Part shown: positions 1 through 64,000 of the stretch, in pieces
Numbering within the stretch: the first letter of the stretch is position 1
How the letters are laid out: each line of letters starts with the position of its first letter
Assembly: GCA_021018995.1 (NCBI GenBank)
Contig: CM037590.1
Span: 101,619,097 to 101,683,096, forward strand
Origin: Chloranthus sessilifolius
Lineage: Eukaryota > Streptophyta > Magnoliopsida > Chloranthales > Chloranthaceae
DNA: 64,000 nt
Direction: 5' to 3'
Notes under the pieces: generated by a model
What the model was told of the DNA's origin: nothing
Databases searched by the model: none
The model's input: only the letters and a program-made list of their open reading frames with translations
Program-made: the position numbers and the translations under genes

Positions 1-190
1 AAAAAAGATCATAAGTCTTTTCAATTTCTCTCATATTTCCGGGGGATAGGGGGACAATGAAAGGATTGGTGAGACTTCAAGCTCTCTTTCACTTTGAGGT
101 GCATGCAAGCATGCTTCCTTTCAAGCACTAGAAAGGACTCCTAATTCATTTTGATTTTTTTTTTCTCGAAAACTTCCGTTTATCATTGAA

Positions 191-1050
191 TTATATTACA
201 CCTTCAAATTCTGCCGCAAATTGATGGTGATGATGATGTATACGTCTTTTTCCATTTTCTGATGAGTTAGTAGCCAATTCAGGTGGCTCACAAGTTTTCC
301 CGACTACTTGTTCAATGCGTGCATTTGAAATAGTGTATGTTTCGAAATGGGAAATGGAGTTTGCTTGAGTAGCATCAACAGGCACTTGTTTACCCATAGA
401 ATCCACAACAGTCAAAGCAACATGGTAATGTTCAATCCCTTGTGTTTCCGAATCAGCAGTTGCAACTTTAAATCTGAATCACCCATTATTTGGCAACCAA
501 CCTTAATGTTGAACATAGTTACAACAGTTTCAGAAATTGAGCATGCACAACAAATAGGAACGCACTGACTTGTATTATCCTCCTCCACATCATCATGTCC
601 CGACCATCCTGAACCATAATTCCCATGAAATGCCATAGGATTAGTAGAACTTAGAACATCTTTCCTTTAGATTTTGATGAAGATGAAAAAACTAGATCCA
701 CATTTGAATCAACATGAAATGCAACAGTACGAATTTAAAAATGCCCATGAAAAGCTTATTTTTTCCCCTTGTCTGAGGAATAGCAAGTCCCAATGCATTT
801 TAAAAATTTCTTCGACCATATAAAAATACAGTCCTCGATATAAAGACCAATTAACTAAGAGATGACAATCATCCAATAAAGATGAAGGGATTTCTCCTTC
901 CAAACAATAGTTATCGATATTAAATTGCCAAGGATCATCCACTTTTGGTTTAACATAATTCTTCTCAACCTTCTCATCAAGAATTTTTCCATCTAGAGTA
1001 AATTGACACAACTTGGATCCAACCATAGTATCCTCTTCGTTAAACTGCAC
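191..1050 (-). pseudogene. Uncharacterised coding-like debris
   Basis: Three stop-free minus-strand stretches (1050-709, 636-412, 415-191) lie head to tail in changing frames. The first has ordinary amino-acid composition with an acidic/lysine mix. The second contains GNYGSGWSGHDDVEEDN and two closely spaced cysteines (ICCAC). They could be the remains of one broken gene, because the intervening 70 bases also read as a plausible Ser/Lys-rich peptide. I recognise no domain and see no convincing splice sites linking them. They may be chance open frames. Confidence 0.2.
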
Positions 1051-1227
1051 AAAAGGATCAAATCACTAGAATCCTAAGAAATTTCTTTCACTGCTCTATC
1101 AAGAGTAGTTGGAACAGAAATGAAACTTATTGGTCTGCCATGAATGACATAAAACAATTTGAGTTCTTTACTACGGCTGAGCGAGTTGATTGAAGATTAT
1201 AACTAGATGTAGAATTTGAGTCCAATA

Positions 1228-1400
1228 TTTAACAAAGATTGATGAATTCTTTTTTTTAATGTTTTCCTTTTCCGGAATCTCTCTTTCCTGGTAGGTAGCT
1301 GATTCGAACCTGAAACCCACCAAAACCACACGGAAAGCAATCTACTTGACCTCATGCCCAACTTCATGCTACTAAAGATGACTTGTAACCACCATATTCC
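1228..1400 (-). repeat. tRNA-derived SINE-like fragment
   Basis: Read on the minus strand, the segment contains CAGGTTCGAATCAG, a match to the RNA polymerase III internal promoter box B (GGTTCGANTCC). The T-run on the plus strand at about 1250-1257 would be an A-tail on the minus strand. Box A is not convincing and no target duplication was identified, so only a tentative SINE-like call is justified. Confidence 0.25.
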
Positions 1401-1590
1401 CCCATCACTAACAGGGTTGAGGCAGTGACTAGGACAGTGCCTCAAAAAGGGGAGTTTTGAGTTCGAATCCCACCCTTTTTGGCCACTCGCGGGAATTTAT
1501 CCCTACACACTGATATGTGTGATGTGTGGGTGTTGCATGTACTCGGGACTTAGTCAGGTTCTCTAAGATGCCGGATACACCATTATCAAA
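1395..1590 (+). repeat. tRNA-derived SINE-like fragment
   Basis: GAGTTCGAATCCCACCC at about 1460 matches box B of a tRNA-type pol III promoter. About 20-30 bases downstream is GGGAATTTATCCC. The same pairing of box B with GGGATTTATCCC recurs on the minus strand at about 17590-17690, and the box B alone recurs at about 16760-16945. This suggests members of related SINE families. No target duplication was found. Confidence 0.35.
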
Positions 1591-3054
1591 AAAGAAAATT
1601 AGGGAAAAAAAAAACAACAGTTGTGAAGACAAGAATCGATTGAGAAAACAGGGAAAACACTTCAATTATATCTCTCCTCCCCCTTCTCATTCTTCCTCCC
1701 ACTTTTACAACACTAAAACACAACCATGGCTTCAATTAGACAGAGCCATGATTTGAACGCTTGCAATACGAACCATCTACTCAAAAGCTTTTTCCATTGT
1801 GCTGCAACAAAATCTAGCAACTACACATTCCCTGTATCAAAACTAGACTCATAAAAAAAAGATTATAGAAAGTAAAATACAAAAAGAAAAAACAGAGAAC
1901 AATTTTACACAATTTTCTTTTCCTCTTGCAAGAGCGGCGGCAGCAGCTGCTGGCCCACATTAGAATCATTTCCATCATCCAACTCCACCCCCCCTCCCCA
2001 CTGTGCACTCTCCCTGGTGGATGGACCAGAATTTCTTCAAAAGTAACCAATTTTCGACACGCCCTTGAATGAAAACTCATTTTCTTTCCCCATCAGGTGG
2101 GTTGGCATTATACACCATTGAGCGATTTTTTTTAACTTCCTCGACCTGCTCTTTAGCAAAATGCTCACTCGATCCAATTTTTTGAATCACTCTTTCACTT
2201 CGCCGCCCAACTGAATTTCTTCCTTGTTTTTCTTGGTAGAAGCCAGTTCCATCGAATGAAGACCAACAATGATAGATTTCAAATCACCTTCCTTGGTTAC
2301 TTGGGCTCCTCCTTCCACTGCTTTTTGCTGAGAAAACAGAACAAAGGAGAGTCAAGACCATTTCAAGTCTTAAGCATAAGGGTCATTATTATTATGGGGA
2401 CACAGGTGATTATATCAATTTCAGCAATAATTTACCATATAATTATTATTTATATGATATATTTTGATATCATTTTTTAGAGCATTACTAATCATGCAAC
2501 TATAGAAATTTTAACTAAACACTAATATTGTTAATTAAAGTATTAAACTATACATAACTACCACTCCAATTTTAAAATATCTGGTAGCATAGTCTAAAAC
2601 TAACTACTAGATTTTTGAAGGCATAAAAAACTATTAAGAGATTTGAAAAGAATAGGAGCCAGAAGCATGCCATAAAATAAATGCCATCAGATTATATTGA
2701 ATTGGTTTTCTTATCATATATAGCTCCGAAGCTTAAAAGACTTATTTGATTCTAGGTAAATATTGCTACTCTGGCCGTTTTAATTCAGCAGCAGGATACA
2801 TGCTGTAATGGACTCCATTCCAGTTTATTTCAGATTTAGAAGAACCCTTTATATTTCAGAAGAGATATCTTCATGTTTTTTTATCTTTGTTGTGTATGCA
2901 TTGAAGCTAATCATACAAGAATGACCATTAACGTGCATGAATAAATGTAAACACAATACAACCGGCATTATTAGGAGGACTCATATAGCAAAATCATATG
3001 AACGCATTATTAAATAGCGCCAAGTTGATTTATGATGCAAACTGTTGAAGCTAC
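1591..3054. other. No recognisable gene
   Basis: The stretch is AT-rich with scattered short open frames. Around 2060-2250 the minus strand reads as a Lys/Glu-rich coding-like peptide broken by stops, and near 1910-1990 there is a short GC-rich stretch. Neither gives a recognisable domain or clear exon borders, so I call no gene here. Confidence 0.4.
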
Positions 3055-3220
3055 TTAGAGTTCCCAACTGCCAGCACCCTCCCCTGATCCAGTTGCCATA
3101 AGGGCAGTGTTGTCACGATAAGCCACTTCCTCTCTAGCTATCTTGAGAGTGTTTCCTCCTTCATCTGCTAAATAGAAGAATAGATGGGAAGTTCTCGAGA
3201 TTTCTTCATCTAATCTTGGC
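3055..3220 (-). CDS. Terminal exon of an unidentified protein
   Basis: On the minus strand a good acceptor (TTTGTCACAG) is followed by 54 codons without a stop, then TAA. The exon begins in phase 1 (one base completing the previous codon). The peptide runs from PRLDEEISRTSHLFF through YLADEGGNTLKIAREEVAY to GEGAGSWEL. The balanced composition, the alternating hydrophobic pattern typical of beta strands and the clean acceptor make a genuine last exon likely. Upstream exons would lie at higher coordinates. I could not find any between 3221 and 7684, so the gene is either split by a long intron or a remnant. I do not recognise the family. Confidence 0.45.
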
Positions 3221-3633
3221 CTGTGACAAAGATAACCGACTATAATGTATTAAATACAACTCTAAGAACAGCATACACATAAACCATAACTTTCATATGA
3301 ATTAAATTAGAGGGCCAACCATTGTTTGCTGAAACCAATTTTTGTGTTCATTAACTTCATATTTTGACCTTCTATGATACACAAGTGGACATTAAGTGGT
3401 CTTCCTATATTGGCAAGGGCCACCCATTGCCACAAAGGGACGCATTTAAGTGATGTTAGTGATAGATGGGATGAATAGTCTTCATCAACATCATAAAAAA
3501 AAAGGAAATTTAAAATACTAAGGTGACAATCTTAAAAAGAAAGGGTTCTCATTCCACTAGGCTATTAGCCTATGTTATCCATCAATGAAGATTTGTGAAT
3601 GAAAACTATTGATCACATTCGATGGCTGGAAGC

Positions 3634-3950
3634 TAGGGATGCAACAAACGGCTTGCGTCAACCTAACGGGTCTAGCGATCCAACCGACCAAGGATTGAGT
3701 TAGATTGGGTTCGAAATCCCAACCCGTTTATTAAGCAGTTCTGGCTTGGGTTGACACTTGACCCCACCCGACTCAGTTGCTTATACTTTAACTTAATTTG
3801 CCCAACCTAACGAGTTTTTGCTAATTGAATCACGAGTTTGGTTTGAGGGTTTCAATAAACAAGTCAGGTTGGGATCAGGTTGAGGACTTAGATAAATGAG
3901 TTGCCCCTAATCCGACCTGACTCATTTGGCTTGTTGCTGGACGCCTATTG
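3634..3950. repeat. Low-complexity dispersed repeat, hAT/MITE-like start
   Basis: The left edge reads TAGGGATGCAAC, a typical start for plant hAT-type MITEs and close to the TAGGGATGTA end of the MITE at 44845. The interior is a degenerate run of GGTTGGGTTNGG-type words on alternating strands (AACCCG, CAACCTAACG, CCAACCGACC). The right terminus and an 8-bp duplication were not identified. Confidence 0.35.
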
Positions 3951-5914
3951 ATAAACTTATAAATCTTATGATATGGTGGGAATCACTCACTTTTGAACGA
4001 CTTTCTTTTTTTAATGTGTTGTTCTAATTGTTGCCTTGGTTCCATTAAGTAATAAAAAATATAAGTGAAACGAAATCTAAAAACTTTAGGAACATTGTTG
4101 TATGATGCCTCTAATATAGTTTGTGACCTCTCAAAGGATGATCTCTTCACTCAATTTCAATCAGATCATTCCACCAAGATGAACCAATTCAAGCATCTTG
4201 GATCCTCTATCACTTGGTCTGCTGAATTATACATGCAAGCTTCCTATTTAAACAGTTATAGAAATGACTCACTTTCTAAAGGGTACCAGTATTTACAACC
4301 CGATATATCATTCTTCAAAACGAAGCTTTGCACATTGAAAATGGTTGACTGTTGCTTTTAGTCAAATGATGGAGATTGTTTTTAGTCAAATTGAGTAGGC
4401 AGGAGCTGATTTGGATCAGAACCTGTGGTGATTTCTCTTTCCACTTCTTGGAGGAAACTACAAGGGATGTTGTTCCTTTAAATTAAAGGGTGTCTCGTTG
4501 TTTTTTCCTTCCTCTTGCTTTATAAGTGAGGTCTATCAAGTCATTAACACATATTGGGTCATTTATGTGTTGCCTTCTTTTCCCAAACAATTAATCAGTC
4601 TTTCGAATTTATCAAAAATACTGTATGCATTTAGAGCTTCGAAAATTATAAACAGTGGACAATTTTGCAGACAGCTTATGTGGCGCAACATGACTGGCTG
4701 CAGTGCTAGGGCCCTGGTATGTATGCAACTGGTCACATCGAGCCACATAAGTTGCCTGCAAAATTATCTAAAAAAATTTGTCCATTGTCCGTTAGAGCTC
4801 TATTTAGTCCCATAAAAAAAAGTACTAACTTTGTAAATCATTAATTTGTTAAAATCAGACCATAGATGTTGCTTGGCATCCAAAACTTCCACCCAATGTA
4901 CTTTGAAATAATGCGCATCCTATCACTTCATTAGATTTTCATTTCATGTGGCGCACAACCAAAAAACCCAAACGACATGTCTTACGAAGGCCCATGTTCA
5001 TCTTTTCCTAGCGTCCTACAAAATTTTAAACATCCTTGATTTTGATGTTCTATAATTATTGTTCTTCTTATTTTTCATTTCTTCTCATTTATTAGCTAAC
5101 ACTTTCATTCGCTCCCTTCCACCAGTCCTTGCACCACTTGAAGAACGACTAAAGAGGGCTACTAATTGATAGACATCAAACATTCCACTTTATATTTCAT
5201 CCTCTATTTTCTTTTTAGTTATGTGCTGCTTTACAAATAGATATTTACATAGTTTACTTAGCAAGTTCAACCATAATTAGTTGACATTTTCTTCCCACCT
5301 ACTTTGCTGTGCTTCAAGTGACAAAAGGCAATGCCATGGAAAGTATGTTCTGCACTTCAATCTCCATTATTTAGCTTTGTTATTATTTCCAAATTTGTTA
5401 TGGATAGAAGTTAATTATGAATGCTTTTTATACATGTTCAGTTCTTCAATACTATTATATGTTTCTTCACTTTGGTGATATACTTTTTAACGATTACGAA
5501 AAAAATATTATGTATATCAAATCTATTCATAGGAAGAATTCCAAAATATTGCGGTAAACATGCAAAATAAAAAAACACGAATTATCACTTGCTCTGGTTC
5601 AATGACTTCCTCTTCATAGATAAACTTCTCCCAATTTTGAATCTACTTTTACTATATTTCTATCCAATTTCTCCCTCATTCACTATCATTCAATTTCTTT
5701 CAGCTACTTATTCTTTCGTTCAAGAAGATATTACGTCTACATTCAATTGGTCAAATTTCAATAAGTTGGATTATGGATAATAACCAGCAAAGGAAGCATA
5801 AATATGAATTGTCCAAGAATACAACAGTACGTTCCCCTAAAAACTTCCATCATGTATACTACATGTCTAAAATATGTTTAAATGTTAGTTGCAATTAACT
5901 ATCCATCATATGCA
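3951..5914. other. Unassigned; one hypothetical open frame
   Basis: An open frame at 4065-4361 (+, 98 codons) has coding-like composition but matches no family I recognise and has no visible continuation. Near 4667-4760 there is a short inverted repeat around TTGCAGACAGCTTATGTGGC and its near-complement GCCACATAAGTTGCCTGCAA. The rest is AT-rich and featureless. Confidence 0.3.
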
Positions 5915-6880
5915 GGAAAAATTTCTCTTTTGACAACAACAAATTCAGCAATTGAAATTGACCCAGAACTAAATGAGATAGAAGAGCTTACGAAGTGGTA
6001 AACCTTATATACTTCTCCCCACTTTTTTTTTTCCATTGACATATGATATACTCTAATTAGGCATTCCATTCTGATAGGCTTGGTGAAAACAAAGTAGTCA
6101 ATACCATTTTCTTAAATTCCCGTCAGCGTCCAACTCTAAAGTTACATGAAGATAAGAAAATATCAGACATTGTTTCCACTACAAACTTCGTTGAATTACA
6201 AGTATTACACATCATTGCCATATTCTATTTCCTCCATCGTTGACTAGAATATAACCTATAATTTTCCGTCACTATTTTCACCTTCCCCAATAGGGACATG
6301 GTTATAAGTTCCACGCACATTCAAGAGGTCAGCAATATCACCGCCCCTTGGTATTTGGCATGCAAAAAATGCACCAGAAAAGTGACAGAAGAAAACAAGA
6401 ATCGGACATGCTCAAATTGTGGCCCTCAGAATCTTGAGACTACTTACAGGTCTACCTCCATCTCCTCGTCCATCCTACTAAATGTTTGAAATCAATTTAT
6501 ATGTTATCTCCCAATTTGCTTCTCCCTATTCCACAGGTATAAGTTGCGTACAAAGGCTTGTGGCGATAGTGGTGACATGTGGATTACTCTATTTATAAAT
6601 TGTTACAATTTGGTGTAGATGATCTAAGAAAGTTAAAGGTATATACTTGTTCCTCTTTTTATTTATGATGATACATAACATGCTCAAACTGCACTCTTCA
6701 TACATGTGTTTTTCCTTCACATAGGATTCAAACATCGCCGAATTTATTAATGCATGTCAGGATGTGTAGGGAAGGCATTCTACTTCACGATTAAAGTGAA
6801 TCCTTGGGAGAATGTTGCAGAAAAGGGATTCTGCTACAACTGCATTGAACTTTTTGAACCTATGGGTTCAGAGAGTTCAA
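5915..6880 (+). pseudogene. RPA1-like, C-terminal region, broken
   Basis: Several exons match the end of the large subunit of replication protein A, the single-stranded-DNA-binding OB-fold protein. Exon 5915-5997 reads GKISLLTTTNSAIEIDPELN, the conserved strand before the C-terminal domain. Exon 6294-6449 contains WYLACKKCTRKVTEENK and CSNC, giving the two CxxC pairs of the RPA C-terminal zinc ribbon. Exon 6537-6640 continues with YKLRTKACGDSGDMWITLF. Exon 6724-6860 has DSNIAEFINACQ and, in a shifted frame, GKAFYFTIKVNPW. The exons have good AG..GT borders (for example CCCCAATAG and TACTTACAG/GT). A frame break plus stop near 6615 and another near 6768 show that the gene is dead. The exon around 6078 is unclear. 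The source could be a cellular RPA70 paralogue or the RPA gene of a Helitron. No Helitron ends were found. Confidence 0.65.
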
Positions 6881-7303
6881 CTTAGAAGAAAATTTTCTCA
6901 AAAATGAAAAAATGGTTTGTACTTGTTTCTCGCCCTTTCTGACTATTTCCTACAAGCACAGATTCTTACTTATTTTTCTGATGTAGGAAATGATGGACTA
7001 AAATGACTTTCTCTACGCTAATTTCAATGTGGGTTTTTGTTTATTGTTTTCTTTTTCTAACATAGATAGCTCAAGATATCTTCTTGGTGTCCCCCCTTTA
7101 AAGTTTTTCTCATTTTTTTCACATTATGGGATTATAGACATTATTTCCCATCACTTGAATTTGTACTTGTTCCTATCTGTTACATGTCACCAAACATCTA
7201 TGATGAAAGTCTAATTACTTGATATCACAATATCATTCCCACTTCGCTATTTATTTTCCAAAAAAAAAGGGCATTATCTTTGCGAAACATGTGCATATGA
7301 CAA

Positions 7304-7304
<1 letters not shown>

Positions 7305-7372
<68 letters not shown>
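7305..7372. repeat. (TA)n microsatellite
   Basis: An uninterrupted TA dinucleotide run of about 34 units, which produces the spurious Tyr-Ile open frame here. Confidence 0.95.
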
Positions 7373-7374
<2 letters not shown>

Positions 7375-8157
7375 CCAATACGTATAGGCCCATTTGTATC
7401 GGTCTATTGGTCCTCCAAGGACCGATACCCGATATACCGATTTTGTTACCTTGATTGAAACACCAAAAGAGAGTTCAAATGATGTTACACCATTAGATTA
7501 GACATTTTCATCCTACACAATTGAAGTGTGGTGTATTAGTATGCCATGTGTTGCACATGTGTGATCAGTCTGAATTGTCCAAGTGGCAATCCATCATTGG
7601 AATATGTTCTGGTCAAAGAATGATGCCATTAAGTGGATGTGAAACATCTGATTGGCAACTTTTAATCTAAGCCATTAAAACTAACACTACGTCAAAATAA
7701 GAGAAAAACGACTCTTAAGAATGTGAAAAGAACCACTGCCTGACGGTGGTAAACGGATCGACGGTCGTTTATTACATTGTCTAGCTGAAAAATTCTCTTG
7801 TGCGAACCCTTTTATAAATCGGGCCAACCCAAAACCAAACCTTTTATAAATCGGGTCAACACAAACCCATCGTCTCTCTCATAGCAAGTCCTAGGAACCC
7901 ACCGTCTCCACTCGAAACCCATTGTCTCCCTACAAACCCTAGAAACCGATTGCTTTCAAAACTCCATTAAAACTCTCGATTCCTTCACAAAACCATGCCA
8001 CCCGCTTCTCTTCAATCTCTCTCTCTCTCTCTCTCTTCAAATCTCTTCCTCCAACCCTATAAAAGACTCCAATCTAGAGATCAATATCTTTTAGAGGGTT
8101 GGAGGAAGAGATTTGAGGACATTCATGGCATGTGAATCGATCTTGTTGAAATCTCCT

Positions 8158-8281
8158 TGAGGAATGGATTTCGCATCGATCGGCGTACCTTACAGGCATT
8201 TGAAACCGACAGAACTCGAATTGGTTGGTTTGAACCAAGTTTCCGAAGAAATCGTAGTTGAAATCACCAAATCCTCGTTAA
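8158..8281 (+). pseudogene. Captured first-exon-like segment in the CACTA
   Basis: An ATG at about 8164 opens a 42-codon stretch (MDFASIGVPYRHLKPTELE, then VGLNQVSEEIVVEITKSS) that ends next to a possible donor (TTAA/GTAACC). It is preceded by a CT-rich leader with ACCGTCTCC-type words and a (CT)n run at 8016-8034, as in many plant 5' leaders. I do not recognise the protein. Its position just inside the left CACTA end suggests that it came in with a promoter-proximal host fragment. Confidence 0.35.
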
Positions 8282-8579
8282 GTAACCAGTACGTTTAATT
8301 TTTTATTTTTTATTTATTTTTATTTCTTACAATCTTATTTATCTTTTGTTTTTTTTTTTCCGATCCAAAACCCTAAATTGGAGTCGCATTTAGGGCTAGG
8401 GTTTTTGTGTTTTTTTGTTTTTTGTTTTTTGTTTTTTAATTTCTTAGATTTCTTGAGTTTATTTATTTATTTTTCCATAGCCGGACCTTATTTGTTTTTT
8501 TTTTTCCTTTTTTCGTTTTTCTGACTATAAGTTTCATGGCCATTCCTCTGTTTATTTGCTGGTGTTTTTCTTATAATAG

Positions 8580-8813
8580 GGGATCTTTCATACCCTCTCG
8601 TCGTCCCAATTCCATGAGAACTGTACCTCCAATTCAGAAAATAGCTCAAGCTTGGTTCATGGGTGGGCCAAGCAACAGCGATCAACAGATACCCTCATCT
8701 CTGCTCGCCAATTGGAACTCCTACGCCGCTTTGAGATCTAACAATGTCGGATCGTTTGATATCGAAGTCGTTGCCTGAACTGCCAATGACAATGTTGTTA
8801 CAACTTTCAACGT
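8580..8813 (+). pseudogene. Captured internal exon in the CACTA
   Basis: Following the acceptor TTATAATAG, the frame reads GSFIPSRRPNSMRTVPPIQK, then IAQAWFMGGPSNSDQQIPS and SLLANWNSYAA. It is broken by a TGA at about 8776 before a donor-like ACGT/GTAAGC. The composition is strongly protein-like. It probably belongs to the same captured gene as the segment at 8158. I do not recognise the family. Confidence 0.4.
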
Positions 8814-11017
8814 GTAAGCAAATTCTAAAACTGCTGATGGTTCTAGGGTTTCGTTCTCCTCTTCTTGTTTTGTGGTGTCTAGTTCTAGGGTTCTAATTGC
8901 TAGTAGTCCTGTTAGGTTGAGAGGTCTTTAGAGTGGAAGCTAATTCTAAGACCCTCGATTCCATTGTCTCCGTTCCGAATGAGTGACAGTAGTTCTGTTA
9001 GGTTGGCTTGGTGCGGAGCATAAACATTTGAAGAGGTATGCAGAAATTTATCTTTTTTAATATTTTATATTTGAATTATTTTGAAGAGTTTGATTATCAT
9101 AGATTGGTGACTTGTTTCGAAATCTGTGATTCGATTTTACTGATCTTTGCTTATTATTTTCCAAATCTGTGATTTGTTTGGAACATGTGACTTGTTTTAT
9201 TATAATAATAATTATTATTTTCTGATTTACTCTCTGTTTTTGGATTTGTATGTATGCTCAGGTAAATAATGTTTTAAGAAATCTGGTGTGAGGGTTTGGG
9301 GGTTTCAGGTTTAGTATTAGAGTTTGGGGCTAAAGATAATGGGGCTTTAGAGTTTGCGCCTCGTTTTAAAAATGTAGTATGTGCTTTCTTAGCTGGAGAA
9401 TTTCCAAAAAGTAGTTTTTTCTTAGGCTGAACAAGTAGATTGTTTAATCTCAGCATCCTTAAAAGACCCCTTTTAAAATAATCTTATGCAAATTGGCCTA
9501 TAATCAATTTTTTAAATAGAGAAGGGTTGTCTACTAGTTCCCTTTCAGATAGCTAACTCTGCACTGCAGTTAACTGATTTGCAGTTTGCGACTCAATGAA
9601 ACATTAAGAGAAAATAGCCTGAATCCACAACAATTTGCTTAAATTAATTCCTAGTTTGTTGGTATGAATTTGTTTACAAACTCACTATTATCTATCACTG
9701 ATAATTCAGTGTAATTGAGGTACAAGAGAACTTTGATTTCTACTCATATTTCTTATAGTTGATGAAACTTAAAAGTTAATTTCTTTCATTTCTTACATAA
9801 CTCATAAATTTGGTTTCATTGTGCTTTTATCTATATAGCTTCGACACCAATTTTGGTGCTTCATCATGTTGGGACAATTTGGAACCTTTGCGTTGGCACA
9901 AATCCTAGTGTTTATGTTAATTGGATTGATCCTTAAAATAACTTATCAATGTTTCGGCCTTCCGATCCATGAAAATAGCTGATGCATATACCTTGAATAT
10001 ATGCTGCTACATTGAGATACATGATCATTATTGCTTCCATCTTGAAATCCATGAGGCTGTTGTCCCATAGACTTGTTGTTTCCAGCTGTTGTTGATCTGT
10101 GTATCTATTGATTTGAAATCTGAATTTGCTACCTTAAAAATCGATGTCTACTGCTCTTCACACTGTTACTCCTACATCAATGCCTTAGGATCTGTGTTTC
10201 CATTGGATGTGGTTATTTGACTTATTTCCCACTATCTCACTATTTTGAGTTCCATGTATCTCTTTTCTTTCCCTATTTCTTTTATATTTTTGTCAATTTA
10301 TATTAGTATGTGTTTGATGATGTGTGACACATACCTTATGACTGCCTTCTGTCTCTCCTAATGTTGATGATGAGTGGCCTCTGTTGTTGTAGTATGCAGC
10401 CTTTTATTGGCTTTGTGGCCTTTGTCGCTATTGTGATATGTAGCAATTTTATTGACCTTACGGTCTTGTTTTGCCCTATCAATCTCAGGGGGAGAAGGTT
10501 CGAGTCCTTTAATTGGAAAGTTGAACATCATTGTCATTGATGTCCGACTTGAGTATGCGAGATATTTGTCTTATGAGTATGCGAGATATGTGTGTTAGTA
10601 CTGAACATGATAACATGATAACTCTAATGACCTTGTTATCTAATGATGACCGAGGGAGTTACCATAGGCTGTCTATGCGAAAATCATTTTAATATTATAC
10701 AGTACCTAAGGTTCAGTAGTCATCAGTTTGCAATTGTAGTACAATAAATAAAGTGCATGGCATGGTGTTCCTTATTAGGCATTCATTAAAAGTCTACCCA
10801 CTGCACAAGGCTCTCCTTTCAGCGAAACATATATGCATTTATCAAGTACATAGTCAGTGACAAGCGATCGAACTCAGTGTTAAACACAACAATCATAGCG
10901 GTTTGCCTTGGTTTACTGCACCGCAGGGATTTCAGGTGATCATTGTCCATATTACTACTCTAATTATTATTATTACCACTATCGTAGTCTCATTTTTGTA
11001 AAATCTTTCTCTTGTAC

Positions 11018-11122
11018 AGCAAAAGGAAGAATCAAGTGGACTCGTCTCCCTCGAATTCAACATAAAGGAGATGGAGAGAACTGCAGTAGAAAGGTGACAA
11101 CAAGGGCTAAAGATGTTGATGA
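11018..11122 (+). pseudogene. Captured exon-like segment in the CACTA
   Basis: An acceptor (TCTTGTACAG) is followed by an open frame, KEESSGLVSLEFNIKEMERT then AVER, an in-frame TGA, and QQGLKMLMR up to a donor GAG/GTAATG. The amphipathic pattern and exon borders suggest a genuine exon carrying a nonsense mutation. The family is unknown. Confidence 0.35.
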
Positions 11123-11820
11123 GGTAATGATTTGGAAATCATGAGAATCTGTTTCTATTTCATACTCTATATGGGGAAACCGATAAGAAAAAACTGTCAC
11201 AAATTTATATTAATACATATTAATAGGTATATTAATATATGTATATATTATGCAAATTATTATATGTAAATATGTATATAAGCTGTCCAAAGAGTCCGAG
11301 ATGTGTGAAGAGTTCAACACATATTGGCTTGGACTTGGCACACCAAGTGAAGAATCCATGTAACTGATTAATTCGGAACCACACAATTTTCATCAATTTA
11401 ATTATGAATTATATAATAAAACCAATGACTAACTCTGGCTATATGGCGCTACAAAATTTTACTAGAAATATAGTGGATACTCTCCTGATAGTTGTTGTTG
11501 CTCTTGATCAGTGATCCTTGGGCAGATTTGAGGATGTGATTGACTCTGGCCTTAGCCCTCCACTTGAGGCCTTCCCTTGCAAGTTTGAGTCAGTAATTTC
11601 CAAGAGGAATCTATTCCATTGTGAGGATGGGATAGAGTCGTGATCGGTAATTTTGTAATGGACAAATGAGGCGTGACCCCTCCATTATGGTGGAGCAGTG
11701 ATCGCCTTATTTTTGGGCCACGTGGTTTTAGCAATCCAAGTACTAGGTCATAGTGGGCTAAAAAAAAATCACTCATTGGAGGATTTGAACCATCTTGTAA
11801 CAAATATGTGCTCCACATGG

Positions 11821-11822
<2 letters not shown>

Positions 11823-11884
<62 letters not shown>
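11823..11884. repeat. (TA)n microsatellite
   Basis: A pure TA run of about 31 units inside the CACTA element. Confidence 0.95.
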
Positions 11885-11886
<2 letters not shown>

Positions 11887-12123
11887 CATAGGCTTACTTA
11901 ATTCATTTATCTCAAGAACTGAAGTACAAACTGGCTTATGATAGGGTAGGTCTTGTTTGATTTCAATTTTTTCCAATAATGGAGAGATTTAGTAATTTGG
12001 CCTACTTTTTTAGCGTTTCAATGTTCAAAATTTTAGATGGCTATCATAACTTCTTCTCCCCGAAGTTAAAACTTAAATAGTCATAAAAACAAGTAATCAA
12101 ATTTGATCTTGTTTTAATTCATA

Positions 12124-12202
12124 GTTGGATGAGAAATCGATACTCCTATTGAAGAAGTTGTTGGACGAAGCCACCGAACAGGCCTTCCAGTGTCTTGCAA
12201 AG
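12124..12202 (+). pseudogene. Captured exon-like segment in the CACTA
   Basis: The acceptor TTAATTCATAG is followed by LDEKSILLLKKLLDEATEQA then FQCLAK, and by the donor AAG/GTAAAT. This is a 26-codon amphipathic helix-like exon without stops. It lies in the same orientation as the other exon-like pieces, consistent with one captured multi-exon gene. The family is unknown. Confidence 0.4.
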
Positions 12203-13307
12203 GTAAATTTCAACAGTAACATAACACGTGCCTTGTTTTTTTTCATGCTTAGGAATAGCCTTTTCGGTACAGAAACTTGTCCAAAGCTCACTCTTTACAT
12301 ATTTTATGGGGTCCTGACATCTGTGCTAGCCAGCTTTTGACAAGATATATCTTCATAGGATTATGATGACAGAGATCCCCTCTTGTCAATGCTTTCTTAA
12401 TCCATTACTCTTTTTGGGGCTTTTTAGAAAACAAGTATTATTTGTAAAAAAGTGATATATATGATGTTGGGCTTCTTGGTTTCTGAGTGTTTTGGGGATT
12501 CAAGAGTAAGAGAGAATAGATCGAAAGTAACTAGTACCCACCTGAATTCTAATTTGGATATATTTTTGGACTAGTTCTGAATTATCCTAAAGTATTGTGT
12601 ATATTCTGAAGTTGAAAATGATTTCTGATATAGATATTGTGTATATTCAAAAAGTAATTTTAGCACATTGCTCCTGTTCTACTACTTCCAGGAGGGTCAC
12701 AAATGGAGGTTCATAGTTCAGACAATGTCAAAAGTCTTAGGATGGGTAATTATATATTGTAAAGGTGTTGAAGTATGCCTTCTTTATAAAAAACATGGGT
12801 CTAATACCCTGCAGGATACCTTGCTATCTATCATCTCTATTCGGGACTTACTCATCTGCTGCAACACAAGTGTGGTTTGCCATCATTTCCACCAACAGGA
12901 GTCCACAAGAGTGACTAGTATATAAACCTGAAGGGTACCTCAACAAAACTAGTTCTTTCTGAAGATTGAAGATGACATGGTTGATACGCGTGTTTTTTTA
13001 TCTAAGATGTGTGAATGATGGGCTGCTAGTTGGATTTGTTGGATTGATCTGACATGTGGGTCACGTAGCTTAAAAGCGGATCCACTATTTGTGTACATGA
13101 TTTCCGGAGGGTTGGTCCTAATCTTTTAATTATATTCTGTGTATGTTAAGGTCAAGATTTTCTGTCACTTGCATCACAATCAACTCAGGGCTGTTTTTCA
13201 TGTCTCTCGGAGGTTTAGGAAGGCAGTAGGTTTGTTCCGCCTTGTATGTTTGACACAAATTTGTATATTCTTTCATTAGAGAAAAATGGTTGTGATGTTT
13301 AAAGTTT

Positions 13308-13750
13308 GGATCAGGTTTTGCTTGCTAGGCAAAGCTATTTCAATTACACAACTCCAGATCGGTCCAGGCAGGGAATGTTGAGAACAAAGACCCCCCTTCC
13401 AACTGATCATTGGCCTTTCGTAAGGTAAATTGCACACAATTTTTATTGATCTTTACTTGTTCAGTGTATTGTTACTTTCTTACTTGTCTATGAGCAATTT
13501 TTGCAGTAAAGGAGATGGGAAGGATATGCAGATATCAAGCCCTCATACTCCGAAGGCACCAAGACATGGGGCCCACGCTCCTTCTCGTCTTAACATGATG
13601 GAAATGCGCCAGATTGCAGCGGTTCTCTTTCAGGAATCTGCTTTTCCTTCAAGGTTGAAGGTGCCGCATGGCTTGCCAAAGCCTTTTTGCAAGTCGACGG
13701 CTTTTAATAGGGCTCTTTTCTATGAAGACGATTTATGCCAGGCAGTTGCA
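13308..13750 (+). pseudogene. Captured exons near the right part of the CACTA
   Basis: One segment (about 13308-13423) reads LDQVLLARQSYFNYTTPDRS, then RQGMLRTKTPLPTDHWPFVR, and ends in a donor TTTCGTAAG/GTAAAT. A second follows the acceptor TTTTTGCAG at 13507. It reads KGDGKDMQISSPHTPKAPRH, then APSRLNMMEMRQIAAVLFQE and SAFPSRLKVPHGLPKPFCKS, to a stop at 13751-13753. The splicing signals and composition support real exons of a host gene, probably its 3' end. I cannot name the family. Confidence 0.45.
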
Positions 13751-15689
13751 TAGAATAAGCTTCGTTGAGTGTCAGCATCTTTTGTTTGCCCTTTTATGTT
13801 TTTATGTGTATATGCTTTCTTTTCCTCAACAATTAGTAAGCAGAGGATGCCGTTTTGTAGTATGTAGTGGCCTCACTTGCTGTTCTGCAAGTTTGGACTT
13901 GAGGGAGTTTTGATTAGAGAATTATCAGCATAAAATCTAAATTTAGCCATTAGCCTTCTATAATTCATGTTGGTTCCATATATATGCAATCAACAAAAGT
14001 ATATGGTCTAGCGTTTATTTATTTATTTGGGTCTGTGTTGGTTGGGGGGGGGGCGTTGGAGTTTCTATTCCTAGATGGATAGTTTTATCTTCTTCAAGGT
14101 GGCTATTAGTTTTCTTTTTTGTTTTAAAGTCACATGATCATTGGACCTAGTTTTCTACCTGAGATAGTGTTTTATATTATGTATGTGCAGTGCTATTTTG
14201 CATTATATATGTTGAATTTTCATATTTAGCCCTTCCATTTTCTTTTATTTTTTACTGTCATTGTTTTTGGTGCCAACACATCTTGGGGCTCAATACATAT
14301 TCCCTATACTTCAATGGGGGCCTAGTTATACTCTCAACCTGTTCAAATCTGATAATGTTTTTGGCCTCACTATAGCTAGCTTAGCCATTTCACAGGTAAT
14401 AAGGATTTTGAAATTGTTGTTCTTATTTTAGTTTTCTTTTCTGTTTTTAGATGGTTAGATTGAAAATTTGAAACCACCCATGTATGTCTTATTGCAGGGC
14501 AATTCAGCAAAACAACAAAACAAGATTATTTATTCTTAATCGGTAGGTCGCTGACTTTATTTTATTTTTGAAGGGCAATTCAATAAAATAGGATTATTTT
14601 TTAAAATAATTATCTCTATTGGCCATTTCACATCCCATTTTGCTAAATAATTTTGGCCAAACTTTCCTAGCAAAATATTTTTGCCCAGAAATCTCTAGCC
14701 ATCCAATTTTGCTAAATTTCATCTTTTTTGTCCAAACTCCTCTACAATTGATACTGCTATCCCCCCTTTTCTATTATGTTTTGCCAGACCATTTTCTTTG
14801 CAAACATGGGTCTCTGATTTCTAAAAAATTAAACTTCATCTTCCTACAGATTTTTGAGGCTTCTCGTCGATCAAATGTACCTTCCTGTTTATTGTTTGGT
14901 TGATTGTGATCCTTATGGTTTTGACATCCTGACAACCTATCGGTTTGGTTCTATGGTATGATTTCTATTGAAAATTTATTGTTTAAATTATTTATTTTCC
15001 TGTCAGCAGCTATTCTTAATCTTGTTTCTGTCTAACAACTCCAAGTGTTATGCATATATATGGATTTCATGTATTAGGTAGCTTAAGGTAATTTGAGACG
15101 CATGGTATGGAGTTTTTCTTATTTTTCTACCGATTTTCTTATTTTTCTGCAAACAGGAATTGCAGCAAAAGTCAAATGCAACATATGCATTTGGCAACGT
15201 GGTGCTCGAAGATATTGGAGTTCATATTTAGCAGCAGGTTAGGTTCTTACTAGCTTAGTTTGTCACTGATATTTTTCAGATTTTAGGAAAATGAATTGTA
15301 TGAGTTAATGCACCATGACCTAGAATTTAATGATGTTCTCCTTTTAATTTCAGGTGACCGATTTCAAACTCACCTCAAACGGATCACTAGGGGTCAGGGA
15401 CACTTGGCAGGAGAGGCGAAGCAATTTTTTTTTTTTTTTTTGAAAATGGGCCATGACGTTCTTAGATTATTAACTTTCTTTTCTTCTTCTTTTATTTGAA
15501 TAAAAGGATTGGACATGTATAGTTTAAAATATTTGACTGATTTGAAAGGTTGGATCATAGGTTGAGATGAAACCTTGTGTTTGAATAAAATAATTGAGCT
15601 TCTATTTTTTTTATTAATGGCATTGAATTATTTGCATTTGAGTTGAATAGATGTGTTGAAATATGAGATTAATGACTTTTTTTCTTTAT

Positions 15690-16085
15690 ATAATTTTTTT
15701 TAAAGCATTAAAAAAAAAAACATTAAAAAATTGTATTAAAAAAAGCATAAAAAATTACATTAAAAAAGTATTAAAAAAAATATAAAAAAATATTATTTAA
15801 AAAAAAATTACATAAAAAATTGTCGATGTAATTTTTTTTTTTATAAAATAGTATTTTTTTAAAAAAAAATTTGCATAAAAAAATCATTGCCAAAAGCAAT
15901 GATTTTTTCTATGACTGTTAAGAGCAGTCGTTGAAGTTCATAAACACTGTTTTGTGTAGTGGTAAAAAAAATCACTGCTTTTTTTATAATTGTTTAGGGC
16001 AGTGGTTTTTTTCAAAATAATTCACTGTCAAAGACGGTGATTTTTTGAAAAAATCAATATTTAAGGCAGTGATTTTTTTGTCTTT
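15690..16085. repeat. A/T-rich subterminal region of the CACTA
   Basis: The first part is built of ATTAAAAAA and GCATAAAAAATT words. It is followed by short inverted words around GGCAGTG and CACTG (15915-16075) that mirror the CACTGCC words near the left end at 7732. Subterminal repeats of this kind bind the transposase in characterised CACTA elements. Here the role is inferred from position only. Confidence 0.45.
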
Positions 16086-16099
16086 TTCATGTAGTGTAA

Positions 16100-16758
16100 G
16101 ATTGATCGTTATTATAGTGCACAAATTGGATGGTTCAAATCTCCCATAAAATGTGATTTTTTGGGCGCATTGCCATTAAGTTTATAATCTATTGCATGGT
16201 GTAGAATACCCACATCTTAAATCGTTATTGATGTATGATCATTTAAATACTATTTTGGTGTTTAAATGCCGGTCGGGAGAGTCGGGGCCTTAAGAAATGG
16301 TTCGTATAAACTGAATGCAGCATTTTGGAAGGATGCATGGTCCCCAAAAATGCATGGACCACGAGCATGCTAATTTTTTCTGTATCGTGGAAAGAGCAGT
16401 TCATATTTTGACGATGTGGGAGTATATTTTAGAGGTGTTACATATCCGTGGGCTATAAGGTGGCAGTCTTTCGTAGCCACTTGATAAACATAAAAATATA
16501 GATAAGCCACATCCTAAGGGACCATAGCTCAATTTATTGCACTTGATTGCAGCTAAACATCATTACTCGAACGGCTAAACTACGGATCAACAATGAATCA
16601 TTGGATGGTTAGACTCTTTTATTTAGTGTGATATTTTGGGATATAGACCATCCAAAAGATGAATGAATGAGGATGTTTGATTTGAGAGTATGGTTCAAGA
16701 TGGTCCACTTGGAGGGTTATCATGTGCATTGAAAAATGCATCCATAAAAGAACACCTC
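16100..16758. other. No recognisable gene
   Basis: AT-rich DNA with phrases such as TGGATGGTTNNACT and GATATTTTGGGAT that resemble the foldback family at 18165-18690, but no ends can be drawn. Confidence 0.3.
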
Positions 16759-16945
16759 TTTTTTTTTTTTTTTTTTTTTATATATATAACTTGGGTGGCC
16801 GGACCTCTTACTAATCTCAGAGCAGGTGAGCACTCCAAGTTAAGCATGGGACGTTTCCCTAGGGTGGGATTCAAACTCAAGTTTCCCGCTTCCTGAGGCA
16901 AGGCAGGTACCTGACCAATTCGAATCAATTGCCCATTTATATGCT
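16759..16945 (-). repeat. SINE-like element, minus strand
   Basis: The T-run at 16759-16779 plus the TA stretch would be the A-rich tail of a minus-strand insertion. Reading inward on that strand there is GAGTTTGAATCCCACCC, a box-B-like tRNA promoter element nearly identical to the one at about 1460. The preceding ACCTGCCTTGCCTCAGGAAG would be the tRNA-related head. Target duplications are not clear. Confidence 0.4.
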
Positions 16946-17169
16946 CTTTCAAGATCTTTACATTGGCATGTTGACACCCCCTAAAACTGACGACATTGTT
17001 GGGGTTGGTTAAAATTTAATACAATCATCAATTAGGGATAAGGGGAACAAATTCGAGTGATGATTTCTTGACGTTTTAATTGATTTAGAAAAAGCTTATA
17101 ATAGAGTAACAACAGTTAATCTATTGGATATTGGGATATAAATGCATCCCGAATTTATATACTAAGATT

Positions 17170-17333
17170 ATGGTTCAAAATTTCGGCCGAAATTTATGTT
17201 TCGGTTTTGATGGGGATCGAAACTGAAACAAAAACTGAAATTTTTGTAGTTTTTAAGCACTGTAGTAGATTTCGGTCTAAAATTTCGATTTTAGTCCCCA
17301 CCGAAACGAAATCCAGAATTTTGATCCTTGACT
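17170..17333. repeat. Short MITE-like repeat, copy 1
   Basis: The left edge is GGTTCAAAATTTCGGCCGAA and the right edge is CCAGAATTTTGATCC. The interior is made of GAAACNGAAA and TTTCGGT words that partly self-complement. The same two edges recur in the opposite order at 18983-19241, so both are members of one family in opposite orientations. Confidence 0.5.
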
Positions 17334-17584
17334 AAGATTATCAAGTCATGTATGATTAATCCAAAGACACGTATTGTAGGATAGTAGTTAGTGCAAAAAC
17401 AATGTATAGAAAGATGAGTGAATTCTCTATCGCATCAAGAGCTTGCAAGAGTTGGAGAAATTGACTATTATAATAATCAATTTGGATGGGATATGACATC
17501 TATATCTCACTTCTTAGGCTTTCAATACCTTTGCATCAAATCATCATATGCTCACATATTCTCTCCTAGTACAAACACAAAAGC

Positions 17585-17690
17585 CCAAATTTCTCATAAT
17601 AGGGATAAATCCCTAGGGTTGTCAACGAGGGCTGGGATTTGAACTCTAAGACCTCACTTATTAGGCTGCGCCCATCTGAATATCCCCCTA
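17585..17690 (-). repeat. SINE-like fragment, minus strand
   Basis: On the minus strand GAGTTCAAATCCCAGCCC (box-B-like) is followed by GGGATTTATCCCT. This is the same order and similar spacing as the plus-strand fragment at 1395-1590. GGCGCAGCCTAATAAGTGAGG upstream on that strand could be the tRNA-like head. Confidence 0.35.
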
Positions 17691-17714
17691 TCAAATTAGT
17701 TAAATGTTCAGAAA

Positions 17715-17880
17715 TTCACAAATATACATCTTGAAATTATGGCGCACTTATTAGATGGTCAAATTTTAATTTTATATCTCACAGATCCCCAAAAAATGAC
17801 CCTTAAATCATATAATATACATCACGCTCGCTCAAACGTGAATTTATAACATTTTTTGGAATCTCTTGTCTAAGAATATA
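17715..17880. repeat. Half copy of the foldback family
   Basis: Phrases such as GCGCACTTATTAGATGGTC and ATACATCACGCTC match the central and left parts of the foldback element at 18165-18690. Only one arm is represented. Confidence 0.4.
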
Positions 17881-18164
17881 GCTCCCAATTATAAGAGGGT
17901 TCATATTCTCTTCAGATGGAATGGAATGGAATGCTAAAAAGTTTACATCTTTTTGAAATATTGTTGAAAATGAAAAGATATGTTACATAACCTTTCAGAA
18001 ATATTGTTTACCACAAGCATATGTTTATTTTTCCCACTTTTTTCAATGACACAGATAAATCAATTTTGTACTTATATCATTGTTACCTTTAGAATCTATA
18101 CCATGTCTCAGATATAGGAGGGTCAGGATTCATATAAAAAAAGTGGCAAGAATTTTTTATTTTT

Positions 18165-18690
18165 TTTATCTAAAAGAACATTTCTAAGATTAATATAAGG
18201 ATACCTCCGTTCACGCCCCATGCATTTACTGAAAGCACCAACAGCGGAAACCCATTGATTGGGTCGGATCAGATGATGGAGATTGTTTTTCACCCAGATC
18301 TTCCACACAAAGGATCTTGAGACTATGTCGCACCTATCAGGCGGTCAGTTTTTATTCCATGTGTCACGTATCCCAAAATATGGCCCTTCAATCATATGAT
18401 ACACATCACGCTCAAATGCGATTTTAGGGCCATAGTTTTTGGATTTGTGATATGTGAAATAAATAACTAACCGTCTGATAAGTGTGACATGATCTCAAGA
18501 TCTATTGAGTTGAAGATCAGAGTAAAAAACAATCTCCATCATCTGATCCGACCCAATCAATGAATTTCCAACGTTGGCACTTTAGTAAAGAGCGTAGGCG
18601 TGAGCAGAGCCACAGAGATACCCATAATGAATAGGATAACAAAGTTCTATCCTCCACTCCAAATGTGGATATAACAAAAATTAAATTTGT
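18165..18690. repeat. Foldback MITE
   Basis: A long imperfect inverted repeat. The left arm contains CCCATTGATTGGGTCGGATC then AGATGATGGAGATTG (about 18251-18285). The right arm contains the reverse complement, CAATCTCCATCATCTGATCC then GACCCAATCAATG (about 18530-18563). The arms continue outward to GTTCACGCC and GGCGTGAGC and inward to paired GATCTTGAGA and TCTCAAGATC. A relative lies at 43678-43888. Such elements are normally mobilised in trans. The superfamily is uncertain because no clean target duplication was found. Confidence 0.6.
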
Positions 18691-18691
18691 A

Positions 18692-18693
<2 letters not shown>

Positions 18694-18742
<49 letters not shown>
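18694..18742. repeat. (AT)n microsatellite
   Basis: A pure AT run of about 24 units directly right of the foldback MITE. Confidence 0.9.
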
Positions 18743-18746
<4 letters not shown>

Positions 18747-18803
18747 GTTAATTAACCCGGCCACATGTAACCTGAGCTGGATTATGCTTAATTAGCTCGG
18801 CTG

Positions 18804-18895
18804 GATCTGAAATCTGAAATCTAGGCTAACTCGTGTGCAACTAGTTACTGATCTGAAATCTGAAATCTAGGCTAACTCGTGTGCAACTAGTTACT
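18804..18895. repeat. 46-bp tandem duplication
   Basis: A 46-bp unit beginning GATCTGAAATCTGAAATCTA and ending CAACTAGTTACT is present twice in a row without visible mismatch (18804-18849 and 18850-18895), so the duplication is recent. Confidence 0.9.
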
Positions 18896-18982
18896 CCCAA
18901 ATAAAACTTATCTAAATGAAAGTTTCTAAAATTAATATCATGAATAGGAATATAGGATAATTAAATTTTATCCTACACAGCA

Positions 18983-19022
18983 AGGATCAAAATTTCGGTT
19001 TTCATTTCGGTTTCGGGCTAGC

Positions 19023-19057
<35 letters not shown>

Positions 19058-19241
19058 TTCAAATTATCAAAGTTGCAAAATATCTGCCAATAATTTGCTA
19101 ATCACCAAATTTTCGATAGTAAAATATTGGCCGATAATTTCAAATTATAGGCTGATAATATGCTACCTTGATACCGAAACTGAAATTTTGGAGATTTCGT
19201 TTCGGGGGCCACAGAAACCGATGCATCTGAAATTTTGAACC
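18983..19241. repeat. Short MITE-like repeat, copy 2, inverted
   Basis: The left edge is AAGGATCAAAATTTCGG and the right edge is GAAATTTTGAACC, the reverse arrangement of the copy at 17170. An AT microsatellite at 19026-19053 interrupts the interior. Confidence 0.5.
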
Positions 19242-19370
19242 ATGCTCTAAAATTTCAACTATTTCTTTTTTAATGTGTGTATGGCAAACTTTGTTTGTGC
19301 AAGAAATGGCTTGCTTGGTAGTTTTTCCTATTTTATTGGGTAATACATGTCGATAAGTTCTTATACTTTA

Positions 19371-20410
19371 AGAGAAAAGTACCAAAACGCGCCTCATTTA
19401 CATTTTTATTATAAAAAAAGTCAATTTTATTTTTAATTATTAAAATATGCCTCATACAAGCCAATATGGGCCCGTATTCGTGAGTATTCTCCATACACGT
19501 GTCGGATGCATGATTAAAAAAAGGGCGATTTACTTAAAAAGGCCTTGTGCCATTTTTTATAACCCAATAGTCGGGTGCTATTATTTATAACCCAATAGCG
19601 CCCCGGCACACATGAAACGGCGATTGCCGAGTATAAGACGGGTAGGGCAACTTAGAAGTTGGGTTTAAGTTTACGTTTTTACCCTTCTCAGAGGCCTTTT
19701 CCTGCTCCCTACTCCATGAGGCATTGTATCCCGTCTTGTCAACTGCCATTTTCTCTTGTTCGAAACAGCGAGCGTAATCCGCCAAGGATTAGCTCGAATT
19801 GGGTCGAAAAAATACCCACCCAACTACGCTAAAAGTCCAGGAAAAACCTTGTTCAAAATCATGAACAAATCTGCACACAGAGGATTGAAATATGGCGTTA
19901 GATATAAATAATTGAGAGGGGGAAGTGAATTTTGTGGAGAAGCTCTTGGAAGTTGAATTTAAATATTTTTATTTTTTATCATATCAATACCTAGTGATTA
20001 ATTGGATGGTGAAATTTGTTTCCTTAACAAATCATAGTTGCAAAGAGGGAGCTAGAAGTGTCGGAGCAGATGAGGGTAACAACTAAAAAAGCAGAGAGAG
20101 AAGAGAGAGGAAGAGGCACCCAAATAGAGCCAAGGTTACTGTACCAATCAAATCGAGTTTGGAGCCAGAGGCACATTGTAGAAGATGAATCAGAGTTCTT
20201 CTTGGAGAAGATGAACCAGTGGGCAGTTTTTTAAACCCTAAACCAAAGGGCAAATGCGTAATCCAACTGTCATGCATAAGGGTCGTGTATGCTAAATGGC
20301 AGGGTATAGTCCGTTTAAACCTGTATTCGCGTGCTATCTTGTAATAAAAAAATAAATTTATAGATTTTGTGATAAATTAGTTTGAAGGGTTTGATTTGGT
20401 ACTTTTCTCT
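19371..20410. mobile_element. Terminal-inverted-repeat element, about 1 kb
   Basis: AGAGAAAAGTACCAAA at 19371 is matched by its reverse complement ending at 20410, giving a 16-bp perfect terminal inverted repeat. The interior is less AT-rich than its surroundings. It contains a repeated phrase TTATAACCCAATAG (about 19556 and 19585) and short minus-strand open frames (19785-19585, 20277-20083) that match nothing I recognise. The flanks show no clear target duplication, so the superfamily is open; a non-autonomous Mutator-type element is one possibility. Confidence 0.5.
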
Positions 20411-21106
20411 AAAAAAAACCAATTTTTTTTTTTTAAATGATAATTTATTGGTAAGGTCGCATAGTAATTATTCATTTAAATCGATTAGTGTCGTACGTGG
20501 GTTGATAGATATGGCTACTCGTTTTAGATAAGCGGAGGCGCTGTTTAGGAAGGAAAAATAGCGTTGGGCGCTGTTTTGTGAAAAACCCATATTTTAATCC
20601 ATGTAAATGCATTATTTTAAAAAATTTTTTTATCTTTTTTTCAATGCGGAGAAAATTTTGTTCGTTGGATTTCTTCTTATCATGTTGTAGACACCCAAAT
20701 TTGGCCCAAGGCCCAATCGAAACATCTTTCGAGAGAGGCACACTTCTGGGCTTTTGATGGCATGTATGGAACCCTTAGGAACCACCCTAAAAAACTTAGA
20801 AATCACCCTAGATCCCTTAGGAACCTACCCCGAACCTTTAGAAACAAATCCCGACCTTTAGAACCCATTCCGAACCCTAAACCGAACCATATCAAGCTAC
20901 GGATGAGGAGGGGTGCACTGGAAGTAGCTACGGCTATCTACTATGAACAAATTTTATACCATTGAAAAGTAGAGGGCGTCAGCTTTCCAATGGTCCAAGA
21001 ATCGCCCCAATCGGAGTTGTACATCAAAAGATACGACAGTTCGAACCCGGGGGACAAAAGAGTGAAATCAGGTGGGCCCCCCTAGGGATTTCTCCCCAGA
21101 AATGGC

Positions 21107-21305
21107 CTGGCGCAACTAATAGTTGCACCAGTGATAATTTTCCTGCCAGTGATAATTATTAGTTGTGCCAGGCCACTTCTCCCAGGATTTAAGCCTGGCG
21201 CAACTAATAGTTGCACCAGTATTAATTGTGGACCCCACCTCGGATAGCCACCTTTCAGGCACTGTTTTACTGTACATTTGCCTGGCACAACTATTAGTTG
21301 CGCTA
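21107..21305. promoter_or_regulatory. U3 palindrome array, 5' LTR
   Basis: Four units of a near-perfect palindrome lie at 21107-21131, about 21145-21172 (left arm damaged), 21194-21219 and 21281-21305. The consensus is arm TGGCGCAACT, a 3-bp centre AAT or ATT, and arm AGTTGCGCCA, often extended by CC/GG. They sit 283-480 bp upstream of the TATA box. As DNA they could bind a dimeric protein; as RNA they would form hairpins of about ten base pairs. The function is not known. Confidence 0.75.
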
Positions 21306-21586
21306 AGCATATGAACAGTAACTGTTGGTTTTTTTTCAGAAAATTGTGATTGGGGTTTGACTTGTTAACCACCTTGACCTTTAGGGTGTGTTTTGATAGT
21401 TCGGTTGTACCCATTCACTACCTATTTGCAACCCTTTAAGTGGCTTAAAGCCTCACCCCATCATCCACCATTAAAACCACCTTCACACCTTTCTAAGCTC
21501 TCAAAATCTTAGGAAACCTTAGATTTGAGATTATCTAATTGCTAACCCTAATTAGCACTTAAGTGGTCTCCTAATCCACCATTTTC

Positions 21587-21600
21587 CTATAAATAGAGCT
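21587..21600 (+). promoter_or_regulatory. TATA box of the 5' LTR
   Basis: CCTATAAATAGAGC is a strong plant TATA box and is conserved in the right LTR (42595-42608) and the third Ogre-type LTR (about 47945-47958). It marks the U3 promoter for the genomic transcript. Confidence 0.8.
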
Positions 21601-22318
21601 CACCACCCCTTGGTCTAGGGGTTGATAAATTTGTTTAAGAGAGAAAGAGCTTAAAGTGAAAAGTTCTTCCTCTCTTTTGTACACTATTTTCACCCAAATT
21701 TAAGAATCTCTTAACCTCATTTCAAGCTTGTTCTTGCATCTAAAACCCTTAGCCTAGGTGTGTGTGATCCCCTAGCCTCCCTTCCCTACCTCTTAGCTTC
21801 AAGCCTTAGGAGTTAGAATCCCATTTTCCACCATACAAGGCCTTCAAAAGCTCATCAAAGCAAGCCACAGGAGGCTCTCCTACGGTGCTACAAGGGCCCG
21901 AGGGCTCCGGCTCTCCCCTTTCTTATCCTATCTCTTTCTAGCTCCCTCCATCCTCCCATTTGTGCCGTTACACCGCTGACTTTTCGGTAGGGACGAAGGG
22001 GCACAAATAGGATTCTAAGCCCTTTTGGACAAGAGGAAGTTATTTTCTTTTCTTTTACTTTATTTTATTTTTGGCCATTAGTAGAGACTGCTTTAAGCGG
22101 GTTGATCGGGTGCCTAACACCTTCCCGATCGATAACTGAAGTCCCTACCCAAGAGCCTTTGGTGTGGGCCAGATTCAGAGTCATATTTTTAGCACTTCGG
22201 TGCTCATAAAAATGATATAGGTATCCCGAGACACCAAAAGCTCTGGGTGGCGACTATATTTGTTGCAAGTGAGCGCATCGCCGCGACGGGACCGTCATGG
22301 ATCCTACGGTTGCACAGA

Positions 22319-22336
22319 TGGCGACTCTACTGGGGA
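22319..22336 (+). promoter_or_regulatory. Primer-binding site
   Basis: TGGCGACTCTACTGGGGA begins four bases after the LTR end. It has the TGG start and 18-nt length expected for pairing with a tRNA 3' end. Ogre elements have been described as using tRNA-Arg. I could not align it to a tRNA here. Confidence 0.75.
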
Positions 22337-22483
22337 CATAGCTAGTAGAGCTTCCCCTTGAACTAGGCCTTTTTTTTTATTTTTCTAACATTTTATTGCT
22401 GTTTTTATTTTATTTTTACTATTTTTTTTACTCACCCCTTCGATTAAGTCACTTTACTTACCCCTACTTTTACATCATTTATG

Positions 22484-22652
22484 AGCCTTAGCCGATTGGC
22501 GGGCTTACTTGCGCATAGTCTTTAAATTTCTTTATATTTTCGTCATTTTTGGTGCCTTAGTCGATTGGCGAGCCTACTTGAGCATTGTCTTTTAATTTCT
22601 TTAATTTTCCATCATTTAAAGTGCCTTAGCCAATTGGCGAGCCTACTTGTGC
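22484..22652 (+). repeat. Leader tandem repeat, about 69 bp x 2.5
   Basis: The phrase GCCTTAGCCGATTGGCGRGC plus TACTTGNGCAT recurs at about 22485, 22553 and 22622, followed each time by a T-rich stretch ending in TCATTT. The spacing is 68-69 bp. Confidence 0.75.
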
Positions 22653-23153
22653 ATTCATATCCTAACAGTGGACGCCAGCCCGTAGTGGCGGCACGGGGTC
22701 ATCACCCTCGGTCTTTGAACTAAAGAAAACTTTCAAAAAAAGAGAAAAACTTAAAAAAAAAAATTAAAATTGAACCAAGTTAGGGAGCTTACTTAATTTA
22801 TTTTTACGGGATAGATTTTAAAAGGGTTGGGATTAGGCAAACACATAACCACTCGGGTCTTAGTATGGTGGCAACCCTAGTGTTGATGATCCAGAAAAGT
22901 CCCAGCCCACCTAGATCTAAGAAGGCGCTTGCGCAGGAGGTATATCGGGTGGGTTTCCATTTCGAAGCTTAAAACCCTTGGGGAGCGTGCTAGCGAGTCA
23001 TACTGGACTTAAACCAGTTAGGTGCGGTAAGGAGAGAATCGATCACCAAAAAATGGCACAGTTCCCGGAAGCCCAGCTTCCACAAAAAACCCAAAAAGAG
23101 ACTCATTTTGGGCTGTTGTCTCTACTGTCATAACATTCTGGAACCCTATTTTT

Positions 23154-23323
23154 GCTTAGTGCAAGTATTAGTTACGCCAGTGCAAAAATTGGGAATTTAT
23201 AACTGGCGCAACTAATAGTTGCGCCAACTTTAAAATCCCAACATTTACCTTGGCGCAACTAATAGTTGCGCCAGTGTAAAAGAGGTGCCCTGCAATCTGG
23301 GCGCATGTATTAGTTGCGCCAGG
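23154..23323. promoter_or_regulatory. Leader palindrome cluster
   Basis: Four palindromes lie at 23154-23180, 23203-23227, 23249-23274 and 23297-23323. The second and third are perfect copies of the U3 palindrome arms. The fourth has left arm GGGCGCATGTA and right arm AGTTGCGCC, a mix of this family's core and that of the LTR at 47055. The cluster precedes a TATA-like sequence (TATATAAA, 23669) and the gag start (23811), so it could serve an internal gag promoter or act as structured RNA leader. Confidence 0.7.
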
Positions 23324-23810
23324 TTTGTTTAACAGCGCCTCAACCAGAATTTGTGGCCTTCTTTACCTCCCGAGTCCACCTATCAGTGTGCTTAGTGCCT
23401 TGTTTAGGCCCCGCCATCTCCGACACCCAATATGCCCCCCGCCGGTCAAAAGAGGACAATTTCTTTTTGGCTCATTTTGGGGGATCGGATTATTTGCCTT
23501 GATTTCCGTGCCTTCAATAGATCGAAGGTTCTCCTTTGATTCTTCCGAAGTGCATCGAAATCGTCGTTGCGAGTCCTGAATTAAGGTACGAGGGCCACCC
23601 GAAAAGGGAATTCTAAGGCCTTGAAACCTTTATTTCTCAGAACTTTTTTCAAATTTTTTTTTTTTAAATATATAAATCAAAAACTCAAAAACTATAGTTT
23701 GTGGTGTCGGCACAACGGCATCATCTTGCCCTCCGCCGTCTCGTAGGGGAAGAAGGAGGAGGATTTTTGGGCCTTATCCAAAGCACCCTTACCCGATCCT
23801 CTCCCGAAGA
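23324..23810 (+). other. Leader between palindromes and gag
   Basis: No gene is seen. A T-run leads into AAATATATAAATC at about 23667, the only TATA-like sequence between the LTR and gag. GC-rich CCGCCGTCTCGTAGGGG follows at about 23741. Confidence 0.4.
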
Positions 23811-26800
23811 ATGTCGTGGGTAGTGGACCCAGCTTACGCCGATCCTGACTCATCCCTATCACATTCCCCAACCCACTCCCATTAGGGAGAAGTTTTTTCC
23901 ACCATCCCCCTCACCTAACCCCCTTTTACCGTTACCGGCCCGTTTAGCGCCCTCATTTTCCCAACCGATATCCCTCAAAATATCTAAAGTCCAACCCCCC
24001 ATTCTCCATCTTTTGCCCAAACCATACCCATGCCAAGTCCAACCCATTTTCCTTCCACATCCACACAAAATCTATTCTCCCAATCCATATCCATGCCTCA
24101 TTTCCCATCTTCCCCCTATAGGCCCGATCCACCCACATTCACATACACCAATTCCTCCCTATCCAACCCCCCACAAATCCCCCCATCTACCTGGGTCATG
24201 CCCATTTCTATCGGGGCCATGCCCGATTTCTTCCAAACATCCACACCCTACCAACCACCATCCCTAAACATCCCTAATCCCTCCCCATCCTCTACCCCAC
24301 CTCAACTCTCTAATCCACCCCATATCTCACCTCTTACCATGGACATGGTCGATAATACCGGGGCCATGCCCAATTTCCCCTCTCCACCCCCCACATCCAA
24401 TCCTTCTTCCATGACCATGATGGAGGAGATGTTTCAAGCCTACTAAATGTGGAAGGCTTCTTAAAACACACCCCCTACTTCACACCCCATGTCCTTAAAC
24501 CCATCTCACACCCTAGCCAATCTCCATGCCCCACTCCCCCATGACCCCCATCAACCCCCCATAATTCACACCATCCAAACCCCCATTGCCCACATGCCCC
24601 AAGGCCTCATGGCCCAACCTCCCACTACCCATACACCCCAGGGCCCATTGGCCCAAACCCTCTTTTCCCACATACCCCAAGGCCCATTGGCCCAAACCCC
24701 CTTGTCCCACATATCCCAGGGCCCCATGACCCAATACCCCACCACCCAAACCTACCCAGGGCCCATGGCCCACACCTATCAAGACCCATTGGGCCAAACC
24801 CATCAAGGGCCCATGGCCCAGACCCACCAAGGACCTATGGCCCATACCCACCAAAGCCCATTGGGCCAAACCATCAAGGGCCCATGGCCCAGACCCACCA
24901 AGGGCCCACGGTCCAAACCCACTAAGGCCCATTGAGCCAAACCCATGAGAGCCCATGGTCCAGACCCACCAAGGGTCCATGGACTAGACCCACCAAGGGC
25001 CCATGACCCATACCCACCAAGGCCCATTGGGCCAAACCCATCAAGGGCCCATGGCCCAGACCTACCAAGGCCCATTGGCCCAAACCTACCTAGGTCCATT
25101 GGCCCAAACCCACCAAGGCCCACTAGCCCAAACCTATCAAGGGCCCTGGCCCAAATCCATCAGTGGCCCATAGCCCAAAATGACTAAGGCTTTATGACCC
25201 AAACCCAAACCCCACACTCATACTTTCCACAATACCCCCAACATTTCACCCAACCTTCACAGCCAGGTCAAACCCATGCCATACTTCAAACCCAATTTTC
25301 CCATGGCCCCACACCCCAGGGCCATCTCCAAACCTTCCCCCATACCCAATAGCCCCATCAGGCCCCACCTCTAAACCAAAATCCTATCACCCAGCAAACC
25401 TTTCCTCACCCCCAATGGGCTCACCCCACCCCCACTCATGTCATTCCCGTCCAACCCAGGCAACAATAACAAGAAAATCTCGCCCTCACTGCACATTATG
25501 TCGACCAGCAGTATGAGGAGGATGAGATTAGAAATAGCGGGGCCTACGTTGGGGCATTGACCAGCCTTAACCCTCCTCCTATAAATGCCTACCCCTTGGT
25601 GGCCCAAAGTGAAGTCTAGCCGATGGCCGAGAAAGTGGCCCCTGCGTCAAAAGAGTCAGAACAGCTAAAAGAACAGTTGAACAAAATACAGAAGCAGCTG
25701 ATGAAAATGGGTGGTGCTGAAATCCATGCCACGGACTTCACAGATTTGTGCTTGTTCGCTGAGGTCCCCCTGCCCCCCAAATTTAAAATACCAGCTTTCG
25801 ACAAATATAATAGAACTGACAATCCAATTACGCACTTGAAGTTCTACTGTGGGGACATGTGCCAATATAGAGGGGACGAAAGACTACTAATAAAAGTCTT
25901 TCAGAAGAGTCTGATCGGGACGGCTTTGAGATGGTTCACATCTTTAGAATCATCCGTGATGAAAATGTGGAAAGATCTGACCCACTTATTCCAAGAGTAA
26001 TATGTTTACAACATAGAAATTGAGCCGCGTAAGTCAGATTTAGCCCGTCTGAGGCAGAACCCGAACGAAACCTTCAACGACTATCTAGGGCAGTAGAGGG
26101 CACTAGCAGCTCAGGTCAGAAATAGAATACCTGATGATGAGTAGATAGAGATGATCTCAAAGAATACTCTGCCAGTGATCTTAGACTTTTTGGTGTACCA
26201 GCAGCAGTCCAGCTTTGCTGATCTGGTGAGAAATGCTAACCAATGTGAGGATGCCATCAGGGAGGGCCGTCTAAACAAGAACACATTGAGTGGACCCAGC
26301 GGGGCTAGGAGATTTTCAGAATAAATAACTGAGAAAAGAACAGGGGCCGATGTTCAAAACATTGCCAATACCAGGCCCAATAATAACAAATCCCCGTTTC
26401 AATTTTAGGCAGCCCCACTAGCACCAGTCAGGCCTGAGCAGATGTAGAGAATAGGGAATGGGTAAGGAATGTAAATGACTCCGGAGCAGAGGAGAGCCCG
26501 CTACAACTGAGTTTTTACGCCTTTGGGGCAATCATTGAGTGTACTTCTGCCTTTGTTAGTAGAAAAGAGATTAATCACTATCTGTCAATCGTAACCTCCT
26601 CACCCGATCTCAAGGAATTATGACCCGAATACCCACTACAATTTTCATTAGGGTCTGGGTCACCCAACTGATCGTTGCTTCCCCTTGAAGCATGCCATCC
26701 AGGATTTGATCGAAACCGAGAAAATCATTCCCCCTGTACCTACTCAGCATACTAATATTCACCAAGTGCCACTATCCCTACATCCTACCGGGGAGCAGGT

Positions 26801-26815
26801 CCCAGACCCACTGTC
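23811..26815 (+). pseudogene. gag: gag of the Ogre-type element
   Basis: An ATG at 23811 (MSWVVDPAYADP) opens a frame that can be followed to about 26815, with a two-way frameshift inside the repeat tract. The N-terminal 600 codons are Pro/Gln/His-rich and repetitive. From about 25740 the capsid-type gag domain follows, with KFKIPAFDKYNRTDNP, HLKFYCGDM and SLIGTALRWFTSLE, then a positively charged tail. A zinc-knuckle-like region (HYNFHQGLGHPTDRCFPLKH, about 26635-26695) lacks its first cysteine. The protein would form the retrotransposon particle and bind its RNA. In-frame stops at about 23883, 25998, 26094, 26142, 26322 and several more to 26625 kill it. Many are TAA/TAG where Gln is expected. 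A frame change at about 26815 leads into the protease region. Confidence 0.8.
24580..25190 (+). repeat. 24-bp coding minisatellite in gag
   Basis: A 24-bp unit based on GGCCCATGGCCCAGACCCAC plus CAAG encodes GPMAQTHQ-type octapeptides (variants GPLGQTHQ, GPMAHTHQ, SPLGQT). About 20 or more degenerate units are present. Single-base deletions near 24880 and 25145 shift the frame, but the shifted frame (PRPIGPN, RAHGPDP) remains open because the unit lacks stops in that frame too. The opposite strand reads as a glycine-rich peptide, which is a shadow. Confidence 0.8.
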
Positions 26816-26818
26816 GGA

Positions 26819-29173
26819 ATGATAGAAGATGAAGAGGAGTTTGAATTTAACCCATCCGATTATATCAGTGATCGAGAGAGTTATGTAGCGCCATTATCAA
26901 GGAACATTGAAGAGAAGAACATTGGGGTAATTGAACCCCTGAATTTGTCAGAATATTTCTCCAACCCGACCCTGCAATATGAACCCTTGGATCTCAGGAC
27001 ATACTTTCTATCCACCACACCTGCCAATTATGTACAGATCAATGCATACCAACCATACACCACCACCCCCATCAATTACTCAATGAGCCAACAGGCCTCC
27101 AATCCTACACCCACACCCACCGGTTATCAATGACCTGCGCCCACCCCATTGCCCGCAGTTCAACTACCGGCAAACTCCACCGCCCCCATTAATTACCCAA
27201 TAAACCACCAGGCCCCCAATCCCACTCCCGCATTCGTCAATTATCAATGGCCTGCGCCCATCCCCTCACCCCAAGTTCAGCCGCCAGTTGACTCCACTAC
27301 TCAAGTCAATTACCTAACGGCCCATCAGACCCCCCATCTCCCACTAGCACCTGTCAGCTATCAATGGCCTACCTTTACCTCCTTCCCCCCAATACCACCA
27401 CCCTCAAGCTTCACTACCCCCATTTGGCCTAATTTTTCCACCCAACCCGCTACCACCGAAATAAATTAGGTGTTTCTCACACCTCCTAAGTCGACAGTGC
27501 AAGAGCCTCAAGTACCGGTAGCCATACCTTTTCAGCTCTCGAGACTGACCTATGACCCTCATCAGGTCCCGCTAAGCTACAAGCAAACAGATGTCAATAC
27601 CGACAGCAGCAGCAGAGAAGGGGCATTAGATTTTGTCACATGGTCTGGGAGGATATCAAAGCAGTAAGAAGCGCCAGCAGTAGCATAAGCCCAACCAGAG
27701 GAAAAGAAAGACAACGCTGTGAACCCCTTCAAAAAAATGAGTCGAGAACATATACTAGAGACTCAACTGAGAATAATGCCTGCCCATATAACCATCTGGG
27801 ATCTGTTGATGACGTCCCCACTCTATTTTCAAGTATTAATAGAGGCGTTAAAAAATGCGCATGTATCACTCCAAGTTAGCCCAGATGAAGTTGGGCAGAT
27901 AATTGGGCAGGTGATGGCTCCGAATGTCATCTCGTTTTCTGATACTGATTTACCTGAAGAAGGGTGTAGTCACTCAAAATCTTTGAATATAACAGTTGAG
28001 TCCAGAAATATGGTCATTCCCCTGGTCTTGATTGATAATGGGTCCGCATTGAACATATGACCGTTAAGAACCGCCACTAAGATCGGGGTTGATCCATACA
28101 TGCTAAGGCCCACCAGAACCAGCGCAAGAGGGTTTGACAATACCAGGAGAGAAATAATGGGAGAAGTTGATCTTGAGCTGTTGATAGGGCCAATGAACTT
28201 TTCCATCTTGTTTCAAGTAATGGATATCAAATCCTCGTTCAATCTGTTGTTAGAGCGCTCGTGGCTGCACGAGGTCGGAGCCATACCTTCCACTTTGCAC
28301 CAGAAACTCAAGTTTGAGTCAGGGCACAAGATCATCACGATCAGTGATGAGGGGCACAGTGAGAAAGAAAAGGCTGCTAATAACATCGAAATACCCAATA
28401 TGTTGGATGTGCCACACACTGCTGAGGACATTGACCTTCACAGCTTTGAATATGAGGTATCGATAATACTCCCGAAGCCCATGGAGGGCATCATGCCTAA
28501 AATAGGAGGCGGTATGGTAGCAGTAGTGGCTATGCTCCAAAAGTGGGGCTATTAGAGAGGCAGAGGGCTTGGGCCTAGACTACAAGGTAGAAGAGAGCCA
28601 ATTGTTGCCAAGGGCCAGAAAGTTTAATTTGGGTTAGGTTACAAGCCCACAGAGGAAGAGGTTCGAGAGGCCAAAGAGAAAGCCAGGGTTGCCGCAGCTG
28701 CAAGAGCTCGAGGAATCAACACAGAAGAGAAACCTCACCCTAGGCCGTACATCAGAGATTCCTTTGTCAGCACAGGGATTGTAAAAATCGACCGGAATGG
28801 GGTAACACATTTGACCCCACACAGACCCACAGCCCCAATCCATCCCACCAATCCCCAGATCTCCCTTCCCAGCCTGGAAATAGATTTGGCTGTGTTGTCC
28901 CTCTTCGAGGAACGATGGCCAGTACCTGAACAAACACCCCTTGCGGTAAATCACCACAAAATGGTATTAACATTTGAGGACATCATCTCGGACGAATTGG
29001 GGATCAATATGATGGAGGCTGACTCCAATAAGCTATATCAGTCAGCACCCTCCATCCAAACAGGTAAAGGAGCGGCCCCCCAGGTACGCAATTGGGCATC
29101 TTTGCCCCAAACTCTAGAAGCCGGGAGTGGCCTAAAGTTTGGCACCTATTTTCCAATAAAAAATAACCTATAA
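26819..29173 (+). pseudogene. gag-pol linker and aspartic protease region
   Basis: The frame restarts one base out of step at 26819 (MIEDEEEFEFNPSDY). A Pro/Gln/Tyr-rich tract follows (about 27010-27400) with three imperfect copies of a unit of about 40 residues containing APINYPINHQAPNPTP and YQWPAP. From 27719 comes the conserved pre-protease block (NPFKKMSREHILETQLRIM). The protease follows, with LVLIDNGSALNI (active-site Asp at about 28030) and FQVMDIKSSFNLLLERSWLH. The DNGS motif in place of DTGS is usual in this lineage. After a stop near 28553 the region continues (EEVREAKEKARVAAAARARG) to 29173. Stops at 27134, 27467, 27665, 28058 and 28553 are visible. The protease would have cleaved the Gag-Pol polyprotein. 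Confidence 0.75.
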
Positions 29174-29457
29174 AAAGTGAGATAAGCCCTTGGCAGGAAA
29201 TACTTTGTATATATAGTAGCCCGCCTTGCCAAAGGTCCGTCTCCGAAGAAAACAAAAATCTCAAAAACATTGAAAAAATATAAAACCTCAAAAGCATTGA
29301 AAAAATCCAAAGTCCAAAAATATCGTCATTTAAAATTTTAGAAATAGTCTCACAAAAGGATGCCTTAATCGAAATACCTGTCCCACGTAAAATCGACCCC
29401 CTTCCTGTAGAAATATAAGAAGAGGTAGGAGTTACAAGTCTGGACGATAATAGTCCT
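29174..29457 (+). other. Protease-RT spacer, possible Ogre intron site
   Basis: This AT-rich stretch has repeated AAAATCTCAAAAACATTGAA-type words (29255-29310) and no open frame. In described Ogre elements a spliced intron lies between protease and RT, and this is the matching place. I cannot fix its borders by eye. Confidence 0.4.
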
Positions 29458-31030
29458 TTGGAGGAGCTCTCCAATGAGCTCCTTGACCGGTTTGCCGACT
29501 TTGAGCATGGCCCTACCCCCATTGTCGAAGAGACAGAAGACGTCAATTTAGGGACTGAGGAGATTCCCAGAATAACGAAAATTGAAATGTCGCTATCCTC
29601 TGAAGAAAGGAAAAGCATGATTGACTTCCTTCGATTGTACCAAGACATTTTTGCCTGGTCGTATGAGGGCATGCCTGGTCTGAATACCGATTTGGTCGAG
29701 CATGAGTTGCCCCTCTACCCTGATGTGAAGCCGGTTAAGCAGAAGTTGAGACGTCTTCGACCCGAGTGGATGTTGAAAGTCAAAAATGAGGTCATCAAGC
29801 AATATGATGCGGGGTTTCTCATGGTATCTAAATACCTGCAGTGGTTAGCCAATACTATGCCTGTGTCGAAGAAAGATGGAAAGGTCCGCATGTGCATCGA
29901 TTTTCGCAATTTGAACAGAGCGAGTCCAAAAGATGATTTTCCATTGCCACACATAGACATCTTGGTCGATAACACTGCCAAGAATGGGATGCTCTCTTTA
30001 TGGATGGATTCTCAGGCTACAATCACATAAAGATGGTAGAGGCCGATCGGGAGAAGATTGCATTCATTACTCCATGGGGAACCTTTTGCTGTCGAGTCAT
30101 GCCGTTTGGCCTAAAGAATGTAGGTGCAACATACCAGAGAGCTATGACCGCACTGTTTCACGACATGATGCACCGAGAGATTGAGGTGTACGTCGACGAT
30201 ATGATAGCCAAGTCATTGGAGCGAGGCGATCACTTTGTAAACCTTCAGAAGCTGTTTGAGAGACTGAGGAAGTACAGGTTACGTCTGAACCCACAGAAGT
30301 GCGCTTTTGGTGCTATATCTAAAAAATTGTTAGGATTCATCGTCAGCAGGAGAGGGATCGAGGTCGACCCAGTCAAGGTCAAAGCTATCACATAAATGTC
30401 ACCGTCATCTACTGAGAAAGAGGTCAGAGGGTTCTTAGGCAGAATACAATATATCAATCGATTCATTGCGCAACTAACTCCGATCTGCACGTCGATCTTC
30501 AAGCTACTAAGGAAGAACTCGCCCGTTGAATGGAACAATGATTGTCAGGTAGCATTCGATAAAATCAAAAGCTACCTCCTCAACCCACCTGTTTTGGTAC
30601 CACCCGAGTCAAGGAGACCACTCTTAATGTACCTCTCCATGATGGAAGTCTCGATGGGATGCGTCTTAGGGCAGCATGACGAGACAGGAAGAAGAGAGCA
30701 AGCCATCTACTATTTGAGTAAGAAATTCACTAATTATGAGATGCGCTATTCTCATATGGAGAAAGCATGTCTGGCTCTTGTATGGGCTACTCAGAGGCTC
30801 CGCCATTACTTGTTATCTCAGGCCGTTCTACTTTTGGCTCGCATGGATCCGTTGAAATATCTGTTTAAGAAGCCCACTCTCACTGGGTGGACTGCACGCT
30901 GGCAGCTTTTATTATCTAAGTTCGACATCATGTACGTCACTTAGAAGTTAATCAAGGGGCAGGCACTCGCCGATCATCTTGCCGACAATCCTTTGCCAGA
31001 TTATGAGCCTTTGAGAACTGAATTTCCTAA
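29458..31030 (+). pseudogene. Reverse transcriptase and RNase H
   Basis: The frame opens with a linker and RLYQDIFAWSYEGMPGL, the usual Tat/Ogre entry to RT. VSKKDGKVRMCIDFRNLNRA and SPKDDFPLPHIDILVD follow. A one-base frameshift at about 29999 leads to MDGFSGYNHIKM and ITPWGTFCCRVMPFGLKNVG, then the catalytic YVDD (about 30187). RNase H continues with NYEMRYSHMEKACLALVWAT. Stops at 30393 (before MSPSSTEKEVRGFLGR) and 30942 (before KLIKGQALADHLA) interrupt it. It would copy element RNA into DNA and remove the RNA strand in the particle. Confidence 0.85.
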
Positions 31031-31074
31031 TGAGGACATTCTTTTTATGACAGAAGATGATACTGAAGAGGCAG

Positions 31075-31653
31075 AAGAGTCATGGGTAATGCACTTTGAC
31101 GGGGTAGCAAATGTCGAGGGCTAAGGAGTTGGCGCCACTCTGATTTTGCCGAAAGGATCCCACGTACCCGTCTCTATCAAGCTCAACTTGTACTAACAAC
31201 TTGGCTGAATACGAGGCTTGTGCCGCTGGCCTATAGGCGGCTCTCGATCTCAATATAACTCGCCTTTAAGTGTTTGGCGATTCACAGTTGATCATATACC
31301 AGACGAATGAAGATTGGAAGACGAAAGATGAGAAACTAATTCCTTATCATGAACACCTCGAAGATCTGATAACTTGCTTCCAAGATGTGACATTCTCATA
31401 TGTCCCTCGGATAAGGAATCACTTTGCTGATGCACTAGCAACTTTGGCGTCAATGATAGAAATCTCATACGGTGCTGAGATGAAGCCGATCATGATCGAG
31501 CAGAGGAATGAGCCCACTTTCTACCTCAAGATTGAGGAACCTATGAAGCCTGATGATAAGCCACCTTGGTTCTCAAATATCAAGAATTTTCGCAAGACCC
31601 TAACTTTCCCTGAGGTACATCCAAGACGGACCGACGAACCATTCAACGTCTAG
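31075..31653 (+). pseudogene. Second (archaeal-type) RNase H
   Basis: ESWVMHFDGVANVEG, then TNNLAEYEACAAGL and VFGDSQLIIYQ supply the Asp, Glu and Asp positions of a second RNase H, a feature of Tat/Ogre elements. Stops at about 31122, 31234 and 31267 and a frame change near 31190 break it. The tail (YVPRIRNHFADALATLASM) is the conserved end of the domain. Confidence 0.75.
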
Positions 31654-32816
31654 CGGTAGGCTACGCCATTTGCGGGGAATGCCTTTACAAGCGATCCTAC
31701 AATAATGTTCTACTACGGTGCCTTACGGAAGGTGAAGCAATCAGTATCATGAAGGAGATCCATGAAGGAGTATGCGGAGCCCACGTCAGTGATCACATGC
31801 TTGCTAAGAAAATTCTGCGACAGGGATACTTTTGGACCACTATGGAATCAGATTGCTGCAAACATGTTCAAAAATGCTACAAGTGTCAAGAACACTCCAG
31901 TCTGATACACACTCCTGCCATCGATCTTCACTACATGACCACTCCTTGGCCATTTGCTACTTGGGGCCTTGATGTTGTCAGAATGATTAGCCCAAAAGCA
32001 TCAAATGGGCATCAGTTCATCCTCGTCGCCATTGAATACTTTACCAAGTGGGTAGAAGCAGCATCATACGGCAACATCATAGCCAGTCACGTCGAAAAGT
32101 TTCTTAAGAGTAATATTGTGTGCCGATTTGGAGTACCCTAAGATATCATCACAGACAATGACACCAATTTTGTAAATAAGCGCATCCAAGCCTTCTACGA
32201 GCAATACAAGATCAAGCACCATTGCTCGTCACCTTATCGACCTCAAACTAATGGAGCCGTGGAAGCTGCGAACAAGACGGTCATCCGCATCCTCGATAAA
32301 ATGGTCATCACTTACCGAGATTGGAGCGAAATACTGCCATTTGCCTTATGGGCCTACAGAACATCAATCCGTACCGTTATAGGGGCAACACCATTCTCCC
32401 TTGTGTAAGGAATTGAGGCTGTCCTACCAATAGAGGTTGAAGTATCCTCGCTCCGAATCCTCATGGAATCTGGCTTACCCGAAGCAGAGAGAGAGAGATC
32501 ACGCTTTGATCAGCTGAACTTACTAGATGAGAAAAGGCTCCTAGCTTTGTGTCATACTCAAGTTTACTAGGAGCGAATCGCACGCGCTTACAACAAACGT
32601 GTCCGCGGTCGAGATATAAAGGTAGGAGATACTGTACTGAAGAATATCTTCCCATCCCTCCACGCTGATCCGAGAGGAAAGTTCAAGCAAAACTGGGAAG
32701 GACCTTATGTCACTGGAGAAGTGCTACCAGGATATGCCATCCGCCTCGCCACCATAGACGGAGATCATCTTCCTGAGCCTATCAATGCTGGATACGTTCG
32801 ACGGTTCTACTCTTAG
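31630..32816 (+). pseudogene. Integrase
   Basis: The zinc-binding start has H..H (HEGVCGAHVSDHMLAKKI) and CYKCQEH. The catalytic core has GLDVVRMISPKASNG and GHQFILVAIEYFTKWVEA, then IITDND and PYRPQTNGAVEAANK, giving the Asp-Asp-Glu triad. The C-terminus has ARAYNKRVRGRDIKVGD and NWEGPYVTGEVLPGYAI, ending RRFYS and TAG at 32814. Stops at 32139, 32406 and 32568 inactivate it. It would have inserted the cDNA, producing the 5-bp target duplication seen here. Confidence 0.85.
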
Positions 32817-33466
32817 TTTATCACGATAAGATAAGTATTGGTAAAACAGATATGTGACTGCTTAAGAACCACTCAAAAGAGGCCATCATTCCAAACACAG
32901 TAGCCAAAAAGCATTCCTAAAAATGATGATATCCTTTGCTACCCCATTTGAGCCTGGGCCTTTCTTTCAACAAACTCCTTCCCAAAAAAATGTGTGTGTG
33001 TACATATACAGAAAAAGGAGAAGTAAAGTTACTATCAAAATCTAAAAAAATCAAAAAAGTAAAACCTCAAAAAGAGATCGCCTGAAATGGAGCAAAAAGA
33101 ATAAAAAAAATGTGTAGAAGAATCACGGGGCATGTACAGTAAAAACCCCCAAGGGAGAAAGTATGTTGAGAAAACTGAAGCCGTATCAAGGAAACCCTTT
33201 TAGCCTAGCATACCTTCAAATCCTAACCTAACCCATGGCCAAGCTATACCCTGAAGAAAGCTCTCTTTTAGGTTTACAAGCAGTCATAATATCTGTTAAG
33301 TTAATACAAGTCAAGTTGTGGGACAACACCAGAACCCCATCTGGCCGGCTATGACGGAATCGACATCTGTGTCGTGGCTTTTAAAAAAAAAAAGAAGAGA
33401 AGAAATAAAAAAATATATATAAAAAAGGTAAAAATAAAATAAAAAATATAAGCTCAAAGCGAGATG

Positions 33467-33594
33467 GACGTGGTGAAAACCCGAAAGGGTATTACGGTTA
33501 AAAACAGCGAGCTTGTGCGAACCAGGTGAAAACCTGAAAGGGCGCTTGGGGTAAGAGAGCTAAACTCATGGACGTGGTGAAAACCCAAAAGGGC
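33467..33594 (+). repeat. Three copies of GGTGAAAACCYRAAAGGG
   Basis: Copies at 33470-33489, 33524-33542 and 33574-33592 read GGTGAAAACCCGAAAGGG, GGTGAAAACCTGAAAGGG and GGTGAAAACCCAAAAGGG. Two are preceded by GACGTG or GGACGTG. They are spaced about 50 bp apart, inside otherwise A-rich DNA. The function is unknown. Confidence 0.8.
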
Positions 33595-34133
33595 TCCACA
33601 GGTAAAAAAGGAGATAAATAAAAAAAAAGGGAGAAAAGAAAAGAGAAAAAATTGAAAAAGAAAGGTTTGGACTGATTGAGAAGACTGATGCTTGAGGAGC
33701 CCTTATTACCCTTCCTATACCCTCTTGTCCGACTGGGCTGCTCATGAAAGTTTGAATCGGGTCCTGACCAGAATAGTCTTTGTGAAACCACACCGTCAAA
33801 CGTATGACTCGAGGTAAAGAGAAAGGTTTAACTCAATCCCAAGGGGATGAACGTTCCGGCCTTGGTAGGACTATTGAAACTCTTTCAGAATCAACCAGTA
33901 AAAAAGGAGGGTTCGACCATACTCAAAAGAGGACTCGGGGTTTTGCAGGGTTTTCACCCAGCAATTAAGGCACCACACAAAAAGAATGCACAAAACAAAA
34001 CCAAAAGACCAAAAGATTTGTGTAGATGTATATAGTAAACTGCCTTTTGCACCACTTACACCACATCCCAAAAAATAGCCGGTGCGATGACTAGCGTGCT
34101 TTCCTTTTTACAAGTATAAACAAAAACAATAAA

Positions 34134-34135
<2 letters not shown>

Positions 34136-34181
<46 letters not shown>
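34136..34181. repeat. (AT)n microsatellite
   Basis: A pure AT run of about 22 units between the sense pol genes and the antisense genes. Confidence 0.9.
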
Positions 34182-34183
<2 letters not shown>

Positions 34184-34275
34184 AAAAAAAAAATGTGTGT
34201 GCATCTGTAAAGGGGTTTTCACGCCCCTTTACTGTGTATCTGATCTGTGCAAAAAGTTATGTGTGCAGGAAGGAG

Positions 34276-35621
34276 TTAACAGCCTAGCTCGCGCTTCAAT
34301 GCACTAATCTCAGCATGAAGGCCATCTTCTCGGATATTCTGCTCAGACAGCCAGCAACCATGCAGACTCTTATACCTCTTCCGAGAAGAGTCGGTGGCTC
34401 CAAAAGCAACGCTCAGTGATCCCTTCAAACAGAGGACCTCGATCTCTGCTGTGTCTACCCTAACTTTTTCTTGTGCTAAATGTTCTTGCAGGACCCTCTT
34501 CTCGTCCACAAGAAGCTCGATACGGGCTCAGAGTGCCGTCTCCTTCTTTGGCCAGGGGCCTCAAGTGTCAACGATCTCTATCGAATCTGGACCATCGACA
34601 ACAGGCCGCTCAGTCAATAGCCAGGCCTCGTACTCAGAAGAAGTTCTAATAGAATCCCCTTGCTCGATATCACACATCAGCGTCGATTGATGCGTCTCCC
34701 AGAGAGCAGCAATCCTATCCATGTCTCCAGAGGACCCCCTAGAAAAGATCAAATCACATAGAGGGGGTTTGGCCTCGCAGGGCACCTGCTGAGGGCAGCC
34801 AAATTGATGCAATACCCAGAATGGGAAGTAGAAGGTGCTACCAGTCAATCCTACGAGGGTAATGCCCTCATGGTCTCTACTGCGAACTATTGGGAAGGTT
34901 CGGTCCAACCAAGGAAGCCTCCATGTCAGCTTGGCATCGGTCAACTAAAGTTTCAGAGCAGACACATCGCCCTATGGAAGCAAGTGGCACCTAATACAGC
35001 TCGGCAAGCACCAAGTGCATCATGGATTGGCCAGCCTCTAGCTCGGTCAAAATATCACAAATTGCCAATGAGAAGCTCTCCCCCCAGTAAAGAAGAGGAT
35101 TTCAGAAATGAGACCGAGTGCTAGAGCTTTCACATTGAAAATATTCCTAATCGGCAATCTTTGGACGCTTTCATCACCGAAAAGTTCTTTGAGGAATTTT
35201 AGCGAACACCTTGTGGGCCCCCCAATGAGACTTTTCTCATACTCAAGTTTCTTCAAACCGAGAGTAAGGTGAACGGATTTGGAGTAGCCCGGTCGAGGGT
35301 GACTCTTGCAAGGCCCCTGTGAAGCTTCAGGCCAGACAGATTGGATAGCTCCTCAAGGGTTGGGGTTAGCTCCCACTTCCCAAAATGAAATACATGGAAA
35401 TTCATATCCCAAAATGAAGCGGCGACGTAAAGGAGTTCCCACCGTAGAGGAACCTCTAGAAAGGAAGAAAGGCGAGATAGCCCAGGGCGCTCCAAGTCGG
35501 TGAGCTCACTCTCATTCAAGCTCTCGAATTAGGCCGCTAAAAATTTGGGCCCCAAGCCCAACAAAGGGGGTAAATTGGCTCCAGGCCCTCCACGTAAGGG
35601 ATGGTTAGAAAGCGGGTCCAT
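34276..35621 (-). pseudogene. Antisense DUF7745-like gene
   Basis: On the strand opposite gag-pol an ATG at 35621 starts MDPLSNHPLRGGPGANLPPL. After an in-frame TAA (about 35520) the conserved block WELLYVAASFWDMNF then VFHFGKWELTPTLEELSNLS follows, the signature I associate with the plant DUF7745 proteins often found near Ogre-type elements. Later parts include KSLIGGPTRCSLKFLKELFG, MMHLVLAELY and ITLVGLTGSTFYFPFWVLHQ, as in that family. The end is a Glu/Lys-rich coiled-coil-like tail (EKRVLQEHLAQEKVRVDTAE), stopping at 34276. A frameshift near 35256, two more between 35050 and 34940, and TGA codons near 34560 and 34525 inactivate it. No intron is needed. A palindrome cluster and a TATA-like TTATATAC (35764-35757) lie upstream on this strand. 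The function is unknown. The domain name is from memory and should be checked by profile search. Confidence 0.65.
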
Positions 35622-35786
35622 GAACATACACGAATCTTTTGAGAAGATAAAAATTGATGTATAGTGATGGAACCACCTTGGAAATGCAAGAGCAAAAGGA
35701 ACCAGTCAAAGAGGCCAAGTCAAACAAAAAAGAAATGATTTTTGGACTAACTTGGGTATATAAGGACCCACTGCCCCCAGGTTAAA

Positions 35787-35905
35787 CCTGGCGCAACTAT
35801 TAGTTGCGCCAGTGCATTTTGGTCCCATTTTGCTTGGCACAACTATTAGTTGTGTCAGCACAAATTGCTTGAGATTTCAACCTGGCGCAACTAATAGTTG
35901 CGCCA
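35787..35905. promoter_or_regulatory. Palindrome cluster upstream of the DUF7745-like gene
   Basis: Three palindromes lie at 35787-35812, 35833-35858 and 35881-35905, with the same TGGCGCAACT / AGTTGCGCCA arms as in the LTRs (the middle one with GCACAACT and GTTGTGTC variants). They lie 166-284 bp upstream of the antisense ATG at 35621. A TATA-like TTATATAC follows on the minus strand 23 bp beyond the last palindrome. The position suggests a promoter element for the antisense gene. Confidence 0.65.
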
Positions 35906-36272
35906 CACTACAAGCCCCCCCCTCTTCAGCCATCTCAGGACCTAGCGGTGGGGACTTACACTCCTTTTGTTTCTTTGTTAACACGCCTCTTTTCATTTAA
36001 TAATTGGGCATTTGTTTTGTTTATTCATGTGCAGGACTGATCCTACATCAAAGCATACGACCCAAAAGGTCACTTTCTGAGCATTTTGGGCAAGCACATC
36101 CTGCAGAGAAATAGATCCAATACAAAGAAATCATGGCATAAAATCAAAGCAGAAATATTTTCCCAAAAGTAATAATCCAAAGTATCACATCAACCATCCC
36201 CAACATGTTTAAACAAATCCAAATAAAATCCCAAAAGAGTACTGAGTTTTTCAAAAGCCAAAAACTAGAAGA
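35906..36272. other. Spacer between the two antisense genes
   Basis: No gene is seen. It is the downstream flank of the PMD gene and the distal upstream flank of the DUF7745-like gene, with A-rich runs that could hold a polyadenylation signal for the PMD transcript. Confidence 0.4.
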
Positions 36273-38684
36273 CTATTCCTTGCTTGCGCCCTTGGATTTC
36301 TCGTGACGGTGAGAAGAGCTCTGGAAAGTCCGCATGTCCCCCACCCTAGACCACGCCTGCGAGATCCTACTGAGCAAGGAGCGCGACTCCTTGGCACGGG
36401 CACGCTGCGAGACATGATCAAAATCAAGAGCCAGGATTAGTTGAGGGACAAAGGGTAATGGAATAAATGAAGAGGAGTAAAATAGCAAGGCACTCACCGT
36501 CTCCACGTCCCGCCCTGCCAAGTGACGATGATACTCCGCATACTCCATGGCCGAGTTGAAGTCCTACGTTCAGAACGATACAATATCATCTATCAGGACA
36601 ATCTTAAAAGCATGTACAGAAGGAAACCGAAATGAAGAGAGATTGGAACCACCTCAGGAGGAGGAACACGGACCGCCTTAGCAGAAAGCCACACCTGTCG
36701 ATCCACATCAGTGCAGAGGCTCGAAAGGAAACTATCATCTAGGCACTAAAAGGTCCCATAGACCACGAGCAGATCACCACTAGGGATACCAGCATGAGAA
36801 GTCCCCGACGGACCAGCACCTGAAGAGCCCTCACCTGAGGGGCCCGCACCAGAAGGACCAACACCAGAGGTATCCACCCTTGACATATCAGCCGCACTTG
36901 GCTCGCCTTCCCCATCCGAATCATCCCCTGAAGCAAACTGTGAACAAAATAAAGATCCGATTAGAAGGGACAAAAGTCGAATAAAAGCATAAAGGGAATT
37001 AATCCAAGCCAAGATAAATTACCTGACCGAGTGGCCTGCCAAATGCAAGAAAATTGGCGCTAGGTACAAAGCGCGGCAAGAGGAACCGATGGGGCAGGCA
37101 CTCGTACCAAAGATGATAGTCCCCGGGCACATGGAGGGCATGGATAGGGAGCCCATTGTTGAAGAAGGCCGCGGTGAGCTCCTCAATACTGCCAATGGGA
37201 TTCCAAATATCCGTCGGAGGGTTCACAGGTATGGCGTAGTAGCCCTAGAACTGGTGCACCACCCACTCTCTCAGATAATAAAATCTGGCCCACGCTCCAT
37301 AGAAGAAAATGATGCAGCGGTTATTGAACAGGCGAGAGGGGCCTACAGCTGTCCGATCCCAGAAGGGAGATGCAAGGTACGGGTCAGGGAGGATCTGTCC
37401 AAGCCAAAAGAATCCAAGCAAGTAGCACATTAGTCAAAGGAGATTTTCGAGCTAGAACCAATAAGGGTTGAAAAAGGGTTTTACCTGCTTGAGAACCATC
37501 AAGTCAAGTTGGGACCTCAGACCCATCTCCAAATGCTTTAGGCCCACGTCACGACACCGGGCCTGATGCCAGTTACTGAGGAGAGGATAGGTAAGCACCT
37601 CCGAGTGAAGAAGCGGGCGCCCAGGATGGAAGTGATGATATCCCCATACCTAAAAAAGGAGACAGTACATAGCAGCAGGTTAGTAGCACATACAAACCAT
37701 TTAAGAAAATTGACAAAAGCAAAATAATGAGGGATTACCTCTATGGCAGCCCAAAAACCGACAGCAGACTTGGAATCCCCAGTGGTAACCCGAGCTACAT
37801 TGTACATCAGCCATGCATACCATGCCCCTCCCCAGTCATACTTGTGGACGTCACCCCAGTTGTCCATCACACTCAGCAAGGCCAGGCTGGCTCGGCCCCC
37901 GCTGGCATTAGTAAAAAGGGTCTTGCCCAGCAAGAGTAGGAGAGTGATGCAGGCTAGGACGATCGCCTGCTCTTGCATGATGTAGAGCGCCCTCTCTGGC
38001 TGACCTAGATCCACTAACTCATCAGGGGTGTAAAGTGAGGTCAGCCAAGACATCTTAACCTTAGTGCCATGGGTTTGCCCCCGAGGAGGATAGGCCCCAA
38101 TCAATTAAACGATGTCCCCTCGACTCGGCATCGCGAGATCGGATATCGGTTTCCCCCCTATCTTGACACCGGTAATCATGGCCCAATCAATGGGTGTCAT
38201 AGTCATCTCGGCATACGACATGTGAAAGGTCATTGTCTGAGGGTGAAACCTTTCAATCAGGGCTTTCAGGTAGGCAGCGTCGGCCCTCATGGCAGGGCAA
38301 GATAGAAATTCTCCGAAGCCCACCTGTGCCAGCAAGACCTTCACCACGGGAGGGACATAGAGGTAGAACTCATGGAAGTCAAGCCACCTGCCACGGAATA
38401 TGATATTGGGCAGGTCCTGCACCCAAAGAAAATGCGCATCAGATCACAAAGGCGAAGCAAAAACTGCATAATGGAAATAAATTGAGCCTCTCCTTTACCT
38501 TGCCTGCTATCTCGAAGTTTGAAATGTGAGTATGCTGTTGGTGAAGGAGACTGACCCGGGCAGCCTCGCCCTGCATCTCGAGCCATGGGCCTGCCCTCCG
38601 ATCTACCTAGATGAACTCCTCCCCTCGCGGGCCATATACAATCTCGGGCCCCTCCTCCGGAATATGCTCACCTTCGCCCGACAT
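36273..38684 (-). pseudogene. Antisense multi-exon gene with plant mobile domain (PMD)
   Basis: Seven coding exons on the minus strand join through GT..AG introns of 82-93 bp: 38684-38499, 38416-37739, 37649-37485, 37394-37023, 36937-36653, 36563-36498 and 36404-36273. Every exon length is a multiple of three, so all introns are phase 0 and the total is 627 codons plus stop. The start is MSGEGEHIPEEGPEIVYG. Exons 2-4 carry the plant mobile domain (transposon-derived; aminotransferase-like in some annotations): FHPQTMTFHMSYAEMTMTP, DVHKYDWGGAWYAWLMYNVA, and across the splice AAIE/VWGYHHFHPGRP. Exon 5 has a Gly/Ser/Pro repeat (SGVGPSGAGPSGEGSS). The end is basic (SSSHRHEKSKGASKE). Four in-frame stops (38607, 38105, 37245, 36746) but no frameshift are seen. 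PMD proteins act in silencing and meristem maintenance in plants. Its role in a retrotransposon is unknown. Confidence 0.75.
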
Positions 38685-38685
38685 G

Positions 38686-39599
38686 CTGGGGCAACAAAAG
38701 GCAATCACATTTGATTAGGAATAAAGATACACGTGCAATGAATTCTTTTACAAAAAAGAGATCGACAAAAAAAAACCTTTACAAAAAATAAAAGTCCTTA
38801 TACCTCAAAAAAGAGAAAAGAAATCAGCATAAAAACAAAAAAAAAGCCCTTTTACTTTGTTTAAAAGGTCTTTTCAAAAATTAAAAAAAAATCCTTGTCT
38901 AAAAGTTCTTTCAAAAAGAAAAAATTAAAACACAAAAAAAACTTTTTACTTTGTTTAAACAAAAAAAAGAAGAAATAAGAAAAGCAAAAAACCCTTAGAT
39001 TTCAAAACACTAAAAAAAAATCCCTTTCTTTTATGCTCCTAAAAATCAAAAACCAAAAAAGAAGAGCCTTTCTTTTATATAAGAAAAAAAAACAACAACA
39101 AAGACAAAAAAAAATCCTTAGTTTATGCCTATAGAATTTAAAAAAAAAAAAAAAAAAACCAACCAAAAAATAATAAAAATGCCTTAGTTGGTTTTCCAAG
39201 CAAATAAAATCTCTTGTTTTCTTAATTTCAAGAAAAGTTAAAAATTAATTTCCGTAATTTTCAAAAAAAAGAAACTGAAAATCCCTTTTCCTTCTAATTT
39301 AGTGTTAAAAAAAGAAAAGACCAAAAATCCAATATATGCAAAATAAAAACAAAAAATAACAAAAATAAAGTCCATTCTATATACACAAATAAAAACAATA
39401 AAAAATATATACATTAGGCACCAATAAATTCCATAAAATAACAAAAATAGGGCACCATTCATGAAAAATTGCCAACATATCATCAATAAACAAGCATACA
39501 ATAAAGATAAACCATTATTTATCAAAGAATGCAAGATCATAGCGATATTTACAAGAAAAAAGCAAGAAAAATAAAGAAAGATGGGTTTTTAATGGTTAC
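38686..39599 (-). other. 5'-UTR intron of the PMD gene
   Basis: The donor TTCACAAG/GTAACC (intron starts at 39599) and acceptor TTTTGTTGCCCCAG (ends at 38686, one base before the ATG codon) bracket 914 bp. This stretch is strongly T-rich on the minus strand, as plant introns are. It explains why this otherwise empty stretch has many low-complexity open frames. The untranslated first exon would run from near the palindrome cluster at 39.8 kb to 39600. Confidence 0.5.
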
Positions 39600-39792
39600 C
39601 TTGTGAAGAAGGAGTCTTTGATCTAGCGTGAGTCGACAATCGATCCACATAGACAATGCAACGGCAATGGGGCACGCGTAGAGGCAATGTAAAGGAACCC
39701 TAGGAGGAGTTGGTTTTTGGTTTCAAAGATAAAGGAGGGGGGAGAAAAATTCGAAATAAAGCCCCTAGCCTGAACTCGGGCTGTTTAAATTC

Positions 39793-39903
39793 GATTAGTT
39801 GTGCCAGGCAAAATTTTACCCCTTTTTGCTTGGCGCAACTATTAGTTGCGCTAGGCTCTTTTGAGGCCTCTAGTGGCTTGGAGCAACTAATAGTTGTGCC
39901 AGG
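39793..39903. promoter_or_regulatory. Palindrome cluster upstream of the PMD gene
   Basis: Units lie at 39793-39809 (right half only), 39829-39855 and 39877-39903, with the same arms as in the LTRs (variants GCGCAACT / AGTTGCGC and GAGCAACT / AGTTGTGC). They lie upstream of the proposed untranslated first exon. A TTTAAA and a CTTTATTT on the minus strand just beyond are weak TATA candidates. Confidence 0.6.
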
Positions 39904-40152
39904 CACTTAGGCCGGGTTTTTGGCCTGATACGAGCCAGACAGGGAGGCCGGTTCCCCCACTCCTTTTATCTTGTAGCTCCCAGCAGATGCACGCGCTCCC
40001 AAGGCGACATTTCGATCATCCTTCGACTTGCTAAGAAAGCCGTGCTAGAATAAAGGCGGACCGAGATCAATGAGCACCCTGGTCCTACACGGGAAAATAT
40101 AAAGAAAAATCCAACAAAGAATCCCCACAGAGAAGCCGAAAGTATTCACGAG

Positions 40153-40445
40153 AAGATCACATAAAATAATAGCTTCAAAATTCCAAAAAATCACATAAAA
40201 TAATAGCTTCAAAATTCCAAAAAATCACATAAAATAATAGCTTCAAAATTCTAAAAAAAATCACATAAAATAATAGCTTCAAAATTCTAAAAAAATCACA
40301 TAAAATAATAGCTTCAAAATTCCAAAAAAAATCACATAAAATAATAGCTTTAAAATTCCAAATCCACATAAAATAATAGCTTCAAAATTCCAAAAAAAAG
40401 TCACATAAAATAATAAACTCCAAAAATCACATAAAATAACAGTTG
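40153..40445. repeat. AT-rich tandem array, about 33-bp unit x 8-9
   Basis: The unit ATCACATAAAATAATAGCTT plus CAAAATTCCAAAA repeats about eight or nine times, with length variation in the A-run of each unit. Confidence 0.85.
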
Positions 40446-41714
40446 AAAAAAATTCAAAAAAAAAATTAAAAAAAATCGCATGAAATGATAGAAAAATCAA
40501 AAACAGATTTGTATTCCCCACAAAGATGCACACTTGCATATTTTCAATACGGTAAAATGTCAATATTTTATCAGCAATGTAGCTGTGCCATATTAAGGTC
40601 CTGACTCTAGGGTTTGCCTCAGATCTTTGGATCCTGCCTTAAGGTAGGAGCAACGGTATCAGTCCTGGTCAAACAGTCAATGTTTCGATCGAGTCGACTC
40701 CACTGCTAAATCTTTGCAATAAAGCGCTCTGTTTTGGATTCATGTGAACTTAAGTATCTTAAGCTTTACATGCATTTAGAAGGTATCATCTCCCTTTTTT
40801 ATTTTCAAACCTGTATGGGCAGCGATATCCCTGTAAAGTGTATGCCATGTGTCTGGGTATCCGTATGATGGTCGTTTGTCCCCGTAAATTATACTCAGGT
40901 GGGTTCGGGTCGGGGCTTCCATCACCTTTGTTATTGCTTATTGCCCCTGATGGGTGTATGATTATGCATAGTTAATTGATGTTTATGATCATTGTCAGCA
41001 GAGACCAGGATTGGATGTCCCTTCATGAAGACACCCCAATGTCTGGTTGGATCTGTTCAAGGTAGTTGAAGTTGGATGATCTGGGTCATGTGGATCTGGG
41101 GCACATTTTTAAAACGGCATGTACTCCCAAAAAGCGTCGTGATATCTATCCACTTCACTCTGGTAGTCATGCTAAATAAACTTTGGGATCGATGGGTTCG
41201 CCCAAAGACCTCAAACCCTGCTTTCTGCAGGGGCACCCACGAATAGTTCGATGGGGCCATAAAATGCCTCATAGGATTGGACACAAACTGTGGAGCCTTG
41301 CGTATTTTTGCTTTGCGCCTATCTTTAAATGTGGGTCGATCACCCCTCTTACTTATGAAGCTGTTGTATTCGGAATGAATCTCGAATATCAATCACCTTT
41401 AAATCATCTCGAGAAGCGGATATTTTTCTCGACTAACGGGCTTTCGCAACTCGAGAAGCGAACATTTTTTCCAGCTATTGGGCTTTTGCAACTCATTCTA
41501 CCTCGGTTATTCCCAGTAATGTCGCTAAGCGCTTGGGAACTGATTACCTCGAGAAACCAATGTTTAGCCTGGCATCCCAAGGCTTTCGTTTTCTCATCGT
41601 GTTACTCACCCGATGTTTGAAGTTCGTTCTGAATGCCGCAGACCCGTCAGTAATGCCTTGGGCCTCTTCGAATGTCTCTTTTCTTTGACATATGATTATT
41701 AGTGATCGGATACC
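40446..41714 (+). other. 3' non-coding part of the Ogre-type element
   Basis: No gene is seen. It contains CTCGAGAAGCGRAYATTTTT repeated at about 41408 and 41450, each followed by a GGGCTTTYGCAACTC word, a direct repeat of about 45 bp. It leads to the polypurine tract. Confidence 0.5.
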
Positions 41715-41723
41715 AAAGAGGGG
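41715..41723 (+). promoter_or_regulatory. Polypurine tract
   Basis: AAAGAGGGG lies four bases before the right LTR, the expected place for the plus-strand DNA primer. The same motif, CAAAGAGGGGCATC, precedes the minus-strand LTR that ends at 46971. Confidence 0.8.
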
Positions 41724-41727
41724 TATC

Positions 41728-43324
41728 TGTAAACACCCAAATTTAGCCCAAGGCCCGATAGAAACACCTTTCGAGAGAGGCACACTTCTAGGCTTTTAAT
41801 GGCATATATGGAACCCTTAGGAACTACCCTAGAACCCTTAGAAATCACCCTAAATCTCTTAGGAACCTACCCCGAACCTTTAGAAACTAATCCCGACCCT
41901 TAGAACCCATTTTGAACCCTAAATTGAACCTTATCAAGCTATGGATGAGGAGGGGTGCACCAAAACTAGCTATGGCCATCTATTATAAACAAATCTCATA
42001 TCATTGAAAAGTAGAGGGCGTTAGCTTTCCAACAGTCCAAGAATCACCCCAATCGGAGTTGTACATCAAAAGATACGACTGTTCAAACTCGAAGGACAAA
42101 AGAGTGAAATCAGGTGGGCCCCCCTAGGGATATAGCGCAACTAAAAGTTGCGCCAGGCTATTTCTCCCTAGAAATGGCCTGGCGCAACTAATAGTTGCAC
42201 TAGTGATAATTTTTCCTGGCACAACTATTAGTTGCGCCAGGCCACTTCCCCAGGATTTAAGCTTGGCGCAACTAATAGTTGCGCCAATATTAATTATGGA
42301 CCCCACCTCGGATAGCCAACTTTCAGGCACTGTTTTACTGTACATTTGCCTCGAAAATTGTGATTGGGGTTTGACTTGTTGACCACCTTGACCTTTGGAG
42401 TGTGTTTTGATAGTTCTGTTCATTCACTACCTATTTGCAACCCTTTACGTGGCTCAAAGCCTCACCCCATCATCAACCATTAGAACTACCTTCACACCTT
42501 TCTAAGCTCTCAAAATCCTAGGAAACCTTAGATTTGAGATTACCTAATTGCTAACCCCAATTAGCACATAAGTGGTCTCCTAATCCACCCTTTTCCTATA
42601 AATAGAGCCCCCACCCCTTGGTTTAGGGGTTGAGAAATTTGCTTAAGAGAGAAAGAGCTCAAAGTGAGAAGTTCTTCCTCTCTTTTGTGCACCATTTTCA
42701 CCCAAATTCCAGAATCTCCTAACCTCATTTCAAGCTTGTTCTTGCATCCAAAATCCTTAGCCTAGGTGTGTGTGATCCCCTAGCCTCCCTTCCCTACCTC
42801 TTAGCCTCAAGCCTTAGGAGTTAGAATCCCATTTTTCACCATACAAGGCCTTCAAAAGCTCATCAAAGCAAGCCACGCAAGGCTCTCCTACGGTGCTACA
42901 AGGGCTCGAGGGCTCCGGCTCTCCCCTTTCTTCTCCTATCTCTTTCTAGCTCCCTCCATCCTCTCATTTATGTCGTTACACCGCCGACTTTTCAGTAGGG
43001 ACGGAGGGGCACAAATTAGATTCTAAGCCCTTTTAGGCAAGAGGAAGCTATTTTCTTTTCTTTTACTTCATTTTATTTTTGGCCATTAGTAGAGACCGCT
43101 TTAAGCGGGTTGATCGGGTGCCTAACACCTTCCTGATCGATAATCGAAGCCCCTACCTAAGAGCCTTTGGTGTGGACCTGATTCAGAGTCATATATTTGG
43201 CACTTCGGTGCTCATAAAAATGATATAGGTATCCCGGGACACCAAAAGCTCCGGGTGGCGACTCTATATTTTTTGTAAGCGAGCGCATCGCCGTGACGGG
43301 ACCGTCACGGATCCCACGGTTGCA
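41728..43324 (+). repeat. 3' LTR of the Ogre-type element
   Basis: 1597 bp, starting TGTAAACACCC and ending TTGCA next to the CATGT duplication. The TATA box is at 42595-42608. Relative to the left LTR it has an additional palindrome at 42134 and lacks the one equivalent to 21281, together with about 50 bp around it. Confidence 0.9.
42134..42286. promoter_or_regulatory. U3 palindrome array, 3' LTR
   Basis: Units lie at 42134-42157, 42178-42203, 42215-42241 and 42262-42286. The third is intact here while its partner in the left LTR is damaged. Position and spacing relative to the TATA box match the left LTR. Confidence 0.75.
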
Positions 43325-43357
43325 CATGTGTATTGCAAGATTTTTGTGGTGGTTTTG

Positions 43358-43543
43358 ATGGTTATAGTCTGTTTGGTTACTTGGGTCCTCCAATTTAGAA
43401 ACTGGCAACATGGGACAGGTGACTTAGTAAATTATTCCATAGCCTCTTCGATGGCTCAGTTGGTGGTTGCTCCCTCTGCCCTTCAAACTTTCAATGTCGT
43501 TGACTTTGGAGCAATTGGAGATGGCAAAACTGATGATTCTCAA
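43358..43543 (+). pseudogene. Polygalacturonase-like (GH28), exon 1 only
   Basis: ATG at 43358 (MVIVCLVTWVLQF, a signal-peptide-like hydrophobic start) leads after 40 residues to FNVVDFGAIGDGKTDDSQ, the conserved N-terminus of plant polygalacturonases of glycoside hydrolase family 28, which cut pectin in the cell wall. The exon ends exactly there, with the donor CAA/GTAATAG at 43544, the usual exon-1 border in this family. No later exon (with the NTDG, DD and GHG motifs) is found in the remaining 20 kb, which is filled by nested elements. The Ogre-type element ends 33 bp upstream of the ATG, so promoter and leader are cut away. I judge it a stranded exon. A gene with an extremely long intron cannot be excluded. 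Confidence 0.6.
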
Positions 43544-43677
43544 GTAATAGTTTATATTTCTAATTAGAAAAAAGTTATCGGTATTTGCAAGTGAAGATTC
43601 AATATGAGCAACCATGGTTTTCCACTGTGAGTGTCATTAACTACCTTGAATTGGATGATAGAGATAATTTTTCGTTC

Positions 43678-43888
43678 AAATCTTCCGCACTAGATCATGA
43701 GATTATGTATTATATGATTTGATGTTGATTCCATTTGGAATACATCCCTAAAAGTGACGCTGATCATGGGCGTACTATGAGAAGGGCTTTGGGGTTACTT
43801 TTATAGATGTGTATCATGTGAAATCAACATCTGATCATCAGATAAGTTGTCCACGATCTCAAGTTCTATTTTTGGAAGATTGGGATTA
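43678..43888. repeat. Foldback MITE, relative of the 18.2-kb copy
   Basis: The left arm has AAATCTTCCGCACTAGATCA and TGATTTGATGTTGATTCC. The right arm has the reverse complements GAAATCAACATCTGATCATC and ATTTTTGGAAGATTGGG. The arms resemble the inner arms of the foldback element at 18165-18690. Confidence 0.5.
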
Positions 43889-44635
43889 GGGCTGCAACTG
43901 AGCCAGGACGAGCCTGAGCTTGGGTCAGCTCTAGCTTGGCTCTACCTTATACGAGCCGAGTTGAAATTTCGTTCTAGGCCCTTCGAGCTTAAAAAATCTG
44001 AGCTCTAGCTCGACTCTATCGAGATCGAGTCGGGCCCATCCGAGCTTCGAGCTAAATAAGTTTTATTACAATTTTTTTTTCTAAAAACAATATCTTCTTT
44101 TTTTAATAGATGAAAGATTTAATAAAATTTATAAATGAAAGCCCTAATATCTTTTAATCCCTTAGGCCTTTTGGATTTAATGGATCGATTTGAGAAAAAA
44201 AGTGCTTAAATTTTTAAAAGTAAAAAGGTATTTAAATTTAATGTGCTAAATATTGATTAAGAGCATAGGTGTTGGTCACAGGTGTTGATTGATTAGTCAA
44301 TTGCCATGCTAGTTGTTGTTCATTGAGATGAGTGAGAACTTTTATGATTGCATAGAGAGAGATTGAGAAAAGGAGAAAGAAAGCGCAAATTACAATAGAG
44401 GATTATAATGATTATATGTTAATTACATATTTATCCATTATAAAGTAACCATGAGAAGAATCTTATTATAAGGGGAAAAAAAGAAACAAAAGAACTTTCA
44501 AATTTATATATAACATATTTTATCATATAAAAGTATTATATACTATTAATAAAGTCGAGCCAGGCCAAGCCGAGCTTTACTAGCCCGGATCTACTTCAAC
44601 CTAGTTTTAAATAAAAAGTTATGCTCTGGCTCTCA
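43889..44635. repeat. Low-complexity GAGCTCGAGC-type repeat, truncated
   Basis: It starts TAGGGCTGCAACTGAGCC, a hAT-MITE-like left end. It is rich in CGAGCT/AGCTCG words at both ends (43900-44060 and 44550-44630), with an AT-rich middle. The expected right end is missing at the border with the next LTR, so it is probably truncated by that insertion. Confidence 0.4.
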
Positions 44636-44844
44636 GTCACGACCCGAAATTCTACCCCATCCCGAGGGCCTTGGATTCCGAGTTATGACCCGCACGCATC
44701 CCAGATATGCTAAGCGGATATACACATAATCAGAGTTCTCGCGCTAACACGGTTCCACAAAATCCGTGAACTCAATAATAAAAGAATGAAATAAATGAGC
44801 AGCCATAAATAATGAATAAATGCGATAAAAATCAATGAAATATC

Positions 44845-45385
44845 TAGGGATGTACATTTTTTGGACTGAACCGACCAAACCGACCAAACTGAATCGAACC
44901 GCTGGGTTTGGTCCGGCTTGGACGGGTACCGGTTTGGGAAAAAGGAAAACCGAAAAGTTTGGTTTGATTTCGGTTCCAAGCCTCCTCAAGCCGAAACCAA
45001 ACTGAACTGAACCGAATGTAGTTTGTAAGTAATTATATATATATATATATAGGCGAGGATTTTGATTAATTTTAAAGGGTATTTAAGTAAAATACATATT
45101 TTTATATAAAACCCTACTCTTGTCTTTAACCTATTCCTAAATCCTAAAGCGGTAAAGTAGAACTTATAGGAAAATCGGTTGACAAGTTGAGAAAATTTTG
45201 ATGTTCAAGTAGAACTTATAGGAAAACTGAAATCGACCGAACCAAACCGAACCGAATTGAATCTGGTTGGTTTGGTTTAAGAGTTAGACGGTTTGGTTTG
45301 GTTTGAAAATTTAAAAACTGATTAGGACCGGTTTGGTTTGTGGTTTTGGTCCAAAACCGACCAAATCGAACCGAATACACCCCTA
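44845..45385. mobile_element. hAT-type MITE, 541 bp
   Basis: The ends are TAGGGATGTA and, inverted, TAGGGGTGTA. The 8-bp sequence GAAATATC flanks it exactly (44837-44844 and 45386-45393), the target size of the hAT superfamily. The interior is made of CCGAACCGAAC / GGTTTGGTTTGG words in inverted order, with an AT-rich centre. It is inserted in the minus-strand LTR. Confidence 0.85.
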
Positions 45386-46336
45386 GAAATATCTAATAAT
45401 CAATGAAGAAATAAAGATCAGACATAAAAGAAAAGTACGCGGCTATAAATAAAGAATAATTGTACGAAACTAATCTCAGTACTGAAACTACTACTATCAA
45501 TAGTCTGCACTAGGATCGAGGTCAGTACCAAGGTGTTGGTACGTGCTTTTTCTAAAATCCTTTCGAATCCCAGAATAAGTGGCCCAATTCGGTCCAAACG
45601 GACTCTGTTTGTGATGAGAAAATATTATAGAATAATAACAAAAAGAAAATATTTAAATGCAAAAAAATAAAAGAAGACAAATTTTAAATAGAGAATACCT
45701 AAGTTGATGCATTCACCAGCTACAGATATTTATAGGCTCTGTAACTCGTCACTGATCACGCTCTGCGGGATGCAGGTTGACTCCTTTACTGAATTTCGGC
45801 CGACCAACTTTAACAGCTATGAGTTACCTAAAGTCTATCTAGTTTTGTTTCCTATTCCTACTGGGACCTATCTAAAGGGGGTTATGGCCTGCTATGCTAA
45901 GGAGGATTGGCCCCGTTCTCGAATACCCTCCATAAGCTCCCTTGGGCAAATCGGTGAGGCTAAGGCTATTTTGGAAATACTGAGAAAGGTTTGAGACCTA
46001 ATTGGCTTTAGAGGCGAATTTCGGCAGGGGTTTCCTAGGGGATGGATCTAAGGCTAAGGGAGCTTGCTCCTTCAGTACTCCTTCGAGAGTCAAGGTTGGT
46101 GGGCCAGTTCCACCAGCTTGACTACCCTGTGTTTTCTAGAGAAGAGTCCACGCTCAGACTGCAACTCAACCCCTTTTTTCAAAAGGAAGAAATCAGAGAG
46201 AACCTCCAATTTTCAAAAGGAATAAGCTTGAGAGAGGAGATTCGTGGAAGAGAATTGGTGAGTTTGGTTGTGGGGTAAGGGTCTATTTATAGGTATATGA
46301 ATAATTCAACGCGTGAGGGAATGTGCACAATTGAGC

Positions 46337-46759
46337 AATTGTGCGCATGGCCTGTTGGGTGTAATTCAATTGCGCGCATGGATCCATGCGTGCAATTCCC
46401 TAGAAGTTGGTCACTGATTGGGAAATGTTCGGCTGAGTGGCTCAGCCGGTGTCCTAGTTTTAATATGCTTGAAACTAATTATGCGCATGGAACCATGCCC
46501 ATAATCCAATTATGCGCATGCAGTCATGCACATAATCGGGGAGTTCGGGCAGTCATAGGAATTTCAATCCTGGTCCAACCTTGGACCAATTACCCACAGC
46601 CAGGGCCACGCGTAATCTAATTAAGCACATATTTAGATGAGCTTAATCTGGGATTTTTGGTCGGTGCACGGAAAGTGTGCCCCAATCCTTTCTGGATTGA
46701 TTTCTCGCATGGAGTCCTGCGTGCAATCTAATTACGATCATGGATCCATGCGCGTAATT
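46337..46759. promoter_or_regulatory. U3 palindrome array, second Ogre-type LTR family
   Basis: Six palindromic units lie at 46337-46366, 46368-46397, 46478-46505, 46509-46536, 46697-46727 and 46730-46759. The best two share the perfect core CATGGATCCATG with GCGC-type flanks and AATT ends; the others are degenerate. The core is unrelated to that of the 20.7-kb element. The location (about 210-640 bp from the LTR start, upstream of its TATA box) is the same. Confidence 0.7.
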
Positions 46760-47446
46760 AGGGAGCTTCCCGGGCCGATTCGGGTCCGAGTCCATGGGTT
46801 GAGATTTCAGCCCAGGATCGACCATACACTATGTAAATAGTATATAGTCCCAACATTTAAGGTTTTGAGGCTTCCAGAGAGGGTTCGTCCATTTTCGAAA
46901 GTCATGGGTAAGGTCAAAGGTTGATTGAATAGGTTTATATACTTCAAGAGGGCAAAAATGGGATGTCTACAGATGCCCCTCTTTGGCGCGTTCTTGTGGA
47001 ACAAGAATGCATCTAAGAAGTAGAAACCCTCCTTTCAAGGTGCCTTCTCGTTTCTCTAGACACCCAAATTTGGCCCAAGGCCCGATTGCAATATACTTTG
47101 AGAAGGGCGCCCCCCTGAGCTTCCGAAAGCATTCCCCCAACCCTTAGGAGTCATCCCAAAACCCTTAGGAGTCATCTTAAAACCCTTAGGAATCATTCCA
47201 AACCCTTAGGAATCAACCCTAACCTTCTCAAACCCATTAGGACCCTTCCCGGGCTAGTTTCAAATCCTCCTGACCAGTAGTTAGAGAGAGTAGTATCAAA
47301 ATTTACAGAAACCTCTGCTGGAGCTGAGTTATAACCATTAGAAAGAGGACTTCCCTAGCTTTCCAACGAGCTAAGAATTGCCTCAATCGAAATTGTATAT
47401 CAAAAGTTACGGCAATTTGAAAATCGGGCAGAATTGCAGGAATATA

Positions 47447-47667
47447 GCCTAGCGCGAGTAATACATCGCCAGGCCAATTTGGGCAGAATTTTGCCTGGCG
47501 CGAGTAATACATGCGGCAGGCAAATTTTGGAAAATTTTGACCTGGCATGTCTAATTCATGCGCCACGCAAAATCTGGTCTTTTTGTGGGCTCCAGGGCGG
47601 GTTCTGAACCTCTGACATCTTCTCAAGCACCATAGCTATGCTTGGCGCGAGTAATACATGTGCCAGG
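47447..47667. promoter_or_regulatory. U3 palindrome array, third Ogre-type LTR
   Basis: Units lie at 47447-47473, 47493-47521, 47541-47567 and 47640-47667. The outer arms CCTGGCGC / GCGCCAGG are as in the 20.7-kb element, but the core reads GAGTAATACATG in place of AACTAATAGTT in three of the four units. Distance from the LTR start (about 390-610 bp) and from the TATA box is conserved. Confidence 0.75.
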
Positions 47668-48405
47668 CTTAGCTGCAGTAACCATGATTTTTTGCTCAAA
47701 ATTCACTTTTGGGATTTGACTTGTTGACCATCTCAATGTTTAGAATGAGTTTCATTAGGACTATTGCACCCCTATTTATCCTATTTGCAACCCTCTAGTC
47801 ATTTGAAACCTCACCCTATCATCTACCATTGAAGACCATTGCCCATTTTTCCAAGACCTTGAGATCCTAGGAAACCTTAGATTAAAAGATTATCTAATTG
47901 CTAAACCTAATTAGCTTTTAAGTACCCTCATAACCTCCCTTTTTCCTATAAATAGAGAGGCACCCCTCCCTTTATAAAGGCTTGAAAAAATTTCCCAAGT
48001 GAGAGAAACCTCTAGTGATCCCTTTCCTCCCTTTTGAGCATTAAAACCTATAAATTCCGGAACTAAGTTCACCCATTTTTATCCCATTTTCCATCATCAA
48101 TCTCCTTGTTTTGATAGGAATTAAGCCTTAGCCTTCTTCTCCTATCCTCTAGCTTCCTAGCCTTAGAGTCTAGAACCCATCTCTCAACCATCAAAGCTTT
48201 CGAAAGCTCATCAAACGCAGCCACGCGAAGATCCACAGCGGTGGTACAAGGGCCCGAGAGCTCCGACTCTCTCCTCTATTCCTCTACCTTCTTTGCTTTT
48301 CCTCTATCTAAGGATTCAAGCTGTTATGCCGTCAAAATTTCAATGTTGGCAGAGAGCTTGATAGGATCGTAGGCTTCGGGCAAGAGGAAGTGCTGCCCAT
48401 TTTCC

Positions 48406-48460
48406 TTTATATATATATATATATAATTATATATATATATATATATATATAAATTATATA
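48406..48460. repeat. Imperfect (AT)n tract
   Basis: AT runs with small interruptions (AATTATAT) inside the third Ogre-type LTR. Confidence 0.85.
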
Positions 48461-48648
48461 CCTCCAAACAGCCATAGTAGAGACTACTTTAAGCGGGTTG
48501 ATTGGGTGCCTAACACCTTCCCGATCGATAACCAAAGCCCCTACCCAAGAGCCTTTGGCGTAGACCAGATCAGAGTCATATTTTTGGCACTTTGGTGCTT
48601 ATAAAAATGATGTAGGTTTCTCGAGACACCAAAAGCTCCGACTGGCGA

Positions 48649-50504
48649 TGTTGAGAACTGGAAAATACCATTTTTCACCCCTTAATCTGGGCCTTGATAG
48701 ACCCTTGAGAGAACTAAATAAGTGTTTTAAGTGTTTGTTTTACAGCTAATAATAAAGGCAGGCTTAACCTTGAAAGTAGCTTAAAAGTGCCAAAAAGATG
48801 ACGACCCATCTTGATCTGGAGGAAGAAGGAGAAAGGACAACCTCACGGGCTGTCAAAATGCCTAAAATAAAGAGGACAAAGGCCTGGTTTCAACCTGGAA
48901 AGAGGTTTAGAGCTATTCGAAAAGAAGAATGCACTACAGAATGCTATTCGTAAAGGTCTCCAATCTTTGCGAAAAGGTCCCCAAGCTTTGCGAAAAGGTC
49001 TCCAATCTTTGCGAATAGATCTCTAGAAGTTACAGTTCTTTTCGAAAAGGTCTCCAATCTTTGCGAAAAGGTCCCCAAGCTCTGCGAAAAGGTCTCCAAT
49101 CTTTGCGAATAGATCTCCAGAAGTCACAGTACCTTGCGAAAAGTTCTCCAAACTGTGCGAAATGATATCCTGAAGATTCTCAGCATCTGTAAGGGCAATT
49201 CAGTAATCTCTGCACGTGCCCCAATGCATTTAAAAGCCCAAGGACATTCCAGAAGATTCTGAGCATGAACCAAAGGCATAATCTACCCCATGTGAGCACC
49301 CAGAGATGAAATAACTTGGCGGGAACTTCTAGAAACACTAACAGACTTTCAAAATGCATAACAGAATTGATGCCTTTTTCACCTGATTGGCTGAACTAGA
49401 TCGAGGAATTCTGATTGGTCAGAACAGATCTGGATCCTCGTGCTCGACCACCATTGGTCAATACAGATCTGAGCACCTCTGATTGGTTGATACACATCTG
49501 AGCTGGACTTAAGGAAAACTATAAATAGACGAACCATTTGCCCAATTTGGGCATCCAGATTTTGAGTTTCATTTATGTTGCCCCATTTCCAATTTAGATA
49601 GCTTGTCTGAAATTCCTGTAATAGCCTAACTTTTATTTGTACTTGAGAGCTGTGAGATACTTTTGTAATTCAAAAGAGAAGTGTATTCAAGACTACAAAT
49701 CCGAGAGTCAAGGCGTGCTCAGAATTGTAATGGTGAATTTGAAAAGGTTGCTGTGAACCGTACGTTCTCAATTGGATTCGTGTTGAGGGTTCCCTGTGAT
49801 CTCCTTATTGCACTAGACTCCTTTAGATTTACTGCTTTTAAGCAATTTCCCTTAATTCATTATTCCTGTGAGAATTTGTGTTTGTAACCTAATCTCTCAC
49901 AGCATTTGTAGTGGTGTTTCTCGTTCTGAATTAAGGGTTCAAATTAAAGACTATTGGATGGTCTGTGGCCATTGAAGTGGACAGACCATAGCCATAAGTT
50001 TAACTCTAATCCTTGAGTTAGATTACTTTCTCTTGCATCTGTGCTGGTAGCCAGATGAAGATTGGATAATATCTCATTTGTTCTACATTTATTCTCATTT
50101 TGCAATCAAGTACTAAATCGAAGTTAGATATTATTTCTCCATTCTTATTAATTTACATCAAATCTCCCCAACTCGGATCTGGATCATTTAGTTTAATCTT
50201 TACTTTTATCATTTAGTTAACGTGACAAATTCAACCTCCCATCTTATGTGCTTTGTAGATAGGATCAGAGGTCGATCGTAGCTCGATCTGAAGGTTTATC
50301 TTAAATTTTAAATCAATTCCACGTGGACGATCTTTTACTCACTTACATTTAAAGCTTGCTACAATTGGCCCCGATCTTGCGGCTAATTCACTTCTATCTC
50401 GTCGATATTTCTTTACTCTTTTTAATATTCTAGATTCATTATAACTTAGCAGTTGTAAACCTGTTTTCAAAACACAAATAAATCAAGCACACTTAGAATG
50501 AACA
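48649..50504 (+). repeat. LTR copy A of the Athila-related element
   Basis: 1856 bp. It contains a short-unit array (48945-49148), a TATA box ACTATAAATAGACG at about 49518-49531, and after it the long shared sequence ending in GAATGAACA. Its right half (from about 49700) shows many small differences from copies B and C at CTG/CAG positions. Confidence 0.85.
48945..49148 (+). repeat. U3 tandem array in LTR A, about 21-bp unit
   Basis: The unit AAAGGTCTCCAATCTTTGCG plus one base alternates with AAAGGTCCCCAAGCTYTGCG and a longer variant containing AATAGATCTCCAGAAGTTAC. About nine units lie upstream of the TATA box. The array recurs in LTR B (53941-54195) and LTR C (58973-59232) with different unit order and deletions. 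Confidence 0.85.
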
Positions 50505-53500
50505 ACAAGTTTTTGGCGCCGCTGCCGGGGAATAGATTTTAAAATTGGTAGACCTAAGTTTTTCAATTTTGTAGATCTGATTTTCATTTTAATTTTTGCT
50601 TTAAAACTGCACGTTGCATTCCAAGTGCTTGATTAAATGTCTCTCAGCTTTGTATAGAAAACTGCGTTTCTATCGCAAAATTTTTTTATTTTTCGAGTTT
50701 TATTCTTTGCCTTCTAGTTATTTGAATAAATCTTTTTGCCACTCTTTTGTCTTTTGTCAAATTTGGGCGTGCTTTGAGTTTTCTTTTTTATTTTGTCAAT
50801 ACTTGAATAAGGTCTCTGCTTTTGGATTTTTGCAGATCTGGGCAACCGTCCAACATGGAGCATCTGGACTAAAGCTGGAAGCGGATCTGCTTGAGTTTGC
50901 ATCCTTCTCCTTTGCATTCATTTTCTATTTTTAAATTCTTGAGAACCAGTTCTGCTTTGTGTTTAATGTTTGTTTTGATTATAATTTCTGCATCTTTTAG
51001 GCATCTTGATTTTTTTTACAAAACCAAATACAAAATAAAAGAAGTGAAAACACAAATAGAAAATCTCCGAGTTGTTTCTCATTATTTTCAGCAAGAGTAA
51101 ATAAGGGCTCTTGTTGAGCCCGGCGATCCAAAACAAGTAAAAAAAATAGAAAATTATAAAAACAAAAAAATATATATATATAGATATCTTCCTGGATAAT
51201 GTTTTTCTCCATTTGCATCCACTTTTCCCATCCGGACTCTTTGAGATCATTTTTCTTTTTTAGGAATCATGTAGGATAGTGAGTAGTGAATCATAGGTGT
51301 TTTGAATATTCAATTGACCCATTTCATTTTCCTTAGATTTCTTCATCATAAATGGGTCTCAAATTGTGTGAACCCTGCTTTTAATATGTGCTCCCATGCT
51401 TCATTATTTTTTTATTCTGCACATCATCGGCAACAAAGGGGGTCATCTTATGAATCTTGCTTTTCACGTATTCACCTGCTAATCATTTTTATAATCACTT
51501 AGATTCATAAGTATCTCGAGCTTTTGGGTTTTTTTTTTTGGGCTTAGGATGTATCATTTGGCATTAGATTTTCTATTTTAGGAATTTTAGTTTCAAATTC
51601 GCTTTTAGATCGCTGATTTTTTTCTTTCAGAGGTTAATGTGTCCTCGTTTTACTGATTTCCGTCATTTTTCTGTGAGTATAGTTAGTTTCTAACTTTGTT
51701 TCCCTATTTTGCATTCACAAATTCTGTTTTTGTATCAACACTTTTCTTTTTCTTTTTTAACTTTGTATTAAGTCCCTTACCTTGCTTTTACTGTTTCTCT
51801 GTTATTAGCATTAGTTTCCTTCCATTTGCTTTGTAGTTCTTTTATTTTTCAGATCATATATTCAGTTTTTAGATTTTATTTTGTAGCAGTTCTAGCTTAG
51901 TTTTGTTATTTTTCTGTTTTATCAGTAATTTCCTATATTTATATAACATTTTTTTTCCCTTTTCCTGCTCATATATTCAGTGTTATTTTCTTTATTTTTC
52001 ACGCCTACTACAAATTTTTACTTAGTTTTCCTTTCTTCTTTATCCTGCGCCTCGTTTTTTCAGTGTCTAGAACATTGAGGACAATGTTCATCTTAGGTTT
52101 GGGGGTATGGCAGGCATGCCAATAAAATAAGTTAATGCTTGATGCAGCTTATGATCAGCAGAATTTTTGAAAATGAAGTAATCTCACACCTGTTTTTTTG
52201 AAAAATGAGGAAGTTAAAACTTCTTAAAATTAATTTCTAGTGTAATTCTAATACTTTCATGAAGTGAATGCCAGAAAATTTCCAAAAGAAAATTGATGTT
52301 TTAGTAAACCTAAAAAGAGAGAAACCAGTGATGATATACCTCAGGAATTTGATAGAAAACCACACCTAGTGAGATTTGGGCCTGAAATGTATTCTTTGGA
52401 GGTATAAATTGGAAATTTTTTCTGCTCTAGGGACTGTTTGAACCTGCTTGTTATCAGTAGAAGTTACACATATCCAAGTTAAAATATCTTGACGGCAATC
52501 ATGATATTAAAGACATGATGTAAGGCCTCCTTTTGGACAGTTTGAACTTCAAAAAGCCCAACCTTTTGAAACTGCCCTTGATACACACCAATTGAGCTTT
52601 ATAAATCTAAAATTTCTTTGAAACCTCATCAACCTCATTTAGCCTAACCCTCACTCTGAGAATTCAGAAGGTAAAGGAAAGAAAGCTGAAGAAAGGTGAG
52701 TTGGGTAACAGTTTGGTAAAAAAAAATTAATTGAAGGCAATGTCAGACGAGAAGAAATGTGGCATTCCAGTCAATGTTGCTTTGAAAAAAAAAAAAAGAA
52801 AAAAAAAGAAAAGGAGAAGGCATTTCATTGGAAGTTTGAAAAAGAAAGAGAAAAAGATGGCCACTTTGGCTCTAAAAATTCAAAGAAGAAGATGAAATTG
52901 TACTGAATTGAAGAAGGTGTGTCTATCACCTCCTTACCTTGTCTCACTTCTCAATCTTCAACCCCATTCTCCCCCTTCATTCTTGCTAAATTTCACCCAC
53001 AACCCACATTACAACCCAAGCTAAAGTCCTTCGATCAATGATGGATTGAGTCACAAATGGAGATAAGGATTTGTATAATCTATGGTGAAAAAGTAGTAAA
53101 TTCAGGCTGAAAAGCAATGCCTATGCTCACCTTATAATCCTATTTGAGGACTGTAATTGCTCTTGAGCTGTGTGAAATAGTGCAACCCTCATATTTTCAT
53201 GGTGAGTGAAAACCATGGTGAGAGTTGAGTTTGAAATCAAATTATTTGGGGTAACATCAAAACTGAATTCTCAAATAGAAGGCAAGCTTTTCATTAATTT
53301 ATCTTGTAAAAACTTTTTGACACCAACTGAGTGAATGGTAAAGGAATTACAGTAGAATTTTAGTTTTGAACTGATGTTTTCTTGAAAATCTTCTTACAAC
53401 TTTGATGCGGTGTGAATAATCTGATTGGATGAAAGTTTGCTTTTAATGCGCATTGATCTTAAGCGATTTATTGGAGAAGTTTGTGGGTACCTTCACTGAA

Positions 53501-53659
53501 AACCTTCAGGAGACTTCACTCCTCCACTAGGGATCACCTAGGGGTTTAAAAGGCTTGTTGCATATGCTAAATGCAACTGTGCTCCCTACATAAATGGCTT
53601 TTCATTCTATTTTTAAATTTTGTCTTTGCTCAGGGACTAGCAAAGCTTAGGTTTGGGGG
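50505..53659 (+). other. Internal region, first copy
   Basis: About 3.15 kb without a recognisable protein. It is T-rich, with exon-less plant-intron-like texture to about 52070. The motif CATTGAGGACAATG followed by TTTGGGGGTATGG (52073-52110) resembles the sequence that precedes the 3' non-coding region in Athila-type elements. A second TTTGGGGGTG just before LTR B is the functional polypurine tract. A poly-A/G stretch lies at 52787-52820. Confidence 0.6.
50514..50531 (+). promoter_or_regulatory. Primer-binding site, first internal copy
   Basis: TGGCGCCGCTGCCGGGGA follows LTR A and matches the tRNA-Asp-type site known from Athila elements. The second copy (55546) has GTTGCC in place of GCTGCC. 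Confidence 0.8.
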
Positions 53660-55536
53660 TGTTGAGAATCTGGAAAATACCATTTTCACCCTTAATCTGG
53701 GCCTTGATAGACCCTTGAGAGAACTAAATAAGTGTTTTAAGTGTTTGTTTCTAACAATAAAGGCGTGCTTAACCTTGAAAGTAGCTTAAAAGTGTCAAAA
53801 GATGATGACCCATCTTGATCGGAGGAAGAAGGAGAAATGACAACCTCCACGAAATGCCTAAAATAAAGAGGACAAAGGCCTGGTTTCAACCTGGAAAGAG
53901 GTTTAGAGCTATTCAAAAAGAAGAATGCACTACAGAATGCTATTCGTAAAGGTCTCCAATCTTTGCGAAAAGGTCCCCAAGCTCTGCGAAAAGGTCTCCA
54001 ATCTTTGCGAATAGATCTCCAAAAGTTACAGTTCTTTTCGAAAAGGTCTCCAATCTTTGCGAAAAGGTCCCCAAGCTCTGCGAAAAGGTCTCCAATCTTT
54101 GCGAATAGATCTCCAGAAGTTATAGTTCTTTTTGAAAAGGTCTCCAATCTTTGCGAATAGATCTCGAGTCCACGATTGTACGAAAAGTTCTCAAAGCGAT
54201 TCTCGGCATCTGTAAGGGCAATTCAAGAATCTCTTCAGCGCCTAATGCATTTAAAAGCCCATGGACATTCTGAAAGATTCTGAGCATGAACCAAAGGCAT
54301 AATCTACCCCACGTGAGCACCCAGAGATGAAATAACTTGGCGGGAACTTCTAGAAACTCTAACAGACTTTCAAAATGCATAACATAATTGATGCCTTTTT
54401 CACCTGATTGGCTGAACCAGATCGAGGGATTCTGATTGCTCAGAGCAGATCTGGATCCTCGTGCTCGACCACCATTGGTCAATACAGATCTGAGCACCTC
54501 TGATTGGTTGATACACATCTGAGCTGGACTTGGGGAAAACTATAAATAGACGAACCATTTTCCCAATTTGGGCATCCAGATTTCGAGTTTCATTTCTGTT
54601 GCCCCATTTCCAATTCAGATAGCTTGTCTGAAATTCCTGTAATAGCCTAACTTTTATTTGTACTTGAGAGCTGTGAGAAACATTTGTAATTCAAAAGAGA
54701 AGTGTATTCAAGACTATAAATCCGAGAGCTGTTTAAGCTGTGCTCTGTAATTGTAATGGTGAATTTGAAAAGGTTGCTGTGAACCGTACGTTCTCAATTG
54801 GATTCGTTTTGAGGGTTCCTTGTGATCTCCTTATTGCACTAGACTCCTTTAGATTTACTGCTTTTAAGCAATTTCCCTTAATTCATTATCCCTGTGAGAA
54901 TTTGTGTTTGTAACCTAATCTCTCACAGCATTTGTAGTGGTGTTTCTCGTTCTGAATTAAGGGTTCAGATTAAAGACTATTGGATGGTCTGTGGCCATTG
55001 AAGTGGACAGACCATAGCCATAAGTTTAACTCTAATCCTTGAGTTAGATTACTTTCTCTTGCATCTGTGCTGGTAGCCAGATGAAGATTGGATAATATCT
55101 CATTTGTTCTACATTTATTCTCATTTTGCAATCAAGTACTAAATCGATGTTAGATATTATTTCTCCATTCTTATTAATTTACATCAAATCTCCATAACTC
55201 GGATCTGGATCATTTAGTTTAATCTTTACTTTTATCATTTAGTTAACGTGACAAATTCAACCTCCCATCTTATGTGCTTTGTAGATAGGATCAGAGGTCA
55301 GATCTGGTAGCTCAGATCTGAAGGTTTATCTTAAATTTTAAATCAATTCCCTGTGGACGATCTTTTACTCACTTACATTTAAAACTTGCTACAATTGGCC
55401 CTGATCTTGCAGGCTAATTCACTTCTATCTGTGCTGATATTTCTTTACTCTTTTTAATATTCTAGATTCATTATAACTTAGCAGTTGCAAACCTGTTTTC
55501 AAAACACAAATAAATCAAGCACACTTAGAATGAACA
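53660..55536 (+). repeat. LTR copy B of the Athila-related element
   Basis: 1877 bp, the central LTR. Its left half differs from A and C mainly by losses at CTG/CAG (for example GATCGGAGG for GATCTGGAGG). Its right half (from about 54700) closely follows C. The TATA box is at about 54539. The short-unit array is at 53941-54195. Confidence 0.85.
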
Positions 55537-56573
55537 ACAAGTTTTTGGCGCCGTTGCCGGGGAATAGATTTTAAAATTGGTAGACCTAAGTTTTTCAATT
55601 TTGTAGATTTGATTTTCATTTTAATTTTTGCTTTAAAACTGCACGTTGCATTCCAAGTGCTTGATTAAATGTCTACTGCAGTTTTGTATAGAAAACCTGT
55701 TTTACTGCAGCAGAATTTTTTTTATTTTTTCGAGTTTTTATTCTTTGCCTTCTAGTTATTTGAATAAATGCTGCTGCCACTCTTTTGTCTTTTTGTCAAA
55801 TTTGGGCAAGAGCTTTGAGTTTTTCTTTTTATTTTGTCAATACTTGAATAAGGTATCTTCTGCTTTTGGATTTTTTGCAGATCTGGGCAAGTCAACATGG
55901 AGCATCTGGACTAAAGTCGGAGCAGATCCGCTTGAGTTTGCATCCTTCTCCTTTGCATTCATTTTCTATTTTTAAATTCTTGAGAACCGAGCTCATTGTG
56001 TTTAATGTTTGTTTTGATTATAATTTCTCTTTTAGGCATCTTGATTTTTTCTTTCTTTTTTTTACAAAACCAAATACAAAATAAAAGAAGTCGAAACCCA
56101 AATAGAAAATCTCAGTTGTTTCTCATTATTTTCAAGTAGTAAATAAGGGCTCTTGTTGAGCCAGTGATCAAAACAAGTAAAAAAAAAAATAGAAAATTAT
56201 AAAAACAAAAATATATATATATATAGATATCTTAGGATGGGTTTTTTCCATTTGCATCCACTTTTCCCATCCTGGACTCTTTGAGATCATTTTTTCTTTT
56301 TAGGAATCATGTAGGATAATGAGTAGTGAATCATAGGCTATTTTGAATATTCAATTGACCCACTGATTTCATTTTCCTTCGAGATTTCTTCATCATAAAT
56401 GGGTCTCAGCTGTGTGTGAACCCTGTTTTTAATATGTGCTCCCATGCTTCATTATTTTTTTTTATTCATACACATCAGCAACAAAGGGGTCAGTCTTATG
56501 AATCTTGCTTTTCACTGTATTCCTGCTAATCATTTTTATAATCACTTAGATTCATAAGTATCTCAGGCTTTTG

Positions 56574-56608
<35 letters not shown>

Positions 56609-58674
56609 GGGGCTTAGGATGTATCATTTGGCATTAGATTTTCTGTTTTAGGAATTTTAGTTTCAAATTCTGTTTTTAGATCGCTGATTTTTTTTTCTTT
56701 CGTAGGTTAATGTGTCCTCGTTTTACTGATTTCCGTCATTTTTCTGTGAGTATAGTTAGTTTCTAACTTTGTTTCCCTATTTTGCATTCACAAATTCTAT
56801 TTTTGTATCAACACTTTTCTTTTTCTTTTTTAACTTTGTATTCAGTCCCTTACCTTGCTTTTACTGTTTCTCTGTTATTAGGATTAGTTTCCTTCCATTT
56901 GCTTTGCAGTTCTTTTATTTTTCTGATCATAAATTCAGTTTTTAGATTTTATTTTGTAGCAGTTCTAGCTTAGTTTTGTTATTTTTTTGTTTTATCATTA
57001 ATTTCCTATATTTATATAACATTTTTTTTCCCTTTTCCTTTCTTCTTTTATCCTGCTGCCCCTCGTTTCTCAGTGTCTAGAACATTGAGGACAATGTTCA
57101 TCTTAGGTTTGGGGGTATGGCAGGCATGCCAATAAAATAATTTAATGCTTGATGCAGCTTATGATCAGCAGAATTTTTGAAAATGAAGTAATCTCGCACC
57201 TGTTTTTTTGAAAAATGAGGAAGTTAAAACTTTTTAAAATTAATTTCTAGTGTAATTCTAATACTTTCATGAAGTGAATGTCAGAAAATTTCCAAAAGAA
57301 AATTGATGTTTTAGTAAACCTAAAAAGAGAGAAACCAGTGATGATATACCTCAGGAATTTGATAGAAAACCACACCCAGTGAGATTTGGGCCTGAAATGT
57401 ATTCTTTGGAGGTATAAATTGGAAATTTTTTCTTTAGGGATGTTGAACACGCTTGTTATCGTGAGAAGTTACACATATCCAAGTTAAAATATCTTGGACA
57501 ATCATGATATTAAAGACATGATGTAAGGCCTCCTTTTGGACAGTTTGAACTTCAAAAGCCCAACCTTTTGAAACGCCTTGATACACACCAATTGAGCTTT
57601 ATAAATCCAAGATTTCTTTAAAACCTCATCAACCTCATTTAGCCTAACCCTCACTCGAGAATTCGTAAGGTAAAGGAAAGAAAGTCAAGAAAGGTGAGTT
57701 GGGTATTTGGTAAAAAAAAATTAATTGAAGGCAATGTTGTATCAGCAGAAGAAATGTGGCATTCCAGTCAATGTTGCTTTGAAAAAAAAAAAAAAAAAAA
57801 AGAAAAAGAAAAGGAGAAGGCATTTCATTGGAAGTTTGAAAAAGAAAGAGAAAAAGATGGCCACTTTGGCTCTGAAAATTCAAAGAAGAAGATGAAATTG
57901 TGCTGAATTGAAGAAGGTGTTTCTATCACCTCCTTACCTTGATTGACTTCTTAATTTTGAACTCCATTCCACCCCTTTATTCTTGATAAATTTCACCCAT
58001 AAGCCACATTACAACCCAAGCTAAAGTCCTTACTGATCAATGATGGATTGAGCTGTCACATGGAGATAAGGATTTGTATAATCTATGGTGAAAAAAGTAG
58101 TAAATTCAGAATTTTAAAGCAATGCCTATGCTCCTGCTTACAATCCTATTTGAGGACTGTAATTGCTCTTGAGTTGTGTGAAATAGTGCAACCCTCATAT
58201 TTGCATGGTGAGTGAAAACCCTGGTGAGAGTTGAGTTTGAAATCAAATTATTTGGGGTAACATCAAAACTGAATTCTCAAATAGAAGGCAAGCTTTTCAT
58301 TAATTTTTCTTGTAAAAACTTTTTGACACCAACTGAGTGAATGGTAAAGGAATTACAGCAGAATTTTAGTTTTGAACTGATGTTTTCTTGAAAATCTTCT
58401 TACAACCTGACTAATGCAGGTGTGAATAATCTGATTGGATGAAAGTTTGCTTTAACAGAACTGCATTGATCTTAACTGATTTATTGGAGAAGTTTGTGGG
58501 TACCTTCACTGAAAACCCTCAGGAGACTTCACTCCTCCACTAGGGATCACCTAGGGGTTTAAAAGGCTTGTTGCATATGCTAAATGCAACTGTGCTCCCT
58601 ACAAAAATGGCTTTTCATTCTATTTTTAAATTTTGTCTTTGCTCAGGGACTAGCAAAGCTTAGGTTTGGGGGTG
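55537..58674 (+). other. Internal region, second copy
   Basis: It parallels the first internal copy base for base over most of its length. Differences are an expanded T-run (56576-56607), loss of about 60 bp near 57033, and many small changes at CTG/CAG sites. The CATTGAGGACAATG / TTTGGGGGTATGG motif lies at 57083-57120 and the polypurine tract just before 58675. No protein domain is recognisable. Confidence 0.6.
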
Positions 58675-60593
58675 TGTTGAGAACTGGAAAATACCATTTT
58701 TCACCCCTTAATCTGGGCCTTGATAGACCCTTGAGAGAACTAAATAAGTGTTTTAAGTGTTTGCTTTACAGCTAACAATAAAGGCAGGCTTAACCTTGAA
58801 AGTAGCTTAAAAGTGCCAAAAAGATGATGACCCATCTTGATCTGGAGGAAGAAGGAGAAAGGACAACCTCACGGGCTGTCAAAATGCCTAAAATAAAGAG
58901 GACAAAGGCCTGGTTTCAACCTGGAAAGAGGTTTAGAGCTATTCAAAAAGAAGAATGCACTACAGAATGCTATTCGTAAAGGTCTCCAATCTTTGCGAAA
59001 AGGTCCCCAAGCTCTGCAAAAAGGTCTCCAATCTTTGCGAATAGATCTCTAGAAGTTACAGTTCTTTTTGAAAAGGTCTCCAATCTTTGCGAAAAGGTCT
59101 CCAAGCTCTGCGAAAAGGTCTCCAATCTTTGCGAATAGATCTCCAGAAGTTATAGTTCTTTTCGAAAAGGTCTCCAATCTTTGCGAATAGATCTCCAGAA
59201 GTCACAGTACCTTGCGAAAAGTTCTCCAAACTGTGCGAAATGATATCCTGAAGATTCTCAGCATCTGTAAGGGCAATTCAGTAATCTCTGCACGCGCCCC
59301 AATGCATTTAAAAGCCCAGGGACATTCCGGAAGATTCTGAGCATGAACCAAAGGCATAATCTACCCCACATGAGCACCCAGAGATGAAATAACTTGGCGG
59401 GAACTTCTAGAAACTCTAACAGACTTTCAAAATGCATAACAGAATTGATGCCTTTTTCACTTGATTGGCTGAACCAGATCGAGGAATTCTGATTGGTCAG
59501 AACAGATCTGGATCCTCGTGCTCGACCACCATTGGCCAACACAGATCTGAGCACCTCTGATTGGTTGATACACATCTGAGCTGGACTTAGGGAAAACTAT
59601 AAATAGACGAAGCATTTGCCCAATTTGGGCATCCAGATTTCGAGTTTCATTTCTATTGCCCCATTTCCAATTCAGATAGCTTGTTTGAAATTCCTATAAT
59701 AGCCTAACTTTTATTTGTACTTGAGAGCTGTGAGATACTTTTGTAATTCAAAAGAGAAGTGTATTCAAGACTACAAATCCGAGAGCTGTTTAAGCTGTGC
59801 TCTGTAATTGTAATGGTGAATTTGAAAAGGTTACTGTGAACCGTACGTTCTCAATTGGATTCGTGTTGAGGGTTCCCTGTGATCTCCTTATTGCACTAGA
59901 CTCCTTTAGATTTACTGTTTTTAAGCAATTTCCCTTAATTCATTATCCCTGTGAGAATTTGTGTTTGTAACCTAATCTCTCACAGCATTTGTAGTGGTGT
60001 TTCTCGTTCTGAATTAAGGGTTCAGATTAAAGACTATTGGATGGTCTGTGGCCATTGAAGTGGACAGACCATAGCCATAAGTTTAACTCTAATCCTTGAG
60101 TTAGATTACTTTCTCTTGCATCTGTGCTGGTAGCCAAATGAAGATTGGATAATATCTCATTTGTTCTACATTTATTCTCATTTTGTAATCAAGTACTAAA
60201 TCGAAGTTAGATATTATTTCTCCATTCTTATTAATTTACATCAAATCTCCCCAACTCGGATCTGGATCATTTAGTTTAATCTTTACTTTTATCATTTAGT
60301 TAACGTGACAAATTCAACCTCCCATCTTATGTGCTTTGTAGATAGGATCAGAGGTCAGATCTGGTAGCTCAGATCTGAAGGTTTATCTTAAATTTTAAAT
60401 CAATTCCCTGTGGACGATCTTTTACTCACTTACATTTAAAACTTGCTACAATTGGCCCTGATCTTGCAGGCTAATTCACTTCTATCTGTGCTGATATTTC
60501 TTTACTCTTTTTAATATTCTAGATTCATTATAACTTAGCAGTTGCAAACCTGTTTTCAAAACACAAATAAATCAAGCACATTTAGAATGAACA
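58675..60593 (+). repeat. LTR copy C of the Athila-related element
   Basis: 1919 bp, the right LTR. The TATA box is at about 59597-59606 and the short-unit array at 58973-59232. It appears the least disturbed of the three copies. It ends GAATGAACA, followed by AGA and the GGCGA flank. Confidence 0.85.
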
Positions 60594-60601
60594 AGAGGCG
60601 A

Positions 60602-60661
60602 CTCTATATTTTTCATACGAGCACATCGTCGCGACAGGATCGTAAAAAATCCACGGTTGCA
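60602..60661 (+). repeat. Third Ogre-type LTR, right end
   Basis: CTCTATATTTTTCATACGAG, then GCGACAGGATCGT and CCACGGTTGCA match the last 60 bp of the LTRs at 22314 and 43324. It resumes exactly where the left part was cut at 48648. Confidence 0.8.
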
Positions 60662-63600
60662 CAGTTTCTTTGAGAGATCACAAGTGTGTACCGCAGAACT
60701 AATATGAAATGCTTGACTTTCTGATCTTTCAAAGCAAACTAAATAATAAAGGAGTATTCGCGGGCCTTTGACAGTAGTCGAGAGGTGTAACCACAACCAT
60801 GGGTGCATATCACATCCCATTGCATGTTGCGACCTTTTGCATATCGCAGTCAAACGGGGGGAAATTGACACAAACGAGGTACCGGTGGTGTCATACCAAT
60901 ATCAAGAAGCAAGGTCAAGTGACCAAATAATATGGTGTAATATGATGGCGAAGGCTTTCATAGATCATGTCAGACCGAGTGAGTCATTGTTCACACCAAC
61001 AACGCGTCAGGCGTCCCTTTCCAGTAAACATTTGTGATTTCTCTAAGTTGAGTATATTTGGTGTTTGATTTTCCAAGGGAAAGAACGGATTGGGGTGATG
61101 AGAGATAGAATTTTAATAGATAGGGGTTTTTAAAAATTCAGGCTTTAACTTAAGATCAATTCGATAAAAAACTTTGGAAAATGTGGCTTTCGAGATGTCA
61201 CTGAGCAGGTCCATCGGTATGGGATTTGGAGACCTGACCTTTATTTGGATGTCAAGATGACACTCGCTATGCCAAAAATACACCTTCTAACCTTCTCAAG
61301 GACACTGATGATTGTCTCTTATGGGAGGACTACAGTAGTTTCGTGAACCATGAGTGTGAGGTTTTGAAAACGTTTGACTTAATATTAGCTAACTATATTT
61401 TATAAGAATATCGAATGGGAAGACAATGATACTTACATGATTTATTATCCGCGGGAGGCCTTCATAGTATTTGTGATGGACTCTGATGGTCGTTGGTGTG
61501 ATGGGACATTTGGGAGGCTTGCATATTGTTGATGTTGCGATGGGACATTGGTGGTCTTTCCTTCCTTCGGTGGCTTTTTAGGTTACGCGATGGGACGGTT
61601 GTTTTAGTTTGGTGATGGGGCCGCGTCGTGACAGGACTTGTTCTTAATACAGTCGGTGCGGTGGAACTTTTGATGTCGCATTAGGACATTGGCGGACCTC
61701 TCTTCTGGTTGGTGTGTGAGATTACTGTCAAAATGCCTGGAGGAAGACAATTGTTAAGAGGGCGTTCTGGGAGCATGCGAAATCACACAACCACCCACAT
61801 CGTCCAAGTTAGTTGACTTTGTCACCTCTTGGACTACTATTCCCATTGTTTAATTTTTCCACATGAACTCAAAGTCTTCTTGTTGGCGTTGTGTACATTA
61901 CCTTTTTTAATGCTAGGGACGATTTCTCATATTGTTCCATTGGTAAGAACCTTCGACTCCTGGGTGTCATCACTGTTGTCTTCGAAGTCAAATCCACCCA
62001 ATGTTAAGAAGCAGTTCCCTTAGCAGTGAGAAGTTTTGTGCCAGATGATCGTGGAGGGTATGAAATTATGGGTGGTAATATATTTGATCTCTAACTTTAA
62101 AAAAGAGTATAATTTGTAGACTATTTCGATTTCATTGAGAGTACACTGGTGTTTTTCTTGATGATAACAAATAGATGGGTCCGTTTTGTTCTCCATTAAA
62201 TCGGCTTCAGTCACCTCTTCTTCAATGGAGTCGACATTTAGACTTTGGGTGGAGTTACATCTTGGAAGGGTCTATCCAGGGGGAATCATTGTTATCTCCA
62301 TCTCCACCATCAGTGTCATCATCATCATAAGCGTTGGTCAGGGCACGGGTCTCTTCCTTGGTTAGTAGTTTGACACTTCTTCTTGGATTTTGAACAATGC
62401 TGATGGAGCTGTGCCTTGTCAGAAGTAGTGTATTCATCACCGTCCTCATCATCATCATTTCTTGACTTCGAGTGGTGTGTGTCCAGTCCCTGACTGGTTA
62501 GACTGGCTTCTTCCTTCTTTGAGGTGGCTGCGATGGGACAGTGGGGGAATGGTTTCGATCACTGTGGGATATTATTTACTCTGTTTATTTATTTGTTATG
62601 GGATAGTGAGAGAATGGTCCCCCCTTTCTTCTGGGGTCTGTGTCATGACTTTGTCCTTGTTATCACTTTATTATCATTTAGGTGTTGCTTTTATTATTTT
62701 ATTTTATGCTTTTATCGCGATGGGACTTTTTTATCATTTTGGCTTGTTGCCTTTTTTTAAATATCTACTTTTCATTACAAGGAAAAAAATAAGGCAACAG
62801 GGAAAACAAATAACTGAAATAAAATCCTAAAAATGATAAAAAAATGCCCTAGTATAGGAGTTTGATAGGATAGGCAGCGTGATGTCTTTGGTAGTCTTCC
62901 TTGAGTGATGATCTTATTGTTTTACATCCAACTACTGAACAAGGTGGGTTCACAACATGGCAATTCAACCCTTCTTCTGAAATAATAAAATGCCCCAGTG
63001 TCAAGTTGCAATGGAGCTTTCTTGGGTTTCACGAGGGTTCGGGGCTGGTCTGTGCGTGTAGGGAGCTATGGATATATTTGGGGAGTTAGTTTCAAAGAAA
63101 GTCTTCTCATAGTATTGTCGCATCGGATGGGGTCTTAGTTATTTCAGCTGTATACTAGGTTTCACCTTCGATAGTGATTATCATGTCCGGTAGTTTTAAT
63201 AGGAGTGAGGTGAGTGGTAAATAGGGGGTGATTGCATCATTCACCATTCACAAGTTTTTAGTTTTATTTCCAAAATATCTTAGAAAAAGTTTTGACTCAT
63301 CGCCTGAAGATGAAATAAAAAGGGTGAAAGAGGGCTAACGCTTAATGATGTGGGGTTAGTCTCTTACTCAACAACTTTTTAAAAGAGATAGTCAACAACC
63401 CTTTTCTCGGATGGTGTGTGTGTGGTGCCATAGTTGAGCTCTCCATCATGTTTCAGCACTATCAAAGTCTTACATTCTATGGTCAGTAGAAGTTTATCCT
63501 CCTCCCACCACTGTACGACGATATCTAGTAGTGTGAGAATACCAGGGATGCCCTCGTAGTTCACTTATACTTTCCTAATAAGAATACCAAAAATGTCCTC

Positions 63601-64000
63601 ACAATTTACGTATGCTTCCCTAAACTCATTGACGTGTTCACTCGTTGTGTGATCTCACTCAGTTATGCTTCTTGATTGAACCTAACATCTTCATTTTCCA
63701 TGCTCTAACGTCTCCTCCAATGGCGGGATAAGGGGCAAGAATTTGGTATTTTCTATGCTTTAAAGAAGTCTCATATTTCACTAATCCTTTTGATCAAATT
63801 GCCTGAATAAGAAGGTGTGCAATGAGTCAAAAAGTTCTAAACGATAATTTCAAAGAATAATGATGTACGACCGATGAATGACTTATGATGACTATGGGGG
63901 TGATGTGTATGAGCTCTGTATCTGGCTATAGGTCATGACGACTGCTATCTCAGGGATAGTATTTCCTTAGGAACATGGCATTCCAAGGGCTGGGGAGTTC
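60662..64000. other. No recognisable gene
   Basis: Only short open frames are present. One on the minus strand (62458-62255) has an acidic stretch (AYDDDDTDGGDGDNNDSP) and matches nothing I know. The decamer GCGATGGGAC or close variants recurs at about 61497, 61537, 61582, 62531 and 62717, suggesting a degenerate repeat. No polygalacturonase exon that could follow the one at 43358 was found. Confidence 0.4.

Follow-up and report, generated by a model that had tools for sequence, protein, structure and literature searches.

The closest described counterparts of the system reported here are the VANDAL transposons of Arabidopsis and their VANC motifs. According to the accessible parts of the two main reports, short family-specific motifs form dense tandem arrays in non-coding parts of these elements, the units of an array change in concert, and an element-encoded protein is proposed to co-evolve with the motif (PMC5735166; PMC10398659). 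The Ogre-like LTR retrotransposon of Chloranthus sessilifolius that we describe resembles them, since it carries family-specific motif arrays in non-coding regions that change together, with an element-encoded binder as a candidate. Nevertheless, the two systems differ. The first difference is in the kind of element: VANDALs are DNA transposons, whereas the present element is an LTR retrotransposon. The second lies in the motif, as VANC motifs are 8-9 bp long (with VANC21 sites in one orientation), whereas the units here are dyads of 21-29 bp with a fixed frame; the word palindrome is absent from the main text of PMC5735166. The arm TAGTTGCGCC is similar to the VANC6 motif AGTTGTCC, probably by chance (PMC5735166). 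The third concerns the protein: binding has been demonstrated for VANC, whereas the proteins of our system are candidates, of the PMD type.

Elements of the Tat lineage offer another comparison. Maize Grande (gene23), Retand (Transposase_28/TRP28 ORFs) and Ogre (PMD eORFs) have an extra ORF between pol and the 3' LTR, as here; the accessory ORF is antisense in Grande and Retand, and in Grande it has its own promoter and a nuclear protein (PMC7264820; PMC11963269; PMC6317226). However, an operator array common to the LTR and the antisense genes is not described in the accessible text of these three papers, and the string 'palindrom' is absent from PMC7264820 and PMC6317226 and occurs in PMC11963269 only within a cited title. 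The PMD family also includes MAIN and MAIL1, which, unlike our genes, are host genes with roles in silencing and gene regulation (PMC5418596; PMC7156037). The same sources say that the PMD-A1 and PMD-A2 clades are encoded exclusively by Gypsy elements and that genes needing MAIN/MAIL1 are enriched for a promoter motif, 'DOWN'; the term 'DNA binding' is absent from PMC7156037. PMD genes of tea have been described as sources of phasiRNAs (PMC10673657). Both PMD-like genes of the present element, referred to below as gene 1 and gene 2, lie between the integrase and the 3' LTR. A further lead comes from Silene, where TRAYC is linked to Retand. Two otherwise different TRAYC-like satellites have a 73-bp imperfect palindrome as their sole similarity; being satellites with a single long palindrome, they are a lead only (PMC3212565, as far as accessible).

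Anatomy of the element and its arrays

The window, by which we mean the whole 64-kb stretch of DNA analysed, contains a 22.6-kb Ogre-like LTR retrotransposon at 20686-43324. Its LTRs, each about 1.6 kb, are 86.8% identical over a 1664-column alignment. The features are as follows.

20681-20685 (left) and 43325-43329 (right), no strand: target-site duplication CATGT, 5 bp, read by eye
20686-22314, plus strand: 5' LTR (TGTAGACACCC...TTGCA), from the LTR alignment with ends read by eye
21108-21305, plus strand: 5' U3 array, units 21108-21130, 21148-21170 (degenerate), 21196-21218 and 21283-21305
21588-21596, plus strand: TATA box of the LTR promoter, TATAAATAG, about 280 bp past the last U3 unit and similarly placed in relatives
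22319-22337, plus strand: putative primer-binding site TGGCGACTCTACTGGGGAC, placed just after the 5' LTR end
23157-23321, plus strand: 5' leader array, four units spaced 47, 47 and 48 bp
25620-26000, plus strand: gag fragment (Pfam Retrotrans_gag, E 0.0074, below the curated cut-off)
29973-32408, plus strand: reverse transcriptase, RNase H, second RNase H (RVT_3) and integrase in broken frames (Pfam)
34276-35528, minus strand: antisense gene 1, a DUF7745/PMD protein, broken in the window (Pfam)
35758-35763, minus strand: TATA box of antisense gene 1 (TATATA), from homologue comparison
35789-35905, plus strand: gene 1 upstream array, three units (35789, 35835, 35883), from motif matches
36273-38443, minus strand: antisense gene 2, a PMD protein, broken in the window (Pfam)
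39796-39901, plus strand: array upstream of gene 2, half unit 39796-39808 and units 39831 and 39879
41715-41727, plus strand: polypurine tract AAAGAGGGGTATC, read directly
41728-43324, plus strand: 3' LTR, from the LTR alignment with ends read by eye
42133-42286, plus strand: 3' U3 array, four good units (42133, 42180, 42217, 42264), from motif matches

Within pol, the Pfam E-values are 3.6e-20 for RVT_1, 2.7e-25 for RT_RNaseH, 1.7e-9 for RVT_3 and 4e-7 for Integrase_H2C2, while rve (1.2e-5) falls below its cut-off. The second RNase H (aRH; RVT_3 at 31270-31653) lies between RT_RNaseH and the integrase, an arrangement used as an Ogre criterion and common to Retand too (PMC6317226). PMD-type extra ORFs are present as the two antisense PMD-like genes; such an ORF is given for 57% of Ogre elements, and Transposase_28 for 23% of Retand elements (PMC6317226). 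Large size and a primer-binding site complementary to tRNA-Arg are further Ogre criteria (PMC9289625), and the element is large indeed (22.6 kb, with LTRs of about 1.6 kb). The second RNase H between RNase H and integrase, together with the PMD ORFs, would fit Ogre, of the Tat clade of Ty3/gypsy, as defined in the accessible part of PMC6317226.

The motif TGGCGCAACTNNNAGTTGCGCCA has 15 matches in the window at up to three mismatches, against 0 in 100 shuffles. With degenerate copies included, the count for the element rises to about 18 palindromic units. These form five arrays, of a period near 47 bp, located in both U3 regions, in the 5' leader and upstream of the two antisense PMD/DUF7745 genes. 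In full, the symmetric unit reads GCCTGGCGCAACTA-W-TAGTTGCGCCAGGC, with 14-bp arms on either side of one central A or T. A first-pass annotation had picked out the array in the 5' U3, an observation that proves real and larger in extent than described; its figure of about 18 units per element stands if degenerate units are counted, and the matching array that it placed in the other LTR is there, with four good units. It had counted four copies in the 5' U3, of which three are indeed near-perfect, but the fourth (21148-21170) is degenerate, with 7 mismatches and 6/11 pairs. Its statement that this was not a simple tandem array was wrong. In the three internal arrays successive units start 46-48 bp apart, and the units are a diverged tandem array whose drift is mainly in spacer sequence. 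In U3, the spacing is 40, 48 and 87 bp on the 5' side and 47, 37 and 47 bp on the 3' side, with about 37, 47-48 and 98 bp in many relatives. Two findings go beyond that annotation: internal arrays precede two antisense PMD genes, and other subfamilies carry other palindromes.

The LTR TATA box follows the U3 array at a distance of about 280-480 bp; near the 5' leader array, inspection by eye gave no obvious TATA box. The last leader unit (23299-23321) is a hybrid with one CATG and one CAAC half-site. The same hybrid recurs at C1:2723749, 35533407, 48142745, 48966200 and 61217207. Two of these copies, the one in the window and that at C1:2723749, are situated some 2 kb downstream of U3. The hybrid may be a site for a heterodimer, or it may represent a transitional state.

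Other repeats surround the element. Upstream of the TATA box of a minus-strand LTR at about 45000-46971 (start near 46971) are palindromes built on another frame (ATTnnGCGCATGGATCCATGCGCnnAAT); within this single LTR their outer pairs ATTAT/ATAAT, ATTGC/GCAAT and ATTAC/GTAAT are compensated changes. A third LTR-like stretch (about 47055-48648, plus strand) is related to LTR A, with 70-72% identity over two stretches and 89% in U5; it carries period-47 units of a CGAG/CATG hybrid type and ends at the start of 5-kb repeats. These repeats (48643-60594) comprise two tandem copies and a partial third. The unit is about 5.0 kb long, the copies are 92-94% identical, and every one contains a 21/94-bp minisatellite. 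Upstream of the element are an exact 46-bp direct duplication (18804-18895) and a 122-bp inverted repeat, 83% complementary (18232-18583).

Conservation and variation of the units among relatives

The genome comprises 2.17 Gb in 32 contigs, with matches at tens of Mb on C1-C15 and below 1.5 Mb on the other contigs seen; the perfect 23-mer palindrome occurs 9,107 times in it. Relatives of the LTR were found through a U5 anchor about 0.8-1.0 kb downstream of the palindromes, and so were not picked by palindrome. The sample consists of 90 U3 segments from the first 100 of 4,065 anchor matches listed, all on contig C1. Palindromes of any sequence with at least 11 of 14 pairs number 195 in 71 of the 90 segments (some outside the units), compared with about 2.7 in base-composition shuffles, and the arrays hold similar positions across the U5-anchored LTRs. 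At this 11/14 threshold 19 of the 90 segments had no palindrome; six of these lack significant similarity to palindrome-bearing segments, and the others match such segments over part of their length or have weaker units. The inner tetramers of the segments are CAAC (49), CAAG (4), TATG (3), TAAC (3), TGTG (2), CATC (2), TGTA (2) and CATG (1), and five palindrome-bearing segments of the 90 fall outside the standard frame. In two LTRs with the same U5 anchor (L016 and L018) there are numerous palindromes, irregularly spaced, whose sequence (GATTAATCGATT...AATCGATTAATC) is unrelated.

The first-pass annotation had proposed that arms should be better conserved than spacers and should change in a compensatory manner, and both expectations are borne out. 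Among the 66 A-type segments of the 90, divergence from the majority base at A/T sites is 3.4% in arms, 21.7% in spacers and 17.5% in flanks, a comparison in which the aligner may anchor on arms and in which gaps take up about 19% of alignment cells in arm columns versus 2-14% in spacers. In the same segments the values for arm, spacer and flank are 19.4, 38.8 and 33.3% in CpG, 11.5, 31.2 and 34.3% in CHG, and 8.0, 26.5 and 19.6% in CHH context. Since the gap between arm and spacer holds within each base context, base context does not explain it. Unit 4 could be extracted between flanking anchors in 46 of the 90 segments, almost only of A-class. As for compensation, inner arm segments are swapped symmetrically between subfamilies. 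We rejected a simple tandem satellite, for which the period of about 47 bp is real but the arms are conserved and the spacers are not, and also insertions of an unrelated short element, because the position of the units with respect to TATA and U5 is similar from one subfamily to another.

Genome-wide, the frame GGCGnnnnTA-W-TAnnnnCGCC is found at 34,550 sites, against three for a reversed control. With a purine at the first variable position only six sites remain (control, two); owing to this near-absence, the frame can be written GGCGYnnnTA, constant outside and variable inside. Such a frame would be expected if the proteins of one family retained part of their contacts while altering the rest. 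The inner tetramers CAAC, TATA, TGTA, TGTG, TATG, CATG and CAAG distinguish subfamilies. Three pattern searches covered both arms with the inner positions left free, and among the first 50 sites listed in each, from which the classes were taken, the inner tetramers of the two arms match in 33, 44 and 43. Half-sites dealt anew give 24.4, 26.7 and 31.2 matches of 50, and 0 of 20,000 shuffles reach the observed value in any search, a comparison that ignores kinship of copies. Hybrid sites with two different half-sites also exist, some of them recurrent.

Different arrays of one element usually agree in class. Among perfect sites in C1:50.4-69.37 Mb, with six mixed sites dropped beforehand, 24 of the 30 pairs of neighbouring arrays 1-16.5 kb apart are of one class (reached by 0 of 20,000 permutations, mean 7.9), as are 18 of the 21 pairs within 6 kb (0 of 20,000, mean 5.5), and without CATG/CAAG sites the concordance is 23/27. 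Four of the six discordant pairs look like junctions between elements, judging by spacing and company; the other two could lie within one element (TATA/TATG 2.7 kb apart at 62.52 Mb, and CAAC/CATG 4.1 kb apart at 68.48 Mb). Judged by spacing, a plus-strand C-class element (68329940-68351641) has the motif at the 5' U3, the gene 1 array, the gene 2 array and the 3' U3, and a minus-strand C-class element (69292191-69314188) has it at all five arrays. Reverse transcription homogenizes the two U3 copies, but not the internal arrays.

Antisense PMD genes and their upstream arrays

In the window, gene 1 matches DUF7745 (4.3e-6) and PMD (1e-3) on separate fragments. Open copies elsewhere encode 498-499 residues, and one of 499 residues (L040) scores 9.8e-16 for PMD and 1.8e-12 for DUF7745. 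The nearest unit of the gene 1 array ends 26 bp from the antisense TATA box, with its centre about 37 bp away. Gene 2 matches PMD at 38105-38443 (1.6e-8, just under the curated cut-off) and, below threshold, DUF1985 (E 0.042); its relatives reach 5.4e-16 (L141) and 3.1e-13 (L144) for PMD.

Upstream palindromes accompany gene 1 in three subtypes. In the A-type set, the best 30 of 150 scored matches (7,046 candidates, window copy included), A-class palindromes lie upstream in 28 of 30 copies, typically at about -273, -320 and -367, and a TATA box lies at -220 to -252 in 24 of the 30, the window copy among them. In the C-type set, 20 copies picked down a list of 150 scored matches (7,163 candidates), C-class palindromes lie upstream in 19, mostly at about -330, -283 and -236. 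About half of the 20 C-type stretches (L148-L166) have an extra palindrome near -188 that coincides with the TATA box, where TBP could face competition from a bound protein. Palindromes of the TGTA class accompany a third subtype (L145). A motif screen of L146, a stretch expected to hold a TATG-type gene 1 promoter, gave no standard-frame array and no gene 1 frame. Gene 1 subtype and palindrome class are co-inherited with the subfamily, and their association is no proof of interaction.

For gene 2 the set was 15 of 150 scored matches. A-class units lie upstream in 10 of the 15, about 1.3-1.7 kb before the PMD match; one further homologue (11/15) has a weak 10/14 unit, and at 11/14 five of the 15 upstream stretches had no palindrome. 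Gene 2 has no clear TATA box, and the region with the array is its presumed promoter.

Pairwise dN/dS of gene 1 is 0.06-0.35 where calculable among six open copies or fragments, which were picked for open frames, a bias toward low values. Between A and C gene 1, synonymous sites are near saturation (pS 0.71-0.80). Since the frame and the 47-bp period are kept across this divergence, the layout of the arrays has outlived most neutral sequence similarity. A Pfam search of gene 1 and gene 2 returned no known DNA-binding domain, and a PDB sequence search with the gene 1 profile returned no relative. By eye, the C-terminus of gene 1 resembles a coiled coil with a basic stretch, which could serve dimerization.

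Operator reading and its alternatives

We consider it probable that the palindromes serve as DNA operators to which a dimeric factor binds sequence-specifically; this factor would most plausibly be encoded by the element and act in VANC-like anti-silencing or autoregulation. Each unit would be bound by a dimeric protein, one monomer per half-site GGCGYnnnTA around the central A/T, with GGCG and TA as constant contacts and the inner tetramer conferring subfamily specificity. Because arrays occur in U3, in the 5' leader and upstream of both antisense PMD genes, one factor could govern the genomic-RNA and accessory-gene promoters jointly. The factor would most likely be the element's own product, with the antisense gene 1 or gene 2 protein as first candidates, and its output might be to counter host silencing at copies of its own family, as VANC does, or to close an autoregulatory loop. 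It is from the observed anatomy, conservation, two-arm covariation, class agreement within elements and association with gene 1 subtypes that we infer protein binding, dimerization, the identity of the factor and its regulatory output.

Sites for host factors are common in the U3 regions of LTRs. The palindromes may have been captured as an enhancer bound by a host dimeric transcription factor, e.g. of the NAC type with its bipartite palindromic sites, with different paralogues used by different subfamilies. This is a reading that we take seriously but think unlikely. Co-inheritance alone could yield the association of gene 1 with the motif, and the T-class half-sites GGCGT include CGT, the NAC core (NAC review, PMC4844398, as far as accessible); an AtNAP-bound AAO3 fragment given there includes GGCGCAACTATAA, although CGT is present in it as well. 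However, A-class sites lack CGT. Furthermore, a conserved host protein would be expected to hold its site still, whereas at least seven half-site classes coexist in one genome, and CAAC, TATA and TGTA each recur in several arrays of one element. As the half-site classes diverge between families within one host nucleus, whatever reads them is more likely to evolve along with the element than along with the host.

Quasi-palindrome correction is an established mutational route. The units could be kept up without function, either by template-switch self-repair during reverse transcription or replication or by gene conversion that homogenizes the arrays, for which tandem 47-bp repeats and retroelement recombination provide the opportunity. 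Local correction nevertheless leaves unexplained why arrays up to about 15 kb apart agree; conversion should copy the spacers too, yet these diverge, and the outer arms differ among units of one element. Neither process easily accounts for arrays whose position with respect to TATA has persisted while synonymous sites diverged nearly to saturation, and we hold functionless upkeep to be quite improbable.

The first-pass annotation had offered a dimeric protein site or an RNA hairpin, and while conservation and symmetric change of the arms favour the former, we give hairpins in the genomic RNA (for packaging, dimerization, stability or as a small-RNA source) very little credence: RNA stems would likewise fit two-arm covariation, and a cruder count over 187 U3 units gives G-U over A-C pairs as 113 versus 80 in core pairs 4-14 and 217 versus 135 in all 14, but 84 gene 1-upstream units give 32 versus 38 (core) and 40 versus 93 (all 14), aligned U3 arms have about equal C>T (132/1271, 10.4%) and G>A (121/1274, 9.5%), pairing alone does not require the half-site sequence that the arrays share, and the gene 1 arrays lie upstream of the antisense TATA box and so outside the presumed gene 1 transcript. 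The asymmetry of G-U and A-C is thus mixed and mostly negative, and the hairpin is disfavoured.

Returning to operators for a dimeric factor, the system may be regarded as the counterpart, in design, of VANC-type motif arrays in an LTR retrotransposon, with the binder as a candidate. Full-text searches, mostly of papers outside subscription, did not find palindromic arrays common to an LTR and antisense genes. A wider proposal, which we advance tentatively, is that Ogre-type elements run private two-part circuits, each pairing an antisense PMD protein with palindromic operators in every promoter region of the element, circuits which would have been repeatedly re-tuned through the inner tetramer within a constant frame, so that many insulated families could coexist. 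Ikeda et al. regard the function of the PMD domain as still to be established and speculate on anti-silencing for MULE elements only (PMC5418596, as far as accessible). If true, such circuits would give the PMD proteins of retrotransposons a function, one directly testable by swaps of protein and site, since nature supplies tens of thousands of sites in which the frame is fixed and the core can change, in association with gene subtypes. They would also suggest that LTR retrotransposons too, besides the VANDAL DNA transposons, act on their own copies by family-specific recognition.
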